In this document: piece after piece, positions 1-64,000 of the stretch | How the letters are laid out: each line of letters begins with the position of its first letter | How positions within the stretch are numbered: position 1 is the stretch's first letter | Assembly: GCA_948144175.1 (NCBI GenBank) | Contig: CANXME010000233.1 | Span: 124,001 to 188,000, forward strand | Length of the DNA stretch: 64,000 nucleotides | Source of the DNA: Closterium sp. NIES-65 | Taxonomy: Eukaryota; Streptophyta; Zygnematophyceae; Desmidiales; Closteriaceae | Reading direction: 5' to 3' | The notes under the pieces: generated by a model | What the model was told of the DNA's origin: nothing | What the model saw: the letters and a program-made list of their open reading frames with translations, nothing else | Database searches by the model: none | Translations under genes and position numbers: made by a program

Positions 1-1103
1 TGACGCTTGCTGCCACTTGCCTCTCCTTAGGCATTGGGACCACAGGGATCTGCCACATCTCGTTGTAGACATCTCTGTCCTCATGAAGGTCCCAAAGAAT
101 CCGATCGCCAAGCCTTGCGGTGTAGGTCTTGGCTCCCTTTGAGTTCGTGTCCATGCCGGCCTTTGCCAACCGCCGCACGGAAATCAGGTTGGCAGCAAGG
201 CTGGGCACCCAAAGCACATTCTTGAGTCCCACCATCTTCCCATCAGCACCATTAAACATGGCCTTGCCCATGCCTTTCACCTCCGCTCGCTGCCCCAAAG
301 CTGATGTGACATGCTTCACCGGTGACGGTTCGAGTTCGGTGAGCAAGTCCGGGCGAGGTGTCATGCTATAGGTAGCGCCACTATCGATCACCCAATAGTC
401 CAGAGGGTGTAGGGTCACCTTCCCCACAGCTGCTAGCTCCTCAAAGCCTTCATCCTTCTCTGGACCAGTCGGTACTTGCGTCGACACGAAGTAGAATAGA
501 CCCGGGTACCGATCGTTGCTCGAGTCCTTGTCATTGTCTCCGCTCGTCATGTTTGCAGCTCCGCCACCGCGACCGCCACGGCCTCCACGGCCTCTTCCTC
601 TCCCTCCTCCTGCTCCTCTACCCTCTTGGCCTTGAGCAGGGGTCCAACCATCAGGGAGTTTGAAGCAGTCGCGCCACATGTGTCCGCTCATGTGGCAATA
701 GTGACACTCGCCGTCGAATCGGCCGCGACCGCGTCCGTAGCTCTTGTCGTCGCTGCCGTAACCGCCACTCCCGCGGCCTCCGCCGAAGTTGCTGCCACCA
801 AACCTTCCTCCCCCTTGTCCTCTACCTCTTCCTCGACCATATCCACGGCCGATGCTCGCTGCCCCAGCGCCATCCGCACTCACCAACTCACGCTCGCTTC
901 ACATCTTCAAGCGAGAGGCGGGGCAAGTCGCGATTAAGGTTGATGATGAGCAAGGACCATGACTCAGGGAGTAGGGCCAGCAACTTGGTCTTCTTTTGGA
1001 GCTCACTATAGTTCAAATCAGCTCCCTCAAGCCGCGTCAACAAGTCGAAGAATTTCTGCACCCCTTCTTCAACCGCTTCATCCTCTTCAATTCGTAGTGT
1101 CGC
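1..1103 (-). pseudogene. Copia-B gag C-terminal part, zinc knuckle and protease
   Basis: The minus strand around 888-1103 encodes the UBN2-type gag segment with Lys-Thr-Lys-Leu-Leu-x-x-Leu-Pro-x-Ser-Trp. Around 630-705 a Cys-X2-Cys-X4-His-X4-Cys nucleic-acid-binding knuckle follows (CHYCHMSGHMWRDC), preceded by Gly/Arg-rich sequence. Around 20-400 is a copia protease start with Val-Ile-Asp-Ser-Gly-Ala-Thr and the Ala-Asn-Leu-Ile-Ser-Val-Arg block typical of the protease C-terminus. The rest of pol lies outside the window. Confidence 0.8.
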
Positions 1104-1108
1104 CATTT
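1104..1108. repeat. Target-site duplication CATTT flanking Copia-A1 (partner 6052-6056)
   Basis: CATTT lies directly before the plus-strand start of the LTR at 1109 and again directly after its far end at 6051. Copia integrases make 5-bp duplications, so both outer ends of Copia-A1 are original. Confidence 0.9.
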
Positions 1109-2201
1109 TGTTGGTGTAAGGGCCTAATAAACTCAAGCTATTAAGACTTTATCAAACTTAAAACCTCTCCTCGGGGTCACCTCCAAGGTCCCTTGGGTGC
1201 CTGGTACAAGACCAGCCCCTATCCTCGGGTCCGAGTTTGTAGAGAGAGGGATCAAGAGGGACTTAGTCGAAACAGCAAGAGTACCTTGAACGTCGCGCAG
1301 CGTATCGTGCAGACCGTCGATCGGATTAAGCTGAGAATTTCCTATATCGAAGCTCACTCTAAGAGCTTTAAAATAAGCCAAGTTGCCTCGCGAAAAGCTC
1401 TGCCATTACGAAGTTATGGCTCGGACAGCGTTAGCCTAGCGTTGGAGTGCTAGCGTACTAGCGTTGACTCGGGTAGCATTCCGCCGTCGCACCGCGTAGA
1501 GACGAATTTCCAGGAAGGGAGGAATTCGCTTGAATCAATTTCACTATATCCAGGTACAAACAGAGAAAGAATAAATAGTTCTAGCTAGCAAGGACCTTGG
1601 GAATAAACCTGGGAACAACCAAGGATGATCCCAAATAATTCCAAGCAACAGAACCAACCTGGCTGGACAAAACAGCAGGTGGTAGGTTGGTAAACAACCT
1701 CTGGTTCTGTTTTTCCAACCTGGGAAAACAACAACCAGGTTCAGGTCCTAAAAACAGAACCTGTTTTGTCTTTGCCCAACCAGCCAAATGCTGGTTCCGC
1801 TGGTTTCCCCTGGCCCTGTAGCATGCAGATACTGACAAACAACATCCAGACTTCACCTAAATTGTACCCCTATAGTGCCTGCCCTGCTACACTATAGTCA
1901 ACCAAACAAAACAGTACAATTTCGAGTTGGATAGAACTGAATCTGCGCAATCAAGTAAGCCGAACCGCAAAGCTTCCATCTTGGGTTCCTTTGCGAGCTC
2001 GTCCAATCTGCTTGTACTGTTCATAGCGCGTACAATGTTATGCCAAAGCGCACAATGCGCGAGTACCTGCAAATGCTTCAAGCAAAAATTGCGAAAGCAA
2101 ACAAACACACGAACATTCCATTCATACCCAAATGCATTCGCAGACGCATACTCGTACAAACAGACGGCAGGATGTCGTGCAATGTGAATTTGCACCCAAC
2201 A
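1109..2201 (-). repeat. Copia-A1 3' LTR (1093 bp)
   Basis: Full-length match to the LTRs at 37732-38824 and 42109-43198, with the same TG...CA ends. It contains many AACC/GGTT-rich short inverted repeats. Confidence 0.92.
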
Positions 2202-2243
2202 CACCCACCCTCAGCCTGCCGGCTGCATCCCCATCATTCCATA

Positions 2244-5200
2244 CTAGTTCATGCTCATTCCACTCATGCGCACACAACGCCAATGAGGCTCATCTGCAAG
2301 CCTCTTGGTGAGGAAGTCTGCTGGCTGCTGGTGAGTCTTGATATAGATCGGATTCAACGTCCCCCTCTTCACCTCCTTACGCAACCAGTGCCACTTGATA
2401 CGCATGTGCTTGTTCAGCCCATGAAGCACAGCGTTCCTGGCCATCCCAAGAGCTCCCTTGCTATCACAAAACAGCGGCGTAGCAACCTTTTGCTCCTGGC
2501 CAATCTCCTCTAACAGCCTCCTCAGCCAAATCACCTCCTTCACCCCATGGAACATCGCCATGTACTCTAATTCCACAGAAGAGAGTGCTGTCTCCGTCTG
2601 CTTCTTTGACCTCCAACTAACAGGTCCTCCTCCAACTACGCAGATGTATCCTCCCACAGATGAGGAATCCTCCTTCTCAGAGGCCCACGTAGCATCGGTA
2701 AAGCAAGTGAGAAAGAGCTTGCCTTCTCCAAGCCTCTCCCCCTTCTCTTTCAGCACCTCAACCCCTTTCTGCTTCACCTGTGCAGATGCGGAGTATTGAA
2801 TTCCAATGCTTGGGTGAGAGTTCAGATACTTCACCACACGCTCAGCTGCATCCACCTGCTCCTCTAATGGATTCTGCACCACCCTAGCCAGCTGCCCAAC
2901 CGAGAAAGAGATGTCGGGCCTCGTGTGAACTGCTGCATACAAGAGGCTGCCCACCAAGGACTGAAATTGCTGCTGCTCCTCGGCTTCAACCCCTTCATCC
3001 TCTGCAGCTTTCACAAGCTTGAATTCTGCTGGCAGGGGAGTTGCAACCTTGCGCTCATTCTCAATTCCGTACTTCTCCCCAAGCTCCTTGATGAACTTCT
3101 CCTGGTGCAGCTTCAACCACCTGTGATCCAGATCCCTCTCCACGTGCATCCCGAGGTAGTACTTTACCTCCCCAAGGTTCTTGCACTTGAAGTTCTCCAT
3201 CAGCTGCTGCTGCACCTTCTGGATCTCCTTCATGCTGCTGCTAAAGAGAAGAATGTCGTCCACATAGGCCAGAAACAGCACCAGCTTCTCCCCCTCCCCC
3301 TTGAGAAAGAGGCTCTCATCACAGCTGCTGGTCCTGAATCCCATCTCCTCTAAAACAGCTGCCAACTTCTGGTACCAGCAGCGTGGCGCCTGCTTCAAGC
3401 CGTAGATGGACTTTTTCAGCTTGCACACCCTGCCCGTACCATCCTCATACCCAGGTGGCTGCGTCATGAACACCTCCTCCTCTAAAATCCCGTTGAGGAA
3501 TGCCGTTGATATGTCCATCTGGATAATGAACTTCTCACTAACGGCTGCATCTGCCAACAAGACACGAAGGGTAGGGGGTTTGGCAGTGGGAGCAAAGATC
3601 TCATTGAAGTCCCGCTTCTCCTTCTGCATAAACCCCTTAGCCACCAGCCTACTCTTGTAGATGGTGACCTGCCCCTTGTCGTCAGTCTTGATCCTTAGCA
3701 CCCACTTGCATTGTACCGCTTTCTTTCCCTCAGGCAGCACCACTAGTTCCCAAGTCCCATTCTCCAGCAGGCTCTGGTACTCAGCATCCGTGGAAACCAG
3801 CCACTTCTCCCTATCTGGTCCAGCTAATGCCTCCTCCATGCTAGCTGGTTCCTCTGGTGCGGGGGCAAGAAAACAGTACGCAGGCTCATCCTCCTCATCC
3901 GGGTCATAGCCATGCGGTAGAATCAGCAATGCCTCCTCGGTCCCAAGCTGCTGCTCAGCTACATCAGCTCCTGCAGTCAGCTTCTTAGTAGCCATACGGG
4001 TACGTCCTGGCCTGGAGACGGGTGTCTCCCATCCCTTCATAACGACACCCTTCGGCTTCTTAGTTTTCCCCTGCTGCTGCTCTTTCCCCTCAGATCCAGC
4101 AGCTCCACTAGTGCCAGTCTCCACATCATTTTCTCCACCAGCAGGTGCCTCTTGTACCTTCTTTCCATCACCACCCTCTGCAGCTACCTCCTCTCCCTCC
4201 TCCCACACACTAGGAGTCAGGTCCAGCTGCATGGTGATCTGCTCCATTTGCTGGGACACCCTGGCCTCCGGCTGTTTCTCCCAGCTCCCATACATCATGC
4301 CCTCAACAAACTTCACATCCCTGTTGTCAAACAACACACCCTTGGAAGGTTCCCACAGCAGCCATCCCTTGCTCTCAGCAGCCAGCCCCAAATGCACACA
4401 CCAGATTGCACTCGCCCCCAACTTACTGCGGTAGGTCTTGGGGACGTGGGCGACTGCCATGCAACCGAACACCCTCAGCATGTCCAACGGCGGCTTCCTC
4501 CCAAGCCACCTCTCCAACGGCACCCACGAGTCATCCCCAACCTTTGTGAGTACCCTGTTCCTAGCGACGGTAGCGTGCCGAACAGCATGGGGCCACATCA
4601 AGTTGCCCAGCCCAGATTCTATGAGCAGCGCTCTAGCTGTCTCCAGAATTGTCCGGTTCGCCCGTTCTGCTACACCGTTGGACTGTGGGGTGTAAGCCGT
4701 GGTCAGCTCCCTCTGGATGCCCTGCTTCTTGAGCCAGGCCGTCATCTCAGCTCCAAGGAACTCACCACCCCGATCTGTCCTAATCCGCTTCACCACACAC
4801 TCCGCTTGCTTCTCCACTAACGGCAGCCAATCGTCCCGAATCGTAGAGGCGGCGTAATCTTTCTGCTTCAGTGGATACGCCCACATTAGCCTGCTCCAGT
4901 CATCCACTATGGTTAGGAAGTACCGCTCCCCCTTGTGCCCTTGCACCGGCAGCGGCCCCACCAAGTCCATGTGGACCAGCTCCAACGGCTTTTTGCTCCT
5001 CCCAGCCACACTATGGAAGGGGAAACAGGTGAACTTTGAAAGGAGGCAAATTTCACAGTTATCATCGGGTGGTTGTCCGTTCAGCTTCAAGCCCTTAACG
5101 ACTCCATCCTTCTCCAGCTGCTTCAGCAAAGGCATTGCCACATGCCCCAAACGTCGGTGTGCAGTTGCCCAATCCGTCTCCTCAGATCTGGCCGACACTT

Positions 5201-5699
5201 TCACACCAACCCCTCCAACGGCGTTGCACTCCCCCTGGGATGCAGACCCCTCTCCAGCCTGCCCCCCACCGTGCCACGCCAGCGCTGGCAGCTGCCACAT
5301 AGATCTGTACACGTCCTTGCTCTCGTGCAGATCCCAAAGCACCCGATTGCCCAGCTTCCCCTTATAAGTGCGAGCCCCATCCGTGTGGGTGTTCACCCCA
5401 GCCTTGCCAAGCTTACGGAGGGAGATAAGGTTGGCCTTCAGGTCGGGGACGAGGAGAACGTCGTGCAGCACCACCGGCTTGCCATCCGCTCCCTTAAACG
5501 CAGCTCGTCCCGCACCAGCCACCTTCAATATGTGTTCTGAGGCAGAGCACACCTCATTAATCGGTGCAGCGCGTACGTCGTCCAGCAGGTCCTTGCGCGG
5601 CGTCATTGTCCAAGCAGCGCCTGTGTCCAACACCCAATAGTCCAGGGGGTGCAGCTCTGCTCCAACCTTAGCATGCAGATACAGACAAACAACATCCAA
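2244..5699 (-). CDS. Copia-A1 pol polyprotein (protease, integrase, RT, RNase H), 1151 codons
   Basis: One open frame with the Ty1/copia domain order. The aspartic protease active site Asp-Thr-Gly-Ala is at about residues 25-28. The integrase His/Cys zinc domain is around 180-225, and the integrase core has His-Met-Asp-Leu-Val-Gly, then Thr-Asp-Arg-Gly-Gly-Glu-Phe, then a later Glu (DDE triad). The copia RT includes Gln-Met-Asp-Ile-Ser-Thr-Ala-Phe-Leu and Tyr-Val-Asp-Asp. The C-terminal RNase H has Thr-Asp-Ala-Thr-Trp-Ala and ends in the copia-typical Ala-Asp-Phe-Leu-Thr-Lys block. The first ATG lies in LTR-derived sequence, so the native start is probably not preserved. The gene is an element fossil, not a host gene. 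Confidence 0.93.
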   Translation of the reverse strand: MDVVCLYLHAKVGAELHPLDYWVLDTGAAWTMTPRKDLLDDVRAAPINEVCSASEHILKVAGAGRAAFKGADGKPVVLHDVLLVPDLKANLISLRKLGKAGVNTHTDGARTYKGKLGNRVLWDLHESKDVYRSMWQLPALAWHGGGQAGEGSASQGECNAVGGVGVKVSARSEETDWATAHRRLGHVAMPLLKQLEKDGVVKGLKLNGQPPDDNCEICLLSKFTCFPFHSVAGRSKKPLELVHMDLVGPLPVQGHKGERYFLTIVDDWSRLMWAYPLKQKDYAASTIRDDWLPLVEKQAECVVKRIRTDRGGEFLGAEMTAWLKKQGIQRELTTAYTPQSNGVAERANRTILETARALLIESGLGNLMWPHAVRHATVARNRVLTKVGDDSWVPLERWLGRKPPLDMLRVFGCMAVAHVPKTYRSKLGASAIWCVHLGLAAESKGWLLWEPSKGVLFDNRDVKFVEGMMYGSWEKQPEARVSQQMEQITMQLDLTPSVWEEGEEVAAEGGDGKKVQEAPAGGENDVETGTSGAAGSEGKEQQQGKTKKPKGVVMKGWETPVSRPGRTRMATKKLTAGADVAEQQLGTEEALLILPHGYDPDEEDEPAYCFLAPAPEEPASMEEALAGPDREKWLVSTDAEYQSLLENGTWELVVLPEGKKAVQCKWVLRIKTDDKGQVTIYKSRLVAKGFMQKEKRDFNEIFAPTAKPPTLRVLLADAAVSEKFIIQMDISTAFLNGILEEEVFMTQPPGYEDGTGRVCKLKKSIYGLKQAPRCWYQKLAAVLEEMGFRTSSCDESLFLKGEGEKLVLFLAYVDDILLFSSSMKEIQKVQQQLMENFKCKNLGEVKYYLGMHVERDLDHRWLKLHQEKFIKELGEKYGIENERKVATPLPAEFKLVKAAEDEGVEAEEQQQFQSLVGSLLYAAVHTRPDISFSVGQLARVVQNPLEEQVDAAERVVKYLNSHPSIGIQYSASAQVKQKGVEVLKEKGERLGEGKLFLTCFTDATWASEKEDSSSVGGYICVVGGGPVSWRSKKQTETALSSVELEYMAMFHGVKEVIWLRRLLEEIGQEQKVATPLFCDSKGALGMARNAVLHGLNKHMRIKWHWLRKEVKRGTLNPIYIKTHQQPADFLTKRLADEPHWRCVRMSGMSMN

Positions 5700-6051
5700 C
5701 CTTCACCTAAATTGTACCCCTATAGTGCCTGCCCTGTTACACTATAGTCAACCAAACAAAACAGTACAATTACAAGTTGGATAGAACTGAATCTGCGCAA
5801 TCAAGTAAGCCGAACCGCAAAGCTTCCATCTTGGTTTCCTTTGCGAGCTCGTTCTTTCTGCTTGTACTATTCATAGCGCGTACAATGTTATGCCGAAGTG
5901 CACAATGCGCGAGTACCTGCAAATGCTTCAAGCAAAAATTGCGAAAGCAAACAAACACACGAACATTCCATTCATACCCAAATGTATTCGCAGACGCATA
6001 CTCGTACAAACAGACGGCAGGATGTCGTGCAATGTGAATTTGCACCCAACA
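5669..6051 (-). repeat. Copia-A1 5' LTR, partial
   Basis: About 380 bp matching the outer (U3) part of the Copia-A LTR, ending at the CCCAACA/TGTTGGG terminus beside the CATTT duplication. Confidence 0.9.
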
Positions 6052-6056
6052 CATTT

Positions 6057-6504
6057 GCCGTTCCAACACCACAGCTACCGCCGCTGTTGCAGGAGCGTGT
6101 ACACCCTTGAGAGCAGCCCATGCCTTTGGTCCCTTCTCTGGTTCACGCTGGAAAGGCTTGATGTGACGGATCTGGCTGCTCCCCAACGCTTGCCCAAGTA
6201 GGAGGTAGCCTTGTGCGCTCTTCCGCATCCACGGGCTCTTCTCCGGGTCGTTCTCGGGACGCTTCTCCGTTCCTTCCATTACCTCCAGCAGGTCATAGTG
6301 GTCAAATATGTTCTCCATTCTGAAGGACCACTCAGCAAAGTTGTCACCATTGAACTTGTCAAGGCCAAACACTCTAGGCTCATCCCTAGATGGGCCAACA
6401 CTTGATTGCACAGGCGCCATGGCTGAATCACGGGGTTGACCTTGAGCTTGGGATTCTCCTCTGCCACCAGCACCTCTGCCACCCCTTTCCTCAGGTCCAG
6501 CCAT
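6057..6504 (-). pseudogene. Copia-B gag, N-terminal part
   Basis: From the ATG at 6504 the frame encodes a Gly/Arg/Gln-rich leader, then a typical copia gag start (Phe-Asn-Gly-Asp-Asn-Phe-x-x-Trp-Ser-Phe-Arg-Met) and helical capsid-like sequence. The start is chosen because it is the first ATG after the primer-binding site and precedes the conserved block. It is interrupted by the Copia-A insertion at 6051/6052. Gag would form the particle that packages element RNA. Confidence 0.8.
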
Positions 6505-6517
6505 GGTCGAAACTGCT

Positions 6518-6536
6518 CCAAGGGGCTCTGATACCA
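6518..6536 (-). other. Copia-B primer-binding site
   Basis: The minus strand reads TGGTATCAGAGCCCCTTGG two bases after the LTR end. TGGTATCAGAGC is the standard complement of the plant initiator-methionine tRNA 3' end used by Ty1/copia elements. Confidence 0.9.
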
Positions 6537-6538
6537 CT

Positions 6539-7200
6539 TGTTATAGTCACAATAGGCTCCAATGTGCCTAAAACGAAAGATTGAGTGCACAGCCGGATTT
6601 CTGCACAGCGGCTTCAAACGTTCATAGCGTTCTGGTCACAACTTCAAATGACCTGATTCAACTTGGATCTGAAGCGTCTGAACGTCAACTACAATAGGCA
6701 ATTTAGATCGCACAATTTCACCAAGTATTGACGACACAGTGTCGGTTTGAATGAACGGCACTATGGCAGCCACTATAGTCTTAGAACACAAAATAGGAAG
6801 AGATATGAAGAGTTACGAGTTGGGAATGACTCCCAGCTCCTACAAACCCCAAGAGCCGAGGTACAGTGATGTGGAACAGTGCCACACTGTCCCCAACCAC
6901 GAAGGGTCTCGAAACTACCCTTCACTAGGGCCTACACCAAGTGAAATGTTACACTACACAAAGTAATGTAACTATCTTCAATATCTTGAGGTGTACCCTT
7001 TTGGCGAGCTTCGAAATCACTTGAGGCTTGACACCAAGGCTCGGGCTCTTCATCACAAACCCATCCTTGAGTTCTTGATGGGTCTTCTGCACACACCTGC
7101 GACACGCCGAACGTTCGACACAGGACAAAATAGAAACCGCGCACGATTTAATAGAAACCGTGCGCGAGACACAAACGACCGCGTAACACGCGTCTAGCGA
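6539..7200 (-). repeat. Copia-B 5' LTR (outer edge uncertain)
   Basis: On the plus strand the block starts TGTTATAGTCACAATAGG directly beside the primer-binding site, as an LTR 3' end should in minus orientation. About 160 bp of the same LTR end recurs on the plus strand at 51709-51868, which confirms it as a dispersed repeat. The other edge is not identifiable; a CA-rich and AT-rich stretch follows around 7200-7330. Confidence 0.7.
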
Positions 7201-7399
7201 TAACTCGTTATTGACTCGACACACACACTCGACATCATGACTCAACATTCACACACAATTATAAGCATGAAATATATATTATCCCATGCCCTCATACCAT
7301 TCCATACACACACACATGCACGCACACGGACAACAAGCCGAGTGCAAACCGTAGGGTTGCACCAACAAGCGTGGAAGGTACACGACTTACATTTCAGTC
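7201..7399. other. Non-coding stretch between Copia-B and Copia-C
   Basis: CA-rich and AT-rich sequence (ACACACAC runs, AATATATATT) with no convincing gene. Its last 60 bases resemble loosely the end of the Copia-C LTR at 53646-53875, so a badly diverged Copia-C 5' LTR may lie here, but I cannot prove it. Confidence 0.4.
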
Positions 7400-7725
7400 A
7401 GGTCGACGTAGATGTCACTTACCTAATTTGTTCGTAGGCCAGCAGCCGTGCAGTCCCTAGCGTGTGTGTAGGTGACGCCAAGGTGATGGACACCCTGGAG
7501 GGACGGCTGGAGGATGCGAGGAGACCCCATGAGGCCCAGGAGTATGGGATGATACCCTGGGCAGTTGTCGAGGCTGGACTCCGCACCATGTGGGCGTCGG
7601 AGCATCCACCTTGTCGACCGGCGTCTCCTCGACCGGTGAACACAGAGGTCGGCGTCGACGTGGGCGTCAACGCCGGTGGTGACCAGGTCGGCAGCAGTGC
7701 GGGAGGCATGTTGATGTAGAGAGGT

Positions 7726-8787
7726 GTGATACACGCCGATGAAGTCGGCGGCGTTCAGACGCGAGGGATGCGGTCGATGGCGGCTGGAGGCACCTTAGAC
7801 GGCGACGTCGGAGGACGACGAAGCGGATTGTCGCCGATGTCGGCGACCCAGGTGACGACGGGCAGGATTGCACCGAGCTACGGCTACTTCAAGTTCACGC
7901 CGGACAGGATCTTGGTCACCCCGCCGCTCGTTGGTCGACCAGACATTCTCACCTGGAAGGAAGCTATCGAGCCCCAGCTGGAGATGGCTGGGCTGATCGG
8001 CTTCGCCCGAGGGACCGTGGCGACGCCGGAGGAGCACCACGCCGTCTTACGAGCAGAGTTTCGCGCCGTGCAGCTGTTGACCTTCACGGTCATCTCGCGG
8101 TGTTGCTCGCCAGGCGTGCAGATCGCTTTGAAATGGTGCCGAGAGTACCTCGACGCCGGCCATCGGGCGTGGCACTTCATCAAGTCGACCTACCAAGTCA
8201 CCGACGACTTGTTCATCGCCCAGTTGAAGGGGCAGCTGACTCATCTGCGTATGGGCGACGAGGAGACGGCGACCGACTACTGCAATCGGGCCCAGCGAAT
8301 TGTCGCCACCATCAGGATGGCCGGCGCGCAGTACTCGACGGCGTCGTACGTCACCCACGTTATGCAGGGACTCTCGAGCAGCTACAACCTCATGAAGCGG
8401 TTGTCAATGGCGCCAAGCACGAGGGCGACGCTCAACGAGGACAATCTGACCTCGTACATCCTGTAGGATGAGGCGATGCAGGAGGCTGAGCGGTCACAGG
8501 AGCTCTTGGCGCAGGCAAACTTCGTCGCCCCGGCAAAGCAAGGAGGTCAACCAGGGCAGCGCGGACAGTCCGGCGGTGGCGGTAGCAGTGGCTGGAAGCC
8601 AGCCAAGGAGGTCGACAAGAAGAAGTCGACCAAAGACATCGGTCGAGGAGGAGGAGGTCGACGACGGGAGTGCTGGCTGTGCGGCGACACGGACCACCTC
8701 TCCTTCGAGTGCCACGACCGCAGTGATTCCGACGACAAGGATGCCAAGGGAGGCCGCGGGAGGTCTGGCAGTCGTCGTCCTCGTTGA
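7726..8787 (+). pseudogene. Copia-C1 gag and zinc knuckle
   Basis: The first part encodes a copia gag (UBN2-like): Tyr-Phe-Lys-Phe-Thr-Pro-Asp near the start, a Trp-His-Phe-Ile-Lys-Ser-Thr-Tyr block and a Leu-Ser-Ser-Ser-Tyr-Asn-Leu-Met block. The second part, near 8670-8715, encodes the knuckle CWLCGDTDHLSFEC (Cys-X2-Cys-X4-His-X4-Cys) in a Gly/Lys/Arg-rich setting. The product would be the capsid and nucleocapsid protein. Confidence 0.82.
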
Positions 8788-8961
8788 GGAGGAAACAAGC
8801 CGCGCAAGGAGAAGCAGTCGACGACGTCGACCTCGGCGAAGGACGCCGACTCCTCTGCAGGCGGCAAGGGGCGGGACGACAAGACGGCGTCGTGCTCGCT
8901 AGTCGGCGTCGTAGAGCCGACCGTCTCGCTCGCACCAGAGGCCGGGGAGGACTTCCAGGCG

Positions 8962-10161
8962 GTGGCGGCAGCTGTGCACGCGAACCCGGCGGTGGTCCTG
9001 CTCGACAGCGGTTGCTCCCACCACCTGATGGGGACGAAGGAAGTCTTCGTCGACCTGCAGCTGAGTGGCTCCATCAAGCACGTGCGCGGCTTCAATGGGG
9101 CAGTGCAGGACGTCCAGGGCCGCGGCACTGTCGCTCTGCAAGGGGAGGCCGGGAAGCAGGTGCTCATCCCCGACGTGCTGTACGTCCCGGGTGTGCGGGC
9201 GAACTTGCTGTCGTCCGGCTAGCTGAAGGAGCACGGCGTGAAGCTGCAAGAGGACGGCGACGGAATGCTGCTTGTCTCGGCAACGGGAGAGGTGCTCGGT
9301 CGGGCGACGTACTCCGGGCGTGTCCTCTGCACCGACCTGCGTCCCTGCTCAACGAGGTCGACGTTGACCACGCCGGAGGTTGTGGCCCTGCGGGCGATCG
9401 TCTCGAAGAGGAAGTCGATGCCAGACCGAATGCATGCGAGGCTTGCACATGTCCGCATGGACACCATACGGAGCTCGGCGAAGAACGAGGTCGCCATTGG
9501 GCTGGACCTCAAGTCGGCGACGAGCACCGACTCACCGTGTGTCTGGTGCGTCGACGGGAAGCTGGCGCGGCACACCTTCCCCGACCAAGGCTCCGACGCC
9601 GACGACGTGCTGGCCGTTGTGCACATCGACCTGTGCGGGCCGTTCCGCGTGGCTGCCAAGGACGGCAGCTTGTACTTCCTGCTGCTGAAGGATCGCAAGA
9701 CTCGCTTCGTGTGGGTAAGGCCGGTCGCCAGGAAGTCGGATGTGCTGCTGGAGTTCCAGAAGTGGCTGGTGTTGGTAGAGAGGCAGACGAAGAAGTCGGT
9801 GCTGATGTTGCGCTCGGACCGAGGAGGGGAGTTCCTTGGTAAGAAGTTCACCGACTTTGTGGACGGGCTGGGGATCGTCCACGACCTGACCTGCCCATAC
9901 ACCCCGCAGCAGAATGGCATGGCAGAGCGGGAGATGAGGACAGTGGTGGAGTCGGTGCGGACGATGCTGCTGCACATGGGCGTGCAGCACCACTGGTGGC
10001 ACCACGCTCTGCTGCAGGCCGTCTGGGTCCGCAACTGCCTTGAGAGGTCGACGCTGCCGTCGCGGACAACGCCGTACCAGCTGCTCACCGGGCAGAAACC
10101 TGACTTGTCGCTGGCGCGAGTGTGGGGCTGCATGGCGCAGTTCCTTGTCCCCGAGCAGTAG
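8962..10161 (+). pseudogene. Copia-C1 protease and integrase
   Basis: The protease starts with Leu-Leu-Asp-Ser-Gly-Cys-Ser-His-His and ends with Val-Arg-Ala-Asn-Leu-Leu-Ser, both typical of copia. The integrase shows the zinc-binding His/Cys segment (Ala-Arg-Leu-Ala-His-Val, later Cys-Val-Trp-Cys). Its core has His-Ile-Asp-Leu-Cys-Gly-Pro, then Ser-Asp-Arg-Gly-Gly-Glu-Phe, then Gln-Asn-Gly-Met-Ala-Glu-Arg (DDE order). Confidence 0.85.
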
Positions 10162-10674
10162 CGTGGTGGAAAGATGAAGCCGAAGGCCAGGCGGGGCCTT
10201 CACCTTGGCGTGTCGACGGAGAACAAGGGATGGGAGCTCCTCGACATCGATGCCAACCGGGTGGTCACCACGTCGGACGTGGTGTTCTACGAGGATATGT
10301 CGCTGGAGGTGAGGAAGTCGGAGCACGCGCCGGTGTCAGGTCGGACGCCTACTACCCCGCCGACCGACACCTCGACGGCAACGATGCCTCTGCTTGCCGA
10401 GGTCGGTGAGCTTGTTGCTGAGGACGCCGAGGTCGTCCGTCCTCCTTCCCCCTCCCCTACAACCCCTGCCCCTCCCCTCGTAGCCGACTTGCACGTGCTG
10501 ACTCCTATGTCGGCCTCCGGCGATGAGGGGAGTAGTGGGACGTCGCCTTCGGCGCCAGCCAAGGGCATCGCTGGTGGCCGACGTGACGAGAGGCACGTCG
10601 ACGTGGGATTGAAGCCGACGTAGACCGGGGAGGAGCAGGTCGAGGAGCAGCAGCCGACAGGAGAGCAGGCAGCA

Positions 10675-11910
10675 GTGCAATCGGCAACCAGGCAGGTCGA
10701 CGTGGGATTGAAGCCAACCACAGGGGAGAGGTCGACCAGGAAGTCGACTGAGGAGCAGCAGGACGATGAGGGCAGTGAAGACGATGACGGAGGAGGAGAC
10801 GCCGAGGAGTCCACTAAGAGTGACGTGGTGGAGGTTCCGCCTGAACCGCGGAAGTCAGGCCGACTTCGGAGGCCACCCGACTTTTTCGTCCCCGCTGTCT
10901 TCACCACGGTGTACGACGTAGACGACGATGACCTGGCGTATGACGACGCCGAGGAGGATGAGGAGTTTCTGGAGCTCGACCCCGACATGCAAGCCGGCCC
11001 CGAGCACCGCTGGGACATCTCGACCATGACGGTGAAGGAGGCGTTGGCGAGCTGGAAGGGCCCAGCGGTGAAGGCCGCCATGGAGGAGATCCGCAGCCTC
11101 ATCGGCATGGGGACTTGGGAGTTGGTCGAACACCCGCCGGGAGTGAACGTCATGAAGAACCGGTGGGTGTTGACGACGAAGTACCACGTCGACGACACCG
11201 GCGAGCGCGAGAAGGGGAGGCTGGTTGTGAAGGGCTTCACACAGGTGTACGGCGCCGACTACGACGAGACGTTTGCCCCGGTGGGCAGCTATGTCACGCT
11301 GAGGATCTTCCTCAGCATCGTCGCCGTCCGCAACCTCAACCTGATGCAGCTCGACATGAAGAACGCCTTCTTGCAGAGCAAGCTCGACAGGGTGCTCTAC
11401 ATGTCCCAGCCGGACTACTTCAACGACGGGACCAGCCGGGTGTGCAAGCTGCTGAAGAGCCTGTACGGGCTGAAGTAGTCGCCGCTGCTGTGGTACTTGG
11501 CGCTCAACAACGTGCTGGTTGACGCCGGGTGGAAGAAGAGCCTGGTCGACGAGGCTCTCTACTTCAAGGTCGGAGAGGACGGAGTGGTCTGCTGGGTGCT
11601 GGTCTACGTCGTCGACCTACATGCCGCCAGCAGCAACACCGAGCTGCTGAAGGAGCTGAAGGAGCTGCTGGAGTCCGCCTTCGAGCTGCGTGAGATCTCG
11701 CCGGTGCAGAAGTACATACAGGAGCAGCTGGTCGACATGGTTGCCCGGTCGACCAGGATACCTGGGTGTCGAGGTTCTGCGAAGGAGTGCGACGGTCGCC
11801 CAGGCAAAGTTGGCGAGTCCGACCTCGGTGGTAGTATCCCGAGGTCTACGTGGCGGATCAGGTGGAGCCGTCAGCACGAAGATGACTTGGTGCGTGCATT
11901 GTTCAAGTGA
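10675..11910 (+). pseudogene. Copia-C1 acidic linker and reverse transcriptase
   Basis: An Asp/Glu-rich linker containing a repeated GTCGACGTGGGATTGAAGCC motif (about 10600 and 10698) leads into a copia RT with Arg-Leu-Val-Val-Lys-Gly-Phe-Thr-Gln, Thr-Phe-Ala-Pro-Val and Gln-Leu-Asp-Met-Lys-Asn-Ala-Phe-Leu. RNase H beyond about 11900 is hardly recognisable. Confidence 0.82.
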
Positions 11911-12109
11911 CAAGGCTTAGCCCTCCAATCATCAACGAGCACCTGCGAAGTAGGTGCGCTGCTGTTCTACGGGAGCAACGCTGGCACGCCGTCAACCTGC
12001 AGCGTTGGCACGCTGTCGACTTTGCACTGCTGGAGCGTGGTCGACCAAGTCATGCTGGAACGCGATCGACCATGCTGTGTTGGCGGTCGACCGACCTGAA
12101 TGATAGCTC

Positions 12110-12309
12110 TGATGTAGTCTTGCCATGCCAACTTCATTGTACCATTGTTGTCAACTTTCTCTTGTGAAACCCTTGCCAATTCTCCCCGTGAACTAGCAAG
12201 CTGTGTGTGCACTAGGAAAACGACTAAGGGCCAACGAACGCAGAGATCACACAAGCACCCGTGTCTAGCCCGTAGTCTAGTTCTCGTTGTAGTAGTTATC
12301 TCCGCAGGA
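12110..12309 (+). repeat. Copia-C1 3' LTR-like block
   Basis: TGATGTAGTC... aligns by eye with TGATGTGGTC... at 53646-53875 (shared GTGAAACcCTT, TCTCCC, GATCAC and GTAGTCTAG blocks in the same order). It ends where the 34-bp satellite begins. It is rather diverged. Confidence 0.6.
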
Positions 12310-14246
12310 CCAACTAGCATGTTGGTGCAAAAAGTCGTTTGGACAATCTTGCCTGTTGGTCGAATGGACCTGTTGGACCAACTGGCTTGTTGGTTCACTG
12401 GATTGGTTGGACCAACTGGCCTGTTGGTCCACTAGAACTGTTGGATCAACTCGCCTGTTGGTCCAATGGACCAGTTGGAACAACCGACCCGTTGGTCTAG
12501 TCTACCTGTTGGATCATCTGGGCTGTTGGTCTAATGGACTTGTTGGACCAATTGGCGTGTTGGTCCATGGAACCGATGGACAAGCTGGCCAGTTGGTCCT
12601 TGGACCAAATGGCCTATCGGTCAAATGGGACTGTTGGACCAACTAGCTTGTTGGTCCAATAGACCGATTGGACCAACTGACCTGTAAGTCCACTGGACCT
12701 GTTGGACCAGCTGGCCTGTTGGTCTAATGGACCAGTTGGACCAACAGGCATGTTGGTCCACTGGCCCGTTGGATCTAGTGGCCTATTGGTTCACTGGACG
12801 GGTCGGACCAACTGGTTTGTTGGTCCAATGGACCGGTTGGACCGTCTGGCCCGTTGGTCCACTGGGCCGTTTGGGACCAACCAGCCTATTGGTCCATGGG
12901 ACCGATGAACCAATTCGCCTGTTGGTCCACTCGACCAGATGGACCAACTGGCCTATTGGTCCATTGGTCCGGTTGGACCAACTGGCCCGTTGGTCCGATG
13001 GACTAGTTAGACCAACTGGCCTGTTGGTCCACTTGACTAGTTGGGACCAACTGGCCAGTTGATCCAATGGATCGTTTGGGCCAACTGGCCTGTTGCTCCA
13101 TGGGACCGATTGACCAACTTGCCTGTTGGTCCAATGGACCGGATGGACCAACTGGCCTGTCGGTCCAATGGACCGATTGAGCCAACTGGTTTGTTGGTCC
13201 AATGGAGCGAATGGAACAACTGGCCTGTCAGTCCACTGGACCGGTTGGGACCAATCGGCCTATTGGTCCATGGGACCGATAGACCAAGAGCTTGTTGGTC
13301 TAATGGACCAGTTGGACCAACTGGCCTATTGGTCCACTGGTCCTATTGGATCTACTGGCCTGTTGGTCAACTGGACTGGATGGATGTAGGCCTGTAGGTC
13401 AACTGGAGCGGATGGACGAACTGGCCTGTAGGTCAACTGGACTAGTTGGACCAACAAGCCTGTTGGCCCAATGGGCCGGTTGGACCAACTGGCCTGTTGG
13501 TCGACAAGAACGATTGGACAAATTTGCGTGTTGGTCCTATGGACCACTTGGATAATGTGACCTGTTAGTCCAATGGATCAATAGGGCTGTTTGTCCAATG
13601 GACTGGTTGGACCAATTGGCCTGTTGGTCTACTCGACCGGTTGGACCAACTGTCCTGTTGGTCCATTGGGCTTGTTGGATCAATAGGGCTGTTGGTCCAA
13701 TGGACCGGCTGGACCAATTGGCTTGTTGGTCCACTTGACCTATTGGACCAACTGGACGATTGGTCCAATATGCTGGTTGTACCAACTGGCTTGTTGGTCC
13801 AAAGGTCCGACTGGTCCAATGGGTTGGTTGGACCAATATGCCTGTTGGTCTAGTGGACCAGTTAGACCAACAGGCTTGTTGGTGTACAGGACCAGTTGGA
13901 CCAATTGGCCTGTTGGTCCACTAGACCGGTTTGATCAACTGGCCTGTTGGTCCACTGGACCGGTTGGACCACCTGGCGTGTTGGTCCAAAGGACCGGATG
14001 GACTATCTAGCATGTTGGTCCAATGGACTGGTTGGACCAACTAGCATGTTGGTCGACAAGAACGATTGGACAAATTGGCCTGTTGGTCCTGTGGACCAGT
14101 TGGATAATGTGACATGTTGGTCCAATGGACCGGTCGGACCAATTGGCTTGTTGGTCTACTAAGCCTGTTGGATCAACTAGGCTGTTTGTCCAATGGACCG
14201 GTTGGACTAACTGGCCTGTTGGTCCAATGGACCGGTTGGGCCAACT
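12310..14246 (+). repeat. 34-bp hairpin satellite, block 1 (about 56 units)
   Basis: Tandem units close to GGCCTGTTGGTCCAATGG followed by ACCGGTTGGACCAACT (34 bp). Within each unit TTGGACCAAC and GTTGGTCCAA are exact inverted repeats around TGGCCT. Units vary by a few substitutions and occasional 1-bp changes. The consensus has no stop in any frame on either strand, so long open frames here are artefacts of composition. Confidence 0.95.
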
Positions 14247-14600
14247 TGTGAGGATCTAGGATCGAGCTCAGAAAAGAGAGTTGTAATTGAATTGAATGAT
14301 CACCTGGGTACAACACGAGGCTATATATAGGCTTGACACAAGGCCCAGTAACCAGGTGTTACGCGAAGGTTCTGCGGGTCGCGAAGTGTCCCGAACAGAT
14401 CCTTCCCCAATTCGGTAGATGTAAATTCGGTGGCAACCGAAAAGCCTAGAATTCGGTGCACGCAACCTAGCTCGGTGCTATAACTATAATAAAATATAGG
14501 AAAGCACCTAGCCTAGGAAATCAAGCAATTCATGCATGTATATAATTATCCTAGGAAAGGCAAGCAAGCATAGCTGGCATAAGCCGTCGTGATTTCACAC
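14247..14600 (-). repeat. Gypsy-A LTR (fragment at 14247)
   Basis: Starts TGTGAGGATCTAGGATCGAG like the LTRs at 25709 and 31495 and ends TTTCACA next to the purine tract. It contains a TATATATA box at 14322-14329 (read on the minus strand) and a short GAATT microsatellite with fewer units than the other copies. Confidence 0.9.
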
Positions 14601-14636
14601 GTCCCCCCCTCCAAGCTGGGTGACGTGAGATACACC

Positions 14637-14915
14637 CTACTTGACAAGATAGTCCGTGAGAGCACGGCGTGCGTTGCCCATATCAGCTTCTGCAACCCAA
14701 CTGTCCTCAGTGGGATCGTATCCCTTCCAGCGTATCAGGAACTCGAGGGTCTTGCCACCGCGGCGCCGATGAGTGAGAACCCGCTCCACTTCGTATTCTG
14801 GTTCATCTAGTATGAGAACAGGTGGTGGTGGCATTAGCTGCCGTCCCTGGAACAGTTGGTTGGGGTCCTTGTAGGGTTTCAGTAGCTGGACAAGGAAAGC
14901 GTTGTGAGCTTCCAT
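14637..14915 (-). pseudogene. Gypsy-A pol C-terminus with chromodomain
   Basis: The frame encodes Glu-Tyr-Glu-Val-Glu-Arg-Val-Leu, then Phe-Leu-Ile-Arg-Trp-Lys-Gly-Tyr and Asp-Ser-Trp-Val, the classic chromodomain core, at about residues 38-90. In chromoviruses this domain follows integrase and is thought to steer integration to heterochromatin. Upstream to 15440 the text is integrase C-terminal. Confidence 0.88.
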
Positions 14916-15683
14916 GTATCTGGTAAGCGCAAGCGGAATGTAACTGGTGTCACCTGTGCTTCAACGAGAAAAGGACCACAGAAGCGAGGCCGGAGTTTGG
15001 ATGGGAGGTGATTGAGGTTCAAGTTGCGCGTGTCAAGAAGCACCTGATCTACGACTGCTACTGAGTGACCTCGTCGCTGTCGATCGGCATACGGCTTCTA
15101 GCAGGTCAACATCGTAGTGAGTCGTCGCTGAGTCTTCTCCCATGGTTCCTGCATGGTGGTGACGAAGTCAGAAGCGGCTTGGACATGTGCGTGTGTGGTT
15201 GGCTGCTGTGGTGTGAGTTGTTCCCAGTCCGTAACACATGAAGAACGGAGTTTTCCCTGTGGCCTCATGTGACGCGTTGTTGTAAGCGAACTCTAGGGTC
15301 GGTAACTGTGTGTCCCAGTGGCTGACGTTGTCCTTGCAAGCTGTTCACAGTAACTATTCAACCACTTGATTGAGTCGCTCTGTCTGTCCGTCAGTCTGTG
15401 GGTGGTATACTGAAGACATTGCAAGCTTTGTCCCCAACAGTGGGCGAGATTCTCGAGGCCGTTGAGCATCCTGCTGCTGCTGCTCCTCCACCTCAGGTTC
15501 TCCCGCATCCTCTGTCACCCCAAAGATCTCCTCCTCTGAGACAGTGACCTGCACTTGCTTCGAAGGCCACTGCACCTCATCAGCCTCAAAAATCAGCGGT
15601 GTAATAGGAAGCTTCGGCTGCTGCTGCTTCCACTCCTTGTAGTACAAGGACTCAAGGAACTTCACATCCCTTGACACAGTCAG

Positions 15684-16235
15684 CTACTGGCTGGTCAAGT
15701 CCCATATCAACCAGCCCTTGTGATCCTTAGCAAGCCCCAAGTGCACACCCCATCTCCCAGAAGCCTCCAACTCTCCCATCTTCTCCTTAGGCACATGAAT
15801 CACCAACATGCAGCCGTACGCTCTCAACATGTTGACCGCTAGTGCACTCCCATACCACTTGGTGTAGGGGACCCATTGCTTGTCCCCCACAGTCGCCAGC
15901 ACCCTGTTCTTCACAAGGGTGACCTGCCGCAGTGCAGTCACCCAAAACGGATCCGGCAGCCCTGCACGCCCAAGGAGAGTGCGAGCACCTTCCTACAGGG
16001 TCCGGTTGAAGCGCTCAGCCACGCCGTTCTGCTGAGGATTGTAGGGCACTGTGAGCTGATGCTGGATCCCCTTCCGCTTCAGCTTCCCCTCAAAGTAAGC
16101 GCCAATGAATTCTCCCCCATTGTCAATGCGGATCACCTTCACCTTGTGTCCGCTCTCCCTTTATGCTCTTAGCATCCAATCCTTAAGAACAGCCGCTGCC
16201 ACCTCCCCCTTAGTCTTCAGAGGGTACACCCATAC
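15684..16235 (-). pseudogene. Copia-F integrase C-terminal segment
   Basis: Encodes Thr-Leu-Val-Lys-Asn-Arg-Val-Leu-Ala, Leu-Arg-Ala-Tyr-Gly-Cys-Met and His-Leu-Gly-Leu-Ala-Lys-Asp-His-Lys-Gly-Trp, the block that follows the integrase core in copia elements. Confidence 0.75.
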
Positions 16236-17329
16236 TGTTGGTGTAAGGTCCTAACAAACTCAAGCTATTAAGACTTTATCAAACTTAAAACTTCTCTTCG
16301 GGGTCACCTCCAAGGGTCCTTGGGTGCCTGGTACAAGAACAGCCCCTATCCTCGGGTCCGAGTTCGTAGAGAGAGGGATCAAGAATGACCTAGTCAGAAT
16401 AACAAGAGTACCTTGAACGTCGCGCAGCGTATCGTGCAGACCGTCGACCGGATTAAGCTGAGAATTTCCTATATCGAAGCTCACTCCAAGAGCTTTAAAG
16501 TAAGCCAAGTTGCCTCCCGAAAAGTTCTGCCATTATGAAGTTATGGCTTGGACAACATTTGCCTAGCGTTGGAGTGCTAGCGTACTAGCGTTGACTCGAG
16601 TAGCATTCCGCCGTCGCACCGCGTAGAAACGAAATTCTAGGAAGGGAGGAATTCGCTTGAATCAAATTGACTATATTCAGGTACAAACAAAGAAGGAATA
16701 AATAGTTCTAGCTAGCAAGGTCCTTGGGAAAAAATCTGGGAACAACTGGGGATGATCCCAAATAATTCCAAGCAACAGAACCAACCTGGCTGGACAAAAC
16801 AGCAGGTGGTAGGTTGGTAAACAACCTCTGGTTCTGTTTTTCCAACCTGGGAAAACAACAACCAGGTTCAGGTCCTAAAAAACAGAACCTGATTTGTCTT
16901 TGCCCAACCAGCCAAATGCTGGTTCCAGTGGTTTCCCCTGGCCCTGTAGCAAGCAGATACAGACAAACAACATCCAACCTTCACCTAAATTGTACCCCTA
17001 TAGTGCCTGCCCTGCTACAATATAGTCAACCAAACAAAACATTACAATTTCAAGTTGGATAGAACTGAATCTGCGCAATCAATTCAACCGAACCGCAAAG
17101 CTTCCATCTTGGGTTCCTTTGCGAGCTCGTCCTTTCTGCTTGTACTGTTCATAGCGTGTACAATGTTGTGCTCAAGCGCATAATGCGCAAGTACCTGCAA
17201 ATGCTTCAAGCGAAAATTGCGAAAGCAAACAAACACACGAACATTCCATTCACACCCAAATGCATTCGCACACGCATACTCATACGAACAGACGGCAGGA
17301 TGTCGTGCAATGTGAATTTTCACCCAACA
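16236..17329 (-). repeat. Copia-A solo LTR with target duplication CATAC
   Basis: A complete 1094-bp Copia-A LTR (TGTTGGTGTAAGG...CACCCAACA on the plus strand) with no internal element sequence. CATAC at 16231-16235 and 17330-17334 flank it directly. That is the signature of LTR-LTR recombination after an insertion into Copia-F. Confidence 0.93.
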
Positions 17330-17580
17330 CATACCGCTCGCGTGTGGTCGTCCACAATTGTTAGGAAGTTGCGGTTGCCCGAGAGAGAAAGGGCCCTCAT
17401 GGGCCCCACCATATCCATGTGCAAGTGAAGCCTTGGCTGGTCCTGTGCTGCTGCTGAAGGGAAATTTTGTGAATTGGGTCTCAAGGCATGTAGGGCAGCT
17501 CTCAGTCTCCTTCGCTGCCCGCTTCACTTCCAACCCATTCAAGCTCCCATCCTTAACCAACTTCTGCAGCATAGGAAAAT

Positions 17581-18252
17581 TCACCTGGCATAGCCTTTCA
17601 TGCCATGTCTCCCAATCGGCCTCACCACTCCCAGGTGAAGCCTTTGCCCATGCAGTGCTCCCATCCACACCAGCAAGCACCTCACCATGTGACTTCCCTG
17701 TGGCTGCTGCACCTTCTTGATTGCATCCAGGGCCCTATCAGTTGGTGCAGTCTCCTCTACTGCGGTTGCTTTAGCCGTCGCTGCAGCCGCTGCTGTTGCT
17801 GGTGGTTTCCCATTCCAAGGAATGATGGGCAGCTGCCACATGTCCTTGATGCAGCTGCTCTTCTCCTCCGAATCCCACAGCAGCAACTTCCCAAGCTTTG
17901 CACAGCAGCTGGTTGGGCCAAACGTAACTTTGGCCTTGCTTTTCTGCAGCCGGCGCACAGAGAGGAGGTTAGCGGACAAAACTTCAACCAACAGTACATT
18001 CCCAAGCCCCACAAGCTCCCCTTTGGCTCTCATCACCTTGGCATTCCGAACACCAATTACAGGGAGGAAAGCACCTGAAGCGGCAGCCACAAACTTGATC
18101 TTCCCAGGGGGCTTCACCTCATCAAGCAAATCTGCTCGTGGAGTCATGTGACTCGTGCAACCTGAATCGACCACCCAGTGAGTGAGGGAGTGCATCACAA
18201 CCTTCTCAACCGAACCCACATCATCCTCACTCCCTTTCACATCTTCAACCAT
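17581..18252 (-). pseudogene. Copia-F protease and pre-integrase segment
   Basis: The frame contains Trp-Val-Val-Asp-Ser-Gly-Cys-Thr-Ser-His-Met-Thr-Pro-Arg (protease active site, about residues 28-41) and Ser-Ala-Asn-Leu-Leu-Ser-Val-Arg-Arg. Leu-Trp-Asp and Met-Trp-Gln-Leu-Pro follow, as in the other copia families here, then a run of alanines. It is distinct in sequence from Copia-A, -B and -C. Confidence 0.8.
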
Positions 18253-18297
18253 AAGGAATATCCCAGGGTCGGTTTTACCTTGTGCACCATCACCTTG

Positions 18298-18806
18298 TGG
18301 ACCGGTTGGACCAACTGTCCAGTTGGTTGGTCCACTAGACCGGTCAGGACCAACTGGCCTGGTGGTCCACTAGACCGGTTGAACCAACTGGCCTGTTGGT
18401 CCAATGGACCGGTTGGACTAACTAGCCTATTGGTCCATAGGTCCGGTTGACCAACAGGCCTTTTCATCCAATGGACCAGTTGGACCAGCTGGCATATGGT
18501 TCCATGGGACCGATTGGCCAATTGGCATGTTGGTCCAATGGACAGGTTGGAGCAACTGGGCTGTTGGTCCAATGGGCCGGTTGGACCAACTGAATTGTTG
18601 GTCCAATGATCCAGTTGGACCAACTGGCATGTTGCTCCATTGGAGCGGTTGGACCAACAAGCCTGTTGGTTCACTTGACCGGTTGACCAACTGGCCTTTG
18701 GTCCACTAGACAGGTTGGACCAACTGGCCTGTTGGTGCAGTGGACCGGTTGGACCAACTCGCCTGTTGGTCTAGTGGACCGGTTGGACCAACAGGTCTGT
18801 CTATAA
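18298..18806 (+). repeat. 34-bp hairpin satellite, block 2 (about 15 units)
   Basis: Same unit and same orientation as block 1. It lies between Copia-F and Gypsy-E. Confidence 0.93.
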
Positions 18807-18911
18807 TCCGAATCTGACTCTTCCTTCAAGGGCTCCCTCCCTTGATCCGTCTCTTCCCTTGTCTTTCCTGCCGTGGCTCTTGGTTTAGTCCTGTCTCTTT
18901 GTCTTACTCAC
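18807..18911 (-). repeat. Extra copy of the Gypsy-E 3' internal end, outside the 3' LTR
   Basis: About 100 bp (CCGAATCTGACTCTTCC... to ...GTCTTACTCAC) repeats the internal sequence at 19248-19350 in direct orientation, but lies on the far side of the LTR. The homology stops exactly at the LTR edge. The same arrangement occurs in the second methyltransferase element at 57703-57914. Confidence 0.85.
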
Positions 18912-19244
18912 TGGGCGGATCATTGAGCCGATCTCTGCACTGGAGGAAGCTCGGCTGGCTGCTGCTTGAACTGGCTTCTTTAGCTAGGGTTTGAAGATAC
19001 TTTTAGCTAACAAACAAACAAGTAGAGGCCAAAAGGCCCTCTGCGCATCTAAGTATGCTGCCACTTTGTACCATTGGTTAGCTACCGTTGGTCCATTCGG
19101 CTCTTCCCGCTGCAGGGAGCCCGCCACATTTTGGTTCTCGCCTACCTTATCCTCTCGCTACAGGATAGCTCTACACTACTCTGTCACACAATTATGCCAA
19201 GGTTCCATATCCTACTCTTGCTATTACTGCCTTTATTAATTGCA
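18912..19244 (-). repeat. Gypsy-E 3' LTR (about 333 bp)
   Basis: TGGGCGGATCATTGAG... to ...TTAATTGCA on the plus strand. Its text recurs, with changes, at 25580-25708 and 31884-32083. Edges are inferred from where the two copies stop matching. Confidence 0.8.
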
Positions 19245-19350
19245 TGCTGTCGGAATCTGACTCTTCCTTCAAGGGCTCCCTCTTTTGATCCGTCTCTTCC
19301 CTTGTCTTTCCTGCCGTGGTTCCTGGTTTAGTCTTGTCTCTCTGTCTTAC

Positions 19351-21211
19351 TCACTTGCCCCTTCCTCGGCTCTTGGCTCCTGGATTAGCCGTTGAATGCC
19401 GTCGTCCGTAGACAGAGGCGCTCCCCTTGCCGGCTTCCATCTGACCTGGTCTTGCTCGGCTGGGCCTGGCTGGCGCTACGTTGGTTACGTGGTCCCTTCT
19501 CTCCTCCCCCTTGGCACTCACTAGTACGATCACCCCTAAGTCCTTCACCTCCCTCACCTGCCACCTTTCTGTTGTCAGTCCGATATCCAATAAGTCCCCC
19601 TTCGCCTTCCTCAGATAGACTTCCCCTCCTGGCAGGATAGCCTGGGCCCGTTCTCCCCCGCTCTTCCTTCCCTTCTGCTTATATCTTTGTACATCTCTCA
19701 GCTGAGCCACGTGTAGATTCTCCAAGGCTGCTGGCAGCAGCTCCCGCAAGTATTTAGCTCATGCCTCCGCCACCACGACCCACGCCTCTTCTGACCCCAC
19801 CATTACAGAGTCTGTCGGCTGTTTTGGAGCATCGATGGGCAAAACGGGCTCTCTCCCTAGTAGGAGGTAATACGGTGACATGTCCCTCTGAGCTGCTTGC
19901 TTGCTAAAGCGGTAACCGGCAGTCACCCAAGGGAGCCTTAAGTCCCAATCTCGCTTATGCTGCTCTCCATACGCCCGCAGCCCCTTCTTCAGAGTTTGCA
20001 CGAACCTCTCGATAAGGCCGTCGCTCTGAGGGTGGTACCGAGAGGTCCTCCGGTCTCTTTCAGTAGCTGGTCGATGCGGCCTTGGAATTTAGCGCCTTGG
20101 TGGGTCAGCACTTCCCCGCACGCCCCTAACCGTGTCAAGACTTGCTCTTCAAAGGCTTTTGCAATCCGGGCTGAGTTCTTATTTGGCAACGCTTTTACCT
20201 CCACCCACTTGCTGCCGTGCTCGATCAGATAAGTATATAGCGCTTGCCCCTGCGGCTCAACGGCATCTCCCTGGCCAGATCCAGTAACCAACGGAACCTC
20301 AGTCCGTATATAGGCAGTGACTGTAGCTCCTGCCTCCCGCGGTCTAGTTCCGCCCGGTTTCGGCTAAACAACTCGCAGCCGTGCACCCACTACTTCACTT
20401 GCTTCCGCATTCTGGCCCACCACCATGTGGTCTCTACCAGTTGCTGAGTCCTTAGTCCCCTGAAGTGCCCTAGCTGACGATGCACTTGCGCAATGATCTC
20501 TTCCCTCTGCCCTGGCTCAGGCACTACCTTCCAACCTTCTTTCGTGTTCACCTGCAGTTGGTCTTGGTACCACCTGTAGTGGGCCCCTCGTGCCCTCACT
20601 CGCTTAGGCACTGCCCCTTCTTCCCCAGTCTTGCCTTGAACCCACTGTAATACTTCCTGGTCCTCCCATACGTCCTCCGGTCCCCTCCGGTCGCTCTTGT
20701 TGGCTCCTGCCCGATCAATGTCCAAGGCCATGGCGACAAAGCACTCCGACGGCCGCTCCAGCGCTGGGTGTCACAACAGGCCGTCCACGTGCTGCATGCT
20801 TTTACCCGGCCTATGTTTGATCACGAAGTCGTATTCCTGTAGCCTCATAGCCCACCTGGCGTTCCGGCCCGTAAGCGCCTGGTTCGTCTTTAGCCAGGTC
20901 AATGGCTGATGGTCAGTAACGAGCGTAAAGGGCCTTCCCTGCAGGTACACTCGGAAATGTGTAATCGCCCATACGGCTGCCAGTCCCTCCCCCTCATACG
21001 AGCTGTAATTGGCCTCTACCGGATTGCAGCTGCGGCTAGCAAAAACCACCACTTTCTCTTTCCCTTCCTTCGCTTGGCAGAGTACGGCGCCCATCCCTGC
21101 ACTGCTTGTTCGAACGGGTCGTTCTTGTTCGGTAACACCAGTACCGTCGCCATTTTGACTGCTTGGGTCAGCTGGTTCAAGGCCCGCTGCTCCTCCTCTC
21201 CCCACTGCCAC
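19351..21211 (-). pseudogene. Gypsy-E RNase H and integrase
   Basis: Minus strand from 21211: RNase H with Ala-Ser-Arg-Ser, Glu-Gly-Glu-Gly-Leu-Ala and Thr-Asp-His-Gln-Pro-Leu. Next is the integrase His-His-Cys-Cys region (His-Arg-Gln-Leu-Gly-His-Phe-Arg-Gly), then integrase core and C-terminal sequence with Tyr-Leu-Arg-Lys-Ala-Lys-Gly-Asp. No chromodomain is visible, unlike Gypsy-A. Broken. Confidence 0.82.
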
Positions 21212-24197
21212 GGCTGCTCTTCTCTCAAGAGGCGATTCAAGACTGTCGCAGTTCGGCTGAAGTTCAGGACGAACCTCCTATAGTACTCGAGGAATCCGAG
21301 GACTGCTCGCAAGGAGGAACGGTCCTTGGGCGTAGGAACGCGATCCAGGACTTCCACCTTCGCCTCTTGCACGCTCAACTTCCCGTCTCCCACTTCGAAC
21401 CCCAAGTACTGCACGGTTCGCTGGCCAAACTTGCACTTCTTCGGGTGGCAAGTCAGCCCGGCTTGTCTTATCGCGTCCAGCGTACTCCGCACATCTCGCA
21501 CATGATCCTCCTCGTTCGCACTGAACATGATCACATCATCTATGTAGCAGGCGGCTGCTGGTACCCCCCTCAACACCGTGTCCATCGTCCTCTTGAATAC
21601 CGCCGGCGCGTTCCTAGTACCGAATGGCATCACTGTCCACTCGTATAGGCCATCTGGACCGTGGAACGCGGTCTTCTTGTGGTCTTCTTCTCGGATCAGG
21701 ATCTGGTTGAAGCCTTGCCAAAGGTCCAAGGTCGAGAACACGGTAGCACCGTGCAGCTTATCAAAGATCTCCTCCGCTGACTGCATCGGATACCTATCCG
21801 GTACGGTCACCTTATTTAACCCCCGGTAATCTTCGCATATCCTCTTGGCCGACGCTTCCCCGGTAATGTCTGACCGGGACGCCACCACGGTGGCTGCTGC
21901 AAACTCACTCTCCGAACTCCGTATCAGCCTAGCCTCCAGCAGCTCCGCGCACTTGGCGGTGCATACTTCTACATCTCCCGGGCTCATCCGCCGCTTGCAA
22001 TGGTACAGTGGGGCATCGCAATTGAGCGTGATCCGCATCTCCTGCGCTTTACATCTCCCTAGTTCTTGGAGCGTGAATGCGAAGATCTGCCGATGTTCTG
22101 CCAGCACGCCTCGCAACGCAGCCGCGGCGTCTGCCCCTAGCCCTCCATCTATCTCCCATTCCATCCCGGTCGGCGTGTCCTTCTCGGCTTCGGGGGGCAA
22201 TGCCCCTCCTGCTTCTTCGCTGCCCTCCTGGCCTGCCTCGACCGCCATGAAGGTCCACCCTTCCCGTATTCGTGCGGTCCGCTGAGACTCTATGCTCTCC
22301 AACTGTTGTCTCCTCCACGCCGCCTCGCGTTCATCCTGGTAGCGCAAGCTCCCGTCTAGCTCCTGCTGTACCGCCTTGGTCTTCAGATGCATCCTGATAG
22401 TCTCCAGGATCCACGTCATGACGTTCAAATCCATTGCGCGTCCCAATGCCGCCCTCCTTTGCGCCTCCGTTACCTCCGGATGGGCCGTTGCCCCCCACTT
22501 ATGCCCCATTGATAGCTCCCTATCTTCTGCCGTAGGGGCTTCCCATCTCCACGTCCGCGAGTCGTAGACCATCCCTGGGCCGGGCAGGCTCCCTTCCATG
22601 ACGAACCCCCTGGCATCCGCAAAGGAGACTAGTGTCGGCCAGGCCCTCCTGGGCTCCCCCGGTACGTTGCACTGATACTGCGAGGGGTGGTCCTTGATAT
22701 TCACCGGCGCGGGGACCCTATTCGAGCCTAGGATATCTGTCACCAGTCTGGGGTGCGACCGCTGCATCTGGGCCAAGGAGTATCGCAGGACCGTGTCTGA
22801 TACGCCGTTCTGCCAGTACCTCCGTGGCCGGTGCGCCCTCAAGCCCAGCTGCGCCGCGTCAGCTGGCACCCCCCTCCCCAGCACCGACTGGATCTCCTCG
22901 AAGGCCCGCTTCACCGGCTCCCTCCGGTCATCGGCCATATCCACGTTCTCCTGAATGAGAATAAACTCCCTGCCCGTCTGCTGTATCATCCGCAGCACTC
23001 CTTCTAGGTCCCAGAACGAAGCTCCCCGGGGATCGTCCATTCCTCTCCCTTCCCCTGCCCGCAAGTATCCTTGGCGCTCCCAGCCCGCGACTACGAGATC
23101 TATGGGTCCCCACTCCTCCAGCTGCGGTCGGGTGATGTCACGTACGTCGTGCACTCCCCCTTCGCCCTCTAGGTTGATCGCCGAGATCGACATCTGTTGC
23201 GGGTATTCCCCGAGGAGTTTAAGCGCGTGATGGTACGCCATCTTCCTCACGACCGGGTCCTTCTCCATATGGAACCATTTCCCCGCGCAGCACCCTGCTT
23301 TCAGTGCCGCCGCTAGCCCCATTCCAATACCCCCGAACAGCTCCAGAATGCAGATGGCGCCTTCAAGATACCAGTTCTTGCTAACTCGATCCTTTAGGTC
23401 CGGCGTCCCCTGCCCAGTCTCGCTCATTTCGATTCTCCGTGTCCCTTCCTCTGCGAACTCCTGCCAGGTCCAATCGTCCAATTCCTTGGATAGGTCTGCT
23501 TCTTCAGCTCGGTACGCCGTGCGCGGTTCCTGCTTCACGAACCGAACAGGCAATGTTCCCACCACGCTCTCTGGGTCCCAGTACTGCAGCGGGTATAGCA
23601 TTTTCTCTTGCCAGGTGCAGATGGTTGCCCCCACCTTATACAGCAGCTCCATCCCCACCAGGACATCGTAGTCCTCTAACTGGGATATCCCGCATTTCAG
23701 TCGGATGCAACACTCCTTGTCCGTGCCCGGCAGCAGCGTTACTTCCACGGTCCGTTTGGTACTAGGTATCCACTTCGGGTCCCCGCCTTCCGCCGTCATG
23801 AGTAGGATCCCACTCTCCACTTGCATCTAAAAAAAAAAACCAGCCGGAGCTGCTTAGCCAATCCCTTGCCTAGGATGACATGGTACGCTCCTGTGTCGAT
23901 TATCCCTTGTCGGACGGGCAGCCCTCCCACCGTCAGGCTCCCTTTCTTCGCTATTAGCACAGATGCTTGGCAGACCATGCGTTCGTTAGGGTGCCTCCTC
24001 ATGTCACTACTAGTCGCTCCTTCCCTCCGAGCCAGCACCCGCTCCCGCCGGCTAGTGGTGCTCGAATCCCCCACCATGTTGGTGCGTGACCGCAGATCCA
24101 GTTCGATGCGCTCCCTCAGGTGCGCCATGAATCCATACTCGCGTACCAGCTCGGCTTCCGTCAGCTCGTCTTCCGCCACCTCCTCACTGGCTAACAT
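21016..24197 (-). pseudogene. Gypsy-E protease, methyltransferase and reverse transcriptase region
   Basis: Minus strand from 24197: an acidic leader, then the protease with Ile-Ile-Asp-Thr-Gly-Ala-Tyr. A protease-distal block follows (Leu-Leu-Met-Thr-Ala-Glu-Gly-Gly, Asp-Val-Leu-Val-Gly-Met-Glu-Leu-Leu). Then comes the methyltransferase domain. Then RT with Arg-Ile-Cys-Glu-Asp-Tyr-Arg-Gly-Leu-Asn-Lys, Ser-Thr-Leu-Asp-Leu-Trp-Gln-Gly-Phe, Val-Met-Pro-Phe-Gly and Tyr-Ile-Asp-Asp-Val. Most of it is one frame of 936 codons (21016-23826). A methyltransferase between protease and RT is not part of ordinary gypsy pol. Confidence 0.88.
22400..23356 (-). other. DNMT3-like C5-cytosine methyltransferase domain inside Gypsy-E pol
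   Basis: About 315 residues between protease and RT (roughly residues 158-475 of the 936-codon frame). Blocks in order: Leu-Glu-Leu-Phe-Gly-Gly-Ile-Gly-Met-Gly-Leu (AdoMet-binding motif I); Met-Glu-Lys-Asp-Pro-Val (motif II); Asp-Val-Arg-Asp-Ile-Thr (motif III); Glu-Trp-Gly-Pro-Ile-Asp-Leu-Val-Val-Ala-Gly (start of motif IV, very like the DNMT3 block); Gln-Glu-Asn-Val-Asp-Met (motif VI); Gln-Leu-Gly-Leu-Arg-Ala-His-Arg-Pro-Arg-Arg-Tyr (motif VIII); Ala-Glu-Asp-Arg-Glu-Leu-Ser-Met-Gly (motif X-like). The family would transfer a methyl group from AdoMet to cytosine in DNA. The motif IV block departs from the usual form, so activity cannot be assumed. Confidence 0.85.
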
Positions 24198-24200
24198 CGT

Positions 24201-25247
24201 CTAGCTCCGCCCTCCATTTGCCGGCATCCGCCCTAACCGAGTCTCCAGCTTCCTTATCTCCTCCTGTAGGTCCTCCTGCAACTGACCTTCTACCCCCGGC
24301 TTCCGTTTGTAGCAGTCGGCTAGCCGGTGCCCCCTCTTCCCGCAACGCTCGCACACCAGGAGGCTCGGGCAGTGTCTCTTCAAGTGCCCCGCCTCTCCGC
24401 AGGAGTGGCACCTCCTGGGGTTGCCGCGGTCGAGGGCGCTTTTCTCGGTTTCGGGGACAGCTGCAGCCGCCCAGCTCGACCGGTCCTTCTGCTTGGGAGG
24501 CCCGTCATCTAGCTGTAGCAGCCGTTGCGCGTGTTCCGTCCTCTTTGCCACCCAGTACACTTCCTTCAGCGTCACGTCGGCTCCGATTCCGTACACCACT
24601 GTCCTAACTACTGGCCGCAACTCCCCGTCCAATCCGCGCACAAATTTCTGCATCAGTAGCCGCTCGTCCCGTTTCTCCAGGTCCTTCGCCAGTTCCATCA
24701 GGCGGTTGTAGTAGGAGAGCAGCGATTCCTCTTTCTTCTGACGGAAGTCCCGGAATTCCTCCAGCCGCGCCTTCATTTGGCTGACAAACTTCTGCCGCAG
24801 TAGCTGCACGAATCTCTCTGTTGGATCCTTGATTAACCCGTGGGCCAACTCCTCCAGCACTTTGCTCCGCAACATCCGGTAGAAGGTTTCGACTTCGCCC
24901 GCGAGCGTGACGACCATCTTGCGGAAAAACTCCTGCGGGTCGAATCCCTCGCGCTCCCAGCAGTACTGGGCTGTCTCCAGCTGCATGAGATAGTTCTTCA
25001 ACGGCGGACCCACGTCGGGGATCCCCGTGTACCGATCCGCCACTTCAATCTTAGGCAAGGCGGCCACCCCCCAGTGCGCGCGTGGAAGAGGCCCCTCCTT
25101 CTCGTCCTTTAACAGCTCCAGCGCCGGTTGACTCGCCATCAACTTCCTGTGCGCGCTCGGGCCGGGGCCGTATTCTCTGCCTTTGTCACTCCACTGTCGC
25201 GCTAGGTTCGGCTCTTCCCCTTGCATACCGGGCATAAACGCCGGCAA
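24201..25247 (-). CDS. Gypsy-E gag-like capsid and zinc-knuckle protein, 348 codons
   Basis: One open frame. Residues about 75-200 are a retrotransposon gag (UBA/UBN2-like) with Tyr-Cys-Trp-Glu-Arg-Glu-Gly, a Phe-Val-Gln-Leu-Leu-Arg-Gln block and Leu-Leu-Ser-Tyr-Tyr-Asn-Arg-Leu-Met. Residues about 275-310 carry two knuckles: Cys-His-Ser-Cys-Gly-Glu-Ala-Gly-His-Leu-Lys-Arg-His-Cys and Cys-Glu-Arg-Cys-Gly-Lys-Arg-Gly-His-Arg-Leu-Ala-Asp-Cys. It lies directly upstream of the protease. The ATG at 25247 is the first in frame; the true start could be further upstream. Confidence 0.85.
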   Translation of the reverse strand: MPAFMPGMQGEEPNLARQWSDKGREYGPGPSAHRKLMASQPALELLKDEKEGPLPRAHWGVAALPKIEVADRYTGIPDVGPPLKNYLMQLETAQYCWEREGFDPQEFFRKMVVTLAGEVETFYRMLRSKVLEELAHGLIKDPTERFVQLLRQKFVSQMKARLEEFRDFRQKKEESLLSYYNRLMELAKDLEKRDERLLMQKFVRGLDGELRPVVRTVVYGIGADVTLKEVYWVAKRTEHAQRLLQLDDGPPKQKDRSSWAAAAVPETEKSALDRGNPRRCHSCGEAGHLKRHCPSLLVCERCGKRGHRLADCYKRKPGVEGQLQEDLQEEIRKLETRLGRMPANGGRS

Positions 25248-25703
25248 TTCTCGGCCGTCCCGGGCATTCCATCGGTCTTGGGCCGCTCTGATCCACCTAG
25301 CGTCGGGCGGTACTGTTCCTGGGTCTGATGCCGGAGCCCTCCTGGCCCCTTCCCTTCGCCTCGCCTCACTTTGCTCCCGCTAGTAAGGCGTCTTATAGGT
25401 GGGCGAGTCACTATGCCGCGAGGCAGGTGTGCTTCTTTCGTCGGACCGAATACTATTTGCGTGCGCGCGCCCTCCAAGCGTAGCCTGGGTAGTTTCCATC
25501 GTTCGTCGCTGGTAGCTAAAACCCGATCTCAACTGAACGTCGTCATTCATCGCTTGCTTGTTTGTAGGAAGTGTATCACTGGGCCGATCAGTGCACAGGA
25601 GGAAGCTCGGCTGGCTGCTGCTTGAACTGGCTTCTCTAGTAAGGGTTTGAAGATACTTTTTGCTAATTGAGAAAACAAAGGAGCAAGCAGAGGCCGAAAG
25701 GCC

Positions 25704-25708
25704 CTCTG
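25704..25708. repeat. Target-site duplication CTCTG of Gypsy-A1 (partner 31879-31883)
   Basis: CTCTG directly precedes TGTGAGGATC at 25709 and directly follows CTCTCACA ending at 31878. The unoccupied LTR at 18912-19244 has a single GGCCCTCTGCGC at the same spot, confirming one target site. Confidence 0.95.
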
Positions 25709-26091
25709 TGTGAGGATCTAGGATCGAGCTCAGAAAAGATTATTCAAATTGAATTGAATTGAATTGAATGTCCACCTGGGTACAACACGAGGCTATATAT
25801 AGGCTCGACACAAGGCCCCGTAACCAGGTGTTACGCGAAGGTTCCGCGGGTCGCGAAGCGTCCCGAACAGATCCTTACCGAATTCGGTAGAAGGCAATTC
25901 GGTGGCAACCAAAAAGCCAGAATTCGGTGCACGCTACCTAGCTCGGTGCTATAACTATAATAAAATATAGGAAAGCACCTAGCCTAGGAAATCAAGCAAT
26001 TCATGCATGCATATGAGTATCCTATGCTAGAAATAGCATGATAAAATAGAGGCAAGCAAGCATAGCTGGCATAAGCCGTCGTACTCTCACA
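25709..26091 (-). repeat. Gypsy-A1 3' LTR (383 bp)
   Basis: TGTGAGGATCTAGG...CGTACTCTCACA on the plus strand. It includes a GAATT microsatellite near 25749 and a TATATATA box at 25794-25801. Confidence 0.95.
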
Positions 26092-26099
26092 CGTCCCCC

Positions 26100-29000
26100 C
26101 CTCAAAGCTGGGTGGCGTGAGATACACCCTGCTTGACAAGATAGTCCTTGAGAGTACGGCGTGCGTTGCCCATATCAGCTTCTGCAACCCAACTGTCCTC
26201 AGTGGGATCGTATCCCTTCCAGCGTATCAGGAACTCGAGAGTCTTGCCACCACGGCGCCGATGAGAGAGAACGCGCTCGATCTCGTACTCGGGTTCATCC
26301 TGTATGAGAACAGAAAGGTGGTGGCGGTAGCTGCCGTCCCTGGAACTGTCGGTTGGGGTCCTTGTAGGGTTTCAGTAGCTGGATATGGAAAGCGTTGTGA
26401 AGCTTCCACGTATCTGGTAAGCGCAAGCGGAATGTTACTGGTGTCACCTGTGCCTCAACGAGAAAAGGACCACAGAAGCGAGGCCAGAGTTTGGATGGAA
26501 GGTGAGACAGGTTCAAGTTGCGCGTGTCAAGAAGCACCTGATCTCCGACTGCTACTGAGTGATCACGTTGCTGACGATCGGCATACTGCTTCTGGGAGTT
26601 CTGCATCGTGGTGAGACGTCGCCTGAGTCTTCTCCCATAGCTGCTGCATGGTGGTGACGAAGTCATGTGCGGCTTGGACGTGTGCCGGTGTAGTTGGCTG
26701 CTGTGGTGTGAGTGGTTCCCGTCCGTAACACAGGAAGAAAGGAGTTTTCCCTGTGGCCGCATGTGATGCGTTGTTGTAAGCGAACTCTAGGGTTGGTAAC
26801 TGTGTGTCCCAGTGACTGACGTCGTCCTTGCAAGCTGTGCGCAGTAACTGTTCAACCACTTGATTGAGTCACTCTGTCTGTCCGTCAGTCTGGGGGTGGT
26901 ATGCTGAAGACATTGCAAGCTTTGTCCCCAACAGTCCCATGAGCTCCTTCCAGAACTTACTCGTGAATTTGGGGTCTCTGTCTGAGATGAGTGTAGCGGG
27001 GATGCCGTGGATGGTGATGATGCGGTCGAAGAAGAGTCGAGCAGTTGCTTCAGCTGTAGCTGCGGCGTTGGTCGGTATGCAGTGACCCATTTTGGAGAAC
27101 TTATCGATCACCACGAGGATGGAATCATGTCCCCGTGAGGTCGAAGGAAGTCCTGTGATGAAGTCGAGGCTAACGAATTGCCATGGCTGCTCCGGTACGG
27201 GTAGAGGCTGAAGTAACCCTGCTTTTTTCTGCTTGCTGCTCTTAATCCGCTGGCACGTGTCGCAAGAGGTGACGAACTGCTGCACGTCTGCTGCCATCCC
27301 GGGCCACTAGTAATACTTCGCTATCCCTGCTAACGTCTTGTTGCTCCCGAAATGTCCCGCGTAAGGTACGTCGTGAAACTCCTCCAATAGGATCTGCCGT
27401 AGCGGGGCGTAATTCGGTACCCAAATCTTTCCTGAACCCTTCCTTACAGCTAAGTCTTTCTCCCACTGTAATAGCTTCTTGGTCTGTGCTGTAGCAATCT
27501 CTGCGTCCACGGAGTACCCATGTTGGAATAGACCCTTAAGCAGAGGGTTCATCCCGTCGAGCTGGATGCGTGCTACATGTCCGGGGCGGCTCAACGCGCC
27601 TGCCTTGTTGTGTAGCCCGGGCTTGTAGACGATGTCGTAGAGGAAGTGAGTTTCCAGGAAGTCCACCCACCGCACCTGTCGTCGTGAGAGTGTCGGCTGT
27701 GACTTCAGGTATTTGAGACTGCAGTGGTCAGTATAGACTGTGGTCTTGGCTCCCTCTAGGTAACACCTCCACGCCTTGAAGGCTATGACTATCGCTAAGG
27801 CTTCCTTGTCGTGAATGGGGTAGTTTAGTTCTGCTCCGTGTAGCTTCTTACTGAGGTAGGCGATGGGCTGCAAACCGCGTCCGTGATCCTGCATCAGTAC
27901 TGCTCCGACTGCTTGGTCACTAGCGTCTGCTTCTACCACGTTGTCCTTGTCTGGATCCGGCAAGATGAGCACTGGCGCTGTAGTCACTGCTGTCTGTAGC
28001 TGCTCCATGGCTTGCTGATGAAGGGTATCCCATTTGTAGGGCGTATCCTTTTTCAGTAGGTCGGTTAGTGGCGCTGCTATCTTAGCGTACTGCGGCACGA
28101 ACCTGTTGTAGTAGTTGGCGAAGCCTAGGAACTGCGGTAACTCCTTCACGTTCTCTGGTACTTTCCACTTCTTGACGGCTTCGATCTTCCGTGGGTCCAC
28201 GTGTACGCCCTCGGCACTCACCATGTGCCCGAGAAACTGCACCTTCTTCAGGGCGAAGTCGCTCTTTGACAGCTTCACGTAGAACTTGTTTTTCCGCAGG
28301 ATCTCGAACACCTTCCGCAGATGCTCCACGTGCTCCTTCATGTTCTTGGAGTAGATGAGAATGTCGTCCAGGTACACCACCACGCATTCGTCCAGCAGGG
28401 GTCGTAAGATGTGATTCATCTCCGCCTGAAACGTTGCTGGTGCGTTGCAGAGTCTGAACGGCATCACCAAGTATTCGTAGCAGCCGTATCTGGTACGGAA
28501 CGCTGTCTTGTGGACGGAGTTGTCTGCCATCTTGATCTGCCAGTAGCCCGATCGTAGGTCCAGTTTCGAAAATACTGTTGCTCCACGCAGTTGATCGAGT
28601 AGGCTGTCTATGCGCGGTATGGGATATTTGTTTTTGACTGTCTGATTGTTCAGTGCGCGGTAGTCGATGCACATCCGTAGACTGCCGTCTGGTTTTGGAG
28701 TGAAGAGAACTGGTGCGCCGTAGGGAGAGGTGGATGGGCGGATCAGTTGTCTGTCCAGTAGATACTCTATCTGTTTTTTCATGTCTATCAGTTCAGTCGG
28801 ACTCAGTCGGTATGGTGCACGTGAGACGGGTTTCGCACCTGGTTCCTCCACGATCTCGTGCTCGTGGGTGCGTACTGGAGGTACGCCTGCAAGTAGGTCG
28901 TCGGGCATTATATCCTTGTACTGCTCCAAGACCTCCTTCACTGCTGCAGGTAGCTCGGAACTCGGCTTCTCCTCCTCTGCTGCTGCCATAACCAGTGCTA

Positions 29001-30213
29001 GGTAACCCGTGTTACTCTCGTTCACCGTCTGTTCGAACCGTGCCAGTGTCGTTTCAGGTACGTCCCCTGTATCCGTCCAGCTTCGAAGTGCTATCCGCTT
29101 CCCATTGTTGTAGATGCACACCTTGATGTTGACCCAATCGATCTCGGGGTTGAATCGCTTCAGGAAATCTCGCCCCAAGATAAAATCTAATCCTTTGATG
29201 TTGGTGACTGGTAGCTTCGGCTTCCACCTCAACGCACCTATATGCAGTTGCAGTGATGCTTCGCCGTGGATAGGAAGCTTCGTACCATCCACCATGGTTG
29301 CTGAAAACTGGGTCTCTTCCGCCTTCTCTCCAATTTTCTCCAATGCTCCGCGGTCACACACTGAGTGAGATTCACCGCTGTCCACCAGTGCCTGGAGGCG
29401 TCGCCCATTGCATAACACCTCGAGGAGTAGTGGTTTCTGCTGTGCTGAGTAGCCAAAGAGGGTCTCGTTAACAGGATCATAGGGTACATCAAACTTAATA
29501 CCTTCCCTTTTTCCTATACCTGACTCAGCGCTTTCCAACTTCACCTGGGGGGTAGGAGGATTTTTCCGAGGCTTGTATAATTTTTCCTGAGCCTGGATGT
29601 CTCCTCTAAGCCTTGGCAGCTGTGTAGGCTTCACCTGTGGGCGACGGGGAGCCTTAACACTGTGCTGCGGGGAGAGAATATTAACTCCACGGAACGCACG
29701 ACCCTTCTCTACGCTCCGTAGTATTTTGCCCAACTTCTCAGGTACCTGAATAATTTCTAAAGGCTTTTTCTTGGCCTCTAGACCTCCCCTGAATTTTTTG
29801 AAGGCTTGTAAACCACGAGAAGCAATATTCTTCGTTAGAGCATCTTTATAGGATACTTTTAACGAATTCTTACTTTCGTGGGTGTTCGGCTGGAGTTTCC
29901 CGGTCGGTGCAGAGTCTTTTTTCGCGGAGCCTCCATTCGCCTCGGCGATTTCCCCTGATGCCGGCCGGTCGTGACGTTTTAAATTCGCGCCATCATTTTC
30001 TCCTTTTTTCACCCGCTCCGAAGTCGCCACGTCGTCGCCTTTTCCTGCTTTTCGGATCTTTACGCGATCGCCAGGTCGATCCGCGGCTACTAGCGATTCC
30101 CGTTTTTTTACTTCAGGGGTGCTCCACTGTTTCCGTCCCAGAGTGCCGCACGTGCTTTCTTCATTTTGTAGCACGACAAAAACTGATGTCCTGCTGCGCC
30201 GCAAAATTCGCAT
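26100..30213 (-). pseudogene. Gypsy-A1 pol region: protease, RT, RNase H, integrase, chromodomain
   Basis: A long frame of 968 codons (27307-30213) holds a Lys/Arg-rich leader and a protease with Leu-Val-Asp-Ser-Gly near residue 279. RT follows with Met-Cys-Ile-Asp-Tyr-Arg-Ala-Leu-Asn and Tyr-Leu-Asp-Asp-Ile, then RNase H with Glu-Ala-Asp-Ala-Ser-Asp and Tyr-Thr-Asp-His. It ends in the integrase zinc region (Ala-Gly-His-Phe-Gly). Downstream are the integrase core (Cys-Asp-Thr-Cys-Gln, Leu-Asp-Phe-Ile-Thr-Gly, Ser-Asp-Arg-Asp, His-Pro-Gln-Thr-Asp-Gly-Gln-Thr-Glu) and, at about 26125-26290, a chromodomain with Phe-Leu-Ile-Arg-Trp-Lys-Gly-Tyr. Confidence 0.92.
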
Positions 30214-31064
30214 TTTGTCGGCTGCTGCTTCGCGTCGTATTTGTCGATATCCATCGGTTCGGTGAACGTGGGGGGTGCCGATCGCTCCGTGTCGAATGTA
30301 CGGTTCGGCGTGAAGCGTCGTGTTTCGGGTTGACTACGAGTCAGCGCGTCGTATCGCTCGGCAGCACGCACGATGTCTCTGTAGCTGTTGTAATTCGCCG
30401 CAATCACCTGCCGCCGAATCTCCATTTTTAATCCTTCGGTGTACGCCTGGATTTTTTCGCCTTCGGTCAGGTCGGTGATGCGGTTGAACAGTATCTCCAT
30501 CTGCTGCTTGTACTGTGTTACACTACTGTATTGCTTGTGTCGGTGTATCTGCTGCCGCGCCATGTAGGTTGTATTAATTGATTCAAAACGCTCGATTAAA
30601 TCTGCCCGAAACTGCTGCCACGTTTTCTCCCCGCGGGCTACGTCGGCGTAGTAAATCCATTCGAGAGCCGGTCCACGTAACAGTGTTGCTGTGAGCCGAA
30701 TCCTTGCTGCGTCGTGTTGCGGGGTCGAACAGCCAATGGCCTCGAAGTAAATTTCGAGGGTGGCCACGAATCACCGGACGTCGGATCCCTTCGCGCTTGG
30801 ATCGAACGCCTCCAGGAGCCTCGGTCGTGCTGCTTCGAGGTTCGGCGACAGTGGTGCCATTGGTCCGTGAAATGTCGGTGTCGCCACTGCTGCTGGAGTT
30901 GTCGGTGCTGCAGTCGCTGTGGTCGCTGCTGCTGCGGTGGCGAACCCTGGTTGGCTTGTCAGAAAAGCCTCGAGTCGACGAAGCGTCGCCTGCGTCTGCT
31001 CCATGTCGGTGCGGAGGCTCGCTATGTCGCTCGTAGTCGCGTAGTTGTCGCCTTGGCCCTCCAT
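30108..31064 (-). pseudogene. Gypsy-A1 gag region
   Basis: Minus strand from 31064: a short N-terminal part with a coiled-coil-like Leu-Arg-Thr-Asp-Met-Glu-Gln segment and an Ala/Thr/Pro-rich stretch. Then the capsid domain: Ala-Thr-Leu-Leu-Arg-Gly-Pro-Ala-Leu-Glu-Trp, Trp-Gln-Gln-Phe-Arg-Ala-Asp-Leu. Then a knuckle [14 protein letters not shown] (Cys-X2-Cys-X4-His-X4-Cys). The 3' end overlaps the start of pol by about 100 bp in another frame, the usual arrangement for frameshift expression of pol in Ty3/gypsy elements. Confidence 0.85.
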
Positions 31065-31469
31065 TTGGTGATTTACAGGAAGATGCGCGACGAAAATAAT
31101 CGAATTCTAGGTGCTGGTCGACTTACTGCGAGTCAAATTGACTGTGGAATCGACGAGCGCGAATTCTGTAGGTTGCGTAAATCTCCCTTAGGCGAAATTC
31201 GCGTCCGATCTCGGCCGTTGAGGAGAAAATCGATCAGACGCTCCAAATTCCAACTTTTTTGGGCGAAATTCTCTGGGCCGTTGAGATGAAACTCGATCAA
31301 ACGGTCGAAACTCCAACCTTTCCACCAGTAAATCTGAGGGGTGTTCGAAAACCGAATCGAGGGGGACTTAGAAAAATTGCGCGGAACTGGTTTTACATAC
31401 CCGTATCGGCGCTTTCATCGTCGCCCCCGCGGTTTTTAAAGGCCGGAACTAAGCGGTTGAAGACCTCGC
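31065..31469 (-). other. Gypsy-A1 untranslated leader
   Basis: About 400 bp between the primer-binding-like site and gag with repeated AATTC/GAAATTC and CGATCAAACGG-type motifs. No convincing reading frame. Probably leader and packaging sequence. Confidence 0.6.
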
Positions 31470-31494
31470 GTGTAAACCCGCTCTGATTACCAAG
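31470..31494 (-). other. Gypsy-A1 primer-binding-like site
   Basis: The minus strand just inside the 5' LTR reads CTTGGTAATCAGAGCGGG, close to the TGGTATCAGAGC type complementary to initiator-Met tRNA but with differences. The exact primer is uncertain. Confidence 0.6.
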
Positions 31495-31878
31495 TGTGAG
31501 GATCTAGGATCGAGCTCAGAAAAGATGATTCAAATTGAATTGAATTGAATTGAATGTCCACCTGGGTACAACACGAGGCTATATATAGGCTCGACACAAG
31601 GCCCCGTAACCAGGTGTTACGCGAAGGTTCCGCGGGTCGCGAAGCGTCCCGAACAGATCCTTACCGAATTCGGTAGAAGGCAATTCGGTGGCAATCGAAA
31701 AGCCAGAATTCGGTGCACGCTACCTAGCTCGGTGCTATAACTATAATAAAATATAGGAAAGCACCTAGCCTAGGAAATCAAGCAATTCATGCATGCACTA
31801 TGATTATCCTATGCTAGAAATAGCATGATAAAGTAGAGGCAAGGAAGCATAGCTGGCATAAGCCGTCGTACTCTCACA
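31495..31878 (-). repeat. Gypsy-A1 5' LTR (384 bp)
   Basis: Same ends as the 3' LTR, about 98 percent identical by eye. As the 5' LTR it would hold the promoter. Confidence 0.95.
31580..31587 (-). promoter_or_regulatory. Likely TATA box of the Gypsy-A1 promoter
   Basis: TATATATA in the context GAGCCTATATATAGCCTCG on the minus strand, upstream of the GAATT repeat and the LTR 3' end. It is conserved in all Gypsy-A LTR copies here (14322, 25794, 35060, 44311), which supports function in the family. Confidence 0.7.
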
Positions 31879-32084
31879 CTCTGCGCACCTAAGTATGCTG
31901 CCACTTTGTACTGTTGGTTAGCTACCGTTGGTCCATTCGGCTCTTCCTGCTGCAGGGAGCCCACCACATTCTGGTTCCCGCCTACCTTATCCTCTCGCTA
32001 CAGGATAACTCTACACTACTCTGTCACACACTTAAATTAAGGTTCCATATCCTACTCTAACTATTACTGCCTTAAAAAAATGCG

Positions 32085-34050
32085 TGACACTATCCAGTAG
32101 ACCGGTTGGACAAACTCGCCTGTTGGTCCAGTGGACCGGATGGACCAACTGGCTTGTTGGTCCAGTGGATCAGTTGGACCAAATGGTCTGTCGGTCCAGT
32201 AGTCCGGTTGGACCAACTGGCCTTTTGGTCCAATTGACAGGTTGGACCAACGGGCCTGTTAGTCAAGTGGATCGGTTGGACCAACTGGCCTGTTGGTCCA
32301 GTGGACCGGTTGGACAAACTCGCCTCTTGGTCCAGTGGACCGGTTGGACCAACTGGCCTATTGGTCCAGTGCACCAGTTGGACCAAATGGTCTTTTGCTC
32401 CAGTACTCCGGTTGGACCAACTGGCCTTTCGGTCCGATAGACCATTTGGACCAACTGGCCTTTTGGTCCAATGGACCGGTTGGACCAACTGGTCTGCTGG
32501 ACCAGTGGACCGGTTGGATCAACTAGACTTTTTGTCCAATGGACTAGTTGGACCAACTAGCCTGTTGGTCCAGTCGACCAGTTAGACCACGTCCCCTGTC
32601 GGTCCCGTCGACCGGTTGGACCAACGGGCCTGTCGGTTCAGTGGACCGGTTGGACCAACTAGCCAATTGGTCCAGTGGACTGGTTGGACAAACTCGCCTG
32701 TTGGTCCAGTGGACCGGTTGGACCAACTGGCCTGTTGGTCTAGTGGACCAGTTGGACCAAATGGTCGGTCGATCTAGTAGTCCGGTTGAACCAACTGGCC
32801 TTTTGGTCCAATGGACTGGTTGGACCAACTGGCATGTTGGTCTAGTGGACCGGTTGGACCAACTAGCCTTTTTGTCCAATGGACCAGTTGGACCAACTAG
32901 CCTGTTGGTCGAGTCGACCGGTTGGACCAATTGGCTTGTCGGTCCAGTGGACCGGTTGGACCAACTGGCTTGTCTTTCCTATGGACCGGTTAGACCAACT
33001 GGCCTGTTGGTCCAATGGACCGGTTGGAGCAACTGGCATGTTGGTCCAATGGGCCAGTTGGACCAACTGGACTGTTGGTCCAATGAGTCGGTTGGACCAA
33101 CTGGCTTGTTGCACCATTGGAGCGGTTGGACCAACAAGTCTATTGATCCAATAGACTGGTTGACCAACTTGCCTTTTGGTCAAGTGGACCGGTTGGACCA
33201 ATTGGCTTGTTGGTCTAGTGGACCGGTTGGACCAACTTGTTTCTTTTTTTTTATGGAAAGATACACTAATGGTGCACAATACAACGGCAGTTGTAACTGC
33301 AGTTGGACCAACTGGTCTGTCGGTCTAGTAGAGCGATTGAACCAAATGGCCTATCGGTCCAATGGACCAATTGGACCAGCTGGCCTTTTGGTCCAAAGGA
33401 CTGGATGGACCAACTAGCCTGTTGTTCCAGTGGAGCGGTTGGCCCAACTGGCCTTTCGGTCAAGTGACCGGTTGGACCAACTAGCCTGTTGGTCCTGTGG
33501 ACCGGTTGGACCAACTCGACTGTCGGTCTAATAAACCGGTCCAACTGGTCAATCGGTCCAACTGGCTTGTCGGTCTAGTGGACCGGTTGGAGTATGTCGG
33601 TCCAGTAGACCGGTTTGACCAACTGGTTTGTCGGTCCTGTAGACTGGTTAGGCCAACTGGCTTGTTGGTCCAATGGACCGGTCGGACCAACTGGCCTGTT
33701 GGTTCACTAGATCGTTTAGGACCAACTAACCTGTTGGTCCAAAAGAACGGTTGGACCAATTGGCCGATTAGTCCATAGGACCAAACGGTTGGACCAATTG
33801 GCCTATTAGTCCATAGGACCGATTGACCAACTAGCGTGTTGGTCTAATGGACCGGTTGGACCAACTGGCCTATTGGTTTACTGGACCTGTTGAATCGACT
33901 GGCTTGTTGGTCGACTAGACCGGTTGGGACCAACTGGCCTGTTGGTCCTTTTGACTGGTTGGACCAACTGGCCTATTGGTCCATTAGACAAGTTGGACCA
34001 ACTGGCCTGTTGGTCCAGTGGACCGGTTGGACCAACTAGACTGTTGTTCC
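32085..34050 (+). repeat. 34-bp hairpin satellite, block 3 (about 57 units)
   Basis: Same unit and orientation. Many units here have CCAGTGGACCGG where other blocks have CCAATGGACCGG, a block-specific variant. A short foreign insert lies at 33237-33301. Confidence 0.94.
33237..33301 (-). other. Short non-satellite insert with an A-rich tail (read on the minus strand)
   Basis: About 65 bp interrupt the array. On the minus strand it reads CTGCAGTTACAACTGCCG..., then CATTAGTGTATCTTTCCAT followed by nine A and GAAACAA. The A tract at one end suggests a small retroposed piece. I do not recognise the source and see no clear target duplication. Confidence 0.5.
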
Positions 34051-35131
34051 ACTACAACAGGTTCGTGCCGCAGTACGCTAAGATAGCAGCGCCACTTACG
34101 AACTCACTGAAAAGGGATACGCTCTACAAATGGGATACTCCTTGATAGTAAGCCATGGAGCAGCTACAGAAGCACTGACTACAGCACCAGTGCTTATCCT
34201 ACTAGATCAAGACAGAGGCTACATGGTGGAAGCAAACGCTAGTGACCAGGCAGTCGGAGAAGTACTAATGCAGGATCACGAACGCGGTTTCCAGCCCATC
34301 GCCTACCTTAGTAAGAAGCTATACAGAGCAGAATTAAATTACCCAATCCATGACAAGGCGTGGAGGTGTTACCTAGAGGGAGCCAAGAATTCAGTCTACC
34401 CCGATTACTGCAGTCTCAAGTACCTGAAGTCACTGCCGACGCTCACGCGCCGACAGGTGCGGTGGGTGGACTTCTTGGAAACTCACTTCCGTAACGACAT
34501 CATCTATGAGCCCAGACTACACAACAAAGTAGACGCGTTGAGCCACCTCGGACATGTAGCAGGCATCCAACTCAACCGGATGAACCCTCTACCCAAGGGT
34601 CTTTTCCAACATGGGTACTCCGTGGACGCAGAGATTGCTACAGCAGAGAAACAGAAGCTGTAACATTCCGCTTGCGCTTACCTACTACGTGGAAGCTTCA
34701 CACCGCTTTCCATGTTTAGCTAATGTAGCCCTACAAGGACCCCAACCAACAGTTCCAGAGGGGGGGACGTGTGAGAGTACGACGTCTTATGCTGGCTTTG
34801 CTAGCTTGCCAGAACACTAATATGCTATTACTGGCTTAAGTTGTATTTATCATGCATAGATATGCTAGATTTCCTAGGGTAGGTGCATTCCTATATGTTC
34901 TTATTGTTGTAGCACCGAACCATGTTACGTGTACCGAACTCAAGCATTTTCGGTTCCCACCGAATTGCTTTCTACCGAGTAAGGGAAGGTTCTGTTCGAG
35001 GCGCTTCACGGCCCTTAGAACATTTCCATAACACCTGGGTTACGTGCCTTTTGTCGAGCCTATATATAGCCTCGCATTGTACCCAGGTGGATCACTCAAT
35101 AGATTTCTCTTTCCCTAACTAGATCCTTATA
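34051..35131 (+). mobile_element. Gypsy-A-like 3' fragment with LTR, inside satellite
   Basis: Plus strand: RT end and RNase H sequence (Phe-Val-Pro-Gln-Tyr-Ala-Lys-Ile-Ala, Asp-Gln-Ala-Val-Gly, [10 protein letters not shown]), then a purine tract (GGGGGGG near 34760), then an LTR (34770-35131) starting TGTGAGAGTACGACG. It is a sister subfamily of Gypsy-A1, clearly diverged, in the opposite orientation. Broken remnant; integrase is lacking. Satellite on both sides, no target duplication seen. Confidence 0.88.
34770..35131 (+). repeat. Gypsy-A-like LTR (unit A)
   Basis: Shares the Gypsy-A LTR start, a TATATATA box at 35060-35067, ACCCAGGTGGATCA and the CTAGATCC end, but is about 30 percent different elsewhere. 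It identifies a separate subfamily. Confidence 0.82.
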
Positions 35132-37731
35132 GGACCGATTGGACCAACTAGGCTGTTCATTTGACGGACCGGTTGGACCTACTGGCCTGTTAGTCCACTG
35201 GAATAGTTTGACTAGCTGGCGTGTTGGTTAAATAGACCAGTTGGAGTAAAAGGCCTGTTGGTCCACTAGACCGATTCGACCAACTTTCCTGTTGGTCCAT
35301 AGGACCGGTTGGACCAACTGGCCTGTTGGTCCAATGGATCGGTTAGACAAACTGGCATGTTGGTCAAGTGGACCGGTTGGACAAACTAGCCTGTTCGTCT
35401 ACTCGACTGGTTGGACCAAATAGCTTGTTGGTCCACTCGAGCTGTAAAAACAACTGGCATGTTGGTCTAATAGACCAGTTGGACCAACTGGCCTGTTGGT
35501 GTATTAGACTGGTTGGACCAAAAAGCCTGTTGGTCCACTAGACCTATTGGATCAACTGTCCTGTTGGTCCACTGGATCGGTTGAACCAGCTGGATTGTTG
35601 GTCTAATGGATCGGTTGGACCAATTTGCGTGATGGTCCAATGGAACGGTTGGACCAACTGGCCTGTTGATCTACTGGACCGGTTGGGACCAACAGGCCTG
35701 TTGATCCATTGAACCGGTTGGACCAACAGGCGTGTCGGTCCAATTGACCGGTTGGACAAACTCTCCTATTGGTCCACTAGATCGGTTGGACCAGCTGGTC
35801 AGTTGATCCACTTTACCTCTTGGATCAACTAGCTTGTTGGTTCAGTGAACCGGTTGGACCAACTGGCCTGTTGTCTTCTAGACCGGTTGGACCAACTGGC
35901 CTGTTGGTCTACTGCACCTGTTGGATCAACTAGGCAGTTCGTCCGCTAGACCGGCTAGACCAACTAGACCGTTAATCCAATGGGCCAGTTGGACCAACTG
36001 GCCGATTGGTCTTCTAGACCGGCTGGACCAACTAGCCTGTTAGTCCACTAGACCTCTTGGATCAACTGGGCTGCTGGTCCATTGGACCTGTTAGACCAAC
36101 TAGACTATAAGTCCAAGGGGCCGGTTGGACAAACTGCCGTGTCGGTCCCACGGACCGGTTGGACCAACTCGCCTATTGGTCCACTAGATCGGTTGGACCA
36201 ACTGGCATGTTGGTCCATTTTACCTGTTTGATCACCTCTCCTGTTGGTCCAATGGACCGGTTGGACCAACTGGCCTATTGGTGTACTCGACCGGCTGGAC
36301 CAACTGGCCTGTGGGTCCACTGGACCTGTTGAATCAAGTGGGCTGTTGGTCCAATGGACTGGTTCGACCAACTTGCCTGTTGGTCCACTAGACCGGTTAA
36401 ACCAACTAGACCGTTGGTCCAATGGGCCGGTGGGTCCACGGGACTGATGGACCAACTAACCTGTTGGTCCAATGGACCGGTTGGACCAACTTGCTTGTTG
36501 GTCCACTGGACGTATTGGATCAACTGGCCTGTTGGTCCACTGGACCGGATGGACCAACTGGCCAGTTGGTCCAATGGGCCCGGTTGGACCAACTGGCCTA
36601 TTAGTCTACTGGACCAGTTGGACCAACTGGCTTGTTGCTCCACTCGACCCGTTGAATCGACTGGCCTGTTGGTCCACTATCCCACATGGACAAACTGGCA
36701 TGTCGGTCAAATGGACCGGTTGGACCAACATGCTTGTTGGTTCACTAGATTAGTTGGACCAACTGGCCTGTTTGTCCACATTACCTGTAGGATCAACTTG
36801 CTTGTTGGTCCTTTGGACCTGTTGGATCAACTGGACTGTTGGTCCACTGGACTAGTTTGACCAACTAGAATATTGGTTAAAATGGGCCACTTGGACCAAT
36901 TGGCTTGTTGGTCCAATGGACCGGTTGGACCAACTGGCCAGTTGGAATGGGCTAGTTGGAACAACTGTCCTGTTGGTCCACTGGACCTGTTGGATCAATT
37001 GATCTGTTGGTCCACTGGACCGGTTGGATCAACAGACCAGTTGGTCCAATGGGCCGATTCGACCAAGAGGCCTGTTGGTCTACTTGACCAGTAGGACCAA
37101 CTGGCTTATTGCTCCATTGGACCTGTTGAATCAACTGGCCTATTAGTCCACTAGACCAGTTGGACAAATTGGCCTGTTGGTCCAATGAACCGGTTGGACC
37201 AACAAGCCTGTTGGTTTAATGGACCGGTTGGACTAAGAGGCGTGTTGGTCCACTAACCCGATTGGACCAAATGGCCTGTTTGTCCATAGGACCGGTTGGA
37301 CCAACTGGCCTGTTGGTCCAATAGATCGGTTGAACCAACTGGCCTGTTGGTCAACTAGACCGGTTGGACCAACTGACCTGTTGGTCTACTAGACCGGTTG
37401 GACGAAATAGATTGTTGGTCCACTCTACCTGTTAAATCAACTGGCATGTTGGTCCAATGGACAAGTTGGACCAACTGGCTTGTTGGTGTTTTGGACTAGT
37501 TGGACCAGCTGGCCCGTTGGTCCACTAGAACTATTTGATCAACAGTCCTGTTGGTCCAATGCATCGGTTGGACCAATTTGCCTGTTGGTCCAATGGGCCG
37601 GTTGGACCAACTGGCCTGTTGGTGCAATGGGCCGATTTGACCAACTGGCATGTTGGTCCCATGGGCCGGTTGGACCAACTAACCTGTTGCTCCAATGGGC
37701 CGGTTGGACCAACTGGGCTATTGGTCCAATG
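35132..37731 (+). repeat. 34-bp hairpin satellite, block 4 (about 76 units)
   Basis: Same unit and orientation; nearly identical to block 5 at 44383-46982 because of the duplication. Confidence 0.95.
37727..37731. repeat. Target-site duplication CAATG of Copia-A2 (partner 43199-43203)
   Basis: CAATG, part of the satellite unit (GGTCCAATGGACC), directly flanks both ends of the element. Confidence 0.95.
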
Positions 37732-38824
37732 TGTTGGGTGCAAATTCACATTGCACGACATCCTGCCGTTTGTTTGTATGAGTATGCGTGTGCGAATGCA
37801 TTTGCGTGTGAATGGTATGTTCGTGTGTTTGTTTGCTTTCGCAATTTTCGCTTGAAGCATTTGCAGGTGCTCGCACAATGTGCGCTTCGGCACAACATTG
37901 TACGCGCTATGAACAGTGCAAGCAGAAAGGACGAGCTCGCAAAGGAACCCAAGATGGAAGCTTTGCTAATCGGTCGAATTGATTGCGCAGATTCAGTTCT
38001 ATCCAACTTGTAATTGTACTGTTTTGTTTGGTTGACTATAGTGTAACAGGGCAGGCACTATAGGGGTACAATTTAGGTGAAGGTTGGATGTTGTTTGTCT
38101 GTATCTGCATGCTACAGGGCCAGGGGAAACCAGCGGAACCAGCATTTGGCTGGTTGGGCAAAGACAAAACAGGTTCTCTTTTTAGAACCTGAATCTGGTT
38201 GTTGTTTTCCCAGGTTGGAAAAACAGAACCAGAGGTTGTTTTCCAACCTACCACCTGCTGTTTTGTCCAGCCAGGTTGGTTCTGTTGCTTGGAATTATTT
38301 GGGATCATCCCTGGTTGTTCCCAGGTTGATTCCCAAGGTCCTTGCTATCTAGAACTATATATTCCTTCTCTGTTTGTACCTGAACATTGTCAATTTGATT
38401 CAAGCGAATTCCTCCCTTCCTGGAATTTCGTTTCTACGCGGTTCAACGGCGTAATGCTACCCGAGTCAACGCTAGTACGCTAGCACTCCAACACTAGGCA
38501 AACACTGTCTGAGCCATAACTTCGTAATGGCAGAACTTTTCGCGATGCAACTTTGTTCATTTTAAAGCTCTTGGAGCGAGCTTCGATATAGTAAATTCTT
38601 AGCTTGATCCGATCAACGGTCTGCACGATACGCTGCGCGACGTTCAAGGTACTCTTGCTGTTTTGACTAAGTCCCTCTTGATCCCTCTCTCTACAAACTC
38701 GGACCCGAGGATAGGGGCTGGTCTTGTACCAGGCACCCAAGGACCCTTGGAGGTGACCCCGAGGAGAGGTTTTAAGTTTGATAAAGTCTTAATAGCTTGA
38801 GTTTATTAGGCCCTTACACCAACA
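37732..38824 (+). repeat. Copia-A2 5' LTR (1093 bp)
   Basis: TGTTGGGTGCAAATTCACATT...CCCTTACACCAACA. The middle contains a perfect 8-bp hairpin, CAGGTTCT (38170-38177) with AGAACCTG (38184-38191), in a GGTT/AACC-rich segment. Confidence 0.95.
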
Positions 38825-38827
38825 AGC

Positions 38828-38842
38828 TGGTATCAGAGCTGC
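38828..38842 (+). other. Copia-A2 primer-binding site
   Basis: TGGTATCAGAGCTGC three bases after the 5' LTR; the initiator-Met tRNA type of Ty1/copia. Confidence 0.92.
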
Positions 38843-38870
38843 GTTATACTGATCCTCGTTATAGGTAGCT

Positions 38871-39107
38871 ATGGCGGGCAACACCTCGGCGGTAGCTTGT
38901 GAATCTTCAGCCCAAGATCGTAGAGGCAGCCAAGATTCTGGTGTTTCTGCGCCAAGGGGAGCGCGAACAAGCCAGGGCTCGCTGATCAAGGAGGTGCTGA
39001 AAAACTTCACCGTCGAGAAGTTCAATGGTGAGGGCTATGATGATTGGGCCTGGAAAATGCAACTTTATTTCCGTCAGATCGGTTTGCAGAAACTAATGAT
39101 TGGGTAG
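38871..39107 (+). pseudogene. Copia-A2 gag, N-terminal part
   Basis: From the first ATG after the primer-binding site: a Ser/Ala/Arg-rich leader, then Lys-Phe-Asn-Gly-Glu-Gly-Tyr-Asp-Asp-Trp-Ala-Trp-Lys-Met, the standard start of copia gag. Only the beginning of gag is present. Confidence 0.8.
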
Positions 39108-42066
39108 GAGCCTAGACCGAGTGACCCCGCCCTTCAGGAAGATTGGGACGAGCGCGCCTTTGGGGCATGTGGCAATGCCTTTGCTGAAGCAGCTGGAGAA
39201 GGATGAAGCCGTTAAGGGCTTGAAGGTGAACGGACAACCACTCGATGATAACTGTGAAATTTGCCTCCTTTCAAAGTTCACCCGTTTCCCCTTCCATAGT
39301 GTGGCTGGCAGGAGCAAAAAGCCGTTGGAGCTGGTCCACATGGACTTGGTGGGGCTGCTGCCGGTGCAAGGGCACAAGGGGGAGCGGTACTTCCTAACCA
39401 TAGTGGATGACTGGAGCAGGCTAATGTGGGCGTATCCGCTGAAGCAGAAAGATTACACCGCCTCTACGATTCGGGACGATTGGCTGCCGTTAGTGTAGAA
39501 GCAAGCGGAGTGTGTGGTGAAGCGGATTAGGACAGATCGGGGTGGTGAGTTCCTTGGAGCTGAGATGACGGCCTGGCTCAAGAAGCAGGGCATCCAGAGG
39601 GAACTGACCACGGCTTACACCCCACAGTCCAACGATGTAGCAGAACGGGCGAACCGGACAATTCTGGAGACAGCTAGGGCGCTGCTCATAGAATCTGGGC
39701 TTGGCAACTTGATGTGGCCCCATGCTGATCGGTACACTACTGTCGCTAGGAACAGGGTACTCACAAAGGTTGGGGATGACTCGTGGGTGCCGTTGGAGAG
39801 GTGGCTTGGGAGGAAGCCGCCGGTGGACATGCTGAGGGTGTTCGGTTGCATGGCAGTCGCTCACGTCCCCAAGATCTACCGCAGTAAGTTGGGGGCGAGT
39901 GCAATCTGGTGTGTGCATTTGGGGCTGGCTGCTGAGAGCAAGGGATGGCTGCTGTGGGAGCCTTCCAAGGGTGTGTTGTTTGACAGCAAGGATGTGAAGT
40001 TTGTTGAGGGCATGATGTATGGGAGCTGGGAGAAACAGCCGGAGGCCAGGGTGTCCCAGCAAATGGAGCAGATCACCATGCAGCTGGACCTGACTCCTAG
40101 TGTGTGGGAGGAGGGAGAAGAGGTAGCTGCAGAGGGTGGTGATGGAAAGAAGGTACAGGAGGCACCTACTGGTGGAGAAAATGATGTGGAGACTAGCACT
40201 AGTGGAGCTGCTGGATCTGAGGGGGGAGAGCACCAGCAGGGAAAAACTAAGAAGCCGAAGGGTGTCGTTATGAAGGGATGGGAGACACCCGTCTCCAGGC
40301 CAGGACGTACCCGTATGGCTACTAAGAAGCTGACTGCAGGAGCTGATGTAGCTGAGCAGCAGCTTGGGACCGAGGAAGCATTGCTGATTCTACCGCATGG
40401 CTATGACCCGGATGAGGAGGATGAGCCTACGTACTGTTTTCTTGCCCCAGCACCAAAGGAACCAGCTAGCATGGAGGAGGCATTAGCTGGACCAGATGGG
40501 GACAAATGGCTAGCTTCTAGGGATGCTGAGTACCAGAGCCTGCTGGAGAATGGGACTTGGGAACTAGTGGTGCTGCCTAAGGGAAAGAAAGCGGTAGAAT
40601 GCAAGTGGGTGCTAAGGATCAAGACTGACGACAAGGGGCAGGTCACCATCTACAAGAGTAGGTTGGTGGCTAAGGGGTTTATGCAGAAGGAGAAGCGGGA
40701 CTTCAATGAGATCTTTGCTCCCACTGCCAAACCCCCTACCCTTCGTGTCTTGTTGGCAGATGCAGCCGTTAGTGGGAAGTTCATTATCCAGATGGACATA
40801 TCAACGGCATTCCTCAACGCGATTTTAGAGGAGGAGGTGTTCATGACGCAGCCGCCTGGGTATGAGGATGGTACGGGCAGGGTGTGCAAGCTGAAAAAGT
40901 CCATCTACGGCTTGAAGCAGGCGCCACGCTGCTGGTACCAGAAGCTGGCAGCTGTTTTAGAGGAGATGGGATTCAGGACCAGCAGCTGTGATGAGAGCCT
41001 CTTTCTCAAGGGGGAGGGGGAGAAGCTGGTGTTGTTTCTGGTCTACGTGGACGACATTCTTCTCTTCAGCAGCAGCATGAAGGAGATCCAGAAAGTGCAG
41101 CAGCAGCTGATGGAGAACTTCAAGTGCAAGAACCTTGGGGAGGTAAAATACTACCTCGGGATGCACGTAGAGAGGGATCCAGATCACAGGTGGTTGAAAC
41201 TGCACCAAGAGAAGTTCATCAAGGAGCAGGGGGAGAATTATGGGATTGAGAATGAGCGCAAGGTTGCAACTCCCCTGCCGGCAGAATTCAAGCTTGTAAA
41301 GGCTGCAGAGGATAAAGGGGTTGAAGCTGAGGAGCAGCAGCAATTCCAGTCCTTGGTGGGCAGCCTCTTGTATGCAGCTGTTTATACGAGGCCTGACATC
41401 TCTTTCTCGGTTGGGCAGCTGGCTAGGGTGGTGCAGAATCCATCAGAGGAGCAGGTGGATGCAGCTGAGCGTGTGGTGAAGTATCTGAACTCCCACCCAA
41501 GCATTGGAATTCAATACTCCGCATCTGCACAGGTGAAGCAGAAAGGGGTTGAGGTGCTGAAAGAGAAGGGGGAGAGGCTTGGAGAAGGCAAGCTCTTTCT
41601 CACTTGCTTTACCGATGCAACTTGGGCTTTTGAGAAGGAAGATTCTTCATCTGTTGGAGGATACATCTGCGTAGTAGGGGGAGGATCTGTTAGTTGGAGG
41701 TCCAAGAAGCAGACGGAGACAGCACTCTCTTCCATGGAATCAGAGTATATGGCAATGTTCCACGGGGTGAAGGAGGTGATTTGGCTGAGGAGGTTATTAG
41801 AGGAGATTGGTCAGGAGCAGAAGGTTGCTACGCCGCTGTTTTGTGATAGCAAGGGGGCTCTTGGGATGGCCAGGAATGCTGTGCTTCATGGGCTGAACAA
41901 GCACATGCGTATCAAGTGGAACTGGCTGCGTAAGGAAGTGAAAAGGGGGACGGTGAATCCGATCTACATCAAGACTCACCACCAGCCAGCAGACTTTCTC
42001 ACCAAGAGGCTTGCGGATGAGCCTCATTGTCGTTGTGTGCGCATGAGTGGAATAAGCATGAACTAG
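39107..42066 (+). pseudogene. Copia-A2 pol region: integrase, RT, RNase H
   Basis: Starts within the integrase zinc domain and runs through the integrase core (Thr-Asp-Arg-Gly-Gly-Glu-Phe), an acidic linker, RT (Tyr-Val-Asp-Asp) and RNase H (Thr-Asp-Ala-Thr-Trp, Ala-Asp-Phe-Leu-Thr-Lys). Most lies in one frame of 850 codons (39514-42066). It is over 90 percent identical by eye to the pol of Copia-A1. Confidence 0.92.
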
Positions 42067-42096
42067 CATGGAATGATGGAAATGCAGCCGGCAGGC

Positions 42097-42108
42097 TGAG
42101 GGGGAGTG
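42097..42108 (+). other. Copia-A2 polypurine tract
   Basis: TGAGGGGGAGTG directly before the 3' LTR at 42109; the plus-strand primer for cDNA synthesis. The same tract precedes the LTR at 48743. Confidence 0.88.
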
Positions 42109-43198
42109 TGTTGGGTGCAAATTCACATTGCACGACATCCTGCCGTCTGTTTGTACGAGTATGCGTGTGCGAATGCATTTGCGTGTGAATGGTATGTTCG
42201 TGAATTTGTTTGCTTTCGCAATTTTCGCTTGAAGCATTTGCAGGTACTCACACAATGTGCGCTTCGGCACAACATTGTACGCGCTATGAACAGTGCAAGC
42301 AGAAAGGACGATCTCGCAAAGGAACCCAAGATGGAAGCTTTGCAAATCGGTCGAATCGATTGCGCAGATTCAGTTCTATCCAACTTGTAATTGTACTGTT
42401 TTGTTTGGTTGACTATAGTGTAGGGCAGGCACTATAGGGGTACAATTTAGGTGAAGGTTGGATGTTGTTTGTCTGTATCGGCATGCTACAGGGCCAGGGG
42501 AAACCAGCGGAACCAGCATTTGGCTGGTTGGGCAAAGACAAAACAGGTTTTGTTTTTAGAACCTGAATCTGGTTGTTGTTTTCCCAGGTTGGAAAAACAG
42601 AACCAGAGGTTGTTTTCCAACCTACCACCTGCTGTTTTGTCCAGCCAGGTTGGTTCTGTTGCTTGGAATTATTTGGGATCATCCCTGGTTGTTCCCAGGT
42701 TGATTCCCAAGGTCCTTGCTCTCTAGAACTATATATTCCTTCTCTGTTTGTACCTGAACATAGTCAATTTGATTCAAGCGAATTCCTCCCTTCCTGGAAT
42801 TTCGTTTCTTCGCGCTTCAACGGCGTAATGCTACCTGAGTCAACGCTAGTACGCTAGCACTCCAACACTAGGCAAACGCTGTCCAAGCCATAACTTCGTA
42901 ATGGCAGAACTTTTCGCGAGGCAACTTGGTTCATTTTAAAGCTCTTAGAGCGAGCTTCGATATAGTAAATTCTCAGCTTAATCCGATCAACGGTCTGCAC
43001 GATACCCTGCGCGACGTTCAAGGTACTCTTGCTGTTTTGACTAAGTCCCTCTTGATCCCTCTCTCTACAAACTCGGACCCGAGGATAGGGGCTGGTCTTG
43101 TACCAGGCACCCAAGGACCCTTGGAGGTGACCCCGAGGAGAGGTTTTAAGTTTGATAAAGTCTTAATAGCTTGAGTTTATTAGGCCCTTACACCAACA
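42109..43198 (+). repeat. Copia-A2 3' LTR (1090 bp)
   Basis: Same ends as the 5' LTR and followed directly by CAATG. Confidence 0.95.
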
Positions 43199-43301
43199 CA
43201 ATGGACCTGTTTGACCAACTGGCTTGTTGGTCCACTGGGCCGGTTGGACCAACTGGCCTGTTGGTCCAATGGGCCGGTTGGACCAACTGGACTGTTGTTC
43301 C
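43199..43301 (+). repeat. Satellite remnant at the duplication junction (about 3 units)
   Basis: The first part equals the flank right of Copia-A3 (49833-49920); the last part equals the flank left of the Gypsy fragment in unit A. The switch lies around 43288. Confidence 0.92.
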
Positions 43302-44382
43302 ACTACAACAGGTTCGTGCCGCAGTACGCTAAGATAGCAGCGCCACTTACGAACTCACTGAAAAGGGATACGCTCTACAAATGGGATACTCGTTGATAGT
43401 AAGCCATGGAGCAGCTACAGAAGCACTGACTACAGCACCAGTGCTTATCCTACTAGATCAAGACAGAGGCTACATGGTGGAAGCAAACGCTAGTGACCAG
43501 GCAGTCGGAGAAGTACTAATGCAGGATCACGAACGCGGTTTCCAGCCCATCGCCTACCTTAGTAAGAAGCTATACAGAGCAGAATTAAATTACCCAATCC
43601 ATGACAAGGCGTGGAGGTGTTACCTAGAGGGAGCCAAGAATTCAGTCTACCCCGATTACTGCAGTCTCAAGTACCTGAAGTCACTGCCGACGCTCACGCG
43701 CCGACAGGTGCGGTGGGTGGACTTCTTGGAAACTCACTTCCGTAACGACATCATCTATGAGCCCAGACTACACAACAAAGTAGACGCGTTGAGCCACCTC
43801 GGACATGTAGCAGGCATCCAACTCAACCGGATGAACCCTCTACCCAAGGGTCTTTTCCAACATGGGTACTCCGTGGACGCAGAGATTGCTACAGCAGAGA
43901 AACAGAAGCTGTAACATTCCGCTTGCGCTTACCTACTACGTGGAAGCTTCACACCGCTTTCCATGTTTAGCTAATGTAGCCCTACAAGGACCCCAACCAA
44001 CAGTTCCAGAGGGGGGGACGTGTGAGAGTACGACGTCTTATGCTGGCTTTGCTAGCTTGCCAGAACACTAATATGCTATTACTGGCTTAAGTTGTATTTA
44101 TCATGCATAGATATGCTAGATTTCCTAGGGTAGGTGCATTCCTATATGTTCTTATTGTTGTAGCACCGAACCATGTTACGTGTACCGAACTCAAGCATTT
44201 TCGGTTCCCACCGAATTGCTTTCTACCGAGTAAGGGAAGGTTCTGTTCGAGGCGCTTCACGGCCCTTAGAACATTTCCATAACACCTGGGTTACGTGCCT
44301 TTTGTCGAGCCTATATATAGCCTCGCATTGTACCCAGGTGGATCACTCAATAGATTTCTCTTTCCCTAACTAGATCCTTCTA
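43302..44382 (+). mobile_element. Gypsy-A-like 3' fragment, duplicate copy
   Basis: Copy of 34051-35131 with very few substitutions; its LTR is at 44021-44382. It was copied by the segmental duplication, not by transposition. Confidence 0.93.
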
Positions 44383-46982
44383 GGACCGATTGGACCAACT
44401 AGGCTGTTCATTTGACGGACCGGTTGGACCTACTGGCCTGTTAGTCCACTGGAATAGTTTGACTAGCTGGCGTGTTGGTTAAATAGACCAGTTGGAGTAA
44501 AAGGCCTGTTGGTCCACTAGACCGATTCGACCAACTTTCCTGTTGGTCCATAGGACCGGTTGGACCAACTGGCCTGTTGGTCCAATGGATCGGTTAGACA
44601 AACTGGCATGTTGGTCAAGTGGACCGGTTGGACAAACTAGCCTGTTCGTCTACTCGACTGGTTGGACCAAATAGCTTGTTGGTCCACTCGAGCTGTAAAA
44701 ACAACTGGCATGTTGGTCTAATAGACCAGTTGGACCAACTGGCCTGTTGGTGTATTAGACTGGTTGGACCAAAAAGCCTGTTGGTCCACTAGACCTATTG
44801 GATCAACTGTCCTGTTGGTCCACTGGATCGGTTGAACCAGCTGGATTGTTGGTCTAATGGATCGGTTGGACCAATTTGCGTGATGGTCCAATGGAACGGT
44901 TGGACCAACTGGCCTGTTGATCTACTGGACCGGTTGGGACCAACAGGCCTGTTGATCCATTGAACCGGTTGGACCAACAGGCGTGTCGGTCCAATTGACC
45001 GGTTGGACAAACTCTCCTATTGGTCCACTAGATCGGTTGGACCAGCTGGTCAGTTGATCCACTTTACCTCTTGGATCAACTAGCTTGTTGGTTCAGTGAA
45101 CCGGTTGGACCAACTGGCCTGTTGTCTTCTAGACCGGTTGGACCAACTGGCCTGTTGGTCTACTGCACCTGTTGGATCAACTAGGCAGTTCGTCCGCTAG
45201 ACCGGCTAGACCAACTAGACCGTTAATCCAATGGGCCAGTTGGACCAACTGGCCGATTGGTCTTCTAGACCGGCTGGACCAACTAGCCTGTTAGTCCACT
45301 AGACCTCTTGGATCAACTGGGCTGCTGGTCCATTGGACCTGTTAGACCAACTAGACTATAAGTCCAATGGGCCGGTTGGACAAACTGCCGTGTCGGTCCT
45401 ACGGACCGGTTGGACCAACTCGCCTATTGGTCCACTAGATCGGTTGGACCAACTGGCATGTTGGTCCATTTTACCTGTTTGATCACCTCTCCTGTTGGTC
45501 CAATGGACCGGTTGGACCAACTGGCCTGTTGGTGTACTCGACCGGCTGGACCAACTGGCCTGTGGGTCCACTGGACCTGTTGAATCAAGTGGGCTGTTGG
45601 TCCAATGGACTGGTTCGACCAACTTGCCTGTTGGTCCACTAGACCGGTTAAACCAACTAGACCGTTGGTCCAATGGGCCGGTGGGTCCACGGGACTGATG
45701 GACCAACTAACCTGTTGGTCCAATGGACCGGTTGGACCAACTTGCTTGTTGGTCCACTGGACGTATTGGATCAACTGGCCTGTTGGTCCACTGGACTGGA
45801 TGGACCAACTGGCCAGTTGGTCCAATGGGCCCGGTTGGACCAACTGGCCCATTAGTCTACTGGACCAGTTGGACCAACTGGCTTGTTGCTCCACTCGACC
45901 CGTTGAATCGACTGGCCTGTTGGTCCACTATCCCACATGGACAAACTGGCATGTCGGTCAAATGGACCGGTTGGACCAACATGCTTGTTGGTTCACTAGA
46001 TTAGTTGGACCAACTGGCCTGTTTGTCCACATTACCTGTAGGATCAACTTGCTTGTTGGTCCTTTGGACCTGTTGGATCAACTGGACTGTTGGTCCACTG
46101 GACTAGTTTGACCAACTAGAATATTGGTTAAAATGGGCCACTTGGACCAATTGGCTTGTTGGTCCAATGGACCGGTTGGACCAACTGGCCAGTTGGAATG
46201 GGCTGGTTGGAACAACTGTCCTGTTGGTCCACTGGACCTGTTGGATCAATTGATCTGTTGGTCCACTGGACCGGTTGGATCAACAGACCAGTTGGTCCAA
46301 TGGGCCGATTCGACCAAGAGGCCTGTTGGTCTACTTGACCAGTAGGACCAACTGGCTTATTGCTCCATTGGACCTGTTGAATCAACTGGCCTATTGGTCC
46401 ACTAGACCAGTTGGACAAATTGGCCTGTTGGTCCAATGAACCGGTTGGACCAACAAGCCTGTTGGTTTAATGGACCGGTTGGACTAAGAGGCGTGTTGGT
46501 CCACTAACCCGATTGGACCAAATGGCCTGTTTGTCCATAGGACCGGTTGGACCAACTGGCCTGTTGGTCCAATAGATCGGTTGAACCAACTGGCCTGTTG
46601 GTCAACTAGACCAGTTGGACCAACTGACCTGCTGGTCTACTAGACCGGTTGGACGAAATAGATTGTTGGTCCACTCTACCTGTTAAATCAACTGGCATGT
46701 TGGTCCAATGGACAAGTTGGACCAACTGGCTTGTTGGTGTTTTGGACTAGTTGGACCAACTGGCCCGTTGGTCCACTAGAACTATTTGATCAACAGTCCT
46801 GTTGGTCCAATGGATCGGTTGGACCAATTTGCCTGTTGGTCCAATGGGCCGTTTGGACCAACTGGCCTGTTGGTGCAATGGGCCGATTTGACCAACTGGC
46901 ATGTTGGTCCCATGGGCCGGTTGGACCAACTGGCCTGTTGCTCCAATGGGCCGGTTGGACCAACTGGGCTATTGGTCCAATG
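44383..46982 (+). repeat. 34-bp hairpin satellite, block 5 (about 76 units, copy of block 4)
   Basis: Matches block 4 base for base at offset 9251 with roughly 16 substitutions in 3.7 kb (including the Gypsy fragment) and no gaps seen. Confidence 0.95.
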
Positions 46983-47715
46983 TGTTGGGTGCAAATTCAC
47001 ATTGCACGACATCCTGCCGTTTTTTTGTACGAGTATGCGTGTGCGAATGCATTTGCGTGTGAATGGTATGTTCGTGTGTTTGTTTGCTTTCGCAATTTTC
47101 GCTTGAAGCATTTGCAGGTGCTCGCACAATGTGCGCTTTGGCACAACATTGTACGCGCTATGAACAGTGCAAGCAGAAAGGACGAGCTCGCAAAGGAACC
47201 CAAGATGGAAGCTTTGCTAATCGGTCGAATTGATTGCGCAGATTCAGTTCTATCCAACTTGTAATTGTACTGTTTTGTTTGGTTGACTATAGTGTAACAG
47301 GGCAGGCACTATAGGGGTACAATTTAGGTGAAGGTTGGATGTTTTTTGTCTGTATCTGCATGCTACAAGGCCAGGGGAAACCAGCGGAACCAGCATTTGG
47401 CTGGTTGGGCAAAGACAAAACAGGTTCTCTTTTTAGAACCTGAATCTGGTTGTTGTTTTCCCAGGTTGGAAAAACAGAACCAGAGGTTGTTTTCCAACCT
47501 ACCACCTGCTGTTTTGTCCAGCCAGGTTGGTTCTGTTGCTTGGAATTATTTGGGATCATCCCTGGTTGTTCCCAGGTTGATTCCCAAGGTCCTTGCTATC
47601 TAGAACTATATATTCCTTCTCTGTTTGTACCTGAACATTGTCAATTTGATTCAAGCGAATTCCTCCCTTCCTGGAATTTCGTTTCTACGCGGTTCAACGG
47701 CGTAATGCTACCTCG

Positions 47716-48700
47716 GGAGATCCAGAAAGTGCAGCAGCAGCTAATGGAGAACTTCAAGTGCAAGAACCTTGGGGAGGTAAAATACTACCTCGGGATGCAC
47801 GTAGAGAGGGATACAGATCACAGGTGGTTGAAACTGCACCAGGAGAAGTTCATCAAGGAGCAGGGGGAGAAGTATGGGATTGAGAATGAGCGCAAGGTTG
47901 CAACTCCCCTGCTAGCAGAATTCAAGCTTGTAAAGGCTGCAGAGGATAAAGGGGTTGAAGCTGAGGAGCAGCTGCAATTCCAGTCCTTGGTGGGCAGCCT
48001 CTTGTATGCAGCTGTTTATACGAGGCCTGACATCTCTTTCTCGGTTGGGCAGCTGGCTAGGGTGGTGCAGAATCCATCAGAGGAGCAGGTGGATGCAGCT
48101 GAGCGTGTGGTGAAGTATCTGAACTCCCACCCAAGCATTGGAATTCAATACTCCGCATCTGCACAGGTGAAGCAGAAAGGGGTTGAGGTGCTGAAAGAGA
48201 AGGGGGAGAGGCTTGGAGAAGGCAAGCTCTTTCTCACTTGCTTTACCGATGCAACTTGGGCTTTTGAGAAGGAAGATTCTTCATCTGTGGGAGGATACAT
48301 CTGCGTAGTAGGGGGAGGATCTGTTAGTTGGAGGTCCAAGAAGCAGACGGAGACAGCACTCTCTTCCATGGAATCAGAGTATATGGCAATGTTCCACGGG
48401 GTGAAGGAGGTGATTTGGCTGAGGAGGTTATTAGAGGAGATTGGTCAGGAGCAGAAGGTTGCTACGCCGCTGTTTTGTGATAGCAAGGGGGCTCTTGGGA
48501 TGGCCAGGAATGCTGTGCTTCATGGGCTGAACAAGCACATGCGTATCAAGTGGAACTGGCTGCGTAAGGAAGTGAAAAGGGGGACGGTGAATCCGATCTA
48601 CATCAAGACTCACCACCAGCCAGCAGACTTTCTCACCAAGAGGCTTGCGGATGAGCCTCATTGTCGTTGTGTGCGCATGAGTGGAATAAGCATGAACTAG
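47716..48700 (+). pseudogene. Copia-A3 pol end: RT C-terminal part and RNase H
   Basis: Encodes the end of RT and the full copia RNase H (Thr-Asp-Ala-Thr-Trp, Ser-Lys-Gly-Ala-Leu, Ala-Asp-Phe-Leu-Thr-Lys-Arg-Leu). Nearly identical to 41082-42066. Confidence 0.9.
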
Positions 48701-48742
48701 CATGGAATGATGGAAATGCAGCCGGCAGGCTGAGGGGGAGTG

Positions 48743-49832
48743 TGTTGGGTGCAAATTCACATTGCACGACATCCTGCCGTCTGTTTGTACGAGTATGCGT
48801 GTGCGAATGCATTTGCGTGTGAATGGTATGTTCGTGTGTTTGTTTGCTTTCGCAATTTTCGCTTGAAGCATTTGCAGGTACTCACACAATGTGCGCTTCG
48901 GCACAACATTGTACGCGCTATGAACAGTGCAAGCAGAAAGGACGAGCTCGCAAAGGAACCCAAGATGGAAGCTTTGCAAATCGGTCGAATCGATTGCGCA
49001 GATTCAGTTCTATCCAACTTGTAATTGTACTGTTTTGTTTGGTTGACTATAGTGTAGGGCAGGCACTATAGGGGTACAATTTAGGTGAAGGTTGGATGTT
49101 GTTTGTCTGTATCGGCATGCTACAGGGCCAGGGGAAACCAGCGGAACCAGCATTTGGCTGGTTGGGCAAAGACAAAACAGGTTTTGTTTTTAGAACCTGA
49201 ATCTGGTTGTTGTTTTCCCAGGTTGGAAAAACAGAACCAGAGGTTGTTTTCCAACCTACCACCTGCTGTTTTGTCCAGCCAGGTTGGTTCTGTTGCTTGG
49301 AATTATTTGGGATCATCCCTGGTTGTTCCCAGGTTGATTCCCAAGGTCCTTGCTCTCTAGAACTATATATTCCTTCTCTGTTTGTACCTGAACATAGTCA
49401 ATTTGATTCAAGCGAATTCCTCCCTTCCTGGAATTTCGTTTCTTCGCGCTTCAACGGCGTAATGCTACCTGAGTCAACGCTAGTACGCTAGCAGTCCAAC
49501 ACTAGGCAAACGCTGTCCAAGCCATAACTTCGTAATGGCAGAACTTTTCGCGAGGCAACTTGGTTCATTTTAAAGCTCTTAGAGCGAGCTTCGATATAGT
49601 AAATTCTCAGCTTAATCCGATCAATGGTCTGCACGATACCCTGCGCGACGTTCAAGGTACTCTTGCTGTTTTGACTAAGTCCCTCTTGATCCCTCTCTCT
49701 ACAAACTCGGACCCGAGGATAGGGGCTGGTCTTGTACCAGGCACCCAAGGACCCTTGGAGGTGACCCCGAGGAGAGGTTTTAAGTTTGATAAAGTCTTAA
49801 TAGCTTGAGTTTATTAGGCCCTTACACCAACA
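48743..49832 (+). repeat. Copia-A3 3' LTR (1090 bp)
   Basis: Differs from the Copia-A2 3' LTR at about five positions only, far less than the two LTRs of Copia-A2 differ from each other. Confidence 0.95.
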
Positions 49833-51708
49833 CAATGGACCTGTTTGACCAACTGGCTTGTTGGTCCACTGGGCCGGTTGGACCAACTGGCCTGTTGGTC
49901 CAATGGGCCGGTTGGACCAATTGGCCTATTGGTCAACTCAACCGGTTGGACCAACTTACCTGTTGGCCCACTGGACTTGTTGGATCAACTAGCCAGTTGG
50001 TCCACTAGACCGGTTGGACCAACTGGCTTGTTGGTCCAATGGGCTGGTTGGAACAACTGGCTTGGCCCACTGAACTTGTTGAATCAACAGGCATGTTGGT
50101 CCACTAGGCCAGTTGGACAAACTGGCCTGTTGGGCCAATGGAACAGTTGGACCAACTAGCCTTTTGGTTGAATGGACCGGTTGGACCAACCGGCCTGTTG
50201 GTCTACTAGACCGGTTGGACCAACTAGCTTGTTGGCCCATTGGACCTGTTAAATCAACTGGGCTGTTCGTCCACTTGACTGGTTAGTCCAACTAGACCGT
50301 TGGTCCAATGGTCTAGTTGGACCAACTGGCCTGTTGGTCTTCTCGACCGATTGGACCAACTAGCCTGTTGGTCCACTGGACCTGTTGGATCAACTGGGCT
50401 GTTGGTCCACTGGACCAGTTAGACCAACTAGACTGTTGGTCCATTAGGCTGGTTGGACAAATTGCCCTATTCATCCTATGAACCGGTTGGACCAAGTCGT
50501 CTGTAGGTCCACTTTAACTGTTCAATCAACTGGCTAAGCGGAATGGACTGGTTGGACCAACTGGCGTGCTGGTCCACAGGACCGGTTAGACCAACTAGAC
50601 GGTTGGTCCTATGGGCTAGTTGGACCAAGTGGCATGTTGGTCCATGGGACTGATGGACCAACTGGCCTTTTTGTCCAATGGACCGGTCAGACCAACTGGC
50701 CTGTTGGTCCAATGGACCGGCTGGACCAACTGGCCTGTTGGTCCAATGGCCCGGTTGGAAGAACTGGCCTGTTGGTCTAATGGACCGGTTGGACCAACTT
50801 GCTTGTTGGTCCACTCGACGTGTTGGAGCAACTCGCCTGTTGGTCCACTGGACCGGTTGGACCAACTGGCCTATTGGTCCAATGGGCCGGTTGGACCAAC
50901 TGGCCTGTTGGTCTCCTGGACCAGTTGGACCAACTGGCTTGTTTCTCCGCTGGACATGTTGAATCAATAGGCCTGCTGGTCCACTAGGCTAGTTGGACAA
51001 ACTGGCCTGTTGGTCCACTAGATCTGTTGGACCATTTGGCCTGTTGGTCCACATTACCTGTAGGATCAACTGGCCTGTTTGTCCAATGGACCGGTTGGAC
51101 CAACTTGTCTATTGGTCTAAAGACTAGTTAGACTAACTAGCCTGTTGGTCCACTGGACCTGTTGGATCAACTGGGCTGTTGGTCCACTGGACCTGTTTGA
51201 CCAACTAGACTATTGGTCCAATGGGCCAGATGGACCAACTGGCCTGTTGGTCCAATGGGCCGGTTAGACCAACTGGCCTGTTGGTCTACTGTTCCGGTTG
51301 GACCAACTGGCCAGTTGGTTTACGGGACCTGATGGATCAAATGGCCTGTTCGTCCATTCGACCGGTTGGACCAACTGGCCTGTTGGTCCAATGGACCGAT
51401 TGGGACCATTTGACCTGTTGGTCCTTTGGACCGGTTGGACCAACTGGCGTGTTGGTCCATGGGACCGCTTGACCAACTGGCCTGTTGGTCCAGTGGATCG
51501 GTTGGACCAACTGGACTGTTTGTGCGATGGGCCGGTTCGACCAACTTGTCTGTTGGTCCAATAGACCGGTTGGACCAACTGGCCAGTTGGTCCATTGAGT
51601 CGATTATACCTATTGGCCCGCTGGTTTGCTGGAATGGTTGGACCAACTGACCTATTGGTCCAGTGAATTAGTTGGACGAATTGGCCTGATGGTCCAGTGG
51701 ACGAATTG
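49833..51708 (+). repeat. 34-bp hairpin satellite, block 6 (about 55 units)
   Basis: Same unit and orientation, decaying towards 51700 where unit spacing becomes irregular and a Copia-B LTR scrap follows. Confidence 0.94.
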
Positions 51709-51868
51709 TCTATTGTAGGCGACTTTAAGACGCTCCAGATCCAAGTTGAATCAGGTCATTTGAAGTCGTGACTAGAACGCTATGAACGTTCAAAGTTGCT
51801 GTGCAGAAATCTGGCTGTGCACTCTATATTTTGTTTTAGGCACATTTGAGCCTACTGAGACTATATCA
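51709..51868 (+). repeat. Copia-B LTR fragment
   Basis: About 160 bp matching the inner end of the Copia-B LTR (reverse complement of about 6541-6700): shared AAGTTGAATCAGGTCATTTG, GAACGCTATGAACGTT and TTTTAGGCACATT. It ends at ...ACTATATCA, like the LTR terminus at 6539. No primer-binding site follows. Confidence 0.85.
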
Positions 51869-52850
51869 CCTCCGTGTCTCTCGCCCTGTCATCTCACGTA
51901 TTCTCTCCGTGTTGATCACTCACCCGACTGCCCCTTCGCTGTTTGTCTCGGCCCTTGTCACTACATTTAGTGCCTTTGCCTCTTCCCCCCTTGGTGAGCA
52001 GCACTGCTTGTTCTCTGTCCACTGGAGGTGTTCCTATCTTTCCCCTGGAGGTCCTCGAGGACAGGCAGTTCGACATTGGTTTCCTTGCGGCCGCTGTTCC
52101 TCATCTCTGCGCCATGGTGCTTGCCCCTGAGGGGGGATCTAGACGCCTTTGACATCCCAATCCCTCGCACTTACACTGTGGCGGTCCCTGGACCCTGAGC
52201 TTCGTAATGGATAGCAGCTGAGAAGCATATGGCATCTTATAGGTCCACAAACACCTACGTTGACACCGTCCCACCACCTGGGGTGAACGTTGTCAGTCGA
52301 ATGTTGCTCTACAAGGTGAAGCGGCCACTTGGAGCACCACCATTGCTCAAGGCGATCTACGTGGCCAGAGGCTTCAGCCAGCAAGAGGGAGTATACTTCT
52401 TCAGACCTTTGCTCCCACCCTGAAGATTACCACTCTTTGAGTGTTGCTGCATATTACAGCACAGCGCGACTACAAGTTGCACTTCTTTTCCTTCTCCACT
52501 ACATTCCTTCAGGGCAGCCTGCACGAGCAGATCTAGCTACGTTGTCCCCTTGGCTTCATTGTCACTCTCCCTCATGGGACCTAGTGGCAGCTGCTTTGAC
52601 TGGTTTACGGCCTGCTCTAGGCTCCTTACGAGTAGCACGACATGCTACGTACGACTCTTACAACACTTGACTTCTTTCCGTCGTCTGCCGACCCGTCGCT
52701 GTTTGTCTGCCGTGGCCCGACCCCTTTCTTTATTCCGGTCTATATTGACGACCTCGCTGTTAATAGGAATGGAGTGTTGGCCCCGCCCTCACTTGGGCGA
52801 TGCCGACGTCCTGGTCGGATATACGTTTGAAGCAGCCGACCATACGTGGT
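51869..52850 (+). mobile_element. Copia-G, degenerate copia RT remnant
   Basis: Scattered RT blocks on the plus strand: Val-Pro-Pro-Pro-Gly-Val-Asn-Val-Val, Tyr-Val-Ala-Arg-Gly-Phe-Ser-Gln and Ser-Ala-Asp-Pro-Ser-Leu-Phe-Val followed by Val-Tyr-Ile-Asp-Asp-Leu. It is a different copia lineage from A, B, C and F and resembles elements I associate with charophyte algae. Many breaks; it looks old. Confidence 0.7.
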
Positions 52851-53645
52851 GAAGGAGCTGCTCGACGGGCATTGTCGAGCTGCAGGGGATCACTGTGGTG
52901 TTGCCGTCAACCAGAGGTGCTCGTCGGCCTTCTCCTGTGGAGTAGGACAACAGGGTGGCTAGCGACCTGCACAAGACTAGCGCGGGGCTAGAGCCATCGA
53001 CCAGGGGAGTTCGACGACTGCAGCTGACCAAGCTGGTCGATGGCCGGGCCGTCGACAAGGAGGAGCTTGTTTGACAGGGAGGTCAATGGAGCAGTCCGTC
53101 GACCTGACATGTGAGCGGCAGTCGAGGAAGGGAGCTCGGCGACAGCAGCCGATACTGCTGGTCGACAGAGTGGTCCGACGACCAGGGTGTTGCTCGACAA
53201 GAGCTATGGTTGACGAGGGAATCGTCGATCGGAGCATTGGGTGGTCGACAAGCACCTACAACTTTCGGTTGACTTTCCCCGAGGAAGTCGACGCCGACCT
53301 GGTGGTATCCGGGTCGACTAAGTCACCTAGGTGACGAGGTTCTGCAGAGGCACACAAACCTCCTCGAGGTCGCGGTGATGAAGGCGACTTCGGGCTGGTA
53401 CCCGAAGTCGATGTGGCTCATCAGGCGCAGACAACAGCCGACGGATGCAGAACGATGCAAGTCGAGGCAATCGTCTACGCGCACCTGCGAGCGTGCACAC
53501 TACTGCCATCCACGGGTGCAACGCTGGACAGCCGCTTTGCTGCAGCGTTGGAACGTCGTCGACCTGCTGTGTTGGCAGGTCGCCTTTGTGCAGTGCTAAC
53601 GCTGGCTGGCGGTCAACCACGCTAGCTGCAGTCTTGCTAGGTGCC
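52851..53645 (+). mobile_element. Copia-C 3' end piece (degenerate)
   Basis: Only its last 350 bp are recognisable: GAGGTTCTGC, GCACCTGCGA, GCAACGCTGG and GTTGGCAGGTCG blocks match 11740-12109 of Copia-C1 in order. Frequent GTCGAC motifs are shared. It runs straight into the LTR at 53646. Confidence 0.65.
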
Positions 53646-53875
53646 TGATGTGGTCATTGTTGTCATTGCTTGTTCAATCATTCTGTAATGCGACCTTTTG
53701 CTAGTGAAACTCTTTTCGATTTCTCCCATGAATGTGCAAGCACTAAGGAATGAAGCAAAGCTATGATCACTTCTAGTAGTTTGTGCCAACTCCCCCCTGT
53801 AGTCTAGCTCACTACCTTGTAGAGTGACTCTCTGCATGTTGTGGTGAGCATGGATGGCCCCACAATTTCATTCAA
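53646..53875 (+). repeat. Copia-C LTR between two Copia-C pieces
   Basis: TGATGTGGTCATTG... to about ...TTCATTCAAACA. It has a Copia-C 3' end on its left and Copia-C 5' leader and gag on its right, so it serves as LTR to both. Confidence 0.65.
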
Positions 53876-56800
53876 ACAGGAGCCGACTTTTGCACCTACT
53901 AAGTATTTCGTAGGCTGGCAGCTGCGTTAGTCGCCATGGTCAACCCCATTGTAGAAGCGGGCGTAGCAGGCACGATTGGCTTATGCGAGGAAATTCCACG
54001 CGGATGGCGAGTACGGGACGATGTCCTTTATGATCGCCGAGTTGGGTATCTGAGCGCAGTGGGCGACGGAACACCCTTCCCGTCCTGCTTCTCCTCGACC
54101 GGTGCGAAACGAAGGTGGCGTCGACGACGAGGTCGACGGCGGTGCACGAGTCAGTGGCAGCTATGGCATGAAGTAGAGAGGGGTGATTAAGGTGGATGGA
54201 GGAGTCGACGGGAGTCACGCGCGAGTGCAGCGGTCAAGGCAGCCGCAAGCAGCTCACGGGTGGAAGTCGATGGTCGACGTCGCTCTCCTCTACGAAGCGG
54301 TGGAGGGCTCTCGGCGACGACACACGTGACGGCGAGCGGGATCGCACCAGCGTATGGATACTTCAAGTTTTCGCTGGACAAGATTACCATCACTCCGCTG
54401 CAAAGTCGGCGGGGCCTCATCACCTAGAGGGAGTCGATAGAACCTCAGCTAGAGGTCGCCGGGCTGAAGGGCTTTGCCGACGGCACCGTGTCAATTCCGC
54501 CCATGGACGATGTCGAGCTGCTTACTTCCTCGTCTTCATGGTCATCTCGGGGTGCTGCTCGCCAGTGGTGCAGCTAGCGCTCAGGTCTTGTTGAGAGCAA
54601 CTGGATGCTGGTCACCAAGCATGGCACTTCATCTTGTCGACGAACCAGGCCAAGGACGACCTATACATCGAACAGCTGGAGGAGCACATGACACACCTTT
54701 GGATGGGCAAGCAGGAGTCGGCGACGGACTTACTGCAACCGTGCTCGATGGATACTGGATGAGATGCGGATGGCGGGCGTCAAATAATCTACGGCATCCT
54801 ATATCACACACGTCGTCAAGGGCCTGCCACGCAGCTACAACCTCATGAAGAGGATGATGATGGTGTCCGGCATGCGTGAGTCCCTCAACAAGGAATCCAT
54901 CACCAGCTACGTCCTTCAAGATGGGGCTATTTAGGAGGCAGAGCAGCCCATAGAGCTCCTTCTATAGGCGAGTTACGCTGCACTGATGAAGCAGGATCGT
55001 TAGCAGGGGCAGCGCGGGAAGCAGGGCGGAGGTGGTAGCGGAGGTGGGCGGTTGACGAAGGACGTTGTCAAGAAGATGTCGGCGCAGGACAAGGGCTGTG
55101 GAGGTGGTGGTTGACGGCGGGAGTGCTGGATCTGCCACCACCCCGACCATCTCTCCTACGAGTGCCCCGACTGCGACGACAGTGACGAGAACGACAACAA
55201 GGGAGGCCGCGGCCGGTCGAATAGTCGTTGCCTTTGTCAAAATGAGAAGGCGCGCAAGGAGAAAAAGATGTCAAAGAAGACGTCGTCGATGAGGGACGTT
55301 GACAACTCTAACGGCAAGAGCCGAGATGACGGGGAGGTGTCGTGCTCAATGGTCGGTGTAGTGGAGCTGACGGTCTCGCTGGCGCTGGAGGATGGCGAGG
55401 ACTTCCAGGCGGTGGCGGCAGCCGTGTAGGCAAACCTAATGGTGTTGCTGCTCGACATCGGTTGCTCTCACCACCTGATGGGGACGAAGGCGGTCCTCGT
55501 CGACATGGCGTCGAGCGACGGTGTGAAGCACGTGCGTGGATTCAATGGGGCATTGCAGCCTGACGAGGGTTGCGGAACCGTCGCTCTGCAAGGGGAGTCC
55601 GGGAAGCGGGTCCTCATCCCAGACTTCCTCTACATTCTGGGAGTACAGGCGAACCTACTGTCAGCTGGTCAAATAAAAGAAGAGCAGAGCACAGCTGCAA
55701 GGCGACGGCAACGAGATGCTGCTCATCGCCGCGACCGGGGAAGTGCTCGTTCGAGCATGCTACACTGGACGAGTCCTCTGCACTGACCTTCGCCCCTGCT
55801 CGACGCAGTCGCCGTTGACTGAGGTGGTAGCTTTGCGGACGATCGTCTCCGCGACGAAGTCGACCCCTGACCGGTGGCATGCGAGGTTTGGGCACGTCGG
55901 CGTCGACACGATCAAGAGCTCAGCGAAGCATGAGGTTGCTACTGGGCTCGGCGATCAAGCCGTCGACCGGAGCGGGCCTGCCGTGTGTCTTATGCATCGC
56001 AGAAAAGCTGGCGCGACACACCTTCCTCGACAAAGGCTCGGACGCCGAAGAGGCACTGGCTATCATGCACATTGACTTGTGTGGGCCATTTCGGGTTGTA
56101 CTTCCTGCTGCTCAACAATCGCCACACTTGGTTCGTGTGGGTGATGCCGATCGCTAAGAAGAGCGACGATCTGCGGAAGTTTCAGCACTGGCTGGTGCTG
56201 GTAGAGCGGCACACAAAGAAGTCGGTGCTGATGCTCCGCTCAGACCGAGGATGGGAGTTCCTCGGGAAGGAGTTCACCAACTTTGTCAACGAGAACCGCA
56301 TGGCTGAGCGGGAAATGCGCACGGTCGTCAAATCCGTGCGGACGATGCTGCTGCACATGGATGTGTAGCAACACTGGTGGCACCTTGCCCTACGACAAGC
56401 TGTCTGGGTGCGCAACTGCTTGAAGCGGTCGACGATGCCGCCGGGGACGACTTCGTACCAGCTGCTGACCGGGAAGAAGCCTGATCTCACGTTGGCACGG
56501 GTGTGGGGCTGCATAGTGCAGTTCATGGTCTCCGAGCAGCAGTGCGGTGGGAAGCTGGCGCTGAAGGCTCGCTGGGGGCTCCACCTGGGCGTCTCGCCGA
56601 AGAGTAAGGGTTGGGAGGTGCTAGACTTGACCGACAACAAGGTGGTCACATCGGTCGAGGTAATCTTCTATGAGACGCTGTCGCTGGAGGTGTGGAAGGC
56701 GAAGTATGGGCCGGCGTCGGGGCGGACGCAGGCATACCCGCCAACGGACACCTCGACGGCGACGGTCCCACTGCTCGCCGAGGTTGACGAGCCTGCTGAT

Positions 56801-57702
56801 GAGGACGTTGAGGAAGTTCTTCCTGCTCCCCTCGTTCTTTCTTCTCCCACCCCCGTCGCAGATCGGCCTGCGTCGACACCTGTGTCAGCCATCGGCGATG
56901 AGGGGAGCCTTGAGGCATCGTCTGTGGTGCTGGCCAGCGGCCAACAAGGCGCCAAGCTTGTGAAGGTGTCGACGACAGGGGAGAAGCAGACAGGGGAGCC
57001 GGTCGAATAGGAGGCAGCAGCAGAAGTGCAGTCACCAGGGGAGCAGCAGACGGGACAGTCGAGAGGGGAGCAGCCGGTCGAAGGTCCAAAGCCAGCGAAG
57101 CAGCAGGTCGACGACGAGGACGTCGACGAGGAAGGGGAGCTGTCGGCGGGGGAGGAGTCCACCGACACCAACGTGGTGAAAGTGCAGATCGAGACGCTTG
57201 AGATGCAACGCTCAGAGCTTGAGCTACGACGCTTAGGTTGACCTTGGAGGCCACCACAGTGGCTGAGCTTCCATGCCTGTCTGCCACTAGCTGCCTTCAC
57301 CACACTGCTTGATAATGCAGAGGCGGATGTTGATCTGCCAGAGCTCGACCCCGACGTGCATGCCAACCTCGAACACCGTTGGGACATCGCGACGAAGATG
57401 GTGAAGGAGGCACTGGCAAGCTGGAAGATCTGCAGCCTTATTAGCATGGGCACATGGGAGCTGGTCAAATGCCCACGCAGGGTAAACATCATGAAGAACC
57501 GGCAGGTGCTGACGACCAAGTACCGCATCGACGACACCGTTGAGTGCGAGAAGGCGAGGGCTTTACGCAGGCGTACAGCGCCGACTACGATGAGACTCAC
57601 TCGCCAGTGAGCAGTTACGTTACGCTGAGGATCTTCCTTAGCATCGTCGCCGTCCTCGACCTCAACCTGATGCAGCTCGACATGAAGAACGCTTTCCTAC
57701 AG
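53876..57702 (+). mobile_element. Copia-C2, Ty1/copia element, 3' part lost
   Basis: Leader, gag (about 54340-54910, Gly-Tyr-Phe-Lys-Phe-like start), zinc knuckle region near 55125-55170, protease (about 55439-55670; His-His-Leu-Met-Gly-Thr-Lys), integrase (about 55720-56640; Ser-Asp-Arg-Gly), linker and the start of RT (about 57340-57702; Leu-Asp-Met-Lys-Asn-Ala-Phe-Leu). RT is cut at 57702 by the Gypsy-E2 complex. Broken at many points and clearly more decayed than Copia-C1. Confidence 0.82.
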
Positions 57703-57914
57703 TGTCGGAACTCGCCAACCTCCTCCGTGCCTTCTTGTGTCTCTCTCTCTTTCTCCTCTTTCTCACTCATCTTATGGCCTCCTTACCGCTACTGCCCTTC
57801 CATTTACTGAGTCTTCCCCACTCCTCCTTCTCCTGTCAAGTCCCTCTTCAGTGACTTCTCACATGTATACCCTCCTTCCTCCTCTCGTCTCCCTTCCCTT
57901 GCTACTTCTCTCCG
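57703..57914 (-). repeat. Extra copy of the Gypsy-E2 3' internal end, outside the 3' LTR
   Basis: TGTCGGAACTCGCCAACCTCC... to ...ACTTCTCTCCG is a direct, roughly 90 percent copy of the internal segment 58614-58824. Homology ends exactly at the LTR start (57915). Parallel to 18807-18911 in Gypsy-E. Confidence 0.88.
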
Positions 57915-58611
57915 TGATGAGTTGAAAGCTCCCTCACATAACTATTTCTATCTAGCTTCTCCTACCACATAATGGCTTGCCTTATGTCCTTAACTTCACT
58001 ACTTGGTCAGTGTGCCACGAGAAATTCACGTTTAAAAGGAAGCATACGAGCAATGAGGTTAGCTGCAATAAGGGTCCACCTAATCTACCAGCTCTGCCTC
58101 CTCCACTCTAGTCCCATCATCTCCTCTTCTGATCATCAGCAGCTATTGCTACCTTCGAGCAGACTTGCATCCATCCTGGCGTGTAGCCACTCTTCCCCGC
58201 CTCTTGCTACTTTGCCTCTAGCTGCCACTTCACTGATCCAACTGGCTCCTTGGAGCACGCTTGTACACATAGGAAAGCAAACACGCATGCACACGAACAC
58301 ACATCCAAGCTCTGGTGGTAACCATTCTTTCCCTTGCCGCTGCCTAGCACTGCGCTGTGATTCCCTCCCTCACCCACTTTCCTCTTACATAAGTACCACC
58401 CAGTTTTGTTCCCATGCAACTACCCAACCCTTCGCTTCGGCAGTCGTCAACCACCTTCTCACCCCCTCGTTCTCCCCGCTTCCCCAGCAATCACCTGTCC
58501 CTTCGCCTCCCATCCTCGATACTTGCCCAGCTCGCTATGTACAATATGTTCACTTTGTGCATCCCCCATACGCTCCCCACTACTCCCTTCACGTTCATGC
58601 AAATGTGACAG
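57915..58611 (-). repeat. Gypsy-E2 3' LTR (about 697 bp)
   Basis: TGATGAGTTGAAAGC... to ...CAAATGTGACA on the plus strand. The first 540 bp match 63453-64000. Confidence 0.85.
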
Positions 58612-58965
58612 CTGTCAGAACTCACCAACCTCCTCCGTGCCTTCTTGTATCTGTTTCTCATTCTCCTCCTTCTCACTCATCTTTTGGCCTCTTTACTGCT
58701 ACTGCCCTCCCACTTACTGACTCTTCCCCACTTTTCCTTCTCCTGTCAAGTCCCTCCCTAATGACTTCTTACATGTATACCTTCCTTCCTCCTCTCGTCT
58801 CCCTGCCCTTGCTACTTCTCTCCGTGATGGGCTCCCTCTTGCCCCCTCCCATGACCGGTAGCTGATGACCTCGCCCTGGTCATGGGAACCTTGTAAATCT
58901 GGGCCTTCTTAGCCTTGCCAGCCACTGCCATGTTTGTCACATGATCCATAACCCGTTTCCCCTTC

Positions 58966-60878
58966 TCATCCTCCAACACCAACACCCCCGACTCTCGCAC
59001 TTCCTTGATAGTCCACCTCTACTACGACACTCCCAAGTCTAGTCCATCTCTCTTCGCCCTCCTCACGTACACCTCCTGGTGTGGCTCCTTGGCGTGCATC
59101 TTCTCTAGCTGCCGCTGACAGTAGCAGTGAACATCCCGCAGCTGCGCCACCTTCAGACTCTCCATTGCTACCGACAAAATCTTCTTCAGGTACACTGCTC
59201 TCGCGTCTGCTAGTGCCACCCACTTCTCCGCAGTCCTTGCCGTCACATTCTGTCAGCAACCGTGGTGCTCCCACTGGCAGTATCGGCTGTTTCCAGAATA
59301 GCAGATAGTAGGGTGACACATCCTTCAGAGCTGCTTGTCTGCTGAACCGGTACCCGACCATCACCCATGCCAACTTCTTATCCCAGTCCCCCTTGTGTGC
59401 CTCGCCATACACCCACAGCCCCTTCTTCACAGTCTGCACCAACCTCTCTGTCATGCCATCTGCTTGTGGGTGGTACCGAGAGGTGGTGCAATGCCGGATG
59501 CCGTTGGACGCCAGCAGCTCGTCAAAATCCCCCTGAAATTCGGTCCCATGATCTATCAACACCTCTGCACATGCCCCAAACCTTGTTAGCACCATCTCCT
59601 CGAAGGCCTCTGCCACTGCTGCCGCCGTCTTATTCACCAACAGTCGTGCTTCCACCCACTTGATCACGTGCTCAATCATGAGTACAATGTACTGCCTCCC
59701 TCTCCTTGTCACTGGCAGCTCCCCTGCTATGTCTAACGACCATTGGTATCCGAGCTCCACTATGGCCAGCGGCTGGAGCTCTACTTGACTCTTTAGTAGC
59801 GTTGATATGTTCCTGCAGCAGAGTTCGCTTTTCCACCCAGTCGTTCACCTCCTGCCCACACCACTGCCAATCCTTCTCCTTCATAGGAGTAGTTTGCCAC
59901 TGCTAGGTTGCATGTCCTGCTAGCGAACGTCACCACCTTCTCCTGCCCGCCTTCCATCTGACTTAGGACTGCCCTCATCCCTACACTGCTCCAGTCCGTA
60001 TACAGCACGAATGGTGCCTTCCTGTCGGGTAACTTCAGCACTGCCCCTTTACTGCCTCCATTAACCCCTTCAGCACTACCTCCTATGCCTCCTTCCACTG
60101 CCACTTCTGCTCCTCCCTCAGCAGCTTGTTCAAAGGTGCCGCCCTCTTGCTGAAATCTGCGATGAGCTTACGGTAGTACTTCAAGAACCTCAGCAGCGCC
60201 CTCACACCACTTCTGTCCTTCGGGCGTCCCACCTAGTCCAACACTTTCACCTTCGCCTTCTAGATGCTTAACTCTCCCCCTGCTACCTCAAACCCCAAGT
60301 ACGCCACGCTGTTGTGTCCAAAGCGGCACTTTCCCGAATGGCACGTCAACCTTGCCGCTTGGATGGTTGTCAAAGTCACTTCTATGTCCTTAACGTGTGT
60401 CTCAACTATCTGGGCTGAAGATGATGACATCATCTATGTAGCAAGACGCGTTCTTCATTTCACTTAGCACCGTATCCATCACTCTCTGGAGCAATGCTGA
60501 CGCATTTCTCAGTCCGAATGGCATGAAGTTCCATTCGTACAAGCCATCCGGCCCGTTGAAGGCAGTCTTCCTTTTGTCCACTTCTGCGGGAATTTGGTTG
60601 AAGCCCTGCCTCAGGTCTAACGTCGAGAACACCCAGCTCCCCTGCATCTGGTCGAATATCTCCTCCGCCATGGGCATCAAGTAGCGGCCGATTGCATTGA
60701 CTTTGTTTAAACCCCTGTAATTCTCGCACATCCTCCGTGACAACACTGCCCCCGTCAGGTCTGTCCTCGCCACTACCACTGTCGCGGCTGCATATTCTGA
60801 TGCTGACTTGCGAATAAATCCCGCTGCTAACAGTTCTTGACACTTTTCTGTACAGACTTCCACGTCTTGGCACTTCAC
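58966..60878 (-). pseudogene. Gypsy-E2 RT, RNase H and integrase
   Basis: Minus strand: RT with Cys-Glu-Asn-Tyr-Arg-Gly-Leu-Asn-Lys, Ser-Thr-Leu-Asp-Leu-Arg-Gln-Gly-Phe and Tyr-Ile-Asp-Asp-Val (60402-60878). Then RNase H (about 59793-60104; Phe-Ala-Ser-Arg-Thr-Cys-Asn). Then integrase (58966-59760) with Ser-Leu-Asp-Ile-Ala-Gly-Glu, Ile-Asp-His-Gly-Thr-Glu-Phe and Tyr-His-Pro-Gln-Ala-Asp-Gly-Met-Thr-Glu. The integrase core is in one open frame of 264 codons. Confidence 0.87.
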
Positions 60879-61549
60879 TTGTCAAGGGCAGGTGCATGGT
60901 GCTTGTCACACATTTTCCCAGCTCCTACAGGCTGTGTGCAAATGCGGCTGCATGCTGTCTCAGCACCGCCTCCAGCCGAATTGCTGCTGCTCCCTGTATG
61001 GCTGTGCCTATGTCCCACGCGTGCAGCGTCTCATTCCCTCCTTCTACCCTGCGCCCTTCTCCTCCTGCCGTTGCCTCCTGTCCTGTCCCCTCCCCTTCAT
61101 TCGGCGGATTGGCTCTCTCCTCAGCCCTTGCTACTGCCGCCCCCCTTGCTTCTGATTTGGCTACCTCCTCTGCATCCGTCACACTCAGCGCTGCCATGTA
61201 TGCCCTGCCATGCCCCAAAAATACCTCATCTGGGTCTGGTATCCACCTTTCTCTCATATCTTCCTCCTGTTCACTATCCCAATCCATTGCTGGCTCCTCC
61301 CATTCCTCTTCATCCTCCTCCTGATCTGGGTATCTTCCTGGGATGCCATTTTTGTCATCCAACATTTCAGCCTTCCTTTCCTGTGGGACCCCTCTACGCC
61401 TTTCCTCCCAGGCCTCATGCTCCAAGTGTGCGAGCAATATCTCTGACTCCTCTTCCTTTATCTCATACTCCCGGGTCTTGGGATCTGCCTTCGCCGCATG
61501 GTCCCTCCTCCTTTCCAACCGCTTTTTCTCCAAGTATCGGTTCATGACT

Positions 61550-62500
61550 CCCACCAGCCAGTGCAACGCATTCAGATCCATAGCATTTCCCAAGGCCCTC
61601 TTCCTCTGCCGCTCTGTCACGTCCCCGCTAGCAGTAGCTCCCGCCATAAAGCCCATGGCTAATTCTCTCTCTAGCGCCGTTGGCTCCTCCCAGATCCCCT
61701 TCAGTCTGTCAAACACCATCCCTGGCCCCTCTCTACCTCCTTCCATCTAGAACCCTTCTGCTTGATCGTGTGCCACCAACGTGGGCCATGCCTGTCGATG
61801 TTCCCCAACCTTGTTGCACGGGAATTGAGTTTTGTGATCTGGATGCCTCACTGGTGCCGGAAGCCTCGCCGGCTCTAATATGTCCTGCACCAGGCGCGCG
61901 CGCAATCGTTCCATCATTGACAGCTCGTACTCCAGCGCCGCCTCTGGTATCACATTCTACCAGTACCTGCGTGTCTGATGTGTCCTGCTGCCATTTTGTG
62001 CTGCATCCCACTCCTGCCCCCAGCTTCCCTCTGATCTCCTCCTCCGCCCTCTTCAATGCATCTCTCATGTCATCTTGGGTGTCCACGTTTTCCACTATGT
62101 ACGCCACCTCCCCTTGCTTTCGCTTGATCATTTTCAGTATGCGGATGAGCTCCCTGAACAACCCGCTCCTGGGATCTTCCATGCCCTTGCCTTCCCCTGC
62201 CCGCGACATGCCTTGGCACTCCCACCTAGCGATCACCGAATCCACATGCCGCCAGTGGGCCAGTGCGTCCTCCTTTACGTCTTCCATGAGATGACATACC
62301 CACTCTGCTCCCTTCTCCACCACATCAACGTATAGCTGCGAAGGGTACCTCTCCTCCAAATTCTTGACGTGATACCACACCATGTGATTTGCCGCTTCAT
62401 CGTTCTCTACGTAGATGTATTTCTCCACCCTCAATCCTGCGTTCAGCACCGCGGCCAGCCCTCTACTGATGCCTCTGAATAGCTCCAGTAGCACTATGAG
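61550..62500 (-). other. DNMT3-like C5-cytosine methyltransferase domain in Gypsy-E2
   Basis: Between protease and RT, as in Gypsy-E. Blocks in order: Leu-Leu-Glu-Leu-Phe-x-Gly-Ile (motif I); Val-Glu-Lys-Tyr-Ile-Tyr-Val-Glu-Asn-Asp (motif II, like the Val-Asp-Arg-Tyr-Ile-Ala-Ser-Glu block of DNMT3); His-Val-Asp-Ser-Val-Ile-Ala (motif IV start); Gly-Lys-Gly-Met-Glu-Asp-Pro-Arg; Tyr-Ile-Val-Glu-Asn-Val-Asp (motif VI). The C-terminal motif X-like end (Glu-Arg-Glu-Leu-Ala-Met-Gly-Phe, then Ala-Met-Asp-Leu-Asn) also matches Gypsy-E. Decayed; activity is unlikely in this copy. Confidence 0.8.
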
Positions 62501-62639
62501 CTTCTGAAACACCCTTCCGTCCAAGTGCAGCTCTCTCAGTAGCCCACTTTCGCCCCAATGCTGACGGTGCGAATCTCGGTGCCTCCTCTCCTCTTCGAGC
62601 ATTTCCCAACTGAGTATCCCCAGCTCCTCATCCACTGTC

Positions 62640-63281
62640 CTAAAAATCCGCCTGGTACACCTCCCGCGGTTCCCGGCAAATGAATCTGGCCAGCACCTCC
62701 GCCACCGGCTGGTTCTTCTCCCAGTACACCACGTGGTAGGTCAACTTCTCCTCCCACATGCAAGTTGTGGCACCAATGCTGTACAAGAATTCCACCCCTA
62801 ACAGTAGGTCATAGTCTTTTGATGGCGATATGCCACATTGCAGCTTCACTGAACATTCTTCGGGGCTCCCCTGTCGGATCGTAATCTCCACCATGCTCCT
62901 CATTTTGGGTATCCACTTGGTGGTCCCGCCCTCCGCCGTCATCAACAGTAGCCCCTCCTCTATGTGCCGCTCAGGCCGGTCTAGCTGCAGCTGCTCCACA
63001 AGCCTCCTTCCAATTAGCATGGGGTGTGCCCCTGTGTCGACGATCGCTTGCTTCATCGACATGCCTCCCACCATGATGTACACATTTTCTGCCACTAACA
63101 TGGATGCCGCACAGCTGAGTTGCTCAAGGGGGTGTCGACGCGGCGGGTGCTGGTCATCTTCTGCCTCTGCCCTCCTCCTGGGGCTGAGCTCTCTTCCCAC
63201 TCGATCCGTGGCCTCAGGTTCCTCTCCCGCTGACTCAATCCCAATTCTTCCCGGTCCCTCGCCGGCCAAGCCATAAGGCAA
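62640..63281 (-). pseudogene. Gypsy-E2 protease
   Basis: Contains Ala-Ile-Val-Asp-Thr-Gly-Ala-His (aspartic active site), Leu-Leu-Met-Thr-Ala-Glu-Gly-Gly-Thr-Thr-Lys-Trp-Ile-Pro and Asp-Leu-Leu-Leu-Gly-Val-Glu-Phe-Leu-Tyr, all colinear with the Gypsy-E protease region. An acidic, Glu/Arg-rich segment with a coiled-coil-like Met-Arg-Val-Glu-Ile-Glu-Lys-Leu-Arg-Ala-Gln-Leu precedes it. Confidence 0.85.
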
Positions 63282-63452
63282 AACTCTTCCTCACTGCTTT
63301 CCTCCTCTTCTTCCCTCGCCACCATCGCCGGTTTCCTCTCGCTTCCTGCCCCGAGTTTTTCTAACTGTGCCCGCAACTTCTCGATTTCCACCCTCATCTC
63401 CACCATCTCGCTCCTCTCTCAGTTGCCCTACTCAAACCTCATTGCTTGTATG

Positions 63453-64000
63453 TGATGAGCTCTAAGCTCCTTCACATAACTATTTCTATCCAACTTCTCC
63501 TACCACATAATGGCTTGCCTTGTCTCCTTAACTTCACTACTTGCTCAGTGTGCCACAAGAAATTCTTGTTCAAAAGGAAACATACAAGCAATGAGGTTAG
63601 CTACAACAAGGATCCACCTAATCTACCAGCTCTGCCTCCTCCACTCTGGTCCCATCATCTCCTCGTTTGATCATCAGCAGCTATTGCTACCTTCAAGCAG
63701 ACTTGCATCCATCCTATCTGTAGCCACTCTTCCCTGCCTCTTACTACTTTGCCTCTAGCTGCCATTGCACTGATCCAGCTGGCTCCTTGGAGCATGCCTG
63801 TACACATACGAAAGCAAACACGCATGCACAACAACACCCATCCAAGCTCTGGTGGTAACCATCCTTTCCCTTGCCGCTACCTAGCGCTGTAATTCCCTCC
63901 CTCACCCACTCTCCTCTTACGTAAGTACCACCCAGTTTGGTTCCCATGCAATAACCCAACCCTTCGCTTCGGCAGTCGTCATCCACCTTCTCACCCCCTC
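63453..64000 (-). repeat. Gypsy-E2 5' LTR, inner part (cut by the window edge)
   Basis: TGATGAGCTCTAAGC... matches 57915 onward to the end of the window, with roughly 45 differences in 545 bp. Confidence 0.85.

What the first reader, a model, noticed from the sequence alone, without database searches (positions are those of the whole stretch)
22400..23356. Cytosine methyltransferase carried inside a Ty3/gypsy polyprotein (Gypsy-E)
An insert of about 315 residues between protease and RT shows the ordered blocks of a C5-cytosine methyltransferase: Phe-Gly-Gly-Ile-Gly, Asp-Val-Arg-Asp-Ile-Thr, Glu-Trp-Gly-Pro-Ile-Asp-Leu-Val-Val-Ala-Gly, Glu-Asn-Val, Arg-Arg-Tyr. The Glu-Trp-Gly-Pro block and the block order point to the DNMT3/DRM side of the family. 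Published work, as I recall it, describes retrotransposons of dinoflagellates and a charophyte alga that acquired cytosine methyltransferases. The class is therefore known, but this position inside pol and this lineage may be new. Inference: such an element could mark its own or neighbouring copies, altering silencing. The motif IV block departs from the usual form, so the domain might bind DNA or AdoMet without methylating.
Basis: partly seen in the sequence, partly recalled or inferred. Interest (0 to 1): 0.9.

Follow-up and report, generated by a model that had tools for sequence, protein, structure and literature searches.

The report
DNA methyltransferase inside algal jumping gene
A jumping gene in what is probably a Closterium green alga carries its own DNMT3-type DNA-methylating domain; this copy is an old wreck with the key cysteine changed, but the family has many intact copies and belongs to a wider group of green-algal elements than the papers found describe.

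Summary
Confirmed: minus-strand 22390-23391 encodes a DNMT3-type C5-methyltransferase domain, in frame in a Ty3/gypsy pol between protease and RT. The kind is known: a Klebsormidium nitens protein that I take to be KnitGypsy-Dnmt3 (PMC5890265) aligns colinearly. Added here:
(1) 19 of 25 first relatives are named Closterium; the host genome gave 117 scored matches.
(2) Motif IV is Glu-Cys-Gln, not Pro-Cys-Gln, in 90 of 100 host copies read; 3 of 100 lost the Cys, including this one (Arg). dN/dS is about 0.075 among stop-free copies.
(3) Intact copies have A-coding-B-A-B split repeats, TG...CA ends and, in 6 of 7, 4-bp target duplications, so a DIRS-like layout looks integrated by a DDE integrase.
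(4) 32 of 96 RT-to-integrase relatives carry the domain, 30 of them directly before integrase, including a form without catalytic residues in Chlamydomonas.
Trees fit one capture and one relocation but do not prove it.
Methylation of the element's cDNA or insertion site is inferred. By known chemistry this copy cannot methylate.

The parts
18805..32089 (-). Whole element, copy 1 (TG at 32089; B2 end at 18805), with a younger gypsy nested in its A1 repeat
   Evidence: B2 end placed by aligning its last 13 bases with B1
22390..23391 (-). DNMT3-type C5-methyltransferase domain (ORF residues 146-479)
23074..23076 (-). Arg codon CGC at the place of the catalytic Cys of motif IV
   Evidence: 97 of 100 host copies keep Cys
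24201..25379 (-). gag-like ORF with zinc knuckle, ended by an in-frame stop
23796..24200 (-). Start of the protease; frame change at a T run near 23826
   Evidence: weak Asp_protease_2 match (E 0.0057, below cut-off)
21304..22107 (-). Reverse transcriptase (ORF residues 574-841)
   Evidence: PF00078 4e-31
20771..21225 (-). RNase H, broken over two frames
19759..20770 (-). Integrase (H2C2 zinc finger and rve core), broken over several frames
   Evidence: H2C2 1.7e-8; rve_3 0.0034, below cut-off
31879..32089 (-). A1 repeat, left piece
25575..25708 (-). A1 repeat, right piece (first bases are the nested element's duplication)
25709..31878 (-). Nested younger gypsy, LTRs 98.2% identical over 386 bp, 5-bp duplication CAGAG
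   Evidence: ends read by eye
19248..19355 (-). B1 repeat, 93% identical to B2; followed by GC and A2
18919..19245 (-). A2 repeat, about 84-90% identical to the pieces of A1
18805..18912 (-). B2 repeat
18801..18804 (.). Target duplication ATAG, right side
32090..32093 (.). Target duplication ATAG, left side
57703..64000 (-). Second, diverged element of the same kind, running on to 64133 outside the window: A1 from 63452 up, B1 58613-58829, A2 57914-58610, B2 57703-57919
61540..62509 (-). Methyltransferase domain of the second element, in two frames, with Glu-Cys-Gln (Cys codon TGC at 62216-62218)

Best explanation
This is an old, decayed copy of a Ty3/gypsy-type retrotransposon family whose gag-pol polyprotein includes a DNMT3-type cytosine methyltransferase between protease and reverse transcriptase. 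Shown: the domain's identity and place, stop-free and near-identical family members in the same genome, a family-wide Glu-Cys-Gln active-site motif, low dN/dS, split A-coding-B-A-B repeats, TG...CA ends and 4-bp target duplications. Inferred: the protease frees the domain inside the particle; it methylates cytosines of the element's own cDNA, or DNA at the insertion site, by the usual cysteine attack on C6; a DDE integrase inserts the copy. The likely gain is that new copies arrive in a state that the host reads as self, or that is protected, or that keeps their expression low. The window copy, with Arg for the catalytic Cys and broken frames, is a relic.
For: Fold and profile. Same order as the K. 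nitens protein, 30% over 951 columns, E 2e-111. Host copies: 117 scored matches; of 100 read, 97 keep the Cys and 90 are ECQ; of 47 without in-frame stops, 44 are ECQ and 39 read LENVD in motif VI. Median dN/dS 0.075 over 133 usable pairs of 400 sampled among stop-free copies. Intact ORFs of 2092-2178 aa in 7 of 12 copies fetched at about 10 kb, one scanned with all pol domains. Target duplications in 6 of 7. Related SymbioDIRS-Dnmt3 domains methylated CG in yeast (PMC5890265, section read).
Against: No methylation or expression data. The K. nitens domain did not methylate in yeast, which its authors call inconclusive since DNMT3B failed too. The motif IV Pro is Glu in this family and activity of that form is untested. 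Chlamydomonas-type elements keep the domain without motif IV and VI residues, so a role without catalysis exists or existed. dN/dS pairs overlap and stop-bearing copies are also low (median 0.193, 62 of 400 pairs), because it partly reflects selection on ancestors. Some of the 117 matches may be haplotype or assembly duplicates (L045 and L046 are identical).
Confidence: 0.7

Rival explanations
1. The domain is kept as a non-catalytic binding or scaffolding module (as DNMT3L is; recalled), and Glu in motif IV has already removed catalysis in the whole family.
For: Pro-to-Glu in 90 ECQ of 100 host copies and none with PCQ; Chlamydomonas-type elements keep a domain without the catalytic residues; the K. 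nitens domain was inactive in yeast.
Against: Cys is kept in 97 of 100 host copies; in stop-free copies motif VI is nearly always ENxD; on the tree the EC form is found in 31 of 52 rows, which is odd if the Cys has no use.
Confidence: 0.2
2. The enzyme acts on RNA (genomic RNA or primer tRNA) rather than on DNA.
For: A C5 enzyme of DNMT type, DNMT2, acts on tRNA (established); PMC5890265 raises RNA as a target for the LINE-borne type.
Against: Sequence and fold are nearest to DNMT3, not DNMT2.
Confidence: 0.1
3. Domains of different algal gypsy elements were captured several times from host DNMT3 genes, and the shared place in pol is convergent.
For: Two places in pol; the RT tree groups Klebsormidium with the RH|MT|IN set rather than with Closterium (98/87), unlike the domain tree; host DNMT3 genes were not in my trees; PMC5890265 infers an acquisition in the K. 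nitens lineage.
Against: Carriers fall in one RT-RH-IN clade (100/99); the domain tree splits cleanly by place (99/98; 99/99); Closterium with P0084 and Klebsormidium as one RT clade is not rejected (AU p 0.248).
Confidence: 0.3
4. Chance resemblance or a frame artefact.
For: Weak Pfam score of this copy alone.
Against: a profile of PR|MT|RT members hits 32 of 96 relatives and 0 of 96 reversed sequences.
Confidence: 0.01

Closest known systems
KnitGypsy-Dnmt3 of Klebsormidium nitens (PMC5890265); I take P0028, KFL_009030040, to be one from its domains and annotation
   Same: DNMT3-type domain between protease and RT of a gypsy pol with DDE integrase; colinear over 951 columns; repeats described as DIRS-like (Fig. 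4 legend), as found here.
   Different: Host; 30% identity; PCQ in K. nitens against ECQ here; target duplications are not mentioned for it in the main text.
SymbioDIRS-Dnmt3 of Symbiodinium (PMC5890265, section 6)
   Same: DNMT3 domain in pol; A-coding-B-A-B repeats.
   Different: Tyrosine recombinase there; DDE integrase here, with 4-bp duplications.
DNMT3A/DNMT3B catalytic domain
   Same: Fold, motif order, motif X region.
   Different: About 22% identity in the structural alignment; Glu for the motif IV Pro; part of a polyprotein.
PAT-type elements of the DIRS order (PMC3266345, passages)
   Same: Split direct repeats.
   Different: They use a tyrosine recombinase; the integrated DIRS model gives no target duplication.
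Chlorophyte gypsy elements with the domain before integrase (e.g. P0106, P0110)
   Same: Homologous domain and RT-RH-IN clade.
   Different: Place in pol; PHD finger at the C-terminus in many; catalytic residues lost in P0106, P0097 and P0102.

Membership tests
C5-cytosine methyltransferase (PF00145) | Motifs I, IV, VI, VIII, X in order and the fold | tested here: met
C5-cytosine methyltransferase (PF00145) | Catalytic Cys of motif IV in this copy | tested here: not met
   Arg, codon CGC at 23074-23076; the family keeps Cys in 97 of 100 copies
DNMT3 class | Best match to DNMT3 by sequence profile and by fold | tested here: met
DNMT3 class | Place inside the DNMT3 clade of a tree with host enzymes | not tested
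   no host DNMT3 sequences were in my trees
DRM | Permuted motif order | tested here: not met
   motifs run I to X
Ty3/gypsy | Order PR, RT, RNase H, H2C2 and rve integrase | tested here: met
   intact copy L062, (there no protease passed E 0.01; protease seen in P0011)
Ty3/gypsy | One plain LTR at each end | tested here: not met
   both window copies and L062, L063, L065, L066 are A-coding-B-A-B
KnitGypsy-Dnmt3-like elements | DNMT3-type domain between PR and RT in a homologous pol | tested here: met
KnitGypsy-Dnmt3-like elements | DIRS-like A-coding-B-A-B repeats (Fig. 4 legend) | tested here: met
DIRS/PAT | Tyrosine recombinase | tested here: not met
   Pfam scan of the 2123-aa ORF of L062 shows rve and H2C2 and no tyrosine recombinase family at E up to 0.01
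DIRS/PAT | Insertion without target duplication | tested here: not met
   4-bp duplications in 6 of 7 intact copies, ATAG in window copy 1

The most novel reading that the evidence does not exclude
A DNMT3-type domain was captured once, anciently, by a gypsy lineage of green plants. It now occurs in streptophyte algae (between PR and RT) and in chlorophytes (moved once to between RNase H and integrase, often with a C-terminal PHD finger). In most of these lineages it carries a retained Glu-Cys active-site variant; it rides on a split-repeat element that is integrated by a DDE integrase; and in Chlamydomonas relatives it was kept after losing catalysis.
Probability: 0.55. Interest if true: 0.75.

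Novelty: new variant of a known kind. Interest (0 to 1): 0.62.

Why it matters
Retrotransposons normally suffer from DNA methylation; one that carries the enzyme and keeps it under selection raises the question of what an element gains by methylating DNA. A genome with intact, near-identical copies makes that testable (5mC on particle cDNA, Cys mutants). The Glu-Cys motif tests whether Pro-Cys is needed in C5 enzymes. Finding the domain in chlorophyte elements, Chlamydomonas included, would widen the published picture of an acquisition in the K. nitens lineage. The split repeats together with target duplications pose a concrete reverse-transcription puzzle.

Tried and rejected
DRM assignment: rejected, the motif order is not permuted. 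Chance: rejected (0 of 96 reversed sequences). Viral contigs: 42 pattern matches, none confirmed. Bacterial origin: the genome-contig scan gave 20 loci; only L001 is close (42%), an element on a contig titled Synechococcales, which I take to be an algal contig binned wrongly (inference); the other 19 are at 21-39% over part or all of the domain and were not studied. A-intron-B splicing: rejected by eye, no GT-AG at the junctions. dN/dS between the two window copies: one piece saturated (dS 1.41), the other failed on stop codons; genome copies were used instead. Loss of the domain: 15 rows of the clade show none, but 12 of them (P0080-P0083, P0085, P0087, P0088, P0090-P0093, P0111) start at most 107 residues before RT, as ORF2 of L001 does, so an upstream ORF with the domain is not excluded and no count of losses is claimed; P0079 (K. 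nitens), P0100 and P0118 are better candidates. Solo A-B units in the genome: the search did not complete. PHD finger in the window's family: none in L062. Fold of the Chlamydomonas domain: not predicted.

Full report

THE ACTIVE SITE. Motif IV reads AGWERQGYLRAG; the Arg codon CGC is at 23074-23076. Relatives mostly have WECQ or WPCQ. I read 100 of the 117, the window copy included: ECQ 90, other triplets with Cys 7, Cys lost in 3 (window ERQ, L022 EFQ, one EYQ), PCQ 0. Of 47 without in-frame stops, 44 are ECQ, one ECH, one QCQ and one is the window's ERQ. So Pro-to-Glu belongs to the family, while Cys-to-Arg was seen in this copy alone. NG86 dN/dS is 0.075 (median; 5-95% 0.031-0.250) over 133 usable pairs of 400 sampled among stop-free copies, and 0.193 (0.076-0.411) over 62 of 400 among copies with stops. 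The pairs overlap and share ancestors, so this points to selection but is not a formal test. Against its six nearest copies the window domain is saturated at silent sites.

THE ELEMENT. Copy 1 runs from TG at 32089 to 18805 with the 4-bp duplication ATAG (the B2 end is altered and was placed by alignment with B1). Its A1 repeat is split by a younger gypsy (25709-31878, LTRs 98.2% over 386 bp, duplication CAGAG). The order is A1, gag, PR, MTase, RT, RH, IN, B1, A2, B2. A1-A2 identity is 84-90% over two pieces, B1-B2 93%. The copy is damaged: a stop after gag, a frame change at a T run in PR, and more in RH and IN. A second, diverged element at 57703-64133 has Glu-Cys-Gln and the same layout; its flanks CTGC and CTGT agree in 3 of 4 bases. 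Of 12 host copies fetched at about 10 kb, seven have ORFs of 2092-2178 aa. Of these seven, L062, L063, L065 and L066 show A1 (about 370 bp), coding, B1 (178-209 bp), A2, B2; L061 and L064 end at the B1 end, as recombination between B1 and B2 would leave them (my reading), and L067 has a deletion there. Exact 4-bp duplications flank 6 of the 7 (L062 ACTT, L063 TATA, L064 CACG, L065 GGGC, L066 AAGA, L067 AGGG); L061, whose B end is altered, was not scored by the script and shows none by eye. Of the other five, L069 shows diverged A and B pairs, L070 one pair that would fit B1 and B2, and L068, L071 and L072 none. Ends are TGTCAT...CCGACA and the inner B1-A2 junction is CCGACA-GC-TGTCAT, so the element can be read as a 574-bp TG...CA repeat (A-B) whose left copy is split by the coding region (my reading). 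In L062 the A pair is 100% identical, which speaks for recent movement. The intact ORF of L062 holds a zinc knuckle, DNA_methylase, RT, RNase H, H2C2 and rve, and no tyrosine recombinase.

RELATIVES. The first search gave 25 proteins, 19 named Closterium; the host is probably a Closterium, which no call proves. The profile search gave 53 proteins, including K. nitens KFL_009030040 (P0028), which aligns with the window ORF over 951 columns at 30% (E 2e-111) and has MTase, RT, RH, H2C2 and rve in that order. I take it to be KnitGypsy-Dnmt3 of PMC5890265 (sections 6, 9, 10 and 11 and passages read; figures and supplements not seen). Its Fig. 4 legend says that the repeats are arranged as in DIRS while the domains are gypsy. 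Its main text does not contain Closterium, Chlamydomonas or 'target site', and TSD appears once, for the LINE type.

WIDER THAN THE PAPERS FOUND. A search with the RT-to-IN part of P0028 gave 100 proteins, 96 of them new. 32 of the 96 carry the domain, by the A2 profile and by a profile of PR|MT|RT members alone (0 of 96 reversed sequences at E up to 10). In 30 of the 32 it lies directly before integrase, in 27 with RNase H seen before it; P0084 and P0123 have it before RT. Named hosts are Chlamydomonas reinhardtii (P0106), Monoraphidium neglectum (P0110), Tetrabaena socialis (P0113, partial) and Pseudoscourfieldia marina (P0119); many others are unnamed. Of 109 proteins with the domain among all 172 plus the window, 69 with at least 230 aa were compared and 40 shorter ones dropped. 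P0106, P0097, P0102, P0107 and P0119 lack the motif IV Cys. In the 52-row tree set motif IV is EC in 31, PC in 13 and other in 8; P and E need at least 4 changes. L001, a contig titled Synechococcales, has gag-PR-MTase in one ORF and RT-RH-IN-PHD in the next, with PCQ.

TREES. In the domain tree the 33 RH|MT|IN rows lie on one side of a branch (99/98), and Closterium (100/100) and Klebsormidium-type (100/99) are single groups. With L001 and part of copy 2 added and P0119 left out, the split by place holds (99/99). In the RT-RH-IN tree (72 rows) the carriers fall in one clade (100/99) that also holds 15 rows without a visible domain and 2 without upstream sequence. The RH|MT|IN carriers form one nested set (100/99) with P0100 and P0118, which show no domain; Klebsormidium groups with that set rather than with Closterium (98/87), unlike in the domain tree. 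Closterium with P0084 and Klebsormidium as one clade is not rejected (AU p 0.248). Simplest reading: one capture upstream of RT, then one move. Host DNMT3 genes were not in these trees, so repeated capture stays possible.

MECHANISM. Shown: identity, retention, low dN/dS, integration marks. Inferred: release by the protease, methylation of cDNA or target DNA, gain to the element. The 2018 paper reports CG methylation in yeast by SymbioDIRS domains and none by the KnitGypsy domain, which it calls inconclusive. For the window copy, the known chemistry (attack by the motif IV Cys; established knowledge) says no methylation.

LITERATURE. Nine searches of open PMC papers gave no paper whose listing reports this domain in Closterium or chlorophyte gypsy elements; most listed papers were not opened, and subscription papers are not covered. 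Passages only were seen of PMC12344493, PMC9915684, PMC10952607 and PMC3266345. PMC12344493 says that some DNMT3 members sit in LTR Copia and DIRS elements of streptophytes and dinoflagellates; the elements seen here are gypsy.

Noticed in passing
window 57703-64000 (-), to 64133 outside: A second, diverged methyltransferase-bearing element with Glu-Cys-Gln and the same split repeats.
   Followed up: yes
P0106 residues 1215-1534 (Chlamydomonas reinhardtii CHLRE_09g398141v5), also P0097 and P0102: The domain is still recognisable (E 1.6e-40 for P0106) between RNase H and integrase but has lost motif IV and VI residues: a retained pseudo-methyltransferase.
   Followed up: partly
window 14015-14291, 18294-18838, 32056-33237: A 34-bp minisatellite in three places; copy 1 of the element sits between two of them.
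   Followed up: partly
L062, L063, L065, L066, A2-B2 junction: The junction differs between otherwise near-identical copies, as if it were formed anew when copies are made; in L065 the B repeats begin about 30 bp later.
   Followed up: no
L061, 1000-1235 and 8100-8335 (minus-strand orientation): A 236-bp, 100% identical direct repeat flanks this copy, which lacks A2-B2 and shows no 4-bp duplication. Unexplained.
   Followed up: no
L001 (CADCWO010000201.1): Whole gag-PR-MTase / RT-RH-IN-PHD coding region on a contig titled Synechococcales cyanobacterium, probably an algal contig binned wrongly; P0112, titled Minisyncoccia, looks like the same case.
   Followed up: partly
P0110 residues 2260-2407: Next to the PHD finger lies a Tudor-type match (PF21743, E 3.8e-5, score 23.8, below its cut-off): a possible chromatin-reading tail in a methyltransferase-bearing element.
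   Followed up: no
window 2247-5702 (-), 39499-42063 (+), 47444-48697 (+), 14236-15441: Copia-type pol ORFs at the first three places (the third match is below cut-off) and, at the last, another copy of the nested gypsy's 3' part.
   Followed up: no
P0079 (K. nitens KFL_001690230): A close relative of P0028 in RT-to-IN (66%) with about 1100 residues upstream of RT and no methyltransferase match: possible loss or replacement of the domain.
   Followed up: no
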